Source of the DNA: Xanthobacteraceae bacterium
Lineage (GTDB): Bacteria > Pseudomonadota > Alphaproteobacteria > Rhizobiales > Xanthobacteraceae
Length of the DNA stretch: 47,997 nucleotides
Assembly: GCA_019745775.1 (NCBI GenBank)
Contig: JAIESR010000133.1
Location: 1 to 47,997 of the forward strand
Direction: 5' to 3'
Shown: positions 1 through 47,997 of the stretch, piece after piece
How the letters are laid out: every line of letters starts with the position of its first letter
Position numbering within the stretch: the first letter of the stretch is position 1
The notes under the pieces: model-generated
What the model saw: the letters and a program-made list of their open reading frames with translations, nothing else
What the model was told of the DNA's origin: nothing
Database searches by the model: none
Position numbers and translations under genes: made by a program

Positions 1-42
1 AACTCCAATCGAGGCGTTCTCTAAAGTGTTGCACTTCGACTG

Positions 43-77
43 TGAATCCACCTTCCCCCTTGCGCGGGAATGAGCGG
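43..77. repeat. Partial palindromic intergenic repeat
   Basis: The stretch ends in a string (gcgcgggaatgagcgg) that closely resembles the end of the palindromic unit at 24957-25026. It looks like half of the same repeat family, with the rest outside or degraded. It lies downstream of the SecD-head gene, a usual place for such repeats. Confidence 0.35.
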
Positions 78-91
78 GGAAAGACCTAGGG

Positions 92-571
92 TTAGTCCGA
101 GACCAGCTCGACCTCGATCTTGGCCTCGCCCTTGTTCAGGCGCTCGGCCAGGGCGGCCGCGTCCTTGAGCGTCATGTCGCCGGAAATCTGCACGACACCG
201 CCCTTGATCGGCTCCTGGATGATCGGCTCGGCGACGATCTGCCCGTCGATCCGGAGCACCAGCCGCCGGCCGATATTGTTTGCGGTCAATTCTCCGAACA
301 TCCGGCCCGCGCGCGGCGCCATGGTGATGACCACCACAGGCTCTTTCGTGCGCGTGTCGAGGGTGGCCTCGGCCTTCTCCACCTGAAGCCGGAGCGGCGG
401 CATCAGGCTCTTGCGCGGCGGCGGGGTAGGCGTTTCGCCCTTCTCGAGCTGCTCCAGCAGTGACGGCTGCGCCAGAGGTGGAGACACGACGGAGGACATG
501 CCGGCCACCGCCAGGCAAAGAAAAAGGCCGGGCATGCCGGCCTTTTTGCATATCCGCGGTATCGCGATCAT
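92..571 (-). CDS. Exported protein with a SecD-type P1 head domain
   Basis: About 159 residues from ATG 571. The first 35 residues look like a signal peptide (IPRICKK, hydrophobic GLFLCLAVAG, then PPLAQ as a likely cleavage site). A proline-rich linker follows. The last ~100 residues (AEATLDTRTKEPVVVITM, then NIGRRLVLRIDG, VAEPIIQEPIKGG, ISGDMTLKDAAALAERL) match the P1 head subdomain of SecD, the periplasmic part of the SecDF export motor. The membrane segments of SecD are absent, so it is a free periplasmic head domain and not SecD itself. It starts 10 bp after the rplS stop, and the rplS terminator hairpin lies inside its signal-peptide codons. Starts at 535 or 499 are possible but would shorten or remove the signal peptide. 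The role is unknown; the family assignment is by sequence pattern. Confidence 0.75.
   Translation of the reverse strand: MIAIPRICKKAGMPGLFLCLAVAGMSSVVSPPLAQPSLLEQLEKGETPTPPPRKSLMPPLRLQVEKAEATLDTRTKEPVVVITMAPRAGRMFGELTANNIGRRLVLRIDGQIVAEPIIQEPIKGGVVQISGDMTLKDAAALAERLNKGEAKIEVELVSD
521..547. terminator. Bidirectional intrinsic terminator inside the SecD-head gene
   Basis: A perfect 11-bp stem (521-531 with 537-547) closes a 5-nt loop, with five A on one side and five T on the other, so it reads as a rho-independent terminator on both strands. It lies 35-61 nt after the rplS stop and should end the rpsP-rimM-trmD-rplS transcript. It also lies within the signal-peptide codons of the next gene. 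Confidence 0.85.
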
Positions 572-581
572 CGCATTCGCA

Positions 582-974
582 TCACGAGGCGGCTTCGGCC
601 TCGCCGCCGCCACTGTTGTCCTGGCGCTCGGTGATGCGGGCGCGCTTGCCGCGCAGGCCGCGCAGGTAATAGAGCTTGGCGCGGCGGACTTTGCCGCGGC
701 GCACGACCTTGATCGAGTCGATCAGCGGCGAGTAGAGCGGGAACACGCGCTCGACGCCCTCGCCGTAGGAGATCTTGCGGACCGTGAAGTTCTCCTGGAG
801 GCCCGCGCCGGCGCGGCCGATGCAGACGCCCTCGTAAGCCTGCACGCGCGACTTGTCGCCTTCGACGATCTTCACGTTGACGACCAGCGTGTCGCCCGGC
901 TGGAAATCCGGGATTTGCTTGCCGGCCGAAAGCTTGGCCACCTGCTCTTTTTCGAGCTCTTGAATCAGGTTCAT
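582..974 (-). CDS. rplS: 50S ribosomal protein L19
   Basis: 130 residues. L19 sits at the 30S-50S interface of the ribosome. The diagnostic blocks are present: [19 protein letters not shown], the [12 protein letters not shown] segment, [23 protein letters not shown] and the C-terminal [21 protein letters not shown]. The start at 974 ([11 protein letters not shown]) is chosen because the family begins with this helix. The ten extra codons upstream are not conserved in character. A tail GGGEAEAAS extends past the usual end, as in other alphaproteobacteria. It is the last classical gene of the rpsP-rimM-trmD-rplS cluster, 163 bp after trmD, and is followed by a strong terminator hairpin. Confidence 0.97.
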
Positions 975-1137
975 GGGAAGTCTCCGTGGGCAGCGCCACT
1001 GCAAGGGCGAGCGCGGTAAGGGGGCGCGCGGTCGTGCCGGTCTGTCTTGTTTCGGGCGGTCTTGGGTTCGGGCGAGCTTCTACGCTACCGGCGCGGCTTT
1101 GTCTATTTCCATGACCGCGGTCCGGAAAGCCCCAGAA

Positions 1138-1842
1138 TCAGGGTTTCTTGCGCTCCTGGTAGGCCCGCCACAGGTCCGGGCGGCGCTCGCGGGTCAGCCG
1201 CTCCGCCTCGGCCCGCCGCCAGGCTGCGATCTTGGCGTGGTCGCCGGACGTCAGCACCTCGGGGATGCCGCGGCCCTCGAACAACTGCGGCCGCGTGTAT
1301 TGCGGATACTCCAGGAGCCCTTGCGAGAAGCTCTCGTCGTCGGCCGAGGCGATCTGGCCCATGACGCCGGGAAGCAGCCGCACGCAGGCATCGATCAGGA
1401 CGGTGGCGGCGACCTCGCCGCCGGAGAGAATGTAGTCGCCGATCGACACCTCGGAGAAGTTCCGCGCCTCGATGATGCGCTCGTCGACGCCCTCGAACCG
1501 CCCGCACAGGATCACCGCGCCGGGGCCGCGCGCGAGCGTCGCCACCCGTGCCTGGTTGAGCGGCATGCCGCGCGGCGACATGAGCAGGCGAGGGCGGGTG
1601 TCGTCCGGTGACGACGCGGCGTCGAGCGCGCGCGCCAGCACGTCGGCCTTCATCACCATGCCGGGGCCGCCGCCCGCCGGCGTGTCGTCGACGGTGCGGT
1701 GCTTGTCGGTCGCGTGCGCGCGGATGTCGACGACGTCGAGCGACCAGGCGGTGCCGGCGGCGAGCGCCTTGCCGGCGAGGCTCATGCCGAGCGTGCCCGG
1801 GAACATCTCCGGAAAAATCGTCAGCACGCTCGCCCGCCACAT
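1138..1842 (-). CDS. trmD: tRNA (guanine-N1)-methyltransferase
   Basis: 234 residues, the usual TrmD length. The enzyme methylates G37 of tRNAs that read CNN codons, using S-adenosylmethionine, which prevents frameshifting. It is a SPOUT knot enzyme. Visible motifs are the N-terminal LTIFPEMFP, the [15 protein letters not shown] loop, the knot sequence [12 protein letters not shown], and [14 protein letters not shown] with the conserved ALPLIDA-like [15 protein letters not shown]. It belongs to the rpsP-rimM-trmD-rplS ribosome cluster, with rimM upstream (200 bp away across a palindromic repeat) and rplS downstream. Confidence 0.97.
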
Positions 1843-1900
1843 GGCTAGCTCGCTCCAGCCTTGCAGAATGAAAGAAGGTTGCGCGGCGACGGTGGTCTGT

Positions 1901-2004
1901 TCCCCTCCCCCTTGTGGGGAGGGGCTAGGGGTGGGGGTGATGCGAGGGACTTTGGCTCACGCAGCCACCCCCCTCCCCAACCCTCCCCCACAAGGGGGGA
2001 GGGA
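1901..2004. repeat. Palindromic C/G-rich repeat between rimM and trmD
   Basis: Two halves of alternating C-rich and G-rich runs (tcccctcccccttgtggg at the left, its near complement cccacaaggggggaggga at the right) fold into a long imperfect hairpin. Translated frames across it give peptides such as PPPQPSPTRGEG. The short unit inside tonB at 36061-36084 looks related. Confidence 0.75.
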
Positions 2005-2041
2005 GCACACCGAGTTTGCCGTGCGATCCTCGCCTCACGCA

Positions 2042-2593
2042 TCAGCGCTCTTCCGCCTCCGGCTCGCCCGGCGTGGCGGCCGCAGTAAATGCCGCGGCAT
2101 CCACCACGATCTGCTTCCCGGCGATATCGACCGCCGGCACCGCCGCTTCGGTGAACGGCAGCAGCACGGTCGTGTTGCCCTGTTCGGGTTTCACCTCGAC
2201 GAGATCGCCGGCGCCGAAATTGTGGATCGCCGCAACACGGCCCAGCGTATTGCCGTCGCTGTCGACCACGGCAAGGCCGATCAGGTCGGCGTGATAGTAT
2301 TCGTCGTCGGCCTCGGTCTCAGGCAGTCGCTCGCGCGCGACGAACAGCTTGGTGTTGGTGAGGCGCTCGGCGGCGTCGCGGTCGTTCACGCCCTTGAGCC
2401 GTACCACCAGGTGGTCGTTGGCGGCGCGCAGCGTCTCGATCTCGAAGCGCGTTGCGCCGTCCTCGGTCTCCAGCGGTCCGTAGTCGCGGACCGCAACCGG
2501 GTCTTGCGTGAACGGCCAGAGCTTGACCTCGCCGCGCACGCCATGCGGCGCCCCGATCTGGGCGACGCAGATGCGTTGGGCGCGCGGCGTCAT
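2042..2593 (-). CDS. rimM: 16S rRNA processing protein RimM
   Basis: 183 residues. RimM binds S19 and helps mature the 30S head. The N-terminal beta-barrel is marked by [22 protein letters not shown]. The C-terminal PRC-barrel is marked by [37 protein letters not shown] and [23 protein letters not shown] tail rich in Ala and Glu follows. It lies 9 bp after rpsP in the conserved ribosome cluster and is probably co-transcribed with it. Start 2593 gives the expected family N-terminus. Confidence 0.97.
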
Positions 2594-2602
2594 GCGCTAC
2601 GA

Positions 2603-2992
2603 TCAGGTTGCAGCAGCGGCGGCCTTGGCCTTTTCGGCGGCGGCAGCGGCTGCCGCCTCCTTGGCCTTCTGGGCCTCTTCCTTCATGACCTTGCGCTGCT
2701 TGCGCGGGATCGCCTTCTCCGGATTGTTGCGCTTCTCGCGCTTGGCGACGCCGGCCTCGTCGAGGAAGCGCATCACGCGGTCGCTCGGGGTCGCGCCCTT
2801 GGCGATCCAGGCCTTGGTCTTCTCGAGATCGAACTTGAGGCGCTCGGTCTTCTCCTTCGGTAGCAGCGGATTGAAGTAGCCGAGACGCTCGATGAAGCGG
2901 CCGTCGCGCGGCGAGCGGCTGTCGGCCACCACGATGTGGTAGACCGGCCGCTTCTTGGTGCCCGCACGGGCCATCCGGATTTTCAGGGACAT
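2603..2992 (-). CDS. rpsP: 30S ribosomal protein S16
   Basis: 129 residues. S16 is an assembly protein of the 30S body. The core ([42 protein letters not shown], then [18 protein letters not shown]) is unmistakable. The protein is longer than the roughly 80 residues of E. coli S16 because of a charged, then alanine-rich C-terminal extension ([21 protein letters not shown]), common in this group. It opens the cluster; a palindromic repeat separates it from ffh upstream. Confidence 0.97.
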
Positions 2993-3027
2993 TGCAGCTT
3001 TCCTTTCTTTTGCAGAATCTCTCCGCC

Positions 3028-3128
3028 GTCATTCCGGGGCGCGGGCGTAGCCCGCGAGCCCGGAATCCATAACCACAAACCGGGAGTATGGATTCCGGGT
3101 CCGCCGCTGCGCGGCGCCCCGGAATGAC
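3028..3128. repeat. Palindromic repeat between ffh and rpsP
   Basis: The unit begins gtcattccggggcgc and ends with its complement gcgccccggaatgac, with an inner pair of ggattccgggt/cccggaatcc type. It forms a hairpin of about 100 nt. This motif is typical of dispersed palindromes in rhizobial genomes and could stabilise or attenuate the transcript between ffh and rpsP. Confidence 0.8.
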
Positions 3129-3143
3129 GGCGCGGGGTGATCG

Positions 3144-4694
3144 TCATTTCTTCTTCCCCAAGCCGGGGAATCCGCCGAGGCCCGGCTTGGCGCCGCCAAG
3201 CCCGGGCAGCAGCGGACCGGTGCCGGGAAATTTCGCTGGCAGGCCGCCCGGCATGGCCGGCGGCAATCCCGCGCCGCCGCCGGGCATCTTCTTCGCAAGC
3301 TCCGCCATCTGCTCCGGCGTCGGGGTCGGCATGCCGCCGCCAAAACCACCGCCGAGCCCGAGCATGTTGGCGATGCCCGCCATCGGGCCGCGCTTGCCGG
3401 AGCCCATCATCTTCATCACGTCGGCCATCTGCCGGTGCATCTTGAGCATCCGGTTGATGTCCTCGACCTTCACGCCGGAGCCGGATGCGATCCGCTTCTT
3501 GCGGCTGGCCTTCAGGATGTCGGGATTTTTGCGCTCCTTCGGCGTCATCGAGTCGATCGCCGCCATCTGGCGCTTGAGCAGCCGCTCGTCGAGGTTGGCG
3601 GCGGCGAGCTGGTTCTTCATCTTGGCGACACCGGGCAGCATGCCCATCAGGCCGCCCAGGCCGCCCATCTGCTGCATGCCCATGAGCTGATCGCGCAGGT
3701 CGTTGAGGTCGAAGTGACCCTTGCGCATGCGCTCGGCGGCGCGCTGGGCGCGCTCGGCGTCGATTGTCTGCGCGGCCTTCTCGACCAGCGAGACGATGTC
3801 GCCCATGCCGAGGATGCGGTCGGCGATGCGCGAGGGGTGGAAATCCTCGAGCGCGTCCATGCGCTCGCCGGTGCCCATCAGCTTGATCGGCTTGCCGGTG
3901 ACCGCGCGCATCGAGAGCGCGGCGCCGCCGCGGCCGTCGCCGTCGACGCGGGTGAGCACGATGCCGGTGAGGCCGACGCGCTCGTCGAACGAGCGCGCGA
4001 GGTTGACCGCGTCCTGGCCGGTGAGGCTGTCGGCGACCAGCAGCACCTCGTGCGGATTGGCGGCGCGCTTCACCTCGGCCGCTTCCGTCATCATCGCTTC
4101 GTCGAGGGTGGTGCGGCCGGCGGTGTCGAGCAGCACCACGTCATGGCCGCCAAGCTTCGCGGCTTGTAGTGCACGTTGAGCAATCTGTGTCGGGGTCTGC
4201 CCGGCGACGATCGGCAGGGTCTCGACGCCGATCTGCTGGCCGAGCACGGCGAGCTGCTCCATCGCGGCGGGACGGCGCACGTCGAGCGAGGCCATCAGCA
4301 CTTTGCGGCGCGCCTGCTCGGTCAGGCGCTTCGCGAGCTTGCCGGTGGTCGTCGTCTTGCCGGAGCCCTGCAGGCCGACCATCATGATCGGGATCGGCGC
4401 CGGCGCATTGAGATCGATCGGATCGCCCTGCGCGCCCAGCGTCTCGATCAGCTGGTCGTGCACGATCTTCACCACCAGCTGGCCGGGCGTCACCGACTTG
4501 ATGACCTCGACGCCGACCGCCCCGGCCTTCACCTTCTCGGTAAAGGCGCGCACCACGTCGAGCGCGACGTCGGCCTCGAGCAGCGCGCGGCGCACTTCGC
4601 GCAGCGCCGCATCGACGTCCGCTTCCGACAGCGCGCCGCGCCCGGTGAGCCGGTTGAGAATTCCGCCAAGCCGTTCCGACAGCGAGTCGAACAT
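3144..4694 (-). CDS. ffh: Signal recognition particle protein Ffh
   Basis: 516 residues from ATG 4694. Ffh binds 4.5S RNA and signal sequences and delivers nascent membrane proteins to FtsY. Domains: N-terminal helical bundle (1-95), then the GTPase G domain with G1 GLQGSGKTTTTGKL at 107, DTAGRT, and TRVDGDGRGG. The methionine-rich M domain has GMQQMGGLGGLMGMLPG and the RNA-binding stretch KRIASGSGVKVEDINRML. The C-terminus is the Gly/Pro/Met-rich tail ending GLGKKK seen in alphaproteobacteria. An in-frame start 47 codons upstream is rejected because the family begins MFDSLSERL. It heads the ribosome cluster and is divergent from the Bug receptor gene. Confidence 0.97.
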   Translation of the reverse strand: MFDSLSERLGGILNRLTGRGALSEADVDAALREVRRALLEADVALDVVRAFTEKVKAGAVGVEVIKSVTPGQLVVKIVHDQLIETLGAQGDPIDLNAPAPIPIMMVGLQGSGKTTTTGKLAKRLTEQARRKVLMASLDVRRPAAMEQLAVLGQQIGVETLPIVAGQTPTQIAQRALQAAKLGGHDVVLLDTAGRTTLDEAMMTEAAEVKRAANPHEVLLVADSLTGQDAVNLARSFDERVGLTGIVLTRVDGDGRGGAALSMRAVTGKPIKLMGTGERMDALEDFHPSRIADRILGMGDIVSLVEKAAQTIDAERAQRAAERMRKGHFDLNDLRDQLMGMQQMGGLGGLMGMLPGVAKMKNQLAAANLDERLLKRQMAAIDSMTPKERKNPDILKASRKKRIASGSGVKVEDINRMLKMHRQMADVMKMMGSGKRGPMAGIANMLGLGGGFGGGMPTPTPEQMAELAKKMPGGGAGLPPAMPGGLPAKFPGTGPLLPGLGGAKPGLGGFPGLGKKK

Positions 4695-4931
4695 TAGCCT
4701 TCCAAGCACTTTAGCGCCCGAGGGCGCATCGCGCTGTCGGGCGGGGGCCTCCGGCCTCAGGACCGGTCGGCGGGTCAAAGTCACGTTCTCTTGCGAGAGC
4801 GCGCGGAACCTATGGTCAGGCCCCGCCGGTGTCAAGGAAATGGGCAGAATCCCGTGGTTTTTCTGCGTCCTTTGGTGCGCTTACCGGGCCTCCCGGGTTC
4901 CGTTAGGGTTCGGAAAAGCCGGAGGAACGCG

Positions 4932-5909
4932 ATGACCGTTAAGGTTTGGGCGGCGGCACTAATAGCGGGATCGGCGGCGGCCTCGGCCCCCGCCGTGGCG
5001 CAGGACTACCCGAACCGCCAGGTCACCCTGGTCGTGCCCTATGCCGCCGGCGGCGGGCTCGACGTGTTCGCGCGGCAGCTCGCGCAGCGCCTGTCGGAGC
5101 GGCTCGGCAAGCCGTTCGTGGTGGAGAACCGCACCGGTGCCGGCACCGCCATCGGCTCGACTTACGTGGCGCGCGCGGCGCCCGACGGCTACACGCTGAT
5201 GCTCGGCACCTCGACGCCGTTCGCGATCAACGCCACGCTGCACAAGAACCTGCCGTATGACCCCGGCAAGGATTTCGCGCCGATCGTGCTGACCTCCAAC
5301 GCGCCGTTCATGCTGCTGGTCAACGAAAAGCTGCCGGTCACATCGGTGACCGATTGGATCAAGTGGGTGAAGGCGCATCCGAGCGGGCTCTCCTATGGCT
5401 CGGCCGGCCCCGGCTCGCCGCAGCACCTGAGCATGGAACTGCTCAAGACCATGACCGGCACCACCATCTTGCACGTGCCTTATCGCGGCGATGCGCTCGC
5501 GCTCAACGACCTGGTGGCGGGCCACATCCCCACCCAGTTCGCCGAGCCGACGCCGGCACTGCCGCTCCTGCGCGCCGGCAAGGTGCGCGCGCTCGCCGTG
5601 TCGTCGACGACGCGGCTGCCGCCGGTGCCCGATGTCCCGACGCTCGCCGAGGCCGGCGTGCCGGGCTTCAATTTCGTGTCCTGGCAGATGATCGTCGCGC
5701 CCGCCGGCACGCCGAAGCCGGTCGTCGACCGGCTGCACCGCGAGCTGAAGGCGATCATCGCGCTGCCGGAGGTGCAGCAGGAATACGTCAAGACCGGCCG
5801 CATCGCGGTCGACAGCCCGCCGCCGGAAGAGCTGCTTGAATTCATGCGCAGCGAGATCGTGCGGCTCGGCAAGGTGGTCGAGTCGGCGGGGATCGCGCGA
5901 TCTCAATGA
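4932..5909 (+). CDS. Bug/TctC-family periplasmic solute receptor (1)
   Basis: 325 residues from ATG 4932, preceded by GGAGG at 4921. Residues 1-24 are a signal peptide ending APAVAQ. The mature protein shows the Bug fold hallmarks: YPNRQVTLVVPYAAGGGLDVFARQLAQRL, VVENRTGAGTAIGSTYVA, PDGYTLMLGT, LPYDPGKDFAPI, and SYGSAGPGSPQHLSMELLKTMTG. Such receptors bind small carboxylates in the periplasm and may feed tripartite (TctAB) carriers or act as sensors. No TctA or TctB membrane gene is present. Its ligand cannot be told from the sequence. A palindromic repeat follows the stop. Confidence 0.9.
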   Translation: MTVKVWAAALIAGSAAASAPAVAQDYPNRQVTLVVPYAAGGGLDVFARQLAQRLSERLGKPFVVENRTGAGTAIGSTYVARAAPDGYTLMLGTSTPFAINATLHKNLPYDPGKDFAPIVLTSNAPFMLLVNEKLPVTSVTDWIKWVKAHPSGLSYGSAGPGSPQHLSMELLKTMTGTTILHVPYRGDALALNDLVAGHIPTQFAEPTPALPLLRAGKVRALAVSSTTRLPPVPDVPTLAEAGVPGFNFVSWQMIVAPAGTPKPVVDRLHRELKAIIALPEVQQEYVKTGRIAVDSPPPEELLEFMRSEIVRLGKVVESAGIARSQ

Positions 5910-5945
5910 TCAGGCCGCAGCAGCTTGCGGTGTCAATCCTCCCGG

Positions 5946-6053
5946 CCTCATGGTGAGGAGCCGCGCGAAAGCGCGGCGTCTCGAACCATGGCGACAAAAT
6001 TGGTGGCTGGCCCGCCCTTCGAGACGGCGCTTTCGCGCCTCCTCAGGGTGAGG
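5946..6053. repeat. Palindromic repeat after the first Bug gene
   Basis: The ends are cctcatggtgagg and cctcagggtgagg, with inner gaaagcgcggcgtctcgaac paired to ttcgagacggcgctttc. It belongs to the same family as the repeat at 45112-45230. Confidence 0.75.
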
Positions 6054-6138
6054 GCGAGAGGGAGCAGTTGCGGCCGCCCGCAAATTCGCATTAGCTAGAC
6101 CCACAACAAAGAACGCGCCGCGTGGGGGGTTAAGGACG

Positions 6139-6678
6139 ATGAGCGTAGCGACAACGACAAAGGCCGGCGACACCCAGGTCACGCTGACCGGCGCGAAGAT
6201 CATCGCGGCCGTCAAGCAGAGCGGCGTCGCGTTCATTTTCGCCGTTCCCGACATCGTCACCAGCAAGGGCCTGCTGTTCCCGATCGCCGCGGACAAGGAC
6301 CTCAGGCTCGTGCGCGTGTGCAAGGAGGACGAATGCGTCGGCATCGCGTCGGGCCTCACCTATTCCGACAAGCGCGCGTTGATCCTGATCCAGTACACCG
6401 GCTTCCTCGATTCGCTCAACGCGATCCGCGCCGTCGCGGTCGAATACAAGCAGCCGATCGTGATGATGGTCGGCCTGCTCGGTCACGAGCCCGACCGGCT
6501 GCCGTCGCAATCCGGGCGCTACGGCGTGCGCATCATCGAGCCGATCTGCGACGCCATGGGCATCCCGCATCACCTGATCAGCCAGGACGCCGACGTCGCG
6601 AAGATCAAGCCCGCGATTGACAAGGCCTATATGGAATCGTCGCCGGTGGCGTTGCTGGTCGGACGGAGGCCGTCATGA
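6139..6678 (+). CDS. ThDP-dependent decarboxylase, PYR-domain (alpha) subunit
   Basis: 179 residues. The sequence matches the small pyrimidine-binding subunits of split decarboxylases such as sulfopyruvate or phosphonopyruvate decarboxylase (ComD-like). Features are AAVKQSGVAFIFAVPDIVTS at the start, the glutamate region VCKEDECVGIASGLTYSDKRALILIQYTG (the Glu activates the ThDP ring), and EYKQPIVMMVGLLG. AAGGA precedes ATG 6139. The next gene overlaps by 4 bp (ATGA) and supplies the other half of the active site, so the two make one heteromeric enzyme. The true 2-oxo acid substrate is not known; no coenzyme M or phosphonate genes are nearby. Confidence 0.85.
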   Translation: MSVATTTKAGDTQVTLTGAKIIAAVKQSGVAFIFAVPDIVTSKGLLFPIAADKDLRLVRVCKEDECVGIASGLTYSDKRALILIQYTGFLDSLNAIRAVAVEYKQPIVMMVGLLGHEPDRLPSQSGRYGVRIIEPICDAMGIPHHLISQDADVAKIKPAIDKAYMESSPVALLVGRRPS

Positions 6679-7235
6679 TGAACCGCGACGAATGCTTCGA
6701 GATTCTCAAGCGCCACATCACCGACGAGGTGGTGGTGGCGTCCTACAGCAGCGCGGTCGAGTGGAACGACCTCAACCCGCGCCCGCTCAACTATTTCTCG
6801 GTCGGCGCGATGGGGCTCGCGTCGTCGCATGGGCTCGGCCTCGCGCTCGGCCGGCCGGACCGGCGCATCGTCGTGCTCGACGGCGACGGCAGCCTCTTGA
6901 TGAATCTCGGCAGCCTGGTTTCGATCGCCGCCGCGGCGCCGAAGAATCTCGTGCATTTCCTCTGCCACAACGAGACCTACGAGGCGAACGGCGGGCATCC
7001 GCTGCCCAATCCCAAGACGGATTTTGCCGGCCTCGCGCGCTCGGCCGGCTACGCGCAGGTGCACGATTTCGCGGAGCTGAAGTCGTTCGAGCAACAGGTC
7101 GGGCACGCGCTTTCGCAGGACGGGCCGGTGTTCGCGACCCTGCACGTCAAGAAGAACCGCCCGCTCGTCTACGACTACGAGGAGCTCTACAAGGCCTCGC
7201 GGCGGGTGGCGCTCAAGGCGGCGCTGCAGGGATAA
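6675..7235 (+). CDS. ThDP-dependent decarboxylase, PP-domain (beta) subunit
   Basis: 186 residues. It contains the ThDP diphosphate and Mg2+ binding motif, beginning VLDGDGSLLMNLGSL and closing about 30 residues later with CHNETYEANGGHP, as in ComE-like and benzaldehyde-lyase-type PP domains. MGLASSHGLGLALGRPDRRIV is the conserved run before it. ATG 6675 overlaps the alpha-subunit stop, so the pair is translationally coupled and acts as one cytoplasmic enzyme. A palindromic repeat separates it from the convergent kdpE-like gene. The family assignment is firm; the substrate is open. Confidence 0.87.
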   Translation: MMNRDECFEILKRHITDEVVVASYSSAVEWNDLNPRPLNYFSVGAMGLASSHGLGLALGRPDRRIVVLDGDGSLLMNLGSLVSIAAAAPKNLVHFLCHNETYEANGGHPLPNPKTDFAGLARSAGYAQVHDFAELKSFEQQVGHALSQDGPVFATLHVKKNRPLVYDYEELYKASRRVALKAALQG

Positions 7236-7247
7236 TTTGGCGGTCTC

Positions 7248-7370
7248 GTGTCCCGGACGCGCGAAAGCGCGAGCCGGGACCGTCCCAACGGTGGTCTCGA
7301 TCAAGGGTCTGTATTGGAACGGTCCCGGGTCTGCAGCGCATCACTGCGTGCTGCGCTGCGCCCGGGACAC
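7248..7370. repeat. Palindromic repeat between convergent genes
   Basis: It begins gtgtcccggacgcgc and ends gcgcccgggacac, with an inner gggaccgtccca and ggaacggtcccgg. It lies between the decarboxylase operon and the convergent response regulator and may serve as a transcription block for both. Confidence 0.75.
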
Positions 7371-7379
7371 ACAAATCGG

Positions 7380-8096
7380 CTACTGCACCGTTGGCTTCGG
7401 CGTCTCCGGGATCGCCAGGCGATAGCCGATGCCGAGCTCGGTTAGGAGGATGCGCGGCTGGGTCGGATCCTCTTCGATCTTCTGGCGCAGCTTGCGCACG
7501 AAAATCCGCAGGTAATGGGTGTCGTGCATGTGCGGCGAGCCCCACACCTCCTTGAGCAGGTATTGGTGGGTCACGACGTTGCCGGCGTGCTGCGCCAGGA
7601 TTTGCAGGAGCTTGTATTCCTTCGGCGTCATCATCACGCGCTGGCCGTTCAAGGTGACGATGCGCGCGGCGAGATCGATGTTGAGCGGGCCCGCTTTCAC
7701 CATCGGCTCGCCCGATGATGCGCGCACCTGGCGCCGTATCGCCGCATGCGCCCGCGCGAGCAGCTCGGCCATGCCGAACGGCTTCACCACATAGTCGTCG
7801 GCGCCGCCCTGGATCAGGCGCACCTTCTCGGCTTCGTTCGAGCGCACCGAGAGCACGATGGTCGGGACGCTCGACCACGCCCGCACGCGCTCGAGCACGT
7901 CGCCGCCGTCCATGTCCGGCAGGCCAAGATCGAGGATGATCAGGTCCGGCTGCTTCATCGTCACCCATTTCAGCGCGTCGGCGCCGGTCTCGGCGTCCTG
8001 CACCACAAAACCGTCGAGCTCGAGGCCCGCGCGCAGGAAGCGGCGGATCTGCACCTCGTCGTCGACAACGAGGACAACGGGAGATGATTCACTCAT
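7380..8096 (-). CDS. kdpE: KdpE-like OmpR-family response regulator
   Basis: 238 residues from ATG 8096. The receiver domain (1-120) has the acidic pair D12 D13, the phosphorylated aspartate D56 in DLIILDLGLPDMDGG, and K105 in DDYVVKPFG. The C-terminal winged helix (about 140-230) has MTPKEYKLLQILAQHAGNVVTHQYLLKEVWG and DTHYLRIFVRKLRQKIE, which is very close to KdpE. The upstream in-frame extension lies inside the kinase gene and is not used. The start overlaps the 3' end of the kinase gene by 8 bp, so kinase and regulator are coupled. KdpE normally controls kdpFABC potassium uptake, but no kdpFABC gene is in the window. Confidence 0.88.
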   Translation of the reverse strand: MSESSPVVLVVDDEVQIRRFLRAGLELDGFVVQDAETGADALKWVTMKQPDLIILDLGLPDMDGGDVLERVRAWSSVPTIVLSVRSNEAEKVRLIQGGADDYVVKPFGMAELLARAHAAIRRQVRASSGEPMVKAGPLNIDLAARIVTLNGQRVMMTPKEYKLLQILAQHAGNVVTHQYLLKEVWGSPHMHDTHYLRIFVRKLRQKIEEDPTQPRILLTELGIGYRLAIPETPKPTVQ

Positions 8097-9618
8097 CGGG
8101 TTCGGGCTCCGGTTGGGGCGCGGCTTTGGCCAGTGGCAGATGGAGCGATACGGTGGTTCCCTGGTCGATGCCCTGGCTCGCGGCGTGGATGCGGCCCCCG
8201 TTAGCCGCAACGAACGCCTTCGCGATCCAAAGGCCGAGCCCGGAACCTGAGGCAATAAGCGAATGCCGATGTCCGCGGAAGAACCGTTCACCGAGATGTG
8301 AAAGCTCGTCGCCGGTCAGGCCGGCGCCGGTGTCTTTGACCGCGAAAGTCACGTCATGGCCATTGCGTTTGGCGGCGACGTCGATGGTCGAACCGGGCGG
8401 CGAATACTTGGCCGCGTTGTCGACCACCTGCACGAACGCCTGCTCCACGAGCATCGGATCGACATAGATCAACGGCAGATTGGAGTCCATTGCCACCGCG
8501 ATGTTGTGGCTGGACAGCCGCCGCCGGCGCCGTTCCAGCGCCGAATTGACGATGTCCTGCGGCTCGATCCATTCCATCCGGGGCTTGACCTGGCCGCGGC
8601 TGATTCGCGTCGCATCGAGCAGGTTCTGGATGTCGCTGTTGAGCCGCTCGGCCTCGTCATGGACCACCGATGCGAGGGCCTTCAGGCGATCGTCCTTGGC
8701 GATGGTCGGCGACTGCGTGAGCACGGTGGCGGCGCCGAGGATCGACGCCAGCGGCGTCCGCAGCTCGTGCGATACCGAGCCGATCAGGGCCTCGCGCAGG
8801 AGCTCCGTCTCCGAGCGCATCTTGGCTTCGTTGAGCGTGCGCGCGACGTCGAGCCGTTCGAGCGTGGCGGCGGCGTCGGACAGCGCTTCGTCGAGTCGTT
8901 GGCGGGTCTCCCCGACCATGTCCCGCGGCGCCTTGCCGAGGTCGATCGCGATGACGCCGAAATCGGGCGTCCGCGGCGAGACGCGGCGCATGAACCAGGT
9001 ATTGCCGTTGTGGTCCTCGATGGTGGTCGCCGGCATCGATCCGCGCTGGATCTCGTCGATCGCCGCGCGCATCTCGTCCGGCACCGCCGGGTTGTCCGGA
9101 TGACGGTCGTTGCCGGCGTCGTACAGCACGACATTGCGCTGCACGAGGTTCGCGACATATTCCTCGATCGCGAGATAGATCTCGGCCGCCGACGGCGCGG
9201 CGGCGAGCCGCCGCGAGAACGCGTAGAGGTCGCTCATCTCGTTCTCGCGCTTGCGCGCGAGCTCGGCCTGCTGCTTGGCGAGATTGGCGAGATGGCTGGT
9301 CACCACGCCGACCACCATGAACAGCGTGAGGTTCAGGATCTCGGACGGCCGCGCGAGGAAGTAGCTGTAGAACGGCGAGTAGAAGAAATATCCCGACCAC
9401 AGCACGCCCGCGACCGCCGCCACCAGCGCCGGGATCAGCCCGAGATGCCAGCCCGCCAGCATCACCGGCAAAAGATAGATCACCGAGCCGCGTCGCACGT
9501 CGAGGTAACGATGCAGCGCGTAGGCGATGATGGTCGCCACGGCGACCATCGCCAGCGCGAGCAGGATGCCGCGCAGCTCTTTCCTGATCCGCTGTGCCGT
9601 TTCCCGCTGAAGCGCCAT
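8089..9618 (-). CDS. KdpD-like sensor histidine kinase lacking the KdpD/USP domains
   Basis: 509 residues. It begins directly with the four-helix DUF4118 membrane block (residues 18-110: ILLALAMVAVATIIAYAL, VIYLLPVMLAGW, IPALVAAVAGVLWSGYFF, LNLTLFMVVGVVTS). A coiled-coil and GAF-like linker follow. HisKA has SVSHELRTPLASILGA with phospho-acceptor H284, and HATPase_c has VDNAAKYSPPGS, DTGAGL and GSGLGLWIAK. Full KdpD is near 900 residues with an N-terminal KdpD domain plus a universal-stress domain; both are missing. The input signal may therefore differ. It is translationally coupled to the KdpE-like regulator downstream. Confidence 0.87.
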   Translation of the reverse strand: MALQRETAQRIRKELRGILLALAMVAVATIIAYALHRYLDVRRGSVIYLLPVMLAGWHLGLIPALVAAVAGVLWSGYFFYSPFYSYFLARPSEILNLTLFMVVGVVTSHLANLAKQQAELARKRENEMSDLYAFSRRLAAAPSAAEIYLAIEEYVANLVQRNVVLYDAGNDRHPDNPAVPDEMRAAIDEIQRGSMPATTIEDHNGNTWFMRRVSPRTPDFGVIAIDLGKAPRDMVGETRQRLDEALSDAAATLERLDVARTLNEAKMRSETELLREALIGSVSHELRTPLASILGAATVLTQSPTIAKDDRLKALASVVHDEAERLNSDIQNLLDATRISRGQVKPRMEWIEPQDIVNSALERRRRRLSSHNIAVAMDSNLPLIYVDPMLVEQAFVQVVDNAAKYSPPGSTIDVAAKRNGHDVTFAVKDTGAGLTGDELSHLGERFFRGHRHSLIASGSGLGLWIAKAFVAANGGRIHAASQGIDQGTTVSLHLPLAKAAPQPEPEPDE

Positions 9619-9841
9619 GCCCGAACGCAGAAGATGGACGATGTGGGATCATAGGGTGGCGCGGACGGCCGGTCACGTCCCCCGGTCGCGTGCCTCGGCC
9701 AGTCCTTGGCGGCCTTCGCCGGCGCGCGGCCGTAGTTCCGCCCGCCAATCCGCGGTCAACACACCGGGTTCCCACGCCGCCCTTGTCCGGGCAGGCCGAC
9801 GCAGCTACATAGCGCCGGGGCGTTGGCCCGCCGTTCGGCCC

Positions 9842-9931
9842 GGAGAGGTGGCAGAGTGGTTGAATGCACCGCACTCGAAATGCGGCATACGGGCAACCGT
9901 ATCGGGGGTTCGAATCCCTCCCTCTCCGCCA
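9842..9931 (+). tRNA. tRNA-Ser (anticodon CGA)
   Basis: The acceptor stem ggagagg/cctctcc, discriminator G and encoded CCA are all present. The anticodon stem ccgca/tgcgg (9869-9873 and 9881-9885) closes the loop ctcgaaa with anticodon CGA at 9876-9878, which reads UCG. A long variable arm, typical of serine tRNA, and the T-loop ggttcgaatcc follow. The 3' 14 bp serve as the attachment site of the integrative element and are restored by the insertion. Confidence 0.97.
9918..9931 (+). other. attL: left attachment site in the tRNA-Ser 3' end
   Basis: The 14-bp string ctccctctccgcca forms the 3' end of tRNA-Ser and recurs at 20694-20707. Its copy downstream lies beside the integrase gene, as expected for a tRNA-targeting P4-type integrase. 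Confidence 0.9.
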
Positions 9932-9990
9932 ATAGTCGACTAAGTACCTGATTTATAAAGATAATTTCCAGAGTGGCCTGTCTGCCCCCG

Positions 9991-10005
9991 ATTGTACCCA
10001 CGAAC
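9991..10005 (+). promoter_or_regulatory. Terminal 15-bp motif, left copy (candidate integrase arm site)
   Basis: attgtacccacgaac lies 59 bp inside the left attachment site and is repeated exactly at 20553-20567 near the right end. The reverse strand reads gtgggtacaat, a motif of the kind expected for arm-type sites of P4-class integrases. This role is inference. Confidence 0.6.
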
Positions 10006-10150
10006 GAGAATAGCGAAGGTGAATCAGGTGGTTAAGCCCGATATTGAACCGTCGCGCGTACTTGGGTGTAGTGCATCCTCTGATTGGTAAAGCCTCCGCC
10101 ACACCCGCGTTGACGAGCTATCATCGCAAGTGATTCTTGCGGAGGCCACC

Positions 10151-10666
10151 ATGGAAGCTCTCCTCGGGTTACTGCGGCTCGCGCTCGACAACGGATGGCG
10201 ACTCGCACTCCTTATCGTCGCGTTCTGCGGGCTGGCGCTCGCTGCGCCGAAGGTCGGATTGGCGCTGCCGGCGCAGGTCGGCGAGTGGGCGGGGGCCGGC
10301 TTGATATTCGGCATCGCTGTGCTGGTAGCGTCGATGGTCACGCGCGCGTTCGGTGCTGCAGCAACAAGGTGGCGGCGAACGGGCCGCGAGATGGACGAAG
10401 CCGCGGACGTGTTCGCTAACTTGTCGACGCTTAGCCCCGACGAACTACAGGCGTTTGTCGAGATGCTCGAATCCCGCGCGCCCCGCTTCGAAGTGCACAT
10501 CATGAGCGTTGCGTATCCGCTGCTGCGGAAGGGCATCCTGCGGGCAGTCCGGCAGGTCGCAGGCGTGAACTGGCTGTGCGAGTTTCACCCAGCCATCGCC
10601 CACTGTCGGGACTCGCTGCTTACGGAGGCCCAGGCGGCGTTGAACCAGCGCGGGCGGGGGTTTTAG
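10151..10666 (+). CDS. SieB-like (superinfection exclusion) membrane protein
   Basis: 171 residues from ATG 10151, chosen because GGAGG lies 6 bp upstream; a GTG at 10130 has no such site. Two membrane segments are visible near the start (WRLALLIVAFCGLALAA and WAGAGLIFGIAVLVASMVT). A cytoplasmic domain follows with LSTLSPDELQAFVEML and SVAYPLLRKGILRAVRQVAGVNWLCEFHPAIAHC. This order (two helices, an LSPDEL-type motif, then a short domain that speaks of a gain of a second copy) resembles the SieB superinfection exclusion family. The similarity is by pattern only. It is the first gene inside the element and is separated by one base from the next gene, so the two probably form an operon. Confidence 0.6.
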   Translation: MEALLGLLRLALDNGWRLALLIVAFCGLALAAPKVGLALPAQVGEWAGAGLIFGIAVLVASMVTRAFGAAATRWRRTGREMDEAADVFANLSTLSPDELQAFVEMLESRAPRFEVHIMSVAYPLLRKGILRAVRQVAGVNWLCEFHPAIAHCRDSLLTEAQAALNQRGRGF

Positions 10667-10667
10667 G

Positions 10668-11216
10668 ATGGCCGACACTCCTCCCGACCCGCGTAGCAGG
10701 TTCTTCGAAGAATCGAAGGTCGCCGTCGACCGACACCGCCAGCGTTCGTGGGAATACGAGAAGGAAGCGATAGCGCTCGTCAATAACGGCTTGCGAGCAT
10801 TGACCTACTTGAACGGTGGCGGCCTCGTTGCCATGCCCGCGGCCGTCGCCCTGTTCCAGACAGACATCCAGAAGACCAAGGAAGCGCTGCTCACGGCAGC
10901 GCTCCTGTTCGTGGCTGGGTTGCTGCTCGTCCTCCTGACGAACGCCGCCTCATTCTTCGTCATGGCTCGGCGCGCGGAGTCGGAAACGTTCCGGGAATCG
11001 CAGCAGATGTTCCTGCTGGCCGCGGCACACTTCGCCGGCGACGATAAGACTCGCGCTGGCTACGTCCAGCAAGCCGCCGAGCAAGAGAGCACGGCCAACA
11101 GGCAATTGGAGCGCTCCAATTGGTACCGACGCGCCGGGATACTCACATTCTGGCTGGCGTTCGGTTGCTTCGTAGCTGGCTGTTACTACGGGTCGAAGGC
11201 CGTCCTGGCCCCCTAG
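10668..11216 (+). CDS. Membrane protein of unknown function
   Basis: 182 residues. Start ATG 10668 lies one base after the stop of the SieB-like gene, implying coupled translation. Residues 1-40 are soluble and charged. Three hydrophobic stretches follow: LNGGGLVAMPAAVALF (about 49-64), LLTAALLFVAGLLLVLLTNA (about 74-93), and ILTFWLAFGCFVAGCYYG (about 158-175), with a long charged helix between the second and third. No catalytic motif is seen and the family is not recognised. Its place beside a SieB-like gene suggests a role at the membrane, perhaps exclusion of other phages or a toxin-immunity pair; that is speculation. Confidence 0.75.
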   Translation: MADTPPDPRSRFFEESKVAVDRHRQRSWEYEKEAIALVNNGLRALTYLNGGGLVAMPAAVALFQTDIQKTKEALLTAALLFVAGLLLVLLTNAASFFVMARRAESETFRESQQMFLLAAAHFAGDDKTRAGYVQQAAEQESTANRQLERSNWYRRAGILTFWLAFGCFVAGCYYGSKAVLAP

Positions 11217-11278
11217 ACCCCTCCACCAAATAGCAAGGATTTGGGCGTAGCCTGGACGTGGGCACGGGGGCCTTGGCC

Positions 11279-12241
11279 ATGGGCAATAGAGCGATAGCGA
11301 AGCGCGGTGGCGTAGCAAATCCTTGGACCGGAAGGATTATTCGGGCATGGCACTCGACGCTTGAGGGCTTCTTCGAGTGCGGCCGATTGCTCGCGAAGGC
11401 CAAGGACGACCTGGACCACGGCGAGTTCCTCGCCATGGTCGAACGGGACCTGCCGTTCGGCCCCCGCTACGCCCAGATGCTCATGCGGGTGGCCGAGGAC
11501 CCGCGCCTTACAAATGCGAACCACGCTTCGCATTTGCCGCCAAGCATCACCTCGCTCTACCTGCTCTCCCGGCTCGATGACCTGACGTTCCGGCGTGCGC
11601 TGAGCCGCGGGGATATATCCGCCGAGATGGAGCGGGCGGACGCGGCTCTCCTGCTAAGCAAGACCAAGCGGCTCGCGGGTCAGAAGGCGGCGGCCGAGCA
11701 GGAAGTCTCGGGCAGGGTGCAGCTATGGTCGGCCGACCCGCCATGGCCCACATCCTACGGCCGGCCGTATAAGACCCTGCCGCTCGACCGCATCAAGAAC
11801 CTGCGTCTCGCGCCGAACGGGAAGGCTAGCAGCGACCTCAAGCATCCTAGCGTCGCCGAGGCGTCCGCCCAGACCGCTGCCATCGGGATGTGGGCGGTCG
11901 ACGAGCTACTGGCCGAGGCCGAGGCGACCCTGGCGGCCTGGGGATTCGGGCTGGTCGGTCGGGTAATCTGGGACAAGGGAAGTCACTCGCGGCCGGGCCG
12001 CGCGACGCTAATGCAGCATGAGTTTCTGTTGCTCGGCACCCGCGGGGCGGCGGTCCCGGTGTGGAAGCCGCGGAGCGTGGTCACCATCTCGAAGGCGGGC
12101 CTGCGCGACTCCGAGAAGCCCGAGGAGTTCCGCGCGATGCTGGTGAAGATGTTCCCGCTGTTCGTAAACCGCTGTGAGTTATTCGCGCGACGCCGCGTTG
12201 AGAAGTGGACGCCGTGGGGCAATCAGGTCCCTGCCGAGTAG
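11279..12241 (+). CDS. DUF3102-like domain fused to MT-A70 adenine methyltransferase
   Basis: 320 residues from ATG 11279 (a GTG at 11258 would add seven residues; neither has a strong ribosome site). The N-terminal part, residues 15-80, reads WHSTLEGFFECGRLLAKAKDD, HGEFLAMVERDLPFGPRYAQ and MLMRVAEDPRL, as in DUF3102 proteins of phages and plasmids. The C-terminal domain has the MT-A70 catalytic motif DPPW (residues 153-156) with YGRPYKTLP, later VGRVIWDKGSHSRPGR and HEFLLLGTRG. MT-A70 enzymes methylate N6 of adenine in DNA or RNA. No restriction endonuclease is adjacent, so it is probably a solitary modifier that protects or marks the element. Confidence 0.85.
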   Translation: MGNRAIAKRGGVANPWTGRIIRAWHSTLEGFFECGRLLAKAKDDLDHGEFLAMVERDLPFGPRYAQMLMRVAEDPRLTNANHASHLPPSITSLYLLSRLDDLTFRRALSRGDISAEMERADAALLLSKTKRLAGQKAAAEQEVSGRVQLWSADPPWPTSYGRPYKTLPLDRIKNLRLAPNGKASSDLKHPSVAEASAQTAAIGMWAVDELLAEAEATLAAWGFGLVGRVIWDKGSHSRPGRATLMQHEFLLLGTRGAAVPVWKPRSVVTISKAGLRDSEKPEEFRAMLVKMFPLFVNRCELFARRRVEKWTPWGNQVPAE

Positions 12242-12293
12242 ATTGCTCAATCGAAACGACCATCACCGTTCACACGGCCGTGAGCAACGATGG

Positions 12294-12323
12294 TTGACGG
12301 CGGCGGACGAGCACCCCTACAAT
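12294..12323 (+). promoter_or_regulatory. Candidate sigma-70-type promoter of the replication operon
   Basis: TTGACG at 12294-12299 and TACAAT at 12318-12323 are separated by 18 bp. It lies 214 bp upstream of the HTH gene and just before a run of stem-loops. Alphaproteobacterial promoters are variable, so this is a candidate only. Confidence 0.4.
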
Positions 12324-12380
12324 CGCACCCGTGGCCTGCGAAGAGTAGGTTGAGCGGCTGGAGCGGCAGTACCTCCAGGA

Positions 12381-12464
12381 CCCTGCATCAGGGTTGAATG
12401 CAACGGCCCCGTGGCAAGTTCGCTACTGGGGCGCGACCGGGAGGTCGCAAGGGGCGGACACCCC
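12381..12464 (+). promoter_or_regulatory. Structured leader upstream of the HTH-primase operon
   Basis: Four hairpins can be drawn in 84 bp: ccctg-cat-caggg (12381-12393), gcccc/ggggc (12406-12410 with 12428-12432), gcgacc-ggga-ggtcgc (12433-12448) and gggg/cccc (12451-12464). No ORF convincingly covers them. In phage P4 an RNA (CI) in the leader of the alpha-primase operon controls immunity; an analogous RNA here is possible but unproven. Confidence 0.45.
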
Positions 12465-12536
12465 AGCCTTTAAACATCCGATGCCGACCATGAGCCGCGA
12501 CGCGTCAATCGCGGCGCTATGCATCGGAGTACGCCC

Positions 12537-12779
12537 ATGCACGCCCAGCCCGTTATTGCCGCGCCGTCCGGCGCTGCCCCGCCGCCAGAGCCTGCGGCCT
12601 ATACGGTCGACGAGTTCTGCGTCGCCCATCGCTTCAGCCGTGAGACGCTCTACGCCCTATGGCGCAAGGGCCTTGGCCCTGCGCGCTTCAAGGCTCTATC
12701 GCGCACCCTAATCTCGAAGGAAGCCGCAGCCGCGTGGCGTCGCCAGCGCGAGAAGGCGGAGGCGGCCAATGGCAGATAA
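12537..12779 (+). CDS. Small helix-turn-helix DNA-binding protein (AlpA/excisionase-like)
   Basis: 80 residues from ATG 12537, which has GGAGT at 12526. After a proline/alanine-rich N-terminus it shows YTVDEFCVAHRFSRETLYALWRKGLGP followed by LISKEAAAAWRRQREK, a helix-turn-helix of the MerR/AlpA/Xis superfamily (HTH_17 type). Such proteins in satellites act as excisionases or as activators of integrase and replication genes. It overlaps the primase gene by 11 bp, so the two are expressed together, which points to a role in replication control more than in excision alone. Confidence 0.8.
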   Translation: MHAQPVIAAPSGAAPPPEPAAYTVDEFCVAHRFSRETLYALWRKGLGPARFKALSRTLISKEAAAAWRRQREKAEAANGR

Positions 12780-15303
12780 TAGAGAGGCCGCGCTGGCGGG
12801 CGCGGCCGAGGGGGAACTTACATCAGTTGGTACTGAAGGTTCCGCACATATAGCACCGCCGGATTCCCGCAGCAAGCCCGCGCCGGACGTCCCGAAGGCA
12901 GTCGCGTTCCTCAAGGAGCGCTGCGACCTGCTCGGCGTGTACCCGATTCTGAGCGCCAAGTTCGTGGCCGCGAAGGGCAGGTTCGAGACCAAGGCGTTCC
13001 CGCCGCCCGTCGACTGGACGAAGGTCAGCAAGTGGATTGCCGACCGGCAAGGCAAGGCGAACATCTACTATGCGGTGAACCGTTCCTCGGGCAACGTCGA
13101 TAAAAAGACGTCGCGCGCGGACGTGACCGAGATGGTCGCGCTTCACGTCGACTGCGACGCGCGGCCTATGCCGCAGGGCGAAGAGCCTGGGGCTTGGGTC
13201 GCCAAGGAAGTCGACCGCATCTCAAAGAAACTCGAAGCCTACGACCCGCCGCCGAGCCTCATCGTTCACTCTGGCGGGGGCGCGCAGGCGTTCTGGAACC
13301 TGGAGCAGCCCGAGGCGGTCGACGGCGACCTGACGATTGCCGAGGACCTGAAGCTCTACAATCTCAAGCTGGAGCAGGACCTGGAGGGCGACTCGTGCCA
13401 CTCGCTCGACCATATCATGAGACTACCAGGAACAATTAATGTTCCTAACGAGGGCAAGCGCAAGAAGGGCCGCGTCCCAGCGCTCGCCACGGTCCATCTC
13501 TCCAAGCCCGAGCGGCGCTACAAGCTGGCGCAGTTCGAGAAGGCCACCGTGGCGCAGCCCGAGGACGTCGGCTTTAGCGACTCCGGCAAGTACGAGCGCG
13601 TCGCGCCGAACGACCCGCGGCTCAAGGGCCTGGACGAGAAGTGGGTCGCGCTCGGCCGCATCGGCGATACGGCCGGCGACTACCTCGGGCAGGACGGTAA
13701 GCCAGACCGCAGCCGCGCCGCCCTGGCGTTCGCCACGGCGTGCCTGCGCGCCAAGGTCGCCAAGCAGGTGCTCGCCAGCGTCCTCATGGACCCTGCGTGG
13801 CTCATCGGGGAATGCATCCGCGACAAGGGGGGCGAGACGCAGCGGCAACTGAAGCGGCTCATCGAGCGCGCCGCGAAGTTCGTGGACGAGGACTTCAGCA
13901 AGCCAGCCGTGCTGGGCAAGAACACGCTGCGCAAGAACACGGAGAAGTACCGCGTCCGAGTCAGCCCGCACCATATCCATAGCAACGGCGACCATCTGGA
14001 CTACAAGGCTGGTGCCTACGTGGTCGTAGAGAAGGACGAAGTCGAGTCAGGCATGTTTCGATTCCTGGACGCGGCCAAGCGCCTGACGGAGAACGACGAA
14101 GGCAAGCAAATCCTGGTGCCGTTCAACCCAGGTCCGAAGGACGTGACCGACCACGTCGCCGCGCTACGCTGGACCGGGCACACGGCAGCGGTTCCGCCGT
14201 GCTGGCGCGACGGCCGCGCGAGTCCCGACCCGACCGACGTCATCTCCTTCCCGAACGGAATCTTGGACCTGCGCACTGGGTCCTTCGACGCGCCAGACCC
14301 GATGCTGTTCACTACCAACGCGGTCGGCTTCGACTACGACCCGAAGGCACCGGACCCGAAGAACTGGAAGGAGTTCCTCAAGCAAATCTACGGCGGTGAG
14401 CAGGACCAAATCGACGCGCTTCAGGAGGCGTTCGGCTATACCATCTCGTCGGACGTAAGCCAGGAGAAGGCGTTCATGTCGATTGGCCCCAAGCGCAGCG
14501 GGAAGGACACTCAGAAGAACATGCTCTGCGCTCTGTTGTCGCCCAACGCGGTCTGCGGCCCGACGCTCAACTCGATGGCCACCAACTTCGGCATGAGCGC
14601 GTTCGTTCACAAGCAGGTCGCAATCGTTGGCGACATGCGCCTCGGGCATAAGGCGGACCAGGATTTGCTCGCGGAGAACGTGCTCAAGCTCACGGGGCGC
14701 GGGCTGTTCACCTTTGACCGCAAGTTCAAGGAGCATTGGACCGGCCGCTTGCCGTGCAAGCTCTGGCTCATCTCGAACGAGCGTCCTCGCATCAAGGATG
14801 TCAGGGGCGCGCTGGCCAGCCGCTTCATCACGTTCAACACGCGCACCTCGTTCTACGGCAAGGAGGACTCGAACCTCTTCCGTGACAAGCTGGCACCAGA
14901 AGCACCGGGCGTGTTGCTCTGGGCACTGGAAGGTCTGCGCCGCGTCCGGGAGCGTGGGTCCTTGGCCGAACCAGCCTGCTCGGTCGAAGCGCGGCAGACG
15001 TTGGCACGGGAAGGAAGCCCGGTCCTTGCTTTTGTCGAGGAGCGAGTTTCGCTCGTCCCCGATGCCGAGATGACCAAGGACGAACTGCACGCCGCCTACA
15101 AGGAGTGGTCCGAGAAGAGCGGCATGCACGCCAAGGACAAGGCCGTGTTCATGCGCGACCTGGAAGCGGTCGTCGGGACCAAGGTGAAGCCGGTCAAGCT
15201 GACGCGAGACGGCGAGCGCGTGTGGGGAGTGCGTGGGGTCAAGCTCCTGGGTCCTGGGCCGCGGGTCGTTCGACCCGAGAGACAGCCGGACATCCCGTTC
15301 TGA
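12769..15303 (+). CDS. Primase-polymerase fused to D5/P4-family helicase
   Basis: 844 residues. The N-terminal archaeo-eukaryotic primase-polymerase domain has the metal-binding HVDCD (D128, D130), a VHSGGGAQAFW strand with H167, and SLDHIMRLPGTIN (H215 region). A linker (250-440) leads to the D5_N block (FPNGILDLRTG, near 494). The SF3 helicase has Walker A GPKRSGKDT (573-581), a B-like strand VAIVGDMRL (617-625), and the sensor region KLWLISNERPRIKD. This is the replication initiator and helicase of the element, comparable in plan to P4 alpha protein, and would replicate the excised circle. An iteron-like inverted repeat begins 6 bp after the stop, a plausible target of this protein. Confidence 0.92.
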   Translation: MADNREAALAGAAEGELTSVGTEGSAHIAPPDSRSKPAPDVPKAVAFLKERCDLLGVYPILSAKFVAAKGRFETKAFPPPVDWTKVSKWIADRQGKANIYYAVNRSSGNVDKKTSRADVTEMVALHVDCDARPMPQGEEPGAWVAKEVDRISKKLEAYDPPPSLIVHSGGGAQAFWNLEQPEAVDGDLTIAEDLKLYNLKLEQDLEGDSCHSLDHIMRLPGTINVPNEGKRKKGRVPALATVHLSKPERRYKLAQFEKATVAQPEDVGFSDSGKYERVAPNDPRLKGLDEKWVALGRIGDTAGDYLGQDGKPDRSRAALAFATACLRAKVAKQVLASVLMDPAWLIGECIRDKGGETQRQLKRLIERAAKFVDEDFSKPAVLGKNTLRKNTEKYRVRVSPHHIHSNGDHLDYKAGAYVVVEKDEVESGMFRFLDAAKRLTENDEGKQILVPFNPGPKDVTDHVAALRWTGHTAAVPPCWRDGRASPDPTDVISFPNGILDLRTGSFDAPDPMLFTTNAVGFDYDPKAPDPKNWKEFLKQIYGGEQDQIDALQEAFGYTISSDVSQEKAFMSIGPKRSGKDTQKNMLCALLSPNAVCGPTLNSMATNFGMSAFVHKQVAIVGDMRLGHKADQDLLAENVLKLTGRGLFTFDRKFKEHWTGRLPCKLWLISNERPRIKDVRGALASRFITFNTRTSFYGKEDSNLFRDKLAPEAPGVLLWALEGLRRVRERGSLAEPACSVEARQTLAREGSPVLAFVEERVSLVPDAEMTKDELHAAYKEWSEKSGMHAKDKAVFMRDLEAVVGTKVKPVKLTRDGERVWGVRGVKLLGPGPRVVRPERQPDIPF

Positions 15304-15308
15304 ACAGG

Positions 15309-15418
15309 AGTCCAGGGTGTCCAGGGTCTTCTCTATTGTCGCGTGTGAAGTGGTTCGTCGTTCAAGAGTGGGTGCGAATATGAGTGTGCAATTGGGGAAT
15401 GCCTGGACACCCTGGACT
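15309..15418. repeat. Inverted iteron-like repeat, candidate replication origin
   Basis: The 17-bp arm agtccagggtgtccagg (15309-15325) is perfectly inverted at 15402-15418, with 76 bp between. The left arm is itself two tandem copies of the 9-mer gtccagggt (15310-15327). It begins 6 bp after the primase-helicase stop. Facing iterons next to an initiator gene suggest an origin; this is inference. Confidence 0.7.
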
Positions 15419-15995
15419 GCTCCTGGCTGTCCTCGGGCTGGAGGGTGCCCCGTCGCCTCCCGCCCGCGCCGGAACAGCCCCGCATACCGACCCTTGAGAG
15501 ACCCAAGCGCGCCCGTTCCGCCCCGACCCACGGGGCCGGAATGGCTAGGACAATCAACAGCGCGGGAGCATCGCGGAGCGTGGGCAGCGCCTTGGTTGGG
15601 GCCGGGGCGCGATACAAAAGGATGCGCCCACGGCCCAGGCCGCTCCGGTGTGGGTCCGTTCGTGGGTCCGCGCGCGAGCATCGCACGTTGCCCTACGGAC
15701 ACGTGCGTGCGTGGCGGACGCAAGTTCCGCCGGCCCGCCGCCCGTAGGCCCCTAAAAAGTTCTGCCAGCGCGGGACGGCGGGGTATTGGCGACCGGGACG
15801 TAAAGGCTTCAAACGCGCGCTGCATCGCCGACAGCCCGGCACACAGCGCGCGCCCCACGTCCTAGGCCACATGCCCCGCCTACGCCGGCCGCGCGCATGT
15901 ACGCCGCTCTTCTCGGGCTCAGAGTCCGCGGCCCGCCCCGGCCCTCCGATAAAATCCGCGTATGAGATTCGATTGCGCAATCTAAAAAAATTCTC
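15419..15995. other. Gene-poor region of the element
   Basis: No ORF here has a credible composition or ribosome site; the open frames are low-complexity Arg/Pro/Ala shadows. The stretch lies between the iterons and a terminator hairpin. It could be origin DNA or a non-coding RNA, but I see no specific structure besides high G+C. A 12-bp palindrome, gattgcgcaatc, sits at 15971-15982 and could be an operator. Confidence 0.4.
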
Positions 15996-15996
15996 A

Positions 15997-16017
15997 AAAA
16001 AGCGACCATCGCTTTTT
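15997..16017. terminator. Bidirectional intrinsic terminator-like hairpin
   Basis: Stem aaaaagcga/tcgcttttt (9 bp) with loop cca, in an A+T-rich pocket. It could end the HTH-primase transcript or isolate the next operon from read-through. Confidence 0.65.
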
Positions 16018-16064
16018 GCACCATCGTTCGCAGCGTCGCGCCAAGCCATTACCAAATCGACATC

Positions 16065-16089
16065 ATCGACGTCACCATCACACGTCGAT
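16065..16089. promoter_or_regulatory. Inverted repeat upstream of the unknown operon
   Basis: atcgacgt (16065-16072) and acgtcgat (16082-16089) form a two-half-site operator-like repeat with a 9-bp gap, 119 bp before the first gene of the four-gene operon. Its binding protein is unknown. Confidence 0.35.
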
Positions 16090-16208
16090 TGGACGTGCGC
16101 TCGCGTCAGAGCAACAACACGCTGCGATACGGCGCACGGCGGTCGCGCCTCGGGCGATAGCACGACGCCGGAAGCCGACGCGTCGCCGTCACGTAGTTAG
16201 GAGTGAAC

Positions 16209-16376
16209 ATGAAGAAGCCGCCGCTGTTCGACCGAGTCGATGATGTGTTGTCGCGTGAGGGGCTGAACGCGCACGAGAAGCTGGTCGCGCTGCGAGCCAT
16301 CTCAGCAATGCAGGCACATCTTGTCGAACACCAAGACCAAGAACTTGCCACCGACATCAGCGCGAGCGACCGATGA
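16209..16376 (+). CDS. Small protein of unknown function (operon gene 1)
   Basis: 55 residues beginning MKKPPLFDRVDDVLSREG and then NAHEKLVALRAISAMQAHLVEH. ATG 16209 is preceded by aggagt with good spacing, and the stop overlaps the next start (ATGA), which supports that it is a real gene although short. The sequence predicts two helices with no known motif. It opens the operon 16209-17995. I do not recognise the family. Confidence 0.7.
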   Translation: MKKPPLFDRVDDVLSREGLNAHEKLVALRAISAMQAHLVEHQDQELATDISASDR

Positions 16377-16702
16377 AGCACCTCGACGCCGAGACCGGTG
16401 AACAGGTCAGCCGCCGCGAACTTGCTCGCCGCCGCGCCGAACGCTCCGCGGAGCGGCAAGCACCGGCCGCTACGCCCGTCGCGACCGCCGAGGCCGCTCG
16501 GGCCGAATGGGACCCGATGTTGGCGAAGCGGCTCGCGCGCGCACGGGAACGCGCCGCCGCGCCGCCTCCAGAGCCTCAACCATCGCCTCCTCCGCCGCCC
16601 TCCTCGGGTGACCGCCGCCTGCAGGGCGTCCGGTACAGCCTGACTCGCGGCGAAGGCTACATCTGCGACGGCTCCAGACTGAACTTCCAATTCCGAACCT
16701 AG
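16373..16702 (+). CDS. Proline/arginine-rich small protein of unknown function (operon gene 2)
   Basis: 109 residues. ATG 16373 overlaps the stop of the first operon gene. It has a basic N-terminal helix (QVSRRELARRRAERSAERQ), a WDPMLAKRLARARERAA helix, a run of prolines and serines (PPPEPQPSPPPPPSS), and a short C-terminal part GVRYSLTRGEGYICDG. The linker-rich build fits an adaptor or nucleic-acid-binding protein. No family recognised. Confidence 0.65.
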   Translation: MKHLDAETGEQVSRRELARRRAERSAERQAPAATPVATAEAARAEWDPMLAKRLARARERAAAPPPEPQPSPPPPPSSGDRRLQGVRYSLTRGEGYICDGSRLNFQFRT

Positions 16703-16715
16703 AAGGGGGAACCTC

Positions 16716-17519
16716 ATGCCAACTTCATCCGAACGTCTTCAGCGCCTGAACGAACTGACCAGCGTTCCAGCCAATCGAATCCGCGGCGATGTCCCGCAGA
16801 GCCTGCACCCGGACATGCTGCTGCCCGAGGGCGAGAACCTCATCGACGACGACTCGGGCATTGGCGGCATCGACGCATATACGGCGGGCCGCGGGGCGAT
16901 GCGGGAGATGCTGGAGAGCTTGACCAACATCACCGACGCCGTGCGAGAACACACCATTCAGCGCCCGGTGCCCAATCAAATCGTCGCGCCCGGCAACAAG
17001 CCGGTGCTTCAGAAGGTCGTCGACCCGGCGCGGGCGCTTGAGGTTCGCGACGGCATGGCCATCTCGGCCAAGCGCGTCGCTCAGGCGTATGAGAAGAGCA
17101 TCGCCGTCTTCGACGCCAAGCTCACGCGCGCAGAGGAAGCCGTCGCGAGTAAGCTCCGCGACCCTCGGGCAGACAGCACCGTGTCCCAGGACATCCGCCG
17201 GTTCGTGTTCTCGCTGCCGGCGAACGAGCGTAGGGCCTGGGTCGAGGGACGTATCCAAGAGGGCGACCTTACTGTGTCTCACGCAGTGCTTGGGGCGTCG
17301 CCCTATGCCTCGGGCCTTGACCCGAAGGGTACGAACCTGCTGCGGGATTTAGCAGCCCGCACGTTCGCACCGGCCGAGGTGCGCGCGCACCAGAACCTTC
17401 AGAGTGCTAAGCGCAAGGTGGACGTCGCCTTCCATACCTGGGGCAAGGAGTACGTCAAGAAGTTGCCGGCCGCACCCAGCGACGCGCCTGCGCTCAAGAA
17501 ACTCAAGGGAGCAGCCTGA
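16716..17519 (+). CDS. Protein of unknown function, largest gene of the satellite operon
   Basis: 267 residues. A purine-rich ribosome site (gaaggggg) precedes ATG 16716. The N-terminal 60 residues are acidic (LLPEGENLIDDDSGIGGIDAYTAG). A long helical middle (residues 60-150) contains DAVREHTIQRPVPNQIVAPG and LEVRDGMAISAKRVAQAYEKSIAVFDAKLTRAEE. The C-terminus is basic (LKKLKGAA). No membrane segment or catalytic motif is seen. It overlaps the next start by one base (TGATG), so this is a single transcript. Function unknown; a structural or packaging role, as in other satellites, would fit the position but is not shown. Confidence 0.8.
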   Translation: MPTSSERLQRLNELTSVPANRIRGDVPQSLHPDMLLPEGENLIDDDSGIGGIDAYTAGRGAMREMLESLTNITDAVREHTIQRPVPNQIVAPGNKPVLQKVVDPARALEVRDGMAISAKRVAQAYEKSIAVFDAKLTRAEEAVASKLRDPRADSTVSQDIRRFVFSLPANERRAWVEGRIQEGDLTVSHAVLGASPYASGLDPKGTNLLRDLAARTFAPAEVRAHQNLQSAKRKVDVAFHTWGKEYVKKLPAAPSDAPALKKLKGAA

Positions 17520-17995
17520 TGGTCGAGCCAACGATAGTAGAATGGAAGGCGCGCGCTCTGCGCGCCGAAGAATGGGTGCGCAAGGCCGCGCAGCGCGCGG
17601 TAGGCACAGTCGACGCCGCGACGCTATGCGCGCTTGATGGCGAGGAGGCCCGAGACCGCATGCGCGCGCAGGAGGCGGAGGCGGAACGGCTGACGGTCGA
17701 GCGCGACGCCGCTATCGCAGCCGAGCGCGAGCGGCAGCGCGTCGATAGCTGGTACAATGCCAGACTTGAGTCCGCGCAGCGGTCAGATGCTGACCTTCGC
17801 GAGTTCTTGTCAGGCGACCAGCAGCGGCATCGAGAGGACATACCGCCCGGCTGGCCTCCTGGCGCGTCGCCGGACCTTCCGCTCGACTATGACGCCCTAC
17901 CTTCGGGCGATGACGCGTCCGACACCTCGGTCGGCAAATTGCTGGCGTCCCTCGGCGTAGACCAGCCTGGGCTGACTAAGCCGGCGCATTCATAG
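17519..17995 (+). CDS. Coiled-coil protein of unknown function (operon gene 4)
   Basis: 158 residues, start ATG 17519 coupled to the previous stop. The first 110 residues are a charged helix or coiled coil (ARALRAEEWVRKAAQRAVG, DGEEARDRMRAQEAEAERLTVERDAAIAAERERQRVDSWYNARLESAQRS). The C-terminal 50 are proline-rich and acidic (PPGWPPGASPDLPLDYDALPSGDDASDTS). It is the last gene of the operon and converges on the lower-GC gene at 18049. Family not recognised; coiled-coil composition resembles phage scaffold or tape-related small proteins but this is weak. Confidence 0.75.
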   Translation: MVEPTIVEWKARALRAEEWVRKAAQRAVGTVDAATLCALDGEEARDRMRAQEAEAERLTVERDAAIAAERERQRVDSWYNARLESAQRSDADLREFLSGDQQRHREDIPPGWPPGASPDLPLDYDALPSGDDASDTSVGKLLASLGVDQPGLTKPAHS

Positions 17996-18009
17996 GCATG
18001 CGCAGGCCG

Positions 18010-18047
18010 GCGGCCGGTGCCCGCGCTCCTCCTCGGGTGCCGGCCGC
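18010..18047. terminator. Stem-loop between convergent genes
   Basis: gcggccgg (18010-18017) pairs with ccggccgc (18040-18047) across a 22-nt interval that contains a second ccgc/gcgg-type pairing. No T-run follows, so a terminator role is only likely because the genes converge here. Confidence 0.35.
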
Positions 18048-18048
18048 G

Positions 18049-18843
18049 CTAAACGCGCTTGGAAGCAGCTTTAGCTCTGCGCTTCCTGGCGGCAACCTTC
18101 TTGGCTGTGCTGCTCAAGTAGCTTGGTGAGACGGAGATTGGGACATAGTGAGCGCCCGGCAAAGCGCAGTACTTGTTGCGCAACTTGGAAGGTACCCGCT
18201 CTGTCACCATCCCATAGGTCCTAAAGATTCCCATGGTTGCTTTGACATGGAATGATGTAATCAAATTATAGAGATGCAGGATGAACTTATGCGCAACATC
18301 GAGCCCACGGTCGACATCTCCATTACCTGCGTGTTCATAAATCGGACGACTGCTAATCTCTTCTGCGAAGTCATAAAGGGTCAGCCCCTTGAACCTGCCG
18401 GCCATGAACCGTAGTGGGTGGTTCTCAGCGAGGCGCTTAACAGAAGCCAGTGCGTGCTGCCGGTCATAGTGGAACGATATTTTGTTCCGCAGAATCGCTG
18501 CCCATTTGGCGCTCGTAATTTCTTGAGCAATCGGCTCGTACGACTTCGACAGTTCCGCTAGCAGCGGGTCCGTGCTAGCCTTGTTCTGCCTGAAGAATAC
18601 GCTGCAGAGCTTCCCGTATTCGAAGATTTTCGAAACGAGGATGCGGTCGACAGTGAGCTTGCGAGCGACGATGAAGCTCGCTTCGAACTCATTCGCGCCC
18701 TTCGGGTTATGTTCGAACATTATGTATGGCAGCAGAAGTGTCAGTTCGTTGCAGCACATACCCGACGTGACCAAGAAGCCCTGATAGCTCTCAGGGATTG
18801 CCTGAAATGCCTTGACGTCGAATCGGAAAATGAATGCGTCCAT
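18049..18843 (-). CDS. Orphan protein of unknown function, lower-GC cargo
   Basis: 264 residues. ATG 18843, MDAFIFRFDVKAFQAIPESYQGFLV. The sequence is mostly helical, with KYCALPGAHYVPIS near the C-terminus and a basic tail (KKVAARKRRAKAASKRV). No membrane helix or enzyme motif is evident. Its A+T content is visibly higher than the neighbouring element genes (for example 18230-18300), and it is the only large gene on this strand between the operon and the integrase side, which suggests a recent gain. A defence role is possible from position only. Family not recognised. Confidence 0.75.
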   Translation of the reverse strand: MDAFIFRFDVKAFQAIPESYQGFLVTSGMCCNELTLLLPYIMFEHNPKGANEFEASFIVARKLTVDRILVSKIFEYGKLCSVFFRQNKASTDPLLAELSKSYEPIAQEITSAKWAAILRNKISFHYDRQHALASVKRLAENHPLRFMAGRFKGLTLYDFAEEISSRPIYEHAGNGDVDRGLDVAHKFILHLYNLITSFHVKATMGIFRTYGMVTERVPSKLRNKYCALPGAHYVPISVSPSYLSSTAKKVAARKRRAKAASKRV

Positions 18844-18867
18844 GACGTCGCCCTGCTCAAGTTCTAT

Positions 18868-19179
18868 TCAAGCAGCCGGCTGCTGCGCCTTCACATAATC
18901 GCCGAACGCCTCGATGCGGTCTTTGAGACGGCGCTGCTCGCGTACGTTCTGCTTACGCTCTTCGCCCCGTCCGTACTTCTTCAGTTCTCCGCACAGGGCA
19001 GCCAGTCGCTTAAGGTCCTCGACGAAAGCGTCGAGACGCTGGATTACCTCGGCGTCCAGTTCGGCTGCGCGGCCCCGCTTTGCCGCGTCGGCTGCCTTCC
19101 TGGCCAGCGCGTCGTTAGCTCGGCTGTCAAATTTGACCCTGGCAACTACCTCCAGGGCGGCTTTATCCCATTGGCTCAT
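18868..19179 (-). CDS. Small helical protein of unknown function
   Basis: 103 residues from ATG 19179, preceded by AGGAGG. MSQWDKAALEVVARVKFDSR is followed by two charged helices (AADAAKRGRAAELDAEVIQRLDAFVEDLKRLAALCGELKKY and KQNVREQRRLKDRIEAFGDYVKA). No motif is recognised. It lies 61 bp after the integrase stop on the same strand and is probably expressed from the integrase promoter. The longer open frame upstream (to 19377) overlaps the integrase and has no ribosome site, so the short start is used. Confidence 0.7.
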   Translation of the reverse strand: MSQWDKAALEVVARVKFDSRANDALARKAADAAKRGRAAELDAEVIQRLDAFVEDLKRLAALCGELKKYGRGEERKQNVREQRRLKDRIEAFGDYVKAQQPAA

Positions 19180-19240
19180 GGGCACCTCCTGCTCGTAGAC
19201 GGGCGGCCTGATACTCGATTCGCCGGCCCCAGCCGAGCGC

Positions 19241-20509
19241 TCACTTGGTCTTACGAATGGCCACCACCTTGCCTCCGGCCGCCTTGCCATGGGCGCAGTA
19301 CTTGGCCCAGTCGTCCATGAGCCTGCGGCGCTTGTCGACCGCAGTGGAGCGGCGGTAGGCCGCCTCGGTCTTGTCACTCACCTTATGCCCGTATGCGAAC
19401 TCAATGGTCTCTCGGTCGTAGTTCGTCCGGTCGCCAGCCCAGTCGCGGAAGCTCGACCTGAATCCGTGGACGGTCGCCTCCTCCTTCGGCCAGCCCATGT
19501 CCGCGAGGTACTTGCTGAGCGTGTTCTCGCTGAGCGACTCGCCGTCCTCGTTGGGGAACAGGATGGCGTCCGGGTCGTCGCCGAGGTTGAGCTTGCGCAG
19601 CACCGCGACCGCCTCCTTGCTGAGCGGGACGAGGCGCTCCTTGCCGTACGCTTTGCGGCCCGGCAGCGCCGGGACGGTCCAGAGGGCGTTCTTGAGGTCG
19701 ACCTCGCTCCGCGTGGCCAGCCGTACCGCGCCGGAACGGGCGCTCGTGAGTATCAGGAACCGCAGGGCCAGCGCGGACATGGCGTGGCGCTTCGACAGGT
19801 CGATATAGAACTCGGGCAAGTCGGCGTAGGGCATGGCTGGGTGCGACTCGACCGGCGTGACCTTGCGCGGATTCGGGAGCAGGGCGTCCAGGTTGCCCTT
19901 CCAGCGCGCCGGATTATCACCCGTGCGGTAGTCGCTGACGGTTGCCCAGTTCAGTATCGTCTCCAGGCGCATGCGGACGCGCGTGGCGGTCTCGGTCTTG
20001 GTGGTCCATAAATCGTCCTTCTGGAGAACCTTGAGCACGAGGCCCTTGTCGACTGCCTGCACCGGCAGGTGGCCGATAACCGGGTAGGCGTAGTCCTCCA
20101 TGGTCTGGGTCCACTGCCCAGCGTGCTTCTCGTTCGACCACTCGGGCTTCTTCGCCTCGATGCAGCGCTCGGCACAGTCCTTGAACGTCACCGACTTGGC
20201 CGCCTCGACCCGAACCGCCTGCCTGCGCTGCTTGCGCGCCTCTATCGGGTCGGTCCCATCTCGGGCGAGCGCGCGGCACTTCTTGGCCTCGCGGCGAGCG
20301 TCCGCCAGCGACACGTCGTCGAGCGGCCCTAGGCCCATGTCCCGCTGCTTGCGGTCGAGCATGAACCTGAATATCCAGGAGCGATGCAGCCGCTCCGATT
20401 CGTCACGGCTCTCTCGGACTTGGAGGTAGAGCCCGCGACCATCGGAATGGAGCCCCGGCTCCAGGGTCGCCAGGGCCGTGGGAATGAGCTTGTTGTAAGA
20501 GCGCGCCAT
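19241..20509 (-). CDS. P4-type tyrosine integrase
   Basis: 422 residues from ATG 20509 (MARSYNKLIP), the typical DUF4102-type N-terminus with GLHSDGRGLYLQV and WIFRF; a GTG at 20563 would extend it by 18 residues. The arm-binding and core-binding domains follow (FKDCAERCIEAKKPEWSN). The catalytic residues are R258 (SARSGAVRLATRSEV), H348 and R351 (HGFRSSFRDWAG), H375 (YGHK) and tyrosine Y385 (AAYRRS). The enzyme recombines the attachment site in tRNA-Ser. It faces away from the right attachment site, and its 5' region carries the 15-bp end motif, suggesting that integrase binding autoregulates it. Confidence 0.95.
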   Translation of the reverse strand: MARSYNKLIPTALATLEPGLHSDGRGLYLQVRESRDESERLHRSWIFRFMLDRKQRDMGLGPLDDVSLADARREAKKCRALARDGTDPIEARKQRRQAVRVEAAKSVTFKDCAERCIEAKKPEWSNEKHAGQWTQTMEDYAYPVIGHLPVQAVDKGLVLKVLQKDDLWTTKTETATRVRMRLETILNWATVSDYRTGDNPARWKGNLDALLPNPRKVTPVESHPAMPYADLPEFYIDLSKRHAMSALALRFLILTSARSGAVRLATRSEVDLKNALWTVPALPGRKAYGKERLVPLSKEAVAVLRKLNLGDDPDAILFPNEDGESLSENTLSKYLADMGWPKEEATVHGFRSSFRDWAGDRTNYDRETIEFAYGHKVSDKTEAAYRRSTAVDKRRRLMDDWAKYCAHGKAAGGKVVAIRKTK

Positions 20510-20552
20510 CGGGGCAAGTTCTCCGCCATACCTCTCCGCCGTTCCACCCACA

Positions 20553-20567
20553 ATTGTACCCACGAAC
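20553..20567 (+). promoter_or_regulatory. Terminal 15-bp motif, right copy (candidate integrase arm site)
   Basis: Exact repeat of 9991-10005. On the reverse strand gtgggtacaatt is followed directly by a second gtgggtggaac, giving two tandem arm-like sites. They lie at the start of the integrase gene (over the alternative GTG start). Confidence 0.6.
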
Positions 20568-20693
20568 TGTGTCCTGATGGGGGCGGAGTCGGCCGGACGG
20601 GCTCGGACGCATACGGAAGGGTTAATCCGATGGAATGGGCACTTCTTGACATCGTCGGACGGGGGCGGACATGCTAGGACAGCATTCCGCGGA

Positions 20694-20707
20694 CTCCCTC
20701 TCCGCCA
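20694..20707 (+). other. attR: right attachment site
   Basis: ctccctctccgcca repeats the tRNA-Ser 3' end (9918-9931) exactly. It lies about 185 bp beyond the integrase start codon. Confidence 0.9.
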
Positions 20708-20861
20708 GTTCGATTCAATAAGCCTCTGTAATCCAGCGACGATGGAGATGGCGGGGGTCGGTCCTAAAAATTAGTCCCCACACAATCCGGCTATGAGGCG
20801 CCCGGGCGCACGGCCATAAAGCGATGCCGAGAGATTTGTCGATCGTTCGATCACAGGCCGC

Positions 20862-22553
20862 ATGGAGATTGATGTGTCTGCCTTCGGTCACCCGGACAAT
20901 CCGCGGATTCTCTCCGACGCAATTTTGGAAGTCTACAACCTCCAGAGCGCGAATCGCGTCTGGGCTTTGATGGGACCGAGCGGCGCCGGGAAGTCCAATC
21001 TCCTGCTTGAGGCTGCAAAGATCATCCAGGCGCAGAAGGTCCCCTGTTTCCATCTTCCTTCTGACCGTCGCCTCAACAGCCTGGTGCCCTTCGGTGGCTT
21101 CTCAGCTCCGGCATTCAAGGATCTGGACGATTTGTGGTCGCAGATCGTGTCGGCACTCTCGGCTTCACACCCTGACGGGTCGCGCGCCATACCCAAGACC
21201 GACCTCAGCGCTGTTTTGGGATTTCTTTTTCTGCAGCTCGTCGTCGCCGACCGCAGCGAGGAGTCGCGTTACATCTCCGAGCTGTACGCCCATGAAAAAG
21301 GCCGGGTTGAGGTAAAGCCCACAAAGAAACCAAGCCTGGTCAAAGCGGCGGAGGCTAAGCTTCAGACGATCCTGGATTGCCGGATCACGATTCGCGATCA
21401 GGTTGGGCCGGATAGTGCTCCTGATGTCCGCGTCACCCGGGGGGAGCAGACATTTGACGTCACGGCGCTGTCGGACGGCGAAAAGCAGATGATGCTGCTC
21501 GGCCTCTTCTTGATGGGGCCTCCGTCGGCGCAACGATGCGTCTTTCTGGTTGATGAACCGGAGCTGTATCTCAATGAAGCCGGAGCGGTTCAGTTTTGGG
21601 AGCGGCTGGAGCAGGCATTTCCTTCAGCGATGTTCGTCTATGCGACTCACAGCCTCGTTTTCGCGACCAGGCCCGGTGTCACCAATGCGCTTCTTGTCGC
21701 TCAAGGCCGCAAGATCGAAGCCATAAACGTACTCGATAGTCCCGACGCAATGCGGCAAGTCGTCGGCGCGCGGATTCAATTGCTGCGATCTGAAAAATCA
21801 CCCGTCTTCTGTGAAGATGGTCTGGCCAAACTGATCATCGGCGATCTCTTTCGCGGTCGCCAAGACATCGAGCTGATCGCGCTCGGGAGCTGGAAAACCG
21901 TCGCCGCCGCGGCCAAAGGCGAAGCCGGTTGGGCGTATTTCCGATCGGCGGGCCCGAGGTTTTGCGGCATCATCGATCGCGATACGCGAGATCAAAATGA
22001 AATTGCGGAACTGGAGGCGCGTGGGCTCTTTTGCTTTCCGCTCTTTGAAACCGAATCTTTCTTGCTTGTCCCGGAAATCGCGACGTGGATGCTTACTGTC
22101 GCCGCAGGCACGAGTGTGTCCAGCGACGAATACCTCGACTGTCTGGTCGAGTGCGCCCGCTCGCAAGTGGGACCCACGCTGGACAGGGTCCGATCGCATC
22201 TTTGCCACCAGGCCATGCCGCGGCTGGATTTCGCGGCTTCCTCAAAAAAGGTCGATCAAATCGCCGTCACCGCACCCACGTCTCTCAAGAAGGATTTCGA
22301 AAAGCGCGCCGCCGGGTTGTACGCGGCACTCGACGCCAGGGACGCCGGTGCAATCTTGCGGCTCTTCAAGGGCAAACGTCTGTATCAAGCCCTCAGAGGC
22401 CGCACCAGAACACAGTTCAACGTCGCCCTCCCGGAAAAGCCGCAGCAGCAATACAATCAAGTTCGCGAGCATCCGGCGTTTTCAGCGATTGTCGCCGGCC
22501 TCCCCTGGCTCAGAGATTTTACGGAGCGGGTGTCCCGTCATTTGTCGGCTTAG
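20862..22553 (+). CDS. AAA ATPase fused to a DUF4435/TOPRIM-like domain (merged PARIS/OLD-like candidate)
   Basis: 563 residues. The ABC-type ATPase has Walker A GPSGAGKS (38-45), signature LSDGEKQ (203-209), Walker B VFLVDEPELYL (227-237) and a switch ATHSL (H263). The second domain, from about 310, has SPVFCEDGLAKLIIGDLF (E318), an IIDRDTRDQNE acidic pair (D372, D374) and FETESFLLVP. This is the DUF4435/TOPRIM pattern of the AriB part of PARIS and of OLD-family nucleases. AriA-AriB proteins occur as two genes or merged; this single chain is shorter than I would expect for a merged form. It lies 155 bp beyond attR, and its G+C is lower than its neighbours. No partner gene is seen. The defence role is inference. 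Confidence 0.82.
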   Translation: MEIDVSAFGHPDNPRILSDAILEVYNLQSANRVWALMGPSGAGKSNLLLEAAKIIQAQKVPCFHLPSDRRLNSLVPFGGFSAPAFKDLDDLWSQIVSALSASHPDGSRAIPKTDLSAVLGFLFLQLVVADRSEESRYISELYAHEKGRVEVKPTKKPSLVKAAEAKLQTILDCRITIRDQVGPDSAPDVRVTRGEQTFDVTALSDGEKQMMLLGLFLMGPPSAQRCVFLVDEPELYLNEAGAVQFWERLEQAFPSAMFVYATHSLVFATRPGVTNALLVAQGRKIEAINVLDSPDAMRQVVGARIQLLRSEKSPVFCEDGLAKLIIGDLFRGRQDIELIALGSWKTVAAAAKGEAGWAYFRSAGPRFCGIIDRDTRDQNEIAELEARGLFCFPLFETESFLLVPEIATWMLTVAAGTSVSSDEYLDCLVECARSQVGPTLDRVRSHLCHQAMPRLDFAASSKKVDQIAVTAPTSLKKDFEKRAAGLYAALDARDAGAILRLFKGKRLYQALRGRTRTQFNVALPEKPQQQYNQVREHPAFSAIVAGLPWLRDFTERVSRHLSA

Positions 22554-22675
22554 GGGCCGCCGCGCGGCCTGCGCAGAACGAACCCAACGGGCGAACGCGC
22601 AACGATTGCAATGGGCAAGGGGCGGGAAGGCGGTGCTACACTCGATCGGGACGCGTGTCCTTGATGGAGGCGACC

Positions 22676-23710
22676 ATGAGGTTTGCGACCGTTCTGACCA
22701 TCGCACTGGCGGCCTGTGGCGCGGCGACGACCGCGCGTGCCGAGCCGATCCTGCTGCGCGAGATGGGCTCGTTCTTCGTCGGCGGCCGCATCGCCGTCGT
22801 CTCGGACAGGCCCAAGATAATGTCCGGAACGCCGGGCGTTCAGCAGTTCGAGCTCGACCCGAACGGCGAGTACTGGGTGGAGCAGATGTATGTTCAGTAC
22901 TTCAAGGTGGAGAAGCCGCGCGGCCGGGTGCCGATCATCCTCTGGCACGGCGGCGCCATGACCGGCGTGTTCTGGGAATCGACGCCCGACGGCCGCCCGG
23001 GATGGGTCAACTATTTCCTCCGGCGCGGCTGGGACGTCTACAACGTGGATGGCGTCGAGCGCGGTCGCTCCGGCTGGGCGATGTATCCTGAGATTTGGCC
23101 CGCGCCGCCTGAGTTCATGCCGCGGTCGTCGCCGGCGGAGCGCACCCATTGGCGGATCGGCGCCGGCAGGCCCGCCCAGGGGGCGAAGCCGGACGCCATC
23201 GAGCTTTTCCCCGGCAGCCAATTCCCGGTCGAAGCCTACGACGCGTTTGTGAAAGGGTTCGTGCCGCGCTGGTATCACACCGGGCCGGCGACGATCAAAG
23301 CGTTCCTCGAACTGGTCGACCGGGTGTGCCCCTGTGTCGTCATCTCGCACAGCCAGTCGGGGGCCTGGAGCTTCGACATCGCCAAAGCCCGCCCCGACAA
23401 GGTCCGCGCGCTCATCGCCATCGAGAGCGCAACGCCCGGCTCGCCCGGCGATCTCGACAGGTTCAGCGGCATGCCGATCATGTGGCTGCTGGCGGACTTC
23501 ATCGATACCGATCCGCAGCGGGTGAAGGCCTTCGCCAGGAACCTGGCATTCCTGAAGACCGTCAGCGCGGCGGGCGGCCTGGTTGACGTGGTCCGGCTCC
23601 CCGAGCTGGGTATCAGAGGCAACACGCACTTTGTGATGTCGGACAGGAACAGCGACGACGTCGCCGGCGTGGTCCACGGCTGGCTCGCGAAGCACGGCCT
23701 CCACCAGTGA
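22676..23710 (+). CDS. Exported alpha/beta-hydrolase
   Basis: 344 residues from ATG 22676 with GGAGG at 22666. Residues 1-22 are a signal peptide (MRFATVLTIALAACGAATTARA). The hydrolase fold shows the oxyanion strand IILWHGGAMTGVFW, the nucleophile elbow VVISHSQSGAW, and the C-terminal histidine in IRGNTHFVMSDRNSD. It is probably a periplasmic esterase or lactonase; the substrate is not apparent. A longer open frame upstream lies in a different frame of the ATPase gene and is not used. The gene stands alone between the putative defence gene and the small ORF at 23852. Confidence 0.85.
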   Translation: MRFATVLTIALAACGAATTARAEPILLREMGSFFVGGRIAVVSDRPKIMSGTPGVQQFELDPNGEYWVEQMYVQYFKVEKPRGRVPIILWHGGAMTGVFWESTPDGRPGWVNYFLRRGWDVYNVDGVERGRSGWAMYPEIWPAPPEFMPRSSPAERTHWRIGAGRPAQGAKPDAIELFPGSQFPVEAYDAFVKGFVPRWYHTGPATIKAFLELVDRVCPCVVISHSQSGAWSFDIAKARPDKVRALIAIESATPGSPGDLDRFSGMPIMWLLADFIDTDPQRVKAFARNLAFLKTVSAAGGLVDVVRLPELGIRGNTHFVMSDRNSDDVAGVVHGWLAKHGLHQ

Positions 23711-23851
23711 GCGGCCGCGCGCGCACGCAACTTTCAATCTCCATCCCATGCAATCGCGACCCGCAACGACCATACCATTATCGAGCGGTCTGAACCCGGC
23801 GCTGCGCGCCCCACTGGTCCCGCCGGCGGGATGTGGCTACGCTGGGGCGCA

Positions 23852-24028
23852 ATGGACGCTGAAACCGCCCGCAATGAATTTCGCGCATCCGCCATGAGCC
23901 ATCTGGACAAGGCGCGCTTCGCCCTGGTCATGAAGCGGCTTGGCTACTCGGTCGACGAAATCCGGCGGGAGATTGCCGGCGCGCTGCCGAACTGGCGGAT
24001 GCCGGATCTGCCGAATCCGGACCTCTAG
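23852..24028 (+). CDS. Small hypothetical protein
   Basis: 58 residues from ATG 23852 (MDAETARNEFRASAMSHLDKARFALVMKRLGY and SVDEIRREIAGALPNW). The helices and SVDEIRREI resemble a small helical or DUF-type fold, but I do not recognise it. There is no clear ribosome site. The gene lies 30 bp before the second hydrolase, possibly in one transcript. Low confidence. Confidence 0.4.
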   Translation: MDAETARNEFRASAMSHLDKARFALVMKRLGYSVDEIRREIAGALPNWRMPDLPNPDL

Positions 24029-24058
24029 AGTTCGCGGCATGCCAGGGAGGTTCTGCTC

Positions 24059-24937
24059 ATGACATTCCACATCCGTTGCGCCGCGGCGCTCATCGGTCTC
24101 GCGATCGCGCCGGCGCTCGCGGTCGAGGACGGCAAATTCGCCGACTTCGGCGGTGTCAAGATCCACTACATCGATCGCGGCCAGGGCGAGCCGATCGTGC
24201 TCCTGCACGGCGGCACCTCGAACCTCGAGAGCTGGATCACGGCCGGGGTGGTCGCCGACCTGCAGAAGGATTTCCGCGTGATCGCGTTCGACGCGCGCGG
24301 CTCCGGCAGGAGCGACAAGCCGCGCGACCCGAAGGCCTACGGCCGCCAGCAGGCGCTCGACGTGCCGCGCCTGCTCGACGCGCTCAAGCTCGACCGCGCG
24401 CACATCGTCGGCTTCTCGCTTGGATCCTCGACGGTGGCGCAACTGCTCACGCTCAATCCGGAGCGCTTCCTCACCGCGACGCAGGCGGCGGGCGCCGGCC
24501 GCTCGCCGGCGGCGGCGAACGATTCGCGCATCGAGGTGGAGGCGTCCGAGATCGAGAAGGGCTGCATCAGCCGCAGCCGGCTCTACCGGCAGGCGCCGCC
24601 GAACGCCAAGCCCACCGAGGACGACTACGCCAAGGCGGAGGCGCGCTGCCGCGCCGACAAGAATTTCGACCAGTATTCGGTGGCGGCGTCGCTGCGCGGC
24701 TATCGCGACCAGGCGGTCACGCTCGCGCAGATGGCGGCGGTCAAGGTGCCGACGCTGGGCATCGTCGGCACGCTCGATCACACGCTCAAGGAGATGCAGG
24801 ACCTCAGCAAGGCGCGGCCCGACATGAAGTTCGTGCTGCTCGAAGGTGTGTCCCACACCGGCACGACGGGAATCCAAGGCCAGCCGGCGCTGGTGAAGGA
24901 AATCCGCGCGTTCATTGGCGGTCAGCGCACCAACTAG
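24059..24937 (+). CDS. Exported alpha/beta-hydrolase
   Basis: 292 residues with a GGAGG site at 24047. A signal peptide (MTFHIRCAAALIGLAIAPALA) precedes the mature chain. Hydrolase landmarks are VLLHGGTSNLESW (oxyanion), FDARGSGRSDKP, nucleophile GFSLGSSTVA, acid in GTLDHTLKEM, and histidine in GVSHTGTTGIQ. It resembles haloperoxidase-like and epoxide-hydrolase-like enzymes. Substrate unknown. A palindromic repeat follows its stop. Confidence 0.88.
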   Translation: MTFHIRCAAALIGLAIAPALAVEDGKFADFGGVKIHYIDRGQGEPIVLLHGGTSNLESWITAGVVADLQKDFRVIAFDARGSGRSDKPRDPKAYGRQQALDVPRLLDALKLDRAHIVGFSLGSSTVAQLLTLNPERFLTATQAAGAGRSPAAANDSRIEVEASEIEKGCISRSRLYRQAPPNAKPTEDDYAKAEARCRADKNFDQYSVAASLRGYRDQAVTLAQMAAVKVPTLGIVGTLDHTLKEMQDLSKARPDMKFVLLEGVSHTGTTGIQGQPALVKEIRAFIGGQRTN

Positions 24938-24956
24938 CGCGCGATCTCTCCGCCGC

Positions 24957-25026
24957 TCATTCCCGCGAAAGCGGGAATCCAGAATCTTCGTGTGGCACTG
25001 GGTCCCCGCTTGCGCGGGGACGAGCG
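24957..25026. repeat. Palindromic repeat between hydrolase and CoA ligase genes
   Basis: Two small hairpins in tandem: tcattcccgcgaaagcgggaatcc and ccccgcttgcgcgggg. The end gcgcggggacgagcgg recalls the fragment at 43-77. Confidence 0.75.
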
Positions 25027-25175
25027 GAAGTGCGCATTGCGCCGCACCGCGCATAGCTTCCATGCGCGCAATCGCGTTGTTATCCTTCTCGATCCCGCGC
25101 TTGAATTGGCGAGAGGGTCGAGGGGTCGTCGCGTTGCAAGACCAGGCTTCCGTGTCGTTCAAGTCGCCGCTGCCG

Positions 25176-27221
25176 ATGTTTCGGCCGCCGTCGATCGCCA
25201 TCGTCGGGGCCTCGGAGCGGGCCCGCTGGCCGACGCAGATCTACAAGCAGCTGCGCGAGCACGGATATGCCGGCGCGATCTATCCGGTGAACCCGCGCTC
25301 CTCCGAGGTTTGGGGCGCAAAATGCTATCCCGATCTCGCCGCGCTGCCGGAGCCGCCCGCGCATGCACACGTCATCGTGCCGGCGCCCGCCGTGCAGGGC
25401 GTGCTGGAGACCGGCGTCGCCGCCGGGCTGAAGACCGCGACGGTCTACGCGGCGCAGCTCGGCGAAGGCAGCGATCCCGAGATCGTCGCGCGCGGCGTCG
25501 CGCTCCGGGAGCTGATCGAGCGCTCCGGGCTGATCATGTGCGGCCCCAACTGCATGGGCTTCAACGCGCTGCGCGAAAAGAACTTCGGCTATCCCAACGC
25601 CGATCTCTGCGCGCTGACGCCCGGCTCGGTCGCCTTCGTCACGCAGTCGGGCGGCACGGTGCAGTACATCGGCACCATGGGCGCGCACCGCGGCGTCGAC
25701 TTCAACTACCTGATCTCGAGCGGCAACGAGCTCAGCGTCGACCTCGCCGACTACGTCAATTATTTCGCCGAGGACGACGGCACGCGCGTGATCGCACTGT
25801 TCGTCGAGGGCATCCGCCGGCCGCAGGCGTTCATGGCGGCGGCGGCGAAGGCGCTCGCCGCGCGCAAGCCGATCATTGCGATCAAGACCGGCAAGTCGCA
25901 GAAGGCGCGCGACAGCGCGCAGTCGCACACCGGCGCCATCGCCGGCGACTACGGCGCCTTCACCGCGATGTGCGAGCGCTACGGCATCGTCGTCTGCCAG
26001 ACCCTCGACGAGATGATCGAGATGCTGCTGGCGTTCCAGGCCGGCCGCCTGCCGAAGGGCAATCGCGTCGGCTGGGTGACCACGTCGGGCGGCACCGTCG
26101 ATCTCCTCTTCGATTATCTCGACGAGCAGAGCGCGATCGCGACGCCGGAGTTCAGCGACGCCACCAAGGCCGTGCTGCGCCCGCTGGTCTCGTACGAGCT
26201 CGCATTGAAGAACCCGCTCGACGCCGGCAATCCCGTCAATGATGCGCACGACGCCAAGCTCTGCGCGGCGATCGCCGCCGATCCCAACATCGACATGCTG
26301 GCCTGGGGCGGCACGCCGCCGTCGGGGTCGCGGGTGCGCGACCCGGCGGTGACCCGGAGCATCGCCGACGCCACCGACAAGCCTGTGATCGGCTTCATCC
26401 GCATGGGCATCCTGACCGACCAGGCGACGGTGAAGTTCCAGAACGAGGTCGGCTTCCCGTTCTTGCAAGGCCTGCCTGCCGTGATCCGCGCGCTCGGCGG
26501 GCTTGCGTTCTATGGTGCGCGTGCGGGCCGCAAGGTTGCGCCACTCGCGCCGCCGGCCGGCCGCGCCGAGACGCTCGCAGGCGCCGCGCTTGACGCCGCC
26601 CTGGCGAAACACGGCGTGACGCTGCCGCGCAGCGCGTCGGTCGCTTCGCCGCAAGCCGCCGCCGCGGCCGCCGAGACGATCGGCTTCCCGGTGGCGCTGA
26701 AGATCGTCTCGCGCGCGATCTCGCACAAGACCGAGGCCGGCGGCGTGCGATTGCATCTCGGCTCGGCGGCCGAGGTCGAGCGCGCGGCGCATGCGCTTGC
26801 CGCCTCCGCCGCCAAGGCGGTGCCGGGCGCCGTCATCGACGGTTATCTGGTGCAGGAGATGGTCGACGGCGTCGAGATGATCGTCGGCGCCCGCACCGAC
26901 CCGCTCTACGGGCCGATGCTGGTGGTCGGCGCCGGCGGCATCCTGGTCGAGCTGGTGAAAGACGTTTCGTTCCGGCTGCTGCCGGTCACGCCCGCCGATG
27001 TGCGTGCGATGATCGGCGAGCTCAAGGTCGCCAGGCTCCTTGCCGGCTTCCGTGGCCGGCCAGCCGCCGACGTCGAGGCGCTCATCGCCGCGATCTGCGG
27101 CCTCTGCGATTTCTATCTCGACCACCGCCATCTGCTCAGCGACATCGAGATCAATCCGCTGATGGTGCTGAGCAGGGGCGTGCGCGCGGTCGACGTCCGG
27201 ATGGTTCATGCCGGGAACTGA
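25176..27221 (+). CDS. ADP-forming acyl-CoA ligase-like protein (CoA-binding and ATP-grasp)
   Basis: 681 residues from ATG 25176; a GTG at 25152 (giving MSFKSPLP before it) or a TTG at 25134 are equally possible. The N-terminal CoA-binding domain has PPSIAIVGASERARWPTQIYKQL and CGPNCMGFNALREKNFGYPN. The succinyl-CoA ligase-like middle part has VTQSGGTVQYIG, and HTGAIAGDYGAF carries the expected phospho-histidine. The C-terminal ATP-grasp domain has AETIGFPVALKIVSRAISHKTEAGGVRL and EMVDGVEMIVGARTDPLYGPML. Enzymes of this type make acyl-CoA with ATP and release ADP. It is followed 34 bp later by a Bug receptor, suggesting uptake and activation of the same carboxylate. Confidence 0.88.
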   Translation: MFRPPSIAIVGASERARWPTQIYKQLREHGYAGAIYPVNPRSSEVWGAKCYPDLAALPEPPAHAHVIVPAPAVQGVLETGVAAGLKTATVYAAQLGEGSDPEIVARGVALRELIERSGLIMCGPNCMGFNALREKNFGYPNADLCALTPGSVAFVTQSGGTVQYIGTMGAHRGVDFNYLISSGNELSVDLADYVNYFAEDDGTRVIALFVEGIRRPQAFMAAAAKALAARKPIIAIKTGKSQKARDSAQSHTGAIAGDYGAFTAMCERYGIVVCQTLDEMIEMLLAFQAGRLPKGNRVGWVTTSGGTVDLLFDYLDEQSAIATPEFSDATKAVLRPLVSYELALKNPLDAGNPVNDAHDAKLCAAIAADPNIDMLAWGGTPPSGSRVRDPAVTRSIADATDKPVIGFIRMGILTDQATVKFQNEVGFPFLQGLPAVIRALGGLAFYGARAGRKVAPLAPPAGRAETLAGAALDAALAKHGVTLPRSASVASPQAAAAAAETIGFPVALKIVSRAISHKTEAGGVRLHLGSAAEVERAAHALAASAAKAVPGAVIDGYLVQEMVDGVEMIVGARTDPLYGPMLVVGAGGILVELVKDVSFRLLPVTPADVRAMIGELKVARLLAGFRGRPAADVEALIAAICGLCDFYLDHRHLLSDIEINPLMVLSRGVRAVDVRMVHAGN

Positions 27222-27255
27222 ATTTGGATTGAACATGCCTCTGATGGAGAACGCC

Positions 27256-28323
27256 ATGCCCCATCTCAAGCGAGCCGTCACTGCCGGCACGGTCGCCTTC
27301 ATGCTGCCGGCGCTCGCCATGTCGCACGCCCAAGCCCAGGCCAATGCGCAGGACGTGGCGGCGTTCTACAAGGGCCGCCAGATCAACATGCTCATCGCCA
27401 GCGCGGTCGGCGGCGGCTACGACGCCTATGCGCGGCTGGTCGGCCGCCACATCGGCCGCTATATCCCCGGCAATCCGTCGATCGTGCCGATGAACATGCC
27501 TGGCGCGAGCGGCACGGTCGCAGTCCAGCATATGTACACCTTGCCCAAGGAGGGGACGGCGTTTGCCGCGATCGTGCCCGGCGGCATCACCCGGCCGCTG
27601 TATGACGTGCACGAGCGGATCAAGTACGACTTCAGCAAGCTCGTCTATCTCGGCAACGCCAACACCGAGGTGAACCTGTGCTGGGTGCGCACCGACGCCA
27701 AGGTCAAGACGTTCAAGGATCTCTTTGCCAACGAGCTGATCATCGGCGCGAGCGGCGAGGGCGATTCCACCCGCGATTTCGCGGTCGCCGAGAACAACAT
27801 CCTCGGAACCAAGTTCCGCGTCGTGCAGCGCTACAAGGGCGTGCGTGACATCGTTCTTGCGGTGGAGCGCGACGAGGTCGCGGGACTGTGCGGCACCGGC
27901 GTGCCGGCGATGATGGTGCAGCGGCCCGAATGGGTGGCCGGCAAGGGCGGCGGCAAGATGCTGGTGCAGCAGAATGTCAGGGGCAAGCCCAAGCTGACGG
28001 ACGCGGGCGTCCCGCGCACCGGCGACTTTGCCAAGACGCCGGAGGATCGCGATCTGCTCGGCTTCATCTATGCGCAGCAGCAGTTCGGCCGGCCGTTCGT
28101 GATGGCGCCGGGAGCCCCTCCCGAACGCATCGCCGCGCTGCGGCAGGCGTTCACGCAGGCGATGCAGGACAAGGAGCTGCTCGCCGAGGCGGCCAAGATG
28201 AATCTCGACATCGACCCGCTGTCGGGGACCGAGCTGCAGGCGATCGTCGAGCGGCTCTACGCGACGCCGGAGCAGACCGTGAAGCGCGCGATCAACGCGC
28301 TGGTCTACAAGCCGCCGACGTAG
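27256..28323 (+). CDS. Bug/TctC-family periplasmic solute receptor (2)
   Basis: 355 residues from ATG 27256, which has GGAG at 27246; starts at 27235 and 27244 exist but lack a site. Signal peptide residues 1-26 (ending SHAQAQ). Landmarks: FYKGRQINMLIASAVGGGYDAYARLVGRHIGRYIPGNPSIVPMNMPGASG, and the block GASGEGDSTRDFAVAENNILGTKFRVVQRYKGVRDIVLAVERDEVAGLCGTG. It belongs to the long GGGYDAYAR subfamily of Bug receptors, also seen at 34841 and 45239. It follows the acyl-CoA ligase-like gene. No TctA or TctB membrane partners are near. Confidence 0.88.
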   Translation: MPHLKRAVTAGTVAFMLPALAMSHAQAQANAQDVAAFYKGRQINMLIASAVGGGYDAYARLVGRHIGRYIPGNPSIVPMNMPGASGTVAVQHMYTLPKEGTAFAAIVPGGITRPLYDVHERIKYDFSKLVYLGNANTEVNLCWVRTDAKVKTFKDLFANELIIGASGEGDSTRDFAVAENNILGTKFRVVQRYKGVRDIVLAVERDEVAGLCGTGVPAMMVQRPEWVAGKGGGKMLVQQNVRGKPKLTDAGVPRTGDFAKTPEDRDLLGFIYAQQQFGRPFVMAPGAPPERIAALRQAFTQAMQDKELLAEAAKMNLDIDPLSGTELQAIVERLYATPEQTVKRAINALVYKPPT

Positions 28324-28369
28324 CGGATGGGTGCGCGGGGCGGCCGGCGGGTAGCACCGCCGCCGCCGA

Positions 28370-29332
28370 TCATCGCGGGCTTCTGGCCTGCCGCAGCGAA
28401 GGCATTGCGCTCGCCGCGTCACGCGCGGCTTCATCCAGAAGCCAGTCAATGAACGTGTCGACGTGCGGCTTGTCGGCGGCGAGCGACGACCTGATGACGA
28501 AGCAGGCCCGTGCGTCACCGACCGAGGTCGCGAACGGTGCAACCAGCGATCCGCTTTGCAGCAGCTCCTGCACGAGAGGGCTGATGCCCAGCGCAACGCC
28601 CTGGCCCTGGATGGCTGCCTGGATCATCTGGTCATAGTGATTGAAATAGAGGGCTCCGGCCGGCTGCAAGTCCTGGAGACCGGCGGCGACGAACCATGCT
28701 TCCCAATCCACATAGGCCTTCTGTGCGGTCACGTAGGTGTCATGGAGCAGCACGTGCGCACCGAGGTCCTGCGGTTTCACGAGCGGCTTCGATCGATCGC
28801 GGACGAGCGCGGGGCTGCATACCGGAAATGCCGCATAGTCGAACAGCCGGACCGCCCCTTCCGGTGCGGCCTCCGAGCGGCAGTACCGTATCGCGACGTC
28901 GAGCCGTTTGCGCTCAAGCTGGAGGATGTCGACCGTGGCCGCGATGCGCACATCGATGTCGGGCTGCTTGACCCGAAATCGCTTCAGACGGGGGATCAGC
29001 CACAACGAGGTGAATCCAGGGCTGGCCGTCACGGAGACTTGCTGCACTTTGCCGCCGGACTTGAGCTTGTCGGTCTCCTCCTGCAGCCAGTTCAGGAGCT
29101 CGGTCGCGGTGCGATAGAGCTGCTGTCCCGCGGCGGTCAGCACCAGCTCCCGGGTGCGGCGCTCGAACAGCGCCACGCCCAGGTGATCCTCCAGAGTCTT
29201 GACTTGCTTGCTGACCGCCGACTGCGTGATGAAAAGCTCGTCCGCCGCTTTGGTGAAGCTCAGGTTGCGCGCGGCGGCCTCGAACCCGGAGATGACGTTC
29301 AACGGCGGAAGCCGGTACCGTTTTCCAACCAT
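28370..29332 (-). CDS. GcvA-like LysR-type transcriptional regulator
   Basis: 320 residues. The N-terminal winged helix (residues 10-70) reads LPPLNVISGFEAAARNLSFTKAADELFITQSAVSKQVKTLEDHLG, typical of the GcvA branch. The C-terminal effector domain contains ITLVSVTASPGF-like VTASPGFTSLWLIPRL and RLDVAIRYCR. It is divergently placed from the GNAT gene 118 bp away and likely regulates it. The window between them shows no clear T-N11-A operator. Confidence 0.92.
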   Translation of the reverse strand: MVGKRYRLPPLNVISGFEAAARNLSFTKAADELFITQSAVSKQVKTLEDHLGVALFERRTRELVLTAAGQQLYRTATELLNWLQEETDKLKSGGKVQQVSVTASPGFTSLWLIPRLKRFRVKQPDIDVRIAATVDILQLERKRLDVAIRYCRSEAAPEGAVRLFDYAAFPVCSPALVRDRSKPLVKPQDLGAHVLLHDTYVTAQKAYVDWEAWFVAAGLQDLQPAGALYFNHYDQMIQAAIQGQGVALGISPLVQELLQSGSLVAPFATSVGDARACFVIRSSLAADKPHVDTFIDWLLDEAARDAASAMPSLRQARSPR

Positions 29333-29449
29333 TCCTGCGCCTCATGCATCACGAGAAAATCGATCGTTTGTAGCCGTGTGCCTGCAAAGCTAGGTCTCTC
29401 CGCGTCCGGCGCCGCCCGTCTGCGTGCGCCCTCTGCAACGGAGACTATC

Positions 29450-30349
29450 ATGATAGCGGGCTCTGTTTCCTCTCTGCGCGCCGTGGCCCCACCGAATCCG
29501 ATCCTGCGTCCGGCGTCGCGAGCGGACGCGCCGCGTGCCGGCTCGATCTGCCATGCAGCGTTCAAATCCATCGCCGATCAACATCGTTTTCCACCCGACT
29601 TTCCGACATCCGATGTCGCCATCGACCTTGTCGATCACCTGGTCTCCAGGTCCGACGTTGACGCGATCGTGGCAGAGGTCGACGGTCGCGTGGTCGGAAG
29701 CAACTTCCTGTGGGCAGATGGTTCGGTCGCCGGCGTTGGCCCGATTACGGTTGATCCTGCGGTGCAGAACCGGCGCATCGGCCGCCGGCTGATGGAAGCC
29801 GTGATTGAGCGGGCCCATCGCAAAGGCATCGCCTCCGTGCGGCTGGTACAGGCTGCGTACCATCTACGCTCGCTTTCGCTTTACACCCAGCTTGGTTTTG
29901 AGGTGCGCGAGCCGTTGGCCGTCATGCAGGGGCCGGCATTGAACCTTGCCATCGACGGCCGCCAGGTGCGCACCGCGACGGCCGCACACCTTGACGCCGC
30001 CGATCAACTCTACCGGAACATTCACGGGCACGCCCGCACGCGCGAGCTCCGCGTGGCCATTGAGCAGGGCACCGCGACGGTCGTCGAGCGCGACGGGCGC
30101 TTGACGGGCTACACCACGGGCGTCGGATTTTTCGGGCACGCGGTCGGCGAAACCAACGAAGACCTGCAGGCGATGATCGGTTCGGCTCGATCGTTCGCGG
30201 GACCGGGCTTTCTGGTGCCCATTCGCAATGCGGTGCTGATGCGTTGGTGTCTGCAGCGCGGGCTGCGTATCGTTCAGCCGATGACGCTGATGACGATGGG
30301 CCCTTACCAGGAACCCGCGGCTGCCTTCCTCCCGTCGGTTCTCTACTGA
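29450..30349 (+). CDS. GNAT-family N-acetyltransferase, double-domain
   Basis: 299 residues from ATG 29450 with GGAG upstream. The N-terminal GNAT domain has ILRPASRADAPRAGSICHAAFKSIA, the acetyl-CoA pyrophosphate loop VDPAVQNRRIGRRLMEAVIERA (QxxxxGR pattern) and YTQLGFEV. A second half of related build follows (VRTATAAHLDAADQLYRN, then GYTTGVGFFGHAVGETNEDLQAMIGSA), as in two-domain GNAT proteins. Substrate unknown. A long frame upstream overlaps the LysR gene on the other strand and is rejected. Confidence 0.87.
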   Translation: MIAGSVSSLRAVAPPNPILRPASRADAPRAGSICHAAFKSIADQHRFPPDFPTSDVAIDLVDHLVSRSDVDAIVAEVDGRVVGSNFLWADGSVAGVGPITVDPAVQNRRIGRRLMEAVIERAHRKGIASVRLVQAAYHLRSLSLYTQLGFEVREPLAVMQGPALNLAIDGRQVRTATAAHLDAADQLYRNIHGHARTRELRVAIEQGTATVVERDGRLTGYTTGVGFFGHAVGETNEDLQAMIGSARSFAGPGFLVPIRNAVLMRWCLQRGLRIVQPMTLMTMGPYQEPAAAFLPSVLY

Positions 30350-30389
30350 CCCTGCTCCCGATGCCTCACTGATCCCATGGAGAGTCCCT

Positions 30390-30713
30390 ATGCCCGCCTA
30401 TTTCCTGTTCGACATGCTCGAAGTCACCGACCCCGAAAAGCTGGAGAAGTACCGGGAAGCCGTCCTCGCGACCGTCGAACGGTATGGCGGCCATTATCTC
30501 ACCGTCGGGGGCAGAACCGATGTCGTGGAAGGCGACTGGCGGCCGGTGTTTCCGGTGCTCATCGAATTTCCCGACCTTGCCCAGGCCCGGCGCTGGTACG
30601 ATTCGGAAGAGTATCGCGCACCGAGAGCGCTGCGGCATGCAGCTGCGCGAGGGAATGCCGTCTTTATCGAGAGCAAATCGTTCGAGCCGCAGCCCCGGGC
30701 ATGTCCGACCTGA
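30390..30713 (+). CDS. DUF1330 family protein
   Basis: 107 residues. GGAGAG precedes ATG 30390. The ferredoxin-like DUF1330 pattern is clear: YFLFDMLEVTDPEKLEKYREAVLATVERYGGHYLTVGG, then LIEFPDLAQARRWYDSEEYR, then HAAARGNAVFIE. Small dimeric alpha-beta barrel proteins of this family have no settled function. It follows the GNAT gene by 40 bp and may share its promoter. Confidence 0.9.
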   Translation: MPAYFLFDMLEVTDPEKLEKYREAVLATVERYGGHYLTVGGRTDVVEGDWRPVFPVLIEFPDLAQARRWYDSEEYRAPRALRHAAARGNAVFIESKSFEPQPRACPT

Positions 30714-30762
30714 CGGGCCGGCATCGGATCGAGTTGGTTTTGCTGGTAAAGAACCTGGCCGT

Positions 30763-30842
30763 TCAGCGCGCCGCCGTGGCGCGCTTTCGCCAGGCCGTCG
30801 GCGACCACGACATGTCGCGCAGGCGGTTGCGCAGGCCGCGCA
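30763..30842. repeat. 80-bp direct repeat, left copy (duplicated 3' end of the acyltransferase gene)
   Basis: This stretch matches 31037-31116 at 74 of 80 positions. On the minus strand it encodes LRGLRNRLRDMSW and WRKRATAAR, the C-terminus of the acyltransferase at 31037. It is a fragment; the gene body is missing. Confidence 0.85.
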
Positions 30843-30850
30843 GCGAGCCG

Positions 30851-31016
30851 TAGGGTGGGTAAAGGCGCGATCCCAGCGCGTGGTCCATCACCCGCATGGT
30901 GCAGCGCCGTGCCCACCAAGGCGCTTCAACGTTTTGTTGCTCGTTGTGGTGGGCACAGCGCTGCGTCCGTTTTGCTGCGCGCCCTGTGCGTGTGATCCGC
31001 GCCTTTGCCCACCCTA
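30851..31016. repeat. Palindromic MITE-like element (166 bp)
   Basis: The 18-bp ends (tagggtgggtaaaggcgc and gcgcctttgcccacccta) are inverted with one mismatch. An inner inverted pair gtgcccacca/tggtgggcac follows. It lies between the two copies of the 80-bp direct repeat. No transposase gene is present. Confidence 0.8.
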
Positions 31017-31036
31017 CGGCATGACGGATGGGTCGG

Positions 31037-32254
31037 TCAGCGCGCCGCCGTGGCGCGCTTGCGCCAGGCCATCGGCGCCCATGACATGTCCCGCAGGCGA
31101 TTGCGCAGGCCGCGCAATTGCGCATAGCCGCGCTCCCCCGCGACCACCGCGCGGAAGCCGAGCGATCGCTTCGCGCTGACGTCCGCCAGCAGGTCGACAC
31201 TGGTCCGCCGGCCGTCCCAGATATGGTTCATGAAGCCGCCTTCCGGCGAGCACGACTCGATCGCCTCGATGCCGCCGTCCGCGAACAGCCGCTCGGTCAT
31301 CTTGTCGACCAGCAGCGCGCCGGGCGAGAACTTCGAGAATTCGGCGTCGAACGCCGTCTTCCAGGTGTAGGCGGTAGTGCCGCAATAGAGCAGCACCTGT
31401 GCCGCGATCGGCCGGCCGTCGACCCGCAGCAGCGCGACCGAGGCATTCTTGCCGGCGGCGAGGTCGGAGATCAGGCAGCGCGTGAAGATCGCGTCTTCCT
31501 CGTCGCAGAGCAGCGCGGTGCCGCGCGAGCCCTTCCAGCTCGCGGCTTCCATTGTCAGATAGGTCTCGAACGCTTCCTGTACGGCGGTGCGGGTGCGATT
31601 GTTGACGATGTCGACGCTGCCCAGTGCAAGCAGGCGGTTCCAGTCCTGTCGCAGCTTCTTTCGGGTCGATCCGGACTTCTTCAGCCCGAAATCCCTGGTC
31701 ACGTAGGGGCGCTCGCGCTCGGAGAGCTTGAGCGCCTGCGCGCCGCGCGCCGCGAGCGCGCTCATGATCGCGGGATAGGTTTCGGCGCTGCCGTCGAGAT
31801 AGCGCAGCCGGATCACCTTCGGCAGCGAGCGATTGCGCTCGATCGCATCGAAGAAGCCCGCGATCGCTTCGTCGGTGAATTCCGGATCGACGACGGGATT
31901 GGAGAGGAACGAATAGTTGTAGGGCGGCGCTGCCAGGAACGACGGCCACAGCGGCGTGACGTGCATGCGCTGGAGCGCCCACAATCCGACCAGGCGCCGC
32001 GTGCCCGCGTCGTGCTTCCCAAATTCCTGCGTCTCAGGTTCCTGCGCCCACGCGAGCAGCATGTGGATGTCGGCGAAGCCGGTCGCCTGCGCCGCGCGCA
32101 ACGCCGCCGGATGCATGAACACGTTGGCTGGCGCGCGTGCGATCAGCGCCGACCAATGGTCGCCGATCTCCAGGTCCGGAGAAGAGATGCTGACGGAGAC
32201 TTTGTGCATTGCGGCTCGCGGCGTCGCTGAGAACGCATCATGCGCCAGCGGCAT
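31037..32254 (-). CDS. CelD/BcsL-type GNAT acyltransferase
   Basis: 405 residues from ATG 32254 (an internal start at 32209 is possible). The middle half matches the GNAT_6/BioF2-like domain of CelD/BcsL proteins: ALRAAQATGFADIHMLLAW, RKKLRQDWNRLLALGS, AFETYLTMEAASWKGSRGTALL, RVDGRPIAAQVLLYCGTTAYTWKTAFDAEFSKFSPGALL, and CSPEGGFMNHIWDGR. These enzymes transfer acyl groups in polysaccharide or capsule synthesis. Its 3' end (LRGLRNRLRDMSW) is repeated at 30763-30842, so part of the gene has been copied. It is divergent from the FAD oxidoreductase gene. Confidence 0.85.
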   Translation of the reverse strand: MPLAHDAFSATPRAAMHKVSVSISSPDLEIGDHWSALIARAPANVFMHPAALRAAQATGFADIHMLLAWAQEPETQEFGKHDAGTRRLVGLWALQRMHVTPLWPSFLAAPPYNYSFLSNPVVDPEFTDEAIAGFFDAIERNRSLPKVIRLRYLDGSAETYPAIMSALAARGAQALKLSERERPYVTRDFGLKKSGSTRKKLRQDWNRLLALGSVDIVNNRTRTAVQEAFETYLTMEAASWKGSRGTALLCDEEDAIFTRCLISDLAAGKNASVALLRVDGRPIAAQVLLYCGTTAYTWKTAFDAEFSKFSPGALLVDKMTERLFADGGIEAIESCSPEGGFMNHIWDGRRTSVDLLADVSAKRSLGFRAVVAGERGYAQLRGLRNRLRDMSWAPMAWRKRATAAR

Positions 32255-32422
32255 TGCCTTTCAGTTAAGGCAGGTAGATTCGCCGATGTGTTGCTGCGGT
32301 TACCATGCTGCGCGAAAGCGACCGTCGCGCGCGCGACGGCGCGGATTCTCCATGGTTAACTTCAACCTTCATTCAGCATTCCGGCCGCAGATTGCCGCGC
32401 AAGAAGATACGGGGGCGTCCCC

Positions 32423-33640
32423 ATGCGGCACACGGATATCGTCATCGCCGGCGGCGGTCTCGCAGGGTCGACTGCGGCCGCGATGCTGGCGCGCGACGGC
32501 TTCCGCGTCGTCCTGGTCGATCCGCATCCGGTCTATCCGCCCGATCTGCGCTGCGAGAAGCTCGACGGGCCGCAGGTCGCGATCCTGCGGCGCACCGGCC
32601 TCGCCGATGCGGTGCTGCGCGCCGGCACCTTCGACGGTGGATGCTGGGTCGCGCGCTTCGGCCGCGTGATCGAGAAGCGCGGTGGCGACCAATACGGCAT
32701 CCTCTACGACGACCTGGTGAACACGATCCGCGCCGAAATTCCCGACAGCGCCGAGATCGTCAACGCCAAGGTCAATTCGATCGCCAACGGCGACGACCGC
32801 CAGACCGTCACGCTCTCGACCGGCGAGGCGATTTCCGCGCGGCTGGTCATCGTGGCCAATGGCCTGAACGTCGGCCTTCGTCATGGGCTCGGCATGACGC
32901 GCGAGGACGTGAGCCCGTGCCACTCGATCACGATCGCGTTCGACCTGAAGCCGATCGGGCGCAGTCATTTCGACTTCCCGGCGATGACCTACTATCCCAA
33001 GCGCGCCTCGGATCGGATGGCCTACATCACGCTGTTCCCGATCGGCGCGACGATGCGCGCGAACTTCATGGTCTATCGCGACATGGAGGATCCGTGGCTC
33101 TCCGAGATGCGTCACCGGCCGACGCAGGCGCTGTTTGCGCTGATGCCGGCGCTGCGCAGGATCGCCGGCGAGGCCGAGGTGGTCGGGCCGGTCAAGATCA
33201 GGCCGGCCGACCTCTATGTCACGCGCGGCCATGGGCAGCCGGGCGTCGTGCTGGTCGGCGACGCCTTCGGCACGTCGTGCCCGGCGGCCGGCACCGGCAC
33301 CAGCAAGGTGTTCACCGACGTCGAGCGGCTGTGCAACGTCTACGTCCCGCAGTGGTTCGCGAGCGAAGGCATGGGTGTGGAGAAGATCGGCGCCTTTTAC
33401 GCCGACCCCGTGAAGACGGCGTGCGACCGACATTCCTTCGAGAAGGCTTTCACGCTTCGCTCGATGTCGATCGACCAGGGCCTGACATGGCGCGCGCGGC
33501 GCTGGTCGCGGTTCCTCGGCCGTCTTGCGATCGGTGCGGTGCGCCGCGGCGTGTCGGCGGCGCCGATGGAGGGGCCGGCGCGCGATGGCGTGGCCGCCCG
33601 CGAACGCGCGGCTGCGCATCTGTCGCTCCACCAGAGGTGA
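32423..33640 (+). CDS. FAD-dependent monooxygenase/geranylgeranyl-reductase-like
   Basis: 405 residues. The N-terminal dinucleotide motif IVIAGGGLAGSTAAAMLARDGFRVVLVD is followed by DGPQVAILRRTGLADAV, and the FAD phosphate motif VVLVGDAFGTSCPAAGTGTSKVFTD comes near the C-terminus. The sequence fits the PHBH or geranylgeranyl-reductase-like flavoprotein group. Cytoplasmic, no membrane helix. It is divergent from the acyltransferase gene. Substrate not predictable. Confidence 0.87.
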   Translation: MRHTDIVIAGGGLAGSTAAAMLARDGFRVVLVDPHPVYPPDLRCEKLDGPQVAILRRTGLADAVLRAGTFDGGCWVARFGRVIEKRGGDQYGILYDDLVNTIRAEIPDSAEIVNAKVNSIANGDDRQTVTLSTGEAISARLVIVANGLNVGLRHGLGMTREDVSPCHSITIAFDLKPIGRSHFDFPAMTYYPKRASDRMAYITLFPIGATMRANFMVYRDMEDPWLSEMRHRPTQALFALMPALRRIAGEAEVVGPVKIRPADLYVTRGHGQPGVVLVGDAFGTSCPAAGTGTSKVFTDVERLCNVYVPQWFASEGMGVEKIGAFYADPVKTACDRHSFEKAFTLRSMSIDQGLTWRARRWSRFLGRLAIGAVRRGVSAAPMEGPARDGVAARERAAAHLSLHQR

Positions 33641-33669
33641 TCATAAGCCTCTTGCGTGCGAGTTCGTCC

Positions 33670-33694
33670 TGGCATATGTCTATGGCATATGCCA
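33670..33694. promoter_or_regulatory. VapBC operator-like inverted repeat
   Basis: tggcatatg (33670-33678) and catatgcca (33686-33694) form inverted half-sites 7 bp apart, immediately upstream of the antitoxin ribosome site. VapBC complexes usually bind such a repeat to repress their own operon. Confidence 0.65.
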
Positions 33695-33704
33695 GGAGGG
33701 AGCG

Positions 33705-33941
33705 ATGTCCGAGCCAAGGCACGTCAGGCTGTTCCGAAACGGTCGCAATCAGGCAGTCCGTATTCCGGTGGAGTTCGAGCTGCCGGGCGAGGAAGCGGTC
33801 ATATATCGTGACGGCGACCGGTTGGTGCTGGAGCCTGTCCGCAAACGCGGGCTCGTAGCTCTGCTCAAGGCCATGAAGCCGGTGGACGAAGAGTTTCCCG
33901 AAATCGACGATCCGGTTCCAACGCAGGAGAGCGTCCTTTGA
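33705..33941 (+). CDS. vapB: VapB-type (AbrB-fold) antitoxin
   Basis: 78 residues with AGGAGGG before ATG 33705. The AbrB/MazE-type DNA-binding fold is seen in HVRLFRNGRNQAVRIPVEFELPGEEAVIYRDGDRLVLEPV. The C-terminus (KAMKPVDEEFPEIDDPVPTQES) is the toxin-binding tail. The stop overlaps the toxin start (TTGA). It neutralises VapC and represses the operon with it. Confidence 0.9.
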   Translation: MSEPRHVRLFRNGRNQAVRIPVEFELPGEEAVIYRDGDRLVLEPVRKRGLVALLKAMKPVDEEFPEIDDPVPTQESVL

Positions 33942-34339
33942 CCCGCTACCTGCTGGACACGAATATTATCTCGGACCTGATCAGGAATCCGCAGGGCAAG
34001 GCTTCCAAGCGGATCGCTAAGGTGGGCGAGGACAACGTCTTCACAAGCATCATTGTCGCGGCCGAGTTGCGCTACGGATGCGCGAGGCGCGGCTCACAAC
34101 GGCTGCTCAAGGCGGTCGAGGATCTGCTAGGCGAGATCGATGTGCTGCCGTTTGACGTTCCTGGCGACGCGGAATACGGCGCGATCCGCTTCGACCTGGA
34201 AATGGCCGGAAAGCCGATCGGCAGCAACGATCTGTTGATCGCCGCCCACGCCTGTGCACTCGGCGCCACGATTGCAACGGCCAATGATGACGAGTTCAGA
34301 CGGGTCCGCGGTCTGAAGGTCGAAAACTGGCTTGCTTGA
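33938..34339 (+). CDS. vapC: VapC-type PIN-domain ribonuclease toxin
   Basis: 133 residues. Start TTG 33938, with AGGAGA ahead, overlaps the antitoxin stop. The PIN acidic residues are visible: D7 in YLLDTNIISDLI, E in VAAELRYGCARRGS, and the later acidic pair in IGSNDLLIAAHACALGATIATANDDEFRRV. VapC toxins cut tRNA or rRNA when freed from VapB. The pair is complete and likely functional. Confidence 0.92.
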   Translation: MTRYLLDTNIISDLIRNPQGKASKRIAKVGEDNVFTSIIVAAELRYGCARRGSQRLLKAVEDLLGEIDVLPFDVPGDAEYGAIRFDLEMAGKPIGSNDLLIAAHACALGATIATANDDEFRRVRGLKVENWLA

Positions 34340-34840
34340 GTCAGGGGATGGATTGAGCGGAAAGCGAAACCCTTTAACCGCCGTTGCGGAGAGTGATCAG
34401 TTTTGCCGCGCTTCGCGCATCCTACAAATGGCTTGCGTTGAGTAGCCAAGCTGCGTTAGGAAATTAGTCCTTGACGGTGGCGCGCAAAAAGCCTATACGG
34501 GTCTCGTCGCGCTCACCGAAGGCGTCACCGGAGATGAGCCAGAGTCGGAGCGGGATGCGGCGTCCTGCGTGCACGGCTCGTATCCGTGCTCCCGGGGCGC
34601 CCGAGCGACTCCGCCCTCCCGCCACGACGAGCGGAACGTGCGAATGCGCCCATGTCACGTCGAAGCGCGCCGCACATAGTGGTAAGAGGTGTAAGAATGT
34701 AAGTTTCGAGCTAAGCCAATGATCGCTTTGAAGAATAAATCTTACACCTCAATCTTACACCCTGCGCCGGCGGTGAAAGAAAAGGCCGCCGGCCCGCCGC
34801 GGTGGAGTGCCTCGCGAGCACCTGGGCGAAGAGGCAGGTC
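34340..34840. other. Intergenic region without a convincing gene
   Basis: About 500 bp. No ORF has a credible ribosome site. It holds GGTGTAAG copies that face each other (34688-34695 versus 34741-34748 and 34754-34761) and a hairpin gccggcgg/ccgccggc at 34766-34793. It may be a remnant of an older mobile element. Confidence 0.4.
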
Positions 34841-35863
34841 ATGAAACAACGCGGCGCATTCGCCATCGCACTGTCATTGCTGCTCGCGTTCCTCGGCCAC
34901 GCCGCAGCGCAGCCGGCATCGGACTACTACCGCGGCAAGCAACTCCGCATGATCGTCGGCCATCCGGTCGGCAACGACTACGATCTCGGCGGACGTTTCC
35001 TTGCGAAATATCTCGCCAGGCACATTCCCGGCAATCCGCTGATCGTCGTGTCGAACATGCCGGCCGCGTCGAGCGTGGCGGCGGCGAACTTCCTCTACGG
35101 CGCGGCGCCGCGCGACGGCACCGTGTTCGGCTCGTTCTCGCGCAACATCCCGAGCCAGGCGTTGATGCGGCAGGCGAACCTCGAGGCGGATCCGCGCCGG
35201 TACAGCTGGCTCGGCGGCACCGCGCTGCCGGGCCGCGTCTGCGCCGCATGGCACACATCGAGGGTGCATACGCCCGCCGACCTGCTGAAGACCGAACTCA
35301 TCGTCGGCGGCGGCGGATCGGGATCGTCGCTGAGCATCCTGCCGACGGTGTTCAACCACGTGCTCGGCACCAAATTCCGTCTGGTCGAGGGCTACAAGGG
35401 CACCAACGACACTGTGATCGCCATGGAGCGCGGCGAGGTCGAAGGCGTCTGCGCGACCTACGGACAATTCCGCGTGCACGAGCGCGCGCTCAAGGAAGGC
35501 AAGCTCAGAATCATCCTGCGCGCCGAGGAGGCGCCGATCGCGGCCATTCCCGACGTGCCGTCGATCTACGATCTCGCGAGGACCGAGGAGCAGCGCCAGC
35601 TGATGCGGTTCGTGTTCTCGAGCGTCGAGTTCGGGAGGCCTTATGTGCTGCCGCCGGACTCGCCGCCGGAGCTGGTCGCGCTGATGCGCAAGGCGTTTGC
35701 CGACGCGGTCAACGATCCTGAATTGATCGCCGAAGCGGAACGGCTCAAGCTCGACATGACCTACCGCCCGCCGGACGATCTCATGAAGCTCGTCGACAAT
35801 CTGTACAAGACGCCGCCGGCGATCATCGACACGGTCAGGAAGCTCGTGCCGAACATCCAGTAG
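34841..35863 (+). CDS. Bug/TctC-family periplasmic solute receptor (3)
   Basis: 340 residues from ATG 34841. A signal peptide (MKQRGAFAIALSLLLAFLGHAAAQ) comes first. Mature part: DYYRGKQLRMIVGHPVGNDYDLGGRFLAKYLARHIPGNPLIVVSNMPAASSVAAANFL and the block KFRLVEGYKGTNDTVIAMERGEVEGVC. It is the same subfamily as the receptors at 27256 and 45239. In place of the usual GGGYD it has GNDYD. No partner carrier genes nearby. The gene is followed 21 bp later by the tonB start. Confidence 0.87.
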   Translation: MKQRGAFAIALSLLLAFLGHAAAQPASDYYRGKQLRMIVGHPVGNDYDLGGRFLAKYLARHIPGNPLIVVSNMPAASSVAAANFLYGAAPRDGTVFGSFSRNIPSQALMRQANLEADPRRYSWLGGTALPGRVCAAWHTSRVHTPADLLKTELIVGGGGSGSSLSILPTVFNHVLGTKFRLVEGYKGTNDTVIAMERGEVEGVCATYGQFRVHERALKEGKLRIILRAEEAPIAAIPDVPSIYDLARTEEQRQLMRFVFSSVEFGRPYVLPPDSPPELVALMRKAFADAVNDPELIAEAERLKLDMTYRPPDDLMKLVDNLYKTPPAIIDTVRKLVPNIQ

Positions 35864-35884
35864 GGTTGCGATGGATTCCAGGCG

Positions 35885-37060
35885 ATGCGAAGGTACGTTT
35901 CGAGATACGCTCTTAAAGCGGGTGACAGGCAGCGCGTGACGGTGAGGCAGTTTCCGCAGTCAGGCGAGGTGATCGCCAAACGAGTGCAGGATCAGGGCGG
36001 CGCCGACCTCCATGGCTCGGTCCTGATTGCGCGTCGCGGCGAGCCGCACCCGCTCCCTGACCCTCCCCGGCAAGCGGGGGAGGGAAGCGAGGGCGCGGCC
36101 AATCTCGGCAACGTCATTCCGTTTGTCCGCCCGCACCGCAACAGCCTCGCGGCACCGTTCCCGCTGCCGTCAATTGCCGCTGACGAACGGCCTGCGCCGT
36201 GGAACACGAAAGTTTGGCCTGGTGCGAGCATCGCGTTCTTCACGGCATCGCTGGTGCTCCATGGCGTGCTGGCGGTGATGTTCTGGCATCAGCCCAAGAC
36301 GATGCCGAGCGTCGGTGTCGAGTCGCTCAGGGTCGACATCGTGCTTGGCGCCACCGAGGCGGCGGGAACTGCGCCGTCACCGGGCGAACGTGAGGCGCAA
36401 CCCGCGCCGCCATCCGAGCAGCCGCAGGACGAGCCCGTGACCGAACAGCAGTCGCGGGTCGCCACGGTGATGCCGCAGGAGGTTCCGGTCGCGGCGCAAG
36501 AGACGGCGCCGGAAGTAAAGCAGGTGGAGACGCCACCGGAAGCGCAGGCCGTCGAGCCGACGCCGCAGGAACAGCGCGCCGAAACGATGCTGGCGGAAGC
36601 GCCGGCGGTGACGCAGCCGGCCGAACAGACAGAGCAGCCGCGCCCGCAGGTTCAGGCAGTGCAGGAGGCGCCCGAACGCAACCGCATCGCCGCGCACATC
36701 GAGAAGAAGGCGGCGCAGAACAAGCAGGTGGCGGCGACCGTGCCGAGCAATCCCGCGAGCAGCGTCGGCGTCGGCAGCTCCGCCAAGCTGGCCGACTACA
36801 GGGCTCTCGTTGCCGGGCATCTTCAGCGCCACAAGCAATATCCGGCCGGCGCGCGCGGCGAAGGCCGGGCCGTTGTATCGTTTTCAGTCGACGGCAGCGG
36901 CCGCGTGACCTCGTCGCAGGTCGTGGGTAGTTCCGGTAATCCGGCTTTCGATCGCGAAGTCGTCGCGATGGCGCGCCGGGCGTCGCCGTTCCCGCGGCCT
37001 CCGGACGGCAAGGGACAGAATTTCACCGTGTCCGTGCGGTTCGAGGAGCCGAGGAGATAG
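35885..37060 (+). CDS. TonB-like energy transducer containing an in-frame palindromic element
   Basis: 391 residues. Single membrane segment GASIAFFTASLVLHGVLAVMFW at about 113-134. A long Pro/Glu-rich periplasmic region follows (residues 150-280), and the C-terminal TonB fold begins at LADYRALVAGHLQRHKQYPAGAR and continues with SFSVDGSGRVTSSQVVGSSGNPAFDREVVAMARRASPFPRPP. TonB links proton-motive force to outer-membrane receptors, here perhaps for heme because a heme monooxygenase gene follows. The N-terminal cytoplasmic part contains PHPLPDPPRQAGEGSEG, encoded by a palindromic repeat. No ExbBD or receptor gene is present. No ATG, GTG or TTG start lies between the repeat and the membrane segment, so the repeat is truly coding. 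Confidence 0.87.
   Translation: MRRYVSRYALKAGDRQRVTVRQFPQSGEVIAKRVQDQGGADLHGSVLIARRGEPHPLPDPPRQAGEGSEGAANLGNVIPFVRPHRNSLAAPFPLPSIAADERPAPWNTKVWPGASIAFFTASLVLHGVLAVMFWHQPKTMPSVGVESLRVDIVLGATEAAGTAPSPGEREAQPAPPSEQPQDEPVTEQQSRVATVMPQEVPVAAQETAPEVKQVETPPEAQAVEPTPQEQRAETMLAEAPAVTQPAEQTEQPRPQVQAVQEAPERNRIAAHIEKKAAQNKQVAATVPSNPASSVGVGSSAKLADYRALVAGHLQRHKQYPAGARGEGRAVVSFSVDGSGRVTSSQVVGSSGNPAFDREVVAMARRASPFPRPPDGKGQNFTVSVRFEEPRR
36061..36084. repeat. Palindromic repeat inside tonB
   Basis: ccctcccc (36061-36068) pairs with ggggaggg (36077-36084) across an 8-nt loop. It appears to be a short relative of the unit at 1901-2004, and here it is read as protein. Confidence 0.75.
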
Positions 37061-37129
37061 GATTCCTGGATTTCGCTGCCGCCAGCCATGAGCCAGCCGC
37101 CGCAGCCCATACACAAAGAGGAGTTTCCG

Positions 37130-37468
37130 ATGTTCATCGCCATGAATCGCTTTCGCGTTGCGCGCGGCTCGGAGCAGGCCTTCGAGCAGGTCTGGCTCAA
37201 TCGCGACTCGCGGCTGAATACAGTGCCGGGCTTCGTCGAATTCCACCTGCTCAAAGGTCCTGAAGCCGAGGACCACACGCTCTACGCCTCGCATTCAGTC
37301 TGGAAAAGCAAGTCCCATTTCGAGGACTGGACGAAGTCGGACGCGTTCCGCGCCGCGCATGCGCGTGCCGGCAACAACACGACCGGGCCGCTCTACCTCG
37401 ATCACCCGAAGTTCGAGGGCTTCGAGGTCCGCCAGACCATCGCGCTCGCCGAGCCCGCGGTCGCCTGA
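37130..37468 (+). CDS. IsdG/HmuQ-like heme-degrading monooxygenase
   Basis: 112 residues from ATG 37130 with aaagaggag before it. The single ABM-type ferredoxin-like domain has the IsdG-family triad: N6 in MFIAMNRF, W67 in FEDWTKS and H77 in AAHARAG. IsdG enzymes open the heme ring and release iron. MFIAMNRFRVARGSEQAFE and PGFVEFHLLKG are close to rhizobial HmuQ/HmuD. It follows the tonB-like gene by 69 bp, so the pair may be a heme-iron module. Residue numbers are from the chosen start. Confidence 0.85.
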   Translation: MFIAMNRFRVARGSEQAFEQVWLNRDSRLNTVPGFVEFHLLKGPEAEDHTLYASHSVWKSKSHFEDWTKSDAFRAAHARAGNNTTGPLYLDHPKFEGFEVRQTIALAEPAVA

Positions 37469-37474
37469 ACGGCC

Positions 37475-38347
37475 ATGACCTCTCCGAGCTTCGGCCTCTC
37501 CCGCCACCGCGTGGCACTTACCATGGCGACTGTCGTGGCGCTCGGACTGTCGTGGTGTGGTATCGCGCGCGCGGCCGATGCGATTTTTTCCGGCTCGAAG
37601 CAGGCCGACCACGGCTTCGTCGTCTACGACGTGCAGTCGGAATACCAGGCCGGCACCACGCAGATCTTCGTGCGCGCGCCGGCCAGGCTGAAGGGCGGCC
37701 CGCTGCTGGCGCTTTACGTTCTGCCGGTCGAAGCGCACGACGACAAGCGCTGGGGCGATGCGCGTGCCGAAATCGCCAAGCTCAACATCGCGGATCGCTA
37801 CGGCAACGGCTTCGGCGTGGTCTGCGTCTTCCCGACCTTCAGCCATCTGCCGTGGTACGCGGATCATCCGAGCGATCCGCACATCCGGCAGGAGACGCAT
37901 TTCCTGAAGGTGGTGCTGCCGTTCATCGAGCGAACGTATCCGGTCGGGACCGATCGCCTGTCGCGTGCGTTGCTCGGCTTCAGCAAATCCGGCTGGGGCG
38001 CCTGGACGCTCCTGCTGCGGCATCCGGACCTGTTCGAGCGGGCGGCCGCCTGGGACGCGCCGATGACCATGGATGTGCCGCGCTACGGCATGGCGCCGAT
38101 CGCCGGCACGCAGGAGAATTTCGAACGCTATCGCGTCACGACGCTGCTGCGTGAGCGCGGGGCGCAGCTGGGCAGCGAGCGGCGGCTGATGCTGGCGGGC
38201 TGGGACTTCTACCGGGAGCAGACGCGCGGCGCGCGCAAGCTGCTGCAAGAGCTGAAGGTCCCGCATGTCTACCGCGATGGTCCGCAGCGCAAGCATCATT
38301 GGAACAGCGGCTGGATGGCCGACCTTGCGCCGTGGGCCGCGCGCTAG
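37475..38347 (+). CDS. Exported esterase, alpha/beta hydrolase fold
   Basis: 290 residues. A signal-like segment (VALTMATVVALGLSWCGIARAA) ends near residue 34. The fold shows LLALYVLPVEAHDDKRWG, the nucleophile LLGFSKSGWGAWTLL and the histidine region RKHHWNSGWM. It resembles esterase-D-like (PHB depolymerase/feruloyl esterase) enzymes. It lies 7 bp after the heme monooxygenase stop and is likely co-transcribed. Substrate unknown. Confidence 0.82.
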   Translation: MTSPSFGLSRHRVALTMATVVALGLSWCGIARAADAIFSGSKQADHGFVVYDVQSEYQAGTTQIFVRAPARLKGGPLLALYVLPVEAHDDKRWGDARAEIAKLNIADRYGNGFGVVCVFPTFSHLPWYADHPSDPHIRQETHFLKVVLPFIERTYPVGTDRLSRALLGFSKSGWGAWTLLLRHPDLFERAAAWDAPMTMDVPRYGMAPIAGTQENFERYRVTTLLRERGAQLGSERRLMLAGWDFYREQTRGARKLLQELKVPHVYRDGPQRKHHWNSGWMADLAPWAAR

Positions 38348-38361
38348 AGTAGAAACGATGA

Positions 38362-38383
38362 TGCCCGGCCGACAAGCCGGGCA
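38362..38383. terminator. Stem-loop between convergent genes
   Basis: tgcccggc (38362-38369) and gccgggca (38376-38383) form an 8-bp stem with a 6-nt loop, between the convergent esterase and DUF6159 genes. No long T-run follows. It may be a terminator or a REP unit. Confidence 0.45.
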
Positions 38384-38415
38384 CCACGCGACCTAACCAA
38401 CGCAACAAAGTGTTG

Positions 38416-39321
38416 TTACTTCTTCTTCGCTTTCGGCTGGAACGCACTCTCGACCAGAGCGCGGTCGAAGAACTCGGGCGCCTGCCCGGTCGTCGCGTAA
38501 ACATAGACGCCGGACTGGAAGATCGTGCTCAGCGTCGACACCATCACCATGACGGCGATCGCAGCGAGGACGCCGGTCGCCATCAGGATCACGCCGATCC
38601 CGAGCAGCACGCCCGCGCTCTTGGTCAACGCCAGCGCGGCGCCAATGCCGAAGACCAGCGCGGAGACGAGGAAGAACAAGACGCCGATGAGGCCGATGCG
38701 GGCTTCGCCGGCGAGCGACTCGCCCCATTTGGCGCGCAGGATCGCCGCCGAGCGCTTGACCGCCGTGACCGGTCCGACTTTTTCGGTCACCAGCACCGGC
38801 ACGACGAAGTAGGTGATGACGGCCCAGGAGAACTCGAGCAGGCCGCCCAGCAGGCCGCCGAGGAAGCCGAGATACTCCTTGAGCGCATCGGTGATCATGT
38901 TGAGGATGAAGCCGATCGTGGTGGCGATGAACGCCCAGCCGAGGATCTGCGGCAGCAGCGCGACCGCCGCCTTGAGGCCGCCGCGGATCGAAGGCTCTTC
39001 GCCCGCGAGCGCGCGCAGCGCGCAGTGGATCAGCGCCACGTTGAAGAAGATCGCGACCGCCGTCATCGCGAAGAGAACGCCGAAGGCGGAGACGTAGAAG
39101 AGGATGCCGGGGCCGTTGTCGCTACCAAGCCACTTCCAGATCGAGTTGGTTGAGAAGTGCACCGTGCCAAGTTGCGGCATCAGCGACGCCAGGATCGCCC
39201 CGGCGATCATGAGGAAAATCGTGCCCGACATCACGGGCAGGATGGCGAGTCTGGGGTGCTGTTTGAGCACCGCGAAGCTCGCCTTCGCCATCGACCAGCC
39301 GCGCGACAAGCTTTCGAACAT
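38416..39321 (-). CDS. DUF6159-family membrane protein
   Basis: 301 residues. Six hydrophobic segments are visible (LAILPVMSGTIFLMIAGAILASLM; ILFYVSAFGVLFAMTAVAIFFNVALIH; ILGWAFIATTIGFILNMI; FSWAVITYFVVPVLV; IGLIGVLFFLVSALVFGIGAALAL; VLLGIGVILMATGVLAAIAVMVMV). The N-terminus MFESLSRGWSMAKASFAVLKQHPRLAILP and the VTEKVGPVTAVKRSAAILRAKWGE motif match the DUF6159 family, of unknown function. Located in the inner membrane. Confidence 0.87.
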   Translation of the reverse strand: MFESLSRGWSMAKASFAVLKQHPRLAILPVMSGTIFLMIAGAILASLMPQLGTVHFSTNSIWKWLGSDNGPGILFYVSAFGVLFAMTAVAIFFNVALIHCALRALAGEEPSIRGGLKAAVALLPQILGWAFIATTIGFILNMITDALKEYLGFLGGLLGGLLEFSWAVITYFVVPVLVTEKVGPVTAVKRSAAILRAKWGESLAGEARIGLIGVLFFLVSALVFGIGAALALTKSAGVLLGIGVILMATGVLAAIAVMVMVSTLSTIFQSGVYVYATTGQAPEFFDRALVESAFQPKAKKK

Positions 39322-39466
39322 CGAATTTCTCCCTCGGGAAGGTTACGCTGTCTTGGTCGTTTGGATTGCGGCAGCTTGGTGGCAGGCCCGGCGGCCTGGT
39401 GAGCGCCATATTCACCAGGAAACCAGGTAACGCTGAATTCGCGCGGCTAAATGGACGCCATCAAAG

Positions 39467-41170
39467 TTAATGGTGGCCGTCCAGGATCGCTCCTGCGATC
39501 TTCTCGCCCACCATGATGGTCGGGATGTTGGTGTTGGCGCAGGGCACCGCCGGCATGATCGAGGCGTCGCAGATGCGCAGGCTCGCGACGCCGTAGACGC
39601 GGCCGGCCGGGTCGGTCACCGCGCCGGGATCGTCGGGCGCGCCCATGCGGCAGGTCGAGGTGGCGTGCCAGTGTCCGAGCACGGTGTCGGCGATCCAGGC
39701 TTTCATCGTCGCTTCGTCGGCGAGGTCCTCGATGGTGGGACCATCGGCAATCAGCTTGTCCACCAGGAACCGCCGCAGCGGCTCGTGCAAATCCATGAGC
39801 CTGCCGCCAAGCGCCATCCGGATTTCGTTGGCTTTGCTGTAGACGGCGTATTTGCGGGCGCGGTCGCTGTAGCTGACCGGAAAGATCTGCGTGCAGGTGC
39901 GTCGCACCGCAGGATGCGACTGCAGTTTGATCATCATGCGCACGCCGATGAGCATGCGCTCCAGGTCGCGCCAGTCCGAGCACATGTTGAAATCGATATC
40001 GGGCCTGGCCGCGGGATCGGGCGAGGTGAGGCGCACTTCGCCGGTGGAATAGGAGCGGTTGACCCACATCATCAGAAGGCCGAGCCGGTGGCCGATGCCG
40101 TGCCAGGCCGCCTTGTTGCTCGGGATGATGTACATGTCGCCGGCGGGACAGCCCTCGAGCTTCGACGACCAGCGCAGCCCCGCGAACATCTGCCGCCTCA
40201 CGTCTCGTGCCAGCCGCGCCTCCGGTTTGAGATAGCAGCCGAAATTGACGCCGGGATGCTCCATCAGGTGCTTGCCGACGCCGGCGCGGTCGGCGACCAC
40301 GCCGATGCCGAGCGCTTGCAGCTCCTTTGCGGGGCCGATGCCGTTGCGCATCAGGAACGCCGGCGACTGCAGCGCCCCCATCGACACGATGGTTTCACGT
40401 GCCGAGATGTCTATCGCTTCGTTGCGCCGCCGCACCCGCACGCCGGTGATGCGCGTGCCGTCGAACAGCAGCCGCTCGGCGCGCGTGCCAGCGAGGATCG
40501 TGAGGTTGGTGCGCTCCCTGACCGCGCGGGTCAGATACGCTATCGCGCTCGAGACGCGGTGGTTATCGACGTTGGAGATGGCGATGGGGAAGTAGCCGTC
40601 GCCGAACGCGCCGTTCTGGTCGTGCAGGTTCTTGTAGCCGAGCGATGCCGCCGCGACGAAGAGGCCCTCGACGAACGGCGGCCAGCCCGACGCGATGCGC
40701 CGCAGCGGCACCGGGCCGTCATTGCCGTGCAGCGGGCCGTGGAAGTTCTGGTCGTTCTCGAGTCGCCTGAAGAACGGCAGCACGCCGTCCCAATTCCATC
40801 CGGCCGCGCCGCGGGCTGCCCAGTCGTCATAGTCCGAGGGCAGGCCGCGCACTGCGACCATGCCGTTGATCGATGAGGTGCCTCCGATCACGCGGCCCTG
40901 CGTGTAGCGCCGGCGCGGGCGGTCGTCGGGCGCGTTGCCAGGGCGGGGGCCGAACGCGGCGGTGAGGCCGGGCCAGGAGAAGCGCGGATTGGAATGTGCG
41001 GTGGCGGCGAAGCTGTCGAGCACTTCCGGCGGCTCGCCGCCGGGCGCGTAGTCGTCGCCGGCCTCGACCAGCAGCACGTTGTTGCTTGACCGTGCGCTCA
41101 GCCGGTTCGCGAGCACGCAGCCGGCGGAGCCGGCACCGATAACGATGAAATCGTACGCAGGCGAACTCAT
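39467..41170 (-). CDS. GMC-family FAD oxidoreductase (choline-dehydrogenase-like)
   Basis: 567 residues. FAD motif IVIGAGSAGCVLANRLS at residues 10-26. GMC signature TQGRVIGGTSSINGMVAVRG at about 90-109. Catalytic pair H500/H502 in GHWHATSTCRMG and N548 in CANTNIPTIM. The enzyme oxidises an alcohol to an aldehyde; the substrate could be choline or a polyethylene-glycol-like or aromatic alcohol. It lies 46 bp downstream of the TPR-sulfotransferase on the same strand. Confidence 0.92.
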   Translation of the reverse strand: MSSPAYDFIVIGAGSAGCVLANRLSARSSNNVLLVEAGDDYAPGGEPPEVLDSFAATAHSNPRFSWPGLTAAFGPRPGNAPDDRPRRRYTQGRVIGGTSSINGMVAVRGLPSDYDDWAARGAAGWNWDGVLPFFRRLENDQNFHGPLHGNDGPVPLRRIASGWPPFVEGLFVAAASLGYKNLHDQNGAFGDGYFPIAISNVDNHRVSSAIAYLTRAVRERTNLTILAGTRAERLLFDGTRITGVRVRRRNEAIDISARETIVSMGALQSPAFLMRNGIGPAKELQALGIGVVADRAGVGKHLMEHPGVNFGCYLKPEARLARDVRRQMFAGLRWSSKLEGCPAGDMYIIPSNKAAWHGIGHRLGLLMMWVNRSYSTGEVRLTSPDPAARPDIDFNMCSDWRDLERMLIGVRMMIKLQSHPAVRRTCTQIFPVSYSDRARKYAVYSKANEIRMALGGRLMDLHEPLRRFLVDKLIADGPTIEDLADEATMKAWIADTVLGHWHATSTCRMGAPDDPGAVTDPAGRVYGVASLRICDASIMPAVPCANTNIPTIMVGEKIAGAILDGHH

Positions 41171-41215
41171 GATCGAGCCGGCAATTGATCGGCGCGACGA
41201 CTTTTCGCCGTGCGC

Positions 41216-42766
41216 TCAGTGCGCAAGCTCGGCGGCCATCAATTGTCGATACGGCTCGGCGCATCCGCGGTCGTCGCCGACACGCGGCAATGGGCGGTCG
41301 TGCATGGCGAGGCCGCACAGATCAGCCGCCTGCCTGAGCACGCCAGCCGGGTCTGATACCATGTCTTCGTAGTGAATGACACGCGTGATGTCTGGCAGCT
41401 TTGCAGCCAATACGTCGATCATTTCGTGGTACCAGCGAATATGGTCGGCAATCAATCGCAGGCTATTGGCATATGGATTCCCGGACATGTAGTCGCGCAT
41501 ATAGATGCGGAGCATGATATCGTCCAGGTTTCGCTTCACAAAAATGAAACGGACGCGCGGGAATGCGGCGGCAACGCGCGCGGCGTCATGAATGCGGCCC
41601 GGATGGGTATTGGTGAACACCTTGGCCGATCCGGTCCGCCGGGCAAGCTCCTGCAAATAAAAATCACGGCATGTCGAGTCGAGCTGCGGGGGGAGCATTT
41701 CGAATATTCCCGACGTAAGGAGACCTGACGCCTGAAAGGCGCGGCGGATTGCTTTCTCCACGCTTGGGTTTTCATAGCCGCGCTTGACGCCATCAAGCGT
41801 GCCGACGAGCGATTCCATGGTCGTCTTGCCGGATCGTGATGGGCCGAGGATGAAAAGTGATATGGGTCCCTCGCCGGCATCGCCGGCCGGCTTGATCGCT
41901 CCCTCTTTGATCTGGGCAAGGTTTAGCCGCTGCAATTCGGCGAGTTCGCGGGCGTCCTGCTCGACAGCGGCGTGCACGCGGCGATTGACTGGGACGAGAT
42001 GCTGCCACGCCTCGTCATGCCGGCCCGAGCGGTCTAAAGCTGAGGCACGAACGAACGCAATCAGGTTTCTGGTGTGCGCATCGTCCTGGTCCTGAGCGCC
42101 CGACACCTTGTCGAGTTCATCCAATATGTTGACGCTCACGAAGGATGGCGGCAGATGGTTGAGTTCGTTGAGAATACCGGCGTAACGCGCGCCATTTGCC
42201 CAGAGGCCCTCAAACACATCGGCGGCCCGGGCGTATTGACCTAGGTGCGAATAACAAACGCCGAGCCCGATGCCCGCGGCGTGCAAGCTGGAATCGAGCT
42301 CAAAGGACTTGCGGTAGGCCTCCAGCGCAAGTTCATACTCGCGCTCCTCGCGGTAGATTTCGCCGAGCGTGAGCAGGATGCCCGGGTCCCGCGGATTGGC
42401 GGCGATGGCTTGCTCCAAGGTGTGCGCTGCCATCTCACTTGCACCAAGCTCCAGGTAGACTGCGCTCAGCGCAGTCAGCGCCTGCCAGCTTTGCGGATTG
42501 AGCATGACCGCCCGGACCAGAAAGCCGAGCGCGTGCGGGTATTTTCCAGTATCGGCATGGACCAAGCCGAGAGTGTAGAGCGCGCCAAAATAGTCGGGAT
42601 ACCGGCTGACAAGTGCCTCGCAGATCGCGCGAGCGCGATCGAGCCGCCCCTGCATGCGCAGTGCTTCCGCCTGCTCCAATTGTTTGTAGGCGTCGCTTAA
42701 CGGACTGGACGATGCCGCCGACTGGCGAATGGTCCAGGAAACGCCTGTGAGCCGTTGTTCAGACAT
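41216..42766 (-). CDS. TPR-repeat sulfotransferase
   Basis: 516 residues from ATG 42766. TPR repeats fill residues 25-190 (AEALRMQGRLDRARAICEALVSRYP, ALYTLGLVHADTGKYPHALG, and so on). The C-terminal sulfotransferase domain (about 300 on) begins with the PAPS-binding loop ISLFILGPSRSGKTT (308-315 region) and continues with RFIFVKRNLDDIMLRIYM and the later YEDMVSDPAGVLRQAADLCGL. Such fusions sulfate protein or polysaccharide targets. It lies just upstream of the GMC oxidoreductase on the same strand. Acceptor unknown. Confidence 0.87.
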   Translation of the reverse strand: MSEQRLTGVSWTIRQSAASSSPLSDAYKQLEQAEALRMQGRLDRARAICEALVSRYPDYFGALYTLGLVHADTGKYPHALGFLVRAVMLNPQSWQALTALSAVYLELGASEMAAHTLEQAIAANPRDPGILLTLGEIYREEREYELALEAYRKSFELDSSLHAAGIGLGVCYSHLGQYARAADVFEGLWANGARYAGILNELNHLPPSFVSVNILDELDKVSGAQDQDDAHTRNLIAFVRASALDRSGRHDEAWQHLVPVNRRVHAAVEQDARELAELQRLNLAQIKEGAIKPAGDAGEGPISLFILGPSRSGKTTMESLVGTLDGVKRGYENPSVEKAIRRAFQASGLLTSGIFEMLPPQLDSTCRDFYLQELARRTGSAKVFTNTHPGRIHDAARVAAAFPRVRFIFVKRNLDDIMLRIYMRDYMSGNPYANSLRLIADHIRWYHEMIDVLAAKLPDITRVIHYEDMVSDPAGVLRQAADLCGLAMHDRPLPRVGDDRGCAEPYRQLMAAELAH

Positions 42767-43091
42767 GAGGAGCCCTGTCCGGGGTTGCGCGTCGCTGGCA
42801 GCGTACGGCGGACCATGCCTTTCGCGCTCGTGCGTTCCTCGCCGCCAAGGCCATTTCTTTCGCGGCCCCGTCGCGAAGTCAAACACGGTATCTTTTCAGG
42901 AGACCGTTGCAAAATGATACACCCAGCACCGATAGACTGCTGAGCTATGTAGCTGATCAAACAGCACAATCCGAAATGCTGGTCTCGGGGTTCAGCATCT
43001 TGCGACGCATGTGCATAGAAGAACCAAGATTTGCCGGCTGCGATGGTCGTGGCTAGGATCATGTTGGCGGGTAGGTTGAACGGGGGGATTC

Positions 43092-43793
43092 ATGCGCAAA
43101 CAACTTCTGTCCAGCGTTGCGGCCGTTGCAATAATTGCGGCGATTGGTGGAACCAGTTTTGCTGCTGACATGCCTGTAAAGGCGGTCAGGGCGGCGCCGC
43201 CGCCGGAAGTCCTCACTTGGACCGGTTGGTACATCGGCGGACATCTGGGCTACGGGTCGTCCCGCTTCCATACCATCGCCGACCTCGAAGATCTGAGCCG
43301 CGGAGACATCAATAACAAGCCGCGCGGCGTCGTTGGCGGGATGCAGGCCGGATATAACTGGCAGAGCAACTCTTTCGTCTTTGGCCTGGAGGCCGACGTC
43401 AGCGCCACTGGCTGGAACAAGAACACCTTCTTCGGCACCACCGGCAGATCGATTGACAACAGCGTCACTCTGTTGGCCTCGTTGCGAGGCCGGTTGGGCA
43501 TGACCTTCGGCCGCGCGCTGATATATGGCACGGGCGGCCTTGCTTTCGGACAGGCCAAGCTCCATGCGCGCTCGCCGGGCGGCACCGTTCCCGCCAACGG
43601 CAACATCAACAAATGGGGCTCGGTGTTCGGCGGCGGCATCGAATGGAAGCAGAATCGGAACCTGAGCTTCAGAGCCGAAGGGCTATGGTACCACTTCAAC
43701 AAGTCCCGTAATTTCGGCACTGACCATATCTGGCTCAACAAGTTCAGGGACGCGTGGGTGGCCAGGTTCGCAGCGAACTATCACTGGAACTAG
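43092..43793 (+). CDS. Omp31-like outer-membrane beta-barrel porin
   Basis: 233 residues. A signal peptide MRKQLLSSVAAVAIIAAIGGTSFA is followed by ADMPVKAVRAAPPPEVLTWTGWYIGGHLGYG, the diagnostic opening of rhizobial Omp31/Omp25 proteins. Beta strands follow (GGMQAGYNWQSNSFVFGLEADVS, LASLRGRLGMTFGRALIYGTGGLAFGQ) and the final strand ends AANYHWN. A ggggg site precedes ATG 43092. A strong terminator lies after the gene. Confidence 0.92.
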   Translation: MRKQLLSSVAAVAIIAAIGGTSFAADMPVKAVRAAPPPEVLTWTGWYIGGHLGYGSSRFHTIADLEDLSRGDINNKPRGVVGGMQAGYNWQSNSFVFGLEADVSATGWNKNTFFGTTGRSIDNSVTLLASLRGRLGMTFGRALIYGTGGLAFGQAKLHARSPGGTVPANGNINKWGSVFGGGIEWKQNRNLSFRAEGLWYHFNKSRNFGTDHIWLNKFRDAWVARFAANYHWN

Positions 43794-43832
43794 CTTCTGA
43801 TCCCGCGATCATCGTCCAGCTAGCGGCCAACC

Positions 43833-43858
43833 GGGGCGGTCTTGCGACCGCCCCTTTG
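43833..43858 (+). terminator. Intrinsic terminator of the porin gene
   Basis: ggggcggtc (43833-43841) pairs with gaccgcccc (43846-43854), 9-bp stem and 4-nt loop, followed by tttg, 40 bp past the porin stop. Confidence 0.8.
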
Positions 43859-43899
43859 TTTCGCCGACTATAGCAACTGACATTTCACTCGTCAGCGTC

Positions 43900-45093
43900 T
43901 CACTCGTCAGCGTCCGTCTCGGCACCCAGCACATGCGCGCCGTAATTCTGCGCCGCGCTGTGCCAGGTCAGCGAGTGATGGGCGGCCGCGGCGTGTGCGT
44001 CACGGAACTTGCGCTGCAGGTCGTGGTCTTGATAGAGCACGCGACCGCCGGCATCGTTGAACAGCCGCTGCACCGCCTGGATCGACAGCTGCGCGGCATA
44101 GGCCATGTTGCGCTTGCCGTGCACCTGCATGTGCTCCGTGAACGGCTCCTTGCGCTCCAGCACGCCCATCGCCTCGCGCAGCGCCCCCTGATACATGCGC
44201 GCGGCCGCCTCGATCTCGGCGGCAGCCGTGGCCGCGACGATCTGCGCACCCGCCATCTGCGCCCATGGCCGGCCGCGCGATTTCCGCGGCCGCGTGTAGT
44301 TGTAATAGGCCTCGAGACACCCCTCGGCGATGCCTACGGCGACCGCGCAATAGCTCGCCGACGACGGGCCGCCGCGTGGCAGATGGAACACCGGCGCCGC
44401 ATAGAGATGCGCGCCCGGCGCATTGCCTTCGTCGGACGCCTTCTTGTCGAGGATGCGGTGCTCGGGGACGAACTTCTCCTCGATAACGAAGGTCTTGCTG
44501 CCGGTGCCGGCGAGCCCGATCACGTGCCAATCGTCGACGATGGTGATGTCGCGCTTCGGCACCAGCACCGAGCACGCCTGCTTGCGGTCGCCGTGGTCGA
44601 TCACGCCGGCGGCCAGCACCCAGTCGGCATGATCGACGCCGCTGGAGAACTGGTGCCGTCCGCTCCAGACGACGCCGCCGGCGACCGGCCGGGCCTTGCC
44701 GGTCGGGGTGACGCAGTTGGAGAGCTTCGCGGTCGGGTCCTTGCCCCAGACGTCCTCCTGCGCCTGCGCCGAATAGGCCGCAAGCTTCAGGATATTGTCG
44801 GTGAGCACCATGTGCACCCAGGCCTGCGAACCGCAGCCGTGCGCCAATGTCTGGCTTACCTCGCAGAACACATCGTAGTTGTGCTCGAAGCCGCCGTAGC
44901 GCGCCGGCTGGCAGATGCGCAGAAGATCGTTGGCGAGATAGTCGCGGATCGTCTCGTCCGGGCAGCGGCGCATCGCCTCGCATTGCGCGGCGCGTTCTTG
45001 GAGCACCGGCACGAGCGCCTCGGCGCGGCGCAGTAGCTCCTCGCGCGAGGGAGCGGTGGCGAGCTTCTGGGCTGTGGTCGTTTGCAGCATCAA
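43900..45093 (-). CDS. Acyl-CoA-dehydrogenase-fold flavoprotein (HsaA/HpaB-like hydroxylase)
   Basis: 397 residues. ACAD fold hallmarks are LLRICQPARYGGFEHNYDVFCEVSQTLAHGCGSQAWV, GGVVWSGRHQFSSGVDHADWVLAAGV, DDWHVIGLAGTGSKTFVIEEKFVPEHRIL and AQLSIQAVQRLFNDAGGRVLYQDHDLQRKFRDAHAAAAHHSLTW. The block resembles flavin-dependent hydroxylases that use reduced FMN/FAD (HsaA, HpaB) more than true acyl-CoA dehydrogenases. A reductase partner is not in view. Its last codons and stop are part of a 15-bp tandem duplication. Confidence 0.85.
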   Translation of the reverse strand: MMLQTTTAQKLATAPSREELLRRAEALVPVLQERAAQCEAMRRCPDETIRDYLANDLLRICQPARYGGFEHNYDVFCEVSQTLAHGCGSQAWVHMVLTDNILKLAAYSAQAQEDVWGKDPTAKLSNCVTPTGKARPVAGGVVWSGRHQFSSGVDHADWVLAAGVIDHGDRKQACSVLVPKRDITIVDDWHVIGLAGTGSKTFVIEEKFVPEHRILDKKASDEGNAPGAHLYAAPVFHLPRGGPSSASYCAVAVGIAEGCLEAYYNYTRPRKSRGRPWAQMAGAQIVAATAAAEIEAAARMYQGALREAMGVLERKEPFTEHMQVHGKRNMAYAAQLSIQAVQRLFNDAGGRVLYQDHDLQRKFRDAHAAAAHHSLTWHSAAQNYGAHVLGAETDADE

Positions 45094-45111
45094 TGTTTCC
45101 GTATCGCTGGC

Positions 45112-45230
45112 CTCACTCCGCCCTCATCCTGAGGCCCGTGCAGCGGGCGTCCGAAGGATGGCCGCAGGCGCCGTGCTTGCGGTTCGAGACGCCGCGCTGC
45201 GCGCCGCTCCTCACCGTGAGGGCTGAGTGA
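45112..45230. repeat. Palindromic repeat between flavoprotein and Bug genes
   Basis: Starts cactccgccctcatcctgagg and ends cctcaccgtgagggctgagtg, with an inner ttcgagacgccgc. Same family as 5946-6053. Confidence 0.75.
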
Positions 45231-45238
45231 GTTGTACA

Positions 45239-46264
45239 TCAATTCCCTGGGTTGTTGAGTTTCTGGATGCGCTCGACCACGCGCGCGGGCGACGCATAGG
45301 CGCGCGCAATCACGTCCTGCAACTGCTGGCCGGTCTGCGGCGCGTTGACGATGAGGCCGATCTTCTCGGCATCGGCCTTGAACTGCGCATCGTTGAAGGT
45401 ATCGGCCAGCGCCTTGCGGATGGCGGCGACGCGGTCGGCCGGCACGTCCGGCGGCAGCAACAGCGGGCGACCGAGCGCCTGCGGCGCGGAAGCGGCCTGC
45501 ATCAGGAGCTTGTCGTCTTCGTTGGTGAGGAGGTCGGTCGCGAACGGCACGTCCGGCAGCTCCTTCAGCCGCTGCGGCCCGTATTGCACGATCGCCTTCA
45601 CCGTCTTGTCCCGCAGCCAGTTCGGTCGCGTCGACGTCAGCGCCGAGTAGAACACGCTCGGATAGCCGTCGAGCTCGCCGCGTTCCATCGCCAGGAAGGC
45701 GTCATTCTGCCCGGGATAGCCGTTGATCAGCTTCATCCTGGTGCCGAGCATGGCGTTGAGCAGGCGCGTGTAGAACGCCGGCGTCGAGTTCGCGCCGGAC
45801 GCGCCCATGGTGGTCTCGGTCTTGCGCAAATCGTCGACCGAGCTCACCGGCACGGTGTTCCACACGAGCACCATGCTGACTTCGTAGCTCGGCGTGCCGA
45901 GCCAGTTGAACTTGGTGGCGTCGTAGCGGGCGGCCTTGGTACCGAACAGCGGCTCGAGCGGCGTGCCGTTCTGCACCAGCCCGATGATCGTGCCGTCCTT
46001 CTCCGCCGTGTTGTAGAGCCAGTTGACGGCGGTGATGCCGCCGGCGCCGGGCATGTTGCGCACGACGACGGTCGGATTACCGGGGATCAAACGGCCCAAG
46101 TGCCGGGACAATGCGCGGCCCAGCGCGTCGTAGCCGCCGCCGCTCGACGTGCTGACGACGATGGTGACGGTTTTGCCGCGATAGAAATCGGCGACGGGCT
46201 GCGCGGATGCCGGCGCGAGCGTGACGCAGAGCGCAGCGAGAGCGGAAGTCCACCGTAACGGCAT
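45239..46264 (-). CDS. Bug/TctC-family periplasmic solute receptor (4)
   Basis: 341 residues from ATG 46264. Signal peptide MPLRWTSALAALCVTLAPASAQ. Hallmarks: ADFYRGKTVTIVVSTSSGGGYDALGRALSRHLGRLIPGNPTVVVRNMPGAGG, and the block MGASGANSTPAFYTRLLNAMLGTRMKLINGYPGQNDAFLAMERGELDG. Same long subfamily as 27256 and 34841. It lies 11 bp downstream of an SDR gene on the same strand, suggesting that the two act on the same compound. Confidence 0.9.
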   Translation of the reverse strand: MPLRWTSALAALCVTLAPASAQPVADFYRGKTVTIVVSTSSGGGYDALGRALSRHLGRLIPGNPTVVVRNMPGAGGITAVNWLYNTAEKDGTIIGLVQNGTPLEPLFGTKAARYDATKFNWLGTPSYEVSMVLVWNTVPVSSVDDLRKTETTMGASGANSTPAFYTRLLNAMLGTRMKLINGYPGQNDAFLAMERGELDGYPSVFYSALTSTRPNWLRDKTVKAIVQYGPQRLKELPDVPFATDLLTNEDDKLLMQAASAPQALGRPLLLPPDVPADRVAAIRKALADTFNDAQFKADAEKIGLIVNAPQTGQQLQDVIARAYASPARVVERIQKLNNPGN

Positions 46265-46274
46265 GTCGTTTCTC

Positions 46275-47066
46275 TCAGCTCTTTGGGGGCAGGGGCCCCT
46301 TGAAGGCAAGATAGCCGCCATCGAGCAAAAGGTCTGCCCCGGTCATGAACGAGGACTCCTCCGACGCGAGAAATAATGCCGCAGCCGCGACTTCCTCGGC
46401 CCGGCCGGGCCGCCCGAGCAGATAGGCCGGGCCGCGGGCGCGGTTGGCCTCCGCGCGGTCCTTGAAGCGGCGCAGGATCCGCGCGGTGTCGATGCCACCG
46501 GGCGATAGCGAGTTGGCGCGGATGCCGTCGGCGGCATGGTCGACCGCGAGGCTGCGCGTCAATTGGATCAGGGCGGCCTTGCTGGTGGTGTAGGGCGCCC
46601 GGCCGGCGATACCGATCTGGCCGAGCTGCGATGCGACGTTGACGATGGTGCCGCCGCCGGCCGTGCGTAGCTGCGGTACCGCGTATTTGCACATCAGGAA
46701 CGCACCGGTCAGGTTGACCGCGAGCGCGTCGTTCCAGTCGTCGAGGGTGAGCGTGTCGATGGTGCCGTCAGGCGTCACGGTGGCGGCGACGTTGACGAGC
46801 GTCGTGAGCTTGCCGAACGCATCGACCGCGTGCCGCACCGCGCGCTCGGCGTCCTGCTCGACCGCGACATTGGTGCGGACGGCGACCGCCTGTCCGCCTG
46901 ACGACGTGATCTCGCCCGCGACGGCTTCGGCGCCCTCGCGATTGATATCGGCGATCGCAATCGCCGCGCCGGCCTCGGCGAAACGGCGCGCGATGGCGCC
47001 GCCGATCTCGCCACCGCCGCCGCTAATCAGTGCAACGCGGCCGGCGAGTAGCTGCCGATCGTTCAT
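46275..47066 (-). CDS. Short-chain dehydrogenase/reductase
   Basis: 263 residues. NAD(P)-binding SGGGGEIGGAIARRFAEAG (residues 15-33, a GxxxGxG variant), IADINREGAEAV after strand 2, LVNVAATVTP in place of the usual NNAG, catalytic S in IVNVASQLGQIG, and YTTSKAALIQL with Tyr and Lys. C-terminal AEEVAAAALFLASEESSFMTGADLLLDGGYLA is typical of classical SDRs. It is in one transcription unit with the Bug receptor downstream. Substrate unknown. Confidence 0.93.
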   Translation of the reverse strand: MNDRQLLAGRVALISGGGGEIGGAIARRFAEAGAAIAIADINREGAEAVAGEITSSGGQAVAVRTNVAVEQDAERAVRHAVDAFGKLTTLVNVAATVTPDGTIDTLTLDDWNDALAVNLTGAFLMCKYAVPQLRTAGGGTIVNVASQLGQIGIAGRAPYTTSKAALIQLTRSLAVDHAADGIRANSLSPGGIDTARILRRFKDRAEANRARGPAYLLGRPGRAEEVAAAALFLASEESSFMTGADLLLDGGYLAFKGPLPPKS

Positions 47067-47085
47067 AAGGGCGTCCTTCGTTCCG

Positions 47086-47955
47086 TTAAATATTCATATC
47101 CGACTTTGCCAGCGTCCTCACGCCCTCTACAAACAATTGGGCGACGGGACTGATGGTTCGATTCTTCAACGTGAAGATCGCGATCGGCATTTCCGGTGCA
47201 TGCAGGTCGATCGGCAATCGCTTCAGCGACCAACGCTCGGAATTGTACAGCAGCACTTGGCTGCCGAGCATGGTCAGGTAGCGCCCTGTTGCCAGCAAGT
47301 GCATGCGAACGTCCAGCGAATACGAAATGATCTGTCTTCGCGGCAATTCGAGGCCATTGCGACGGAAAGCATCGGCGTGAAACGCGCCGACAACATTGTC
47401 TGATGGATAAAGAACCCAGGGTTCTTCGATCAATTCGACCAGCGACACTTTACGGCGGCGGACCCAAGGAGCATGGGATGAGGCCGCCACAAAGAGACGA
47501 TCGCGCCCTACAATCTCCACGTCGATGTCCTCGTCCACCGTCGGCTTGAATAGCCTACCCAGCATGACGTCCACATTTCGTTCCCGTAATTCGCGAAATT
47601 CCTGCGTGCCGGTTTGCGCGGTAACGACGTGAACGACCACGCGCGGATGACGTTGAGTTAGTCGGTCGATGACCGCCGGAACAAAGCCGGCGGCCGTTCC
47701 TTCCGGGCAGCCAACACGCACTTCTCCGGCGGCCGGGTCCAACAAGAATTCGACATCCCTGAGTCCTTGACGCAGTTCGTCGAACGCCACCCGTCCCCGT
47801 TTGAGGAGCGCTTTCGAATAGATCGTTGGCTCGATACCCCGTGGGTTCCGATCGAGCAGCCGCACACCAAGAGTCACTTCGAGATTGGCGATCGCTGCAG
47901 ATACAGCGGGTTGCGACATCCCTAGCAGGCTGCTGAAAAACTCGCTCGACGGCAA
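47086..47955 (-). CDS. LysR-type regulator, N-terminus uncertain
   Basis: At least 289 residues. The HTH recognition part SLLGMSQPAVSAAIANLEVTLGVRLLDRNPRGIEPTIYSKALLKRGRVAFDELRQGL and the effector domain GEVRVGCPEGTAAGFVPAVIDRLTQRHPRVVV are clear. The first helix of the wing is not recognisable: the only start in the window is TTG 47955, and the open frame runs on for 14 more codons to the edge. The real start is either beyond the window or the N-terminus has a frameshift. Likely regulates the SDR-Bug unit, which lies downstream on the same strand. Confidence 0.8.
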   Translation of the reverse strand: MPSSEFFSSLLGMSQPAVSAAIANLEVTLGVRLLDRNPRGIEPTIYSKALLKRGRVAFDELRQGLRDVEFLLDPAAGEVRVGCPEGTAAGFVPAVIDRLTQRHPRVVVHVVTAQTGTQEFRELRERNVDVMLGRLFKPTVDEDIDVEIVGRDRLFVAASSHAPWVRRRKVSLVELIEEPWVLYPSDNVVGAFHADAFRRNGLELPRRQIISYSLDVRMHLLATGRYLTMLGSQVLLYNSERWSLKRLPIDLHAPEMPIAIFTLKNRTISPVAQLFVEGVRTLAKSDMNI

Positions 47956-47997
47956 GACCTGATCGTGATTCCGTTGGATTGGACACGACGGGGTGAT

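Follow-up and report, generated by a model that had tools for sequence, protein, structure and literature searches.

Results

The window analysed here is a stretch of 47,997 nt (contig JAIESR010000133.1 of assembly GCA_019745775.1, Xanthobacteraceae bacterium), and all coordinates are positions within it unless another locus is named. It holds a segment bounded by an exact direct repeat of the 3′ end of a tRNA-Ser(CGA) gene (Table 1), as the first-pass annotation had noted. This core, CTCCCTCTCCGCCA, occurs exactly twice in the whole 6,295,573-bp genome, both times at the ends of the element, as shown by an exact pattern search. About 0.16 copies would be expected by chance from the base composition, and the reversed control pattern had no occurrence in the same genome. 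A second repeat, ATTGTACCCACGAAC, lies with one copy inside each end of the element, and the pair resembles integrase arm sites, a role it may have.

Table 1. Features of the tRNA-Ser(CGA) element, with positions in the window
Feature	Position	Strand	Evidence
tRNA-Ser(CGA), integration site	9842-9931	+	ARAGORN; Rfam RF00005 60.1 bits
att core, tRNA-side copy, 14 bp, tRNA 3′ end, CTCCCTCTCCGCCA	9918-9931	+	exact repeat
Arm-type-like repeat ATTGTACCCACGAAC, tRNA side	9991-10005	+	exact repeat; putative role
g1, 171 aa, weakly similar to SieB (superinfection exclusion)	10151-10666	+	Pfam SieB 2.6e-4, 21.1 bits, under cut-off 26
g2, 182 aa, probably membrane, no family	10668-11216	+	hydrophobic stretches by eye
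g3, MT-A70-type DNA methyltransferase	11258-12241	+	MT-A70 5e-11, DUF3102 1.5e-5; PHROG 359 1e-31
g4, HTH, excisionase/AlpA-like position	12537-12779	+	HTH_17 0.001 (below cut-off); PHROG 66 excisionase 1.5e-4
g5, primase-helicase, 844 aa	12769-15303	+	D5_N 7.4e-11, DUF5906 4.1e-7, Pox_D5 3.7e-4; PDB 7ola 'DNA primase' 1.1e-6
Iterated inverted repeat, candidate replication origin	15309-15418 (17-bp arms 15309-15325, 15402-15418)		directly 3′ of primase stop; putative role
g6, 55 aa, no Pfam family	16209-16376	+	Pfam scan
g7, 109 aa, no family	16373-16702	+	occupies TerS-TerL position of many relatives
g8, 267 aa, family marker gene, no known family, predicted helical	16716-17519	+	
g9, 158 aa, directly after g8, contains PPGWPPG	17519-17995	+	
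g10, 264 aa, GC 52%, possible HEPN-like defence cargo	18049-18843	-	RNKISFH stretch
g11, 103 aa, no family above cut-off	18868-19179	-	
g12, tyrosine integrase, inward-facing	19241-20563	-	Arm-DNA-bind_3 4.8e-17, Phage_int_M 1.6e-29, Phage_integrase (PF00589) 2e-9
Arm-type-like repeat ATTGTACCCACGAAC, integrase side	20553-20567	+	exact repeat; putative role; overlaps 5′ end of integrase frame as listed
att core, distal copy, 14 bp, CTCCCTCTCCGCCA	20694-20707	+	exact repeat, 10,776 bp downstream

Domain matches confirmed the inward-facing integrase, the HTH gene and the primase-helicase behind it, with the HTH frame overlapping the start of the primase-helicase frame. The g5, g8 and integrase genes each have an uninterrupted reading frame from end to end, and integrase relatives at 38–49% identity occur in 27 of 100 other genomes (E ≤ 1e-60). 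Among ten of the element's proteins, no structural or conjugation family, relaxase and transfer genes included, was matched beyond chance in Pfam and PHROG, in agreement with the annotation; for the integrase and g6 the scan covered Pfam alone, up to E 0.1. The only structural-type match of note among the ten was a gp58-like one to g8 (E 0.2). The RNKISFH stretch in g10 may be a HEPN-like motif.

The solved structure matched by g5, 7ola, is presumably the SaPI5 primase-helicase. A full-length relative of g5 (34.7% identity over 826 aa) is encoded in another g8 element, L144. No relative was confirmed in viral contigs and none of the phage and plasmid records covers 80% of g5; a partial relative occurs in 354 plasmid records. 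Arms as long as the 17 bases of the inverted repeat after g5 were reached in none of 300 dinucleotide shuffles. Within the first 250 nt after the primase or helicase gene, an iterated inverted repeat exceeds shuffles in the window and in L112, L114, L143 and L144. No repeat beyond shuffles was found in this interval in L081, L083 and L109, so the feature is not universal in g8 elements. L081 has 12-base arms further on (0/100 shuffles of the whole gap), and over the whole gap of L112 the inverted repeat is within chance (11/100 shuffles).

The g8 protein matched no Pfam, PHROG or NCBIfam family, and 16 members of the g8 family gave no PHROG match better than 0.0011. Three g8 queries found nothing in 50,697 phage records, and the element's own g8 found nothing on 72,556 plasmids. 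A g8 peptide pattern, which detects close relatives only, had no match in viral contigs. Genome contigs gave no match to the element's own protein, and with A3 as the query gave two loci (in G595 and G252), both already in our set. Relatives were scattered: with the element's own genome included each time, they occur in 18 of 296 genomes of the family (E ≤ 1e-6), 13 of 397 of the order and 4 of 318 of the class. At E ≤ 1e-3 the family count was 39, of which 21 were dropped as likely coiled-coil noise (E above 6e-5, matches confined to model positions 7–140). A reversed-sequence control gave no match in 4,902 ORFs. When PDB sequences were searched with a profile of g8, the best match was a coiled-coil construct (0.018), which was rejected. 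The predicted helical fold matched generic bundles only; known satellite capsid proteins, Sid of P4 included, were absent among the fold matches listed, an absence that excludes nothing.

The g8 loci considered below number 35, all from Alphaproteobacteria; a further g8 piece on a short contig (L108) stands outside this count. A tRNA was found in 22 of the 36 loci tested for boundaries, and in 13 of them, the window's element included, a repeat of that tRNA delimits the unit. The bounded units span 8.3–15.8 kb and use eight tRNA isotypes. They share a recurring gene set of integrase, primase or helicase, and g8, to which an HTH gene and terminase are often added. The genes are thus not mere fragments, and the recurrence bears out the annotation's suggestion of a candidate undescribed family in alphaproteobacteria. 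In 19 of the 35 loci the gene immediately ahead of g8 is TerL, whole or in part, and PHROGs label five of these TerL as terminase large subunit. In the most complete members the gene order is int, HTH, primase, TerS, TerL, g8; L144 holds int, TerS, TerL, g8 and the g5 relative in one tRNA-bounded element. L113 has TerS without TerL, and L143 has no recognised terminase and has sharp att repeats. Four further loci (L111, L145, L170 and L181) have a decayed appearance.

The window's element has the integrase, HTH gene, primase and g8 of this layout in one tRNA-bounded unit. It lacks the upstream terminase, which is frequent but not universal in g8 loci: tblastn searches with nine TerL and nine TerS sequences produced no credible match, the best one (E 0.04) falling outside the element. 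Between g5 and g8, at the TerS-TerL position of many relatives, are a 905-bp gene-poor gap and two small ORFs.

The 12 bounded relatives encode 97 further frames of at least 80 aa, with restriction-modification and other cargo. No capsid family was found in such frames among the best 25 of 32 Pfam and the best 25 of 36 PHROG families. One portal was recognised in these relatives. A larger relative carries a portal gene (DUF4055 in L180; PHROG portal 1.6e-90 in one of 96 proteins), and genes of portal, neck-like or tape-measure type are present in some of the larger relatives. No capsid or portal set was recognised in the element's own unknown genes, as the annotation's reading required.

Two of the checks that the annotation proposes concern the insertion site. 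Synteny is not conserved at tRNA-Ser: the bounded relatives use other tRNAs, and tRNA-Ser(CGA) of another genome of the genus (G304) holds an island that is also 10.8 kb long and flanked by the same 14-bp core but differs from this one (locus L090, cores at 8641 and 19465). For an empty site, a single core copy was found downstream of this tRNA in 15.8 kb of G345 and 5.9 kb of G421, and the sequences of G370, G407 and G390 end too early to judge. The right flank of the element had no match in the genomes compared, so no clean empty junction is demonstrated.

A helper was sought in the same genome. It contains no PF04860 portal. A single phrog_2 match lies near a frame that is portal-like by reading, with no Pfam family, and no other phage genes were noticed in the stretch read, so it is at most a remnant; the phrog_2 model also matches in 13 of 14 control genomes.

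Discussion

The reading that we find reasonably likely is a phage-satellite-like integrative element, one of an alphaproteobacterial family that apparently has no name yet and has g8 as its marker. The att repeat and the gene content support the annotation's view of a satellite-like element integrated at a tRNA, and the element would depend on a helper. The integrase inserts the circle at the tRNA-Ser(CGA) 3′ end by way of the 14-bp core, as the repeat and the second island at the same core show. When a helper phage arrives, the HTH protein may act as excisionase or activator. The primase-helicase, whose enzyme family is clear, would replicate the circle from the putative origin after its gene. 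Element DNA would then enter the helper's procapsid, driven in many relatives by their own terminase and in this copy, which has none, presumably by the helper's. Finally, g8, which is probably a packaging or capsid-hijack protein, would link satellite DNA or its terminase to the foreign head, by engaging portal or capsid or by redirecting capsid size. From its position and conservation, such a connector is its most likely role. More tentatively, the whole family may be satellites with their own TerS-TerL motor and no shell, in which g8 is an adaptor that docks the motor on, or reshapes, an unrelated helper's procapsid; stripped members such as this element would keep only g8 and recruit the helper's motor.

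A satellite is not the only reading of a copy without TerS, TerL or structural genes. It could be an integrative plasmid or genomic island, replicated by its primase after excision and spread by conjugation in trans or DNA uptake without phage packaging, as the partial primase relatives on plasmids and the apparently cargo-type island at the same site in G304 would allow. We consider this unlikely, given the lack of any relaxase or transfer gene (Pfam, PHROG), the terminase gene or piece next to g8 in over half of the loci and the absence of the element's g8 from the plasmids searched. We are equally doubtful that the element is a decayed member, which lost TerS-TerL from between primase and g8 and with it packaging, leaving at most integrase, replication and cargo active. 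The gene-poor gap and the decayed look of other g8 loci fit such a history, but the primase, integrase and g8 frames are intact in length, no terminase remnant was found, and other members include one with sharp att repeats and no recognised terminase (L143) and one with TerS only (L113). An ordinary-prophage remnant, with g8 a normal phage gene beside TerL, would account for the phage-like order TerS-TerL-g8 and the portal, neck-like or tape-measure genes of some larger relatives, but is improbable in view of the failure to match g8 in phage records or PHROGs and of recurring small elements with sharp att ends and no capsid among the families listed.

The g8-marked elements thus appear to be a scattered and apparently undescribed family in alphaproteobacteria, many with a packaging motor and no recognised shell protein. 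With g8 as a shared marker gene, such elements can now be found in this class. Their terminase-without-capsid layout raises the question of how a satellite motor engages a foreign portal, and whether it does so via g8.

How does the element compare with known satellites? P4, VEIMEs and tycheposons all use tRNA sites. The annotation's P4 kinship did not survive: Psu (PF07455), delta (PF04606) and epsilon (PF10554) had no match at E ≤ 1 in the ten proteins or at E ≤ 0.1 in the integrase and g6, and AlpA (PF05930), a further P4 component, had none in the HTH gene. P4 alpha (PF03288) matched g5 at 3.7e-4 (21.3 bits against a cut-off of 21.4), short of the threshold of E ≤ 1e-5 given in the excerpt of PMC8628076, and P4 membership was rejected. 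As described there, P4-like satellites share with the element a size of about 10 kb, an integrase and a primase-helicase, and differ in having Psu, delta and epsilon, while g8 relatives carry terminases.

The PICMI of Vibrionaceae (phage-inducible chromosomal minimalist islands), as excerpted from PMC10803314, are likewise small and lack capsid-remodelling genes; an integrase, a primase with DUF5906 or DUF3987 and a defence-cargo site are also common to both. They have an AlpA-type HTH (PF05930 or PF12728) as well, for which g4 is the candidate counterpart. In g5, DUF5906 (PF19263) is found at 4.1e-7 (31.1 bits against 27.6), and g12 is the integrase. The element's HTH gene does not match AlpA PF05930 and matches only PF12728 (0.001, 19.8 bits against a cut-off of 27); a PF05930 match at 7e-6 comes from a protein of one relative. 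However, PICMI integrate at fis, their reported hallmark, rather than at tRNA-Ser(CGA), and the same excerpt reports no terS identified in those studied, whereas many g8 relatives carry TerS and TerL.

The nearest solved primase to g5, 7ola, counts as a likeness to PICI. As excerpted from PMC10690885, some PICI have TerS and cfPICI have TerS and TerL, as in some g8 relatives, but cfPICI encode a complete capsid set, whereas the 12 bounded relatives have one portal and no capsid among the families listed. None of the cfPICI set (capsid, portal, protease, TerS, TerL) was found in the element by Pfam and PHROG, or by tblastn for TerS and TerL. VEIMEs and tycheposons, named in the excerpt of PMC11389934, are also integrative elements proposed as satellites, a likeness by description only. 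In the excerpts of PMC11389934 and PMC10803314, the named satellite families come mainly from enterobacteria, vibrios and Firmicutes, with some from marine or actinobacterial hosts.

Integration site and element boundaries

The only tRNA gene that ARAGORN found in the window is tRNA-Ser(CGA), and its 3'-terminal 14 bases recur at the distal end of the element. The first-pass annotation had taken this repeat as the boundary of the segment, and the genome-wide search confirmed it: the 14-base core has only two copies in the organism's own genome (6,295,573 bases in 147 contigs, of which C104 is the window), both at the element ends, compared to about 0.16 expected from base composition. The reversed 14-mer, a control pattern, had no occurrence in the same genome. 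Further in, roughly 60 bases from one end and 127 from the other, is another exact repeat, ATTGTACCCACGAAC, as would be expected of integrase arm sites, and the inward-facing integrase is a tyrosine recombinase with an Arm-DNA-bind_3 domain. From the core found exactly twice, the second repeat and the inward integrase, we conclude that these are genuine ends, which give an element length of 10,776 bases.

The left flank of the element was matched in eight of eight genomes of the genus, its own included. In genome G304, tRNA-Ser(CGA) holds another island, with the same core 10,824 bases apart. Its integrase is 42.5% identical to that of the window, its remaining genes differ (judging from sequence, we take them to be DUF3800-like, HTH, recombinase and Res-like genes), and it has no match to the window primase. 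G345 and G421 have one core copy each, in 15.8 and 5.9 kb downstream; three other contigs end too soon. Thus, tRNA-Ser(CGA) is an integration site with changing occupants. The ATPase gene directly past the distal attachment repeat has PARIS-like similarity (PADLOC AriAB, 8.6e-14; Pfam AAA_21 below cut-off), and possibly represents a separate defence gene at this hot spot.

Features with coordinates in the window and in related loci
Feature	Sequence	Position	Details
tRNA-Ser(CGA)	window	9842-9931	
Distal copy of tRNA 3' end	window	20694-20707	14 bases
g8, marker gene	window	16716-17519	267 aa
Small gene 3' of g8	window	17519-17995	
g10	window	18049-18843	GC 52%, element 64%
ATPase gene	window	20862-22553	563 aa; GC 58.5%
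Different island at tRNA-Ser(CGA)	L090 (G304, same genus)	8641-19478	10.8 kb; 14-bp core at 8641 and 19465
Protein in g8 position	L069 (G208)	13694-14470	258 aa
TerL-g8 frame	L181	9420-10628	402 aa; TerL N-terminal half (residues 1-213), g8 C-terminal part (250-387)
TerL matches upstream of g8	L170 (G969)	10125-14772	two pieces ~3.2 kb apart
Terminase locus	L169 (own genome G000, contig C129)	~72.6-79.0 kb	TerL-like gene and portal-like frame among chromosomal genes

Gene content of the element

The forward strand encodes, in order, a weakly SieB-like protein, a probable membrane protein, an MT-A70 methyltransferase, an HTH protein and a primase-helicase, followed by a gene-poor gap of 905 bp and then two small ORFs, g8 and g9. 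On the opposite strand are the lower-GC gene g10, a small gene and the integrase. g10 contains an RNKISFH stretch, to our eyes reminiscent of the HEPN RNase motif, and is possibly defence cargo. Pfam and PHROGs scans (ten proteins, up to E = 1; the integrase and g6 by Pfam only, up to 0.1) returned nothing above chance for structural, packaging or conjugation families, upholding the earlier observation that structural and conjugation genes are not recognizable. Nine TerL (terminase large subunit) and nine TerS (small subunit) queries from relatives gave no credible match in the window.

Directly 3' of the primase stop lie 17-base inverted arms of TCCAGG repeats; in 300 dinucleotide-shuffled versions of the first 250 bases, no arms of this length arose. 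Element-specific repeats beyond shuffles also follow the primase or helicase of L112 (2/300), L114, L143 and L144 (0/300 each), with none within 250 bases of it in L081, L083 and L109. Such repeats would fit an origin recognized by a primase-helicase that co-evolves with it, though not a general one.

A g8-containing unit at many tRNA genes

Neither Pfam nor PHROGs has a family for g8, and its 16 aligned members gave single-member matches only (best 0.0011 in PHROGs, 0.0083 in NCBIfam). The single sequence was positive in 5 of 298 genomes and a five-row profile in 13 of 397 genomes of the order; a 16-row profile found it in 4 of 318 genomes of the class and, at E<=0.001, in 39 of 296 of the family (18 kept at E<=1e-6). 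All these counts include the own genome, and they are minimum figures, as scoring was confined to the few top candidates of each genome; G301 has a g8 frame seen locally, though missing from the 16-row family count. There were no matches among 50,697 phage records (three queries) or 72,556 plasmids (one query). An element with integrase, HTH, primase and TerS genes in L069 has, in the g8 position, a protein unmatched by the g8 profile.

We examined 36 loci, 35 selected for g8 plus the terminase locus L169, and found a tRNA in 22. Thirteen of the loci, counting the window, have at both ends an exact repeat of >=14 bases that takes in part of the tRNA gene, the two copies lying 8.3 to 15.8 kb apart. 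They use eight isotypes: Ser (window), Leu (L081), Lys (L083, L143, L170), Pro (L109, L110), Glu (L112), Arg (L113, L115), Thr (L144) and Asn (L180, L184). Conserved synteny at tRNA-Ser, raised by the first-pass annotation as a check, was not seen: tRNA-bounded g8 units recur, but the relatives sit at seven other isotypes. L109 and L110 (contig C24 of G620) flank either side of one tRNA-Pro(GGG), one element repeating its 3' part (53 bp) and the other its 5' part (43 bp).

In 19 of the 35 g8 loci, the end of a TerL gene or piece is no more than 600 bases upstream of g8; 17 have TerS upstream, and 17 a primase or helicase, as found with reference queries drawn from these same loci. PHROGs names five of the TerL as terminase large subunit, and it names the TerS of L081 and L083, leaving those of L112 and L115 without a name. 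The most complete members (L081, L083, L109, L112) have the order integrase, HTH, primase, TerS, TerL, g8. There are two TerL groups (L081/083/109/110 and L112/114/115/116/117), with no BLAST match between them at 1e-3, so one g8 family was coupled to different packaging motors. L144, with 10.4 kb between tRNA-Thr repeats, carries integrase, primase, TerS, TerL and g8; its primase is 34.7% identical to that of the window over 826 aa, linking the window to the unit beyond g8. The other three primases compared match over <=293 aa, and no phage or plasmid record covered 80% of the window primase.

The 16 loci with no TerL directly upstream comprise contig edges (L080, L174), apparent remnants (L111, L145), TerS only (L113, L183), an in-frame TerL-g8 fusion that probably arose by deletion (L181), integrase, primase/helicase and g8 with no terminase found (window, L082, L118, L143), a tape measure without terminase (L173, L178), a TerL-like frame elsewhere (L175), and two remaining loci (L176, L185). 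In L170 an insertion between the TerL pieces is likely, because an IS1595-type transposase occurs among the extra frames of the bounded relatives (member not named). The small gene 3' of g8 has a GWP- or WPP-containing motif in 4 of the 10 such genes listed (PPGWPPG, AGAWPPG, PPGWPAP, PAGWPEG; window, L080, L109, L144).

Other genes of the relatives

Excluding core genes and g8, we took 97 further frames of >=80 aa from the 12 tRNA-bounded relatives. The best 25 of 32 Pfam families include restriction-modification (Eco57I, MmeI, C-5 methylase), KAP NTPase, antitoxin-like Panacea and IS1595-type transposase families, one AlpA, one tape measure and one DUF4055; a predicted pPIWI-associating nuclease was also seen. 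The best 25 of 36 PHROG families (96 frames, the L115 tape measure excluded) include one portal (1.6e-90), neck proteins, tape measure and methyltransferases. Neither set of best 25 contains a capsid or scaffold family. These lists give no member names; DUF4055, which we take to be a portal family, was located in L180. With the restriction-modification, KAP NTPase, Panacea and nuclease cargo, the elements may carry anti-phage defence.

Some larger relatives have further morphogenesis genes: a tape measure in L115 (PHROG 6.4e-72) and, weakly, L093, a neck protein in L117 and a portal in L180. Their role may be helper tailoring, or they may be prophage debris. Tape-measure-like genes lie downstream of g8 in L115, L184, L093, L173 and L178, possibly for tail-length tailoring or, again, as debris. 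L169 is probably a prophage remnant.

Proposed mechanism and relation to known satellites

The sequence shows that the element integrated through the tRNA core; it would replicate autonomously, as its primase-helicase suggests, and be packaged by a helper, as its relatives suggest. g8 could be a protein with a hijack-specific job, for example to dock onto a foreign portal or to alter capsid size; this would fit its frequent place just after TerL, its presence in terminase-less members and the lack of any match in the phage records searched.

The element is real and well-bounded, very probably satellite-like, and a member of a dispersed family for which we found no name. The idea of a satellite-like element in a candidate undescribed alphaproteobacterial family survives, without the P4 type: psu, delta, epsilon and alpha are the components on which a P4-like identity fails. 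In the open-licence PMC literature we found no description of such a family in this class, and earlier description elsewhere is possible; the part of PMC10187409 available describes none. The accessible text of a review names PICI, cfPICI, PLE, PICMI, VEIMEs, tycheposons and soil satellites (PMC11389934). According to the text available, cfPICI carry complete capsid sets (PMC10690885), whereas the window has no structural family by Pfam or PHROGs. Compared by available description, PICMI are nearest in core gene content; they are defined there by integration at fis (PMC10803314), in contrast to tRNA-Ser(CGA) for the window element.
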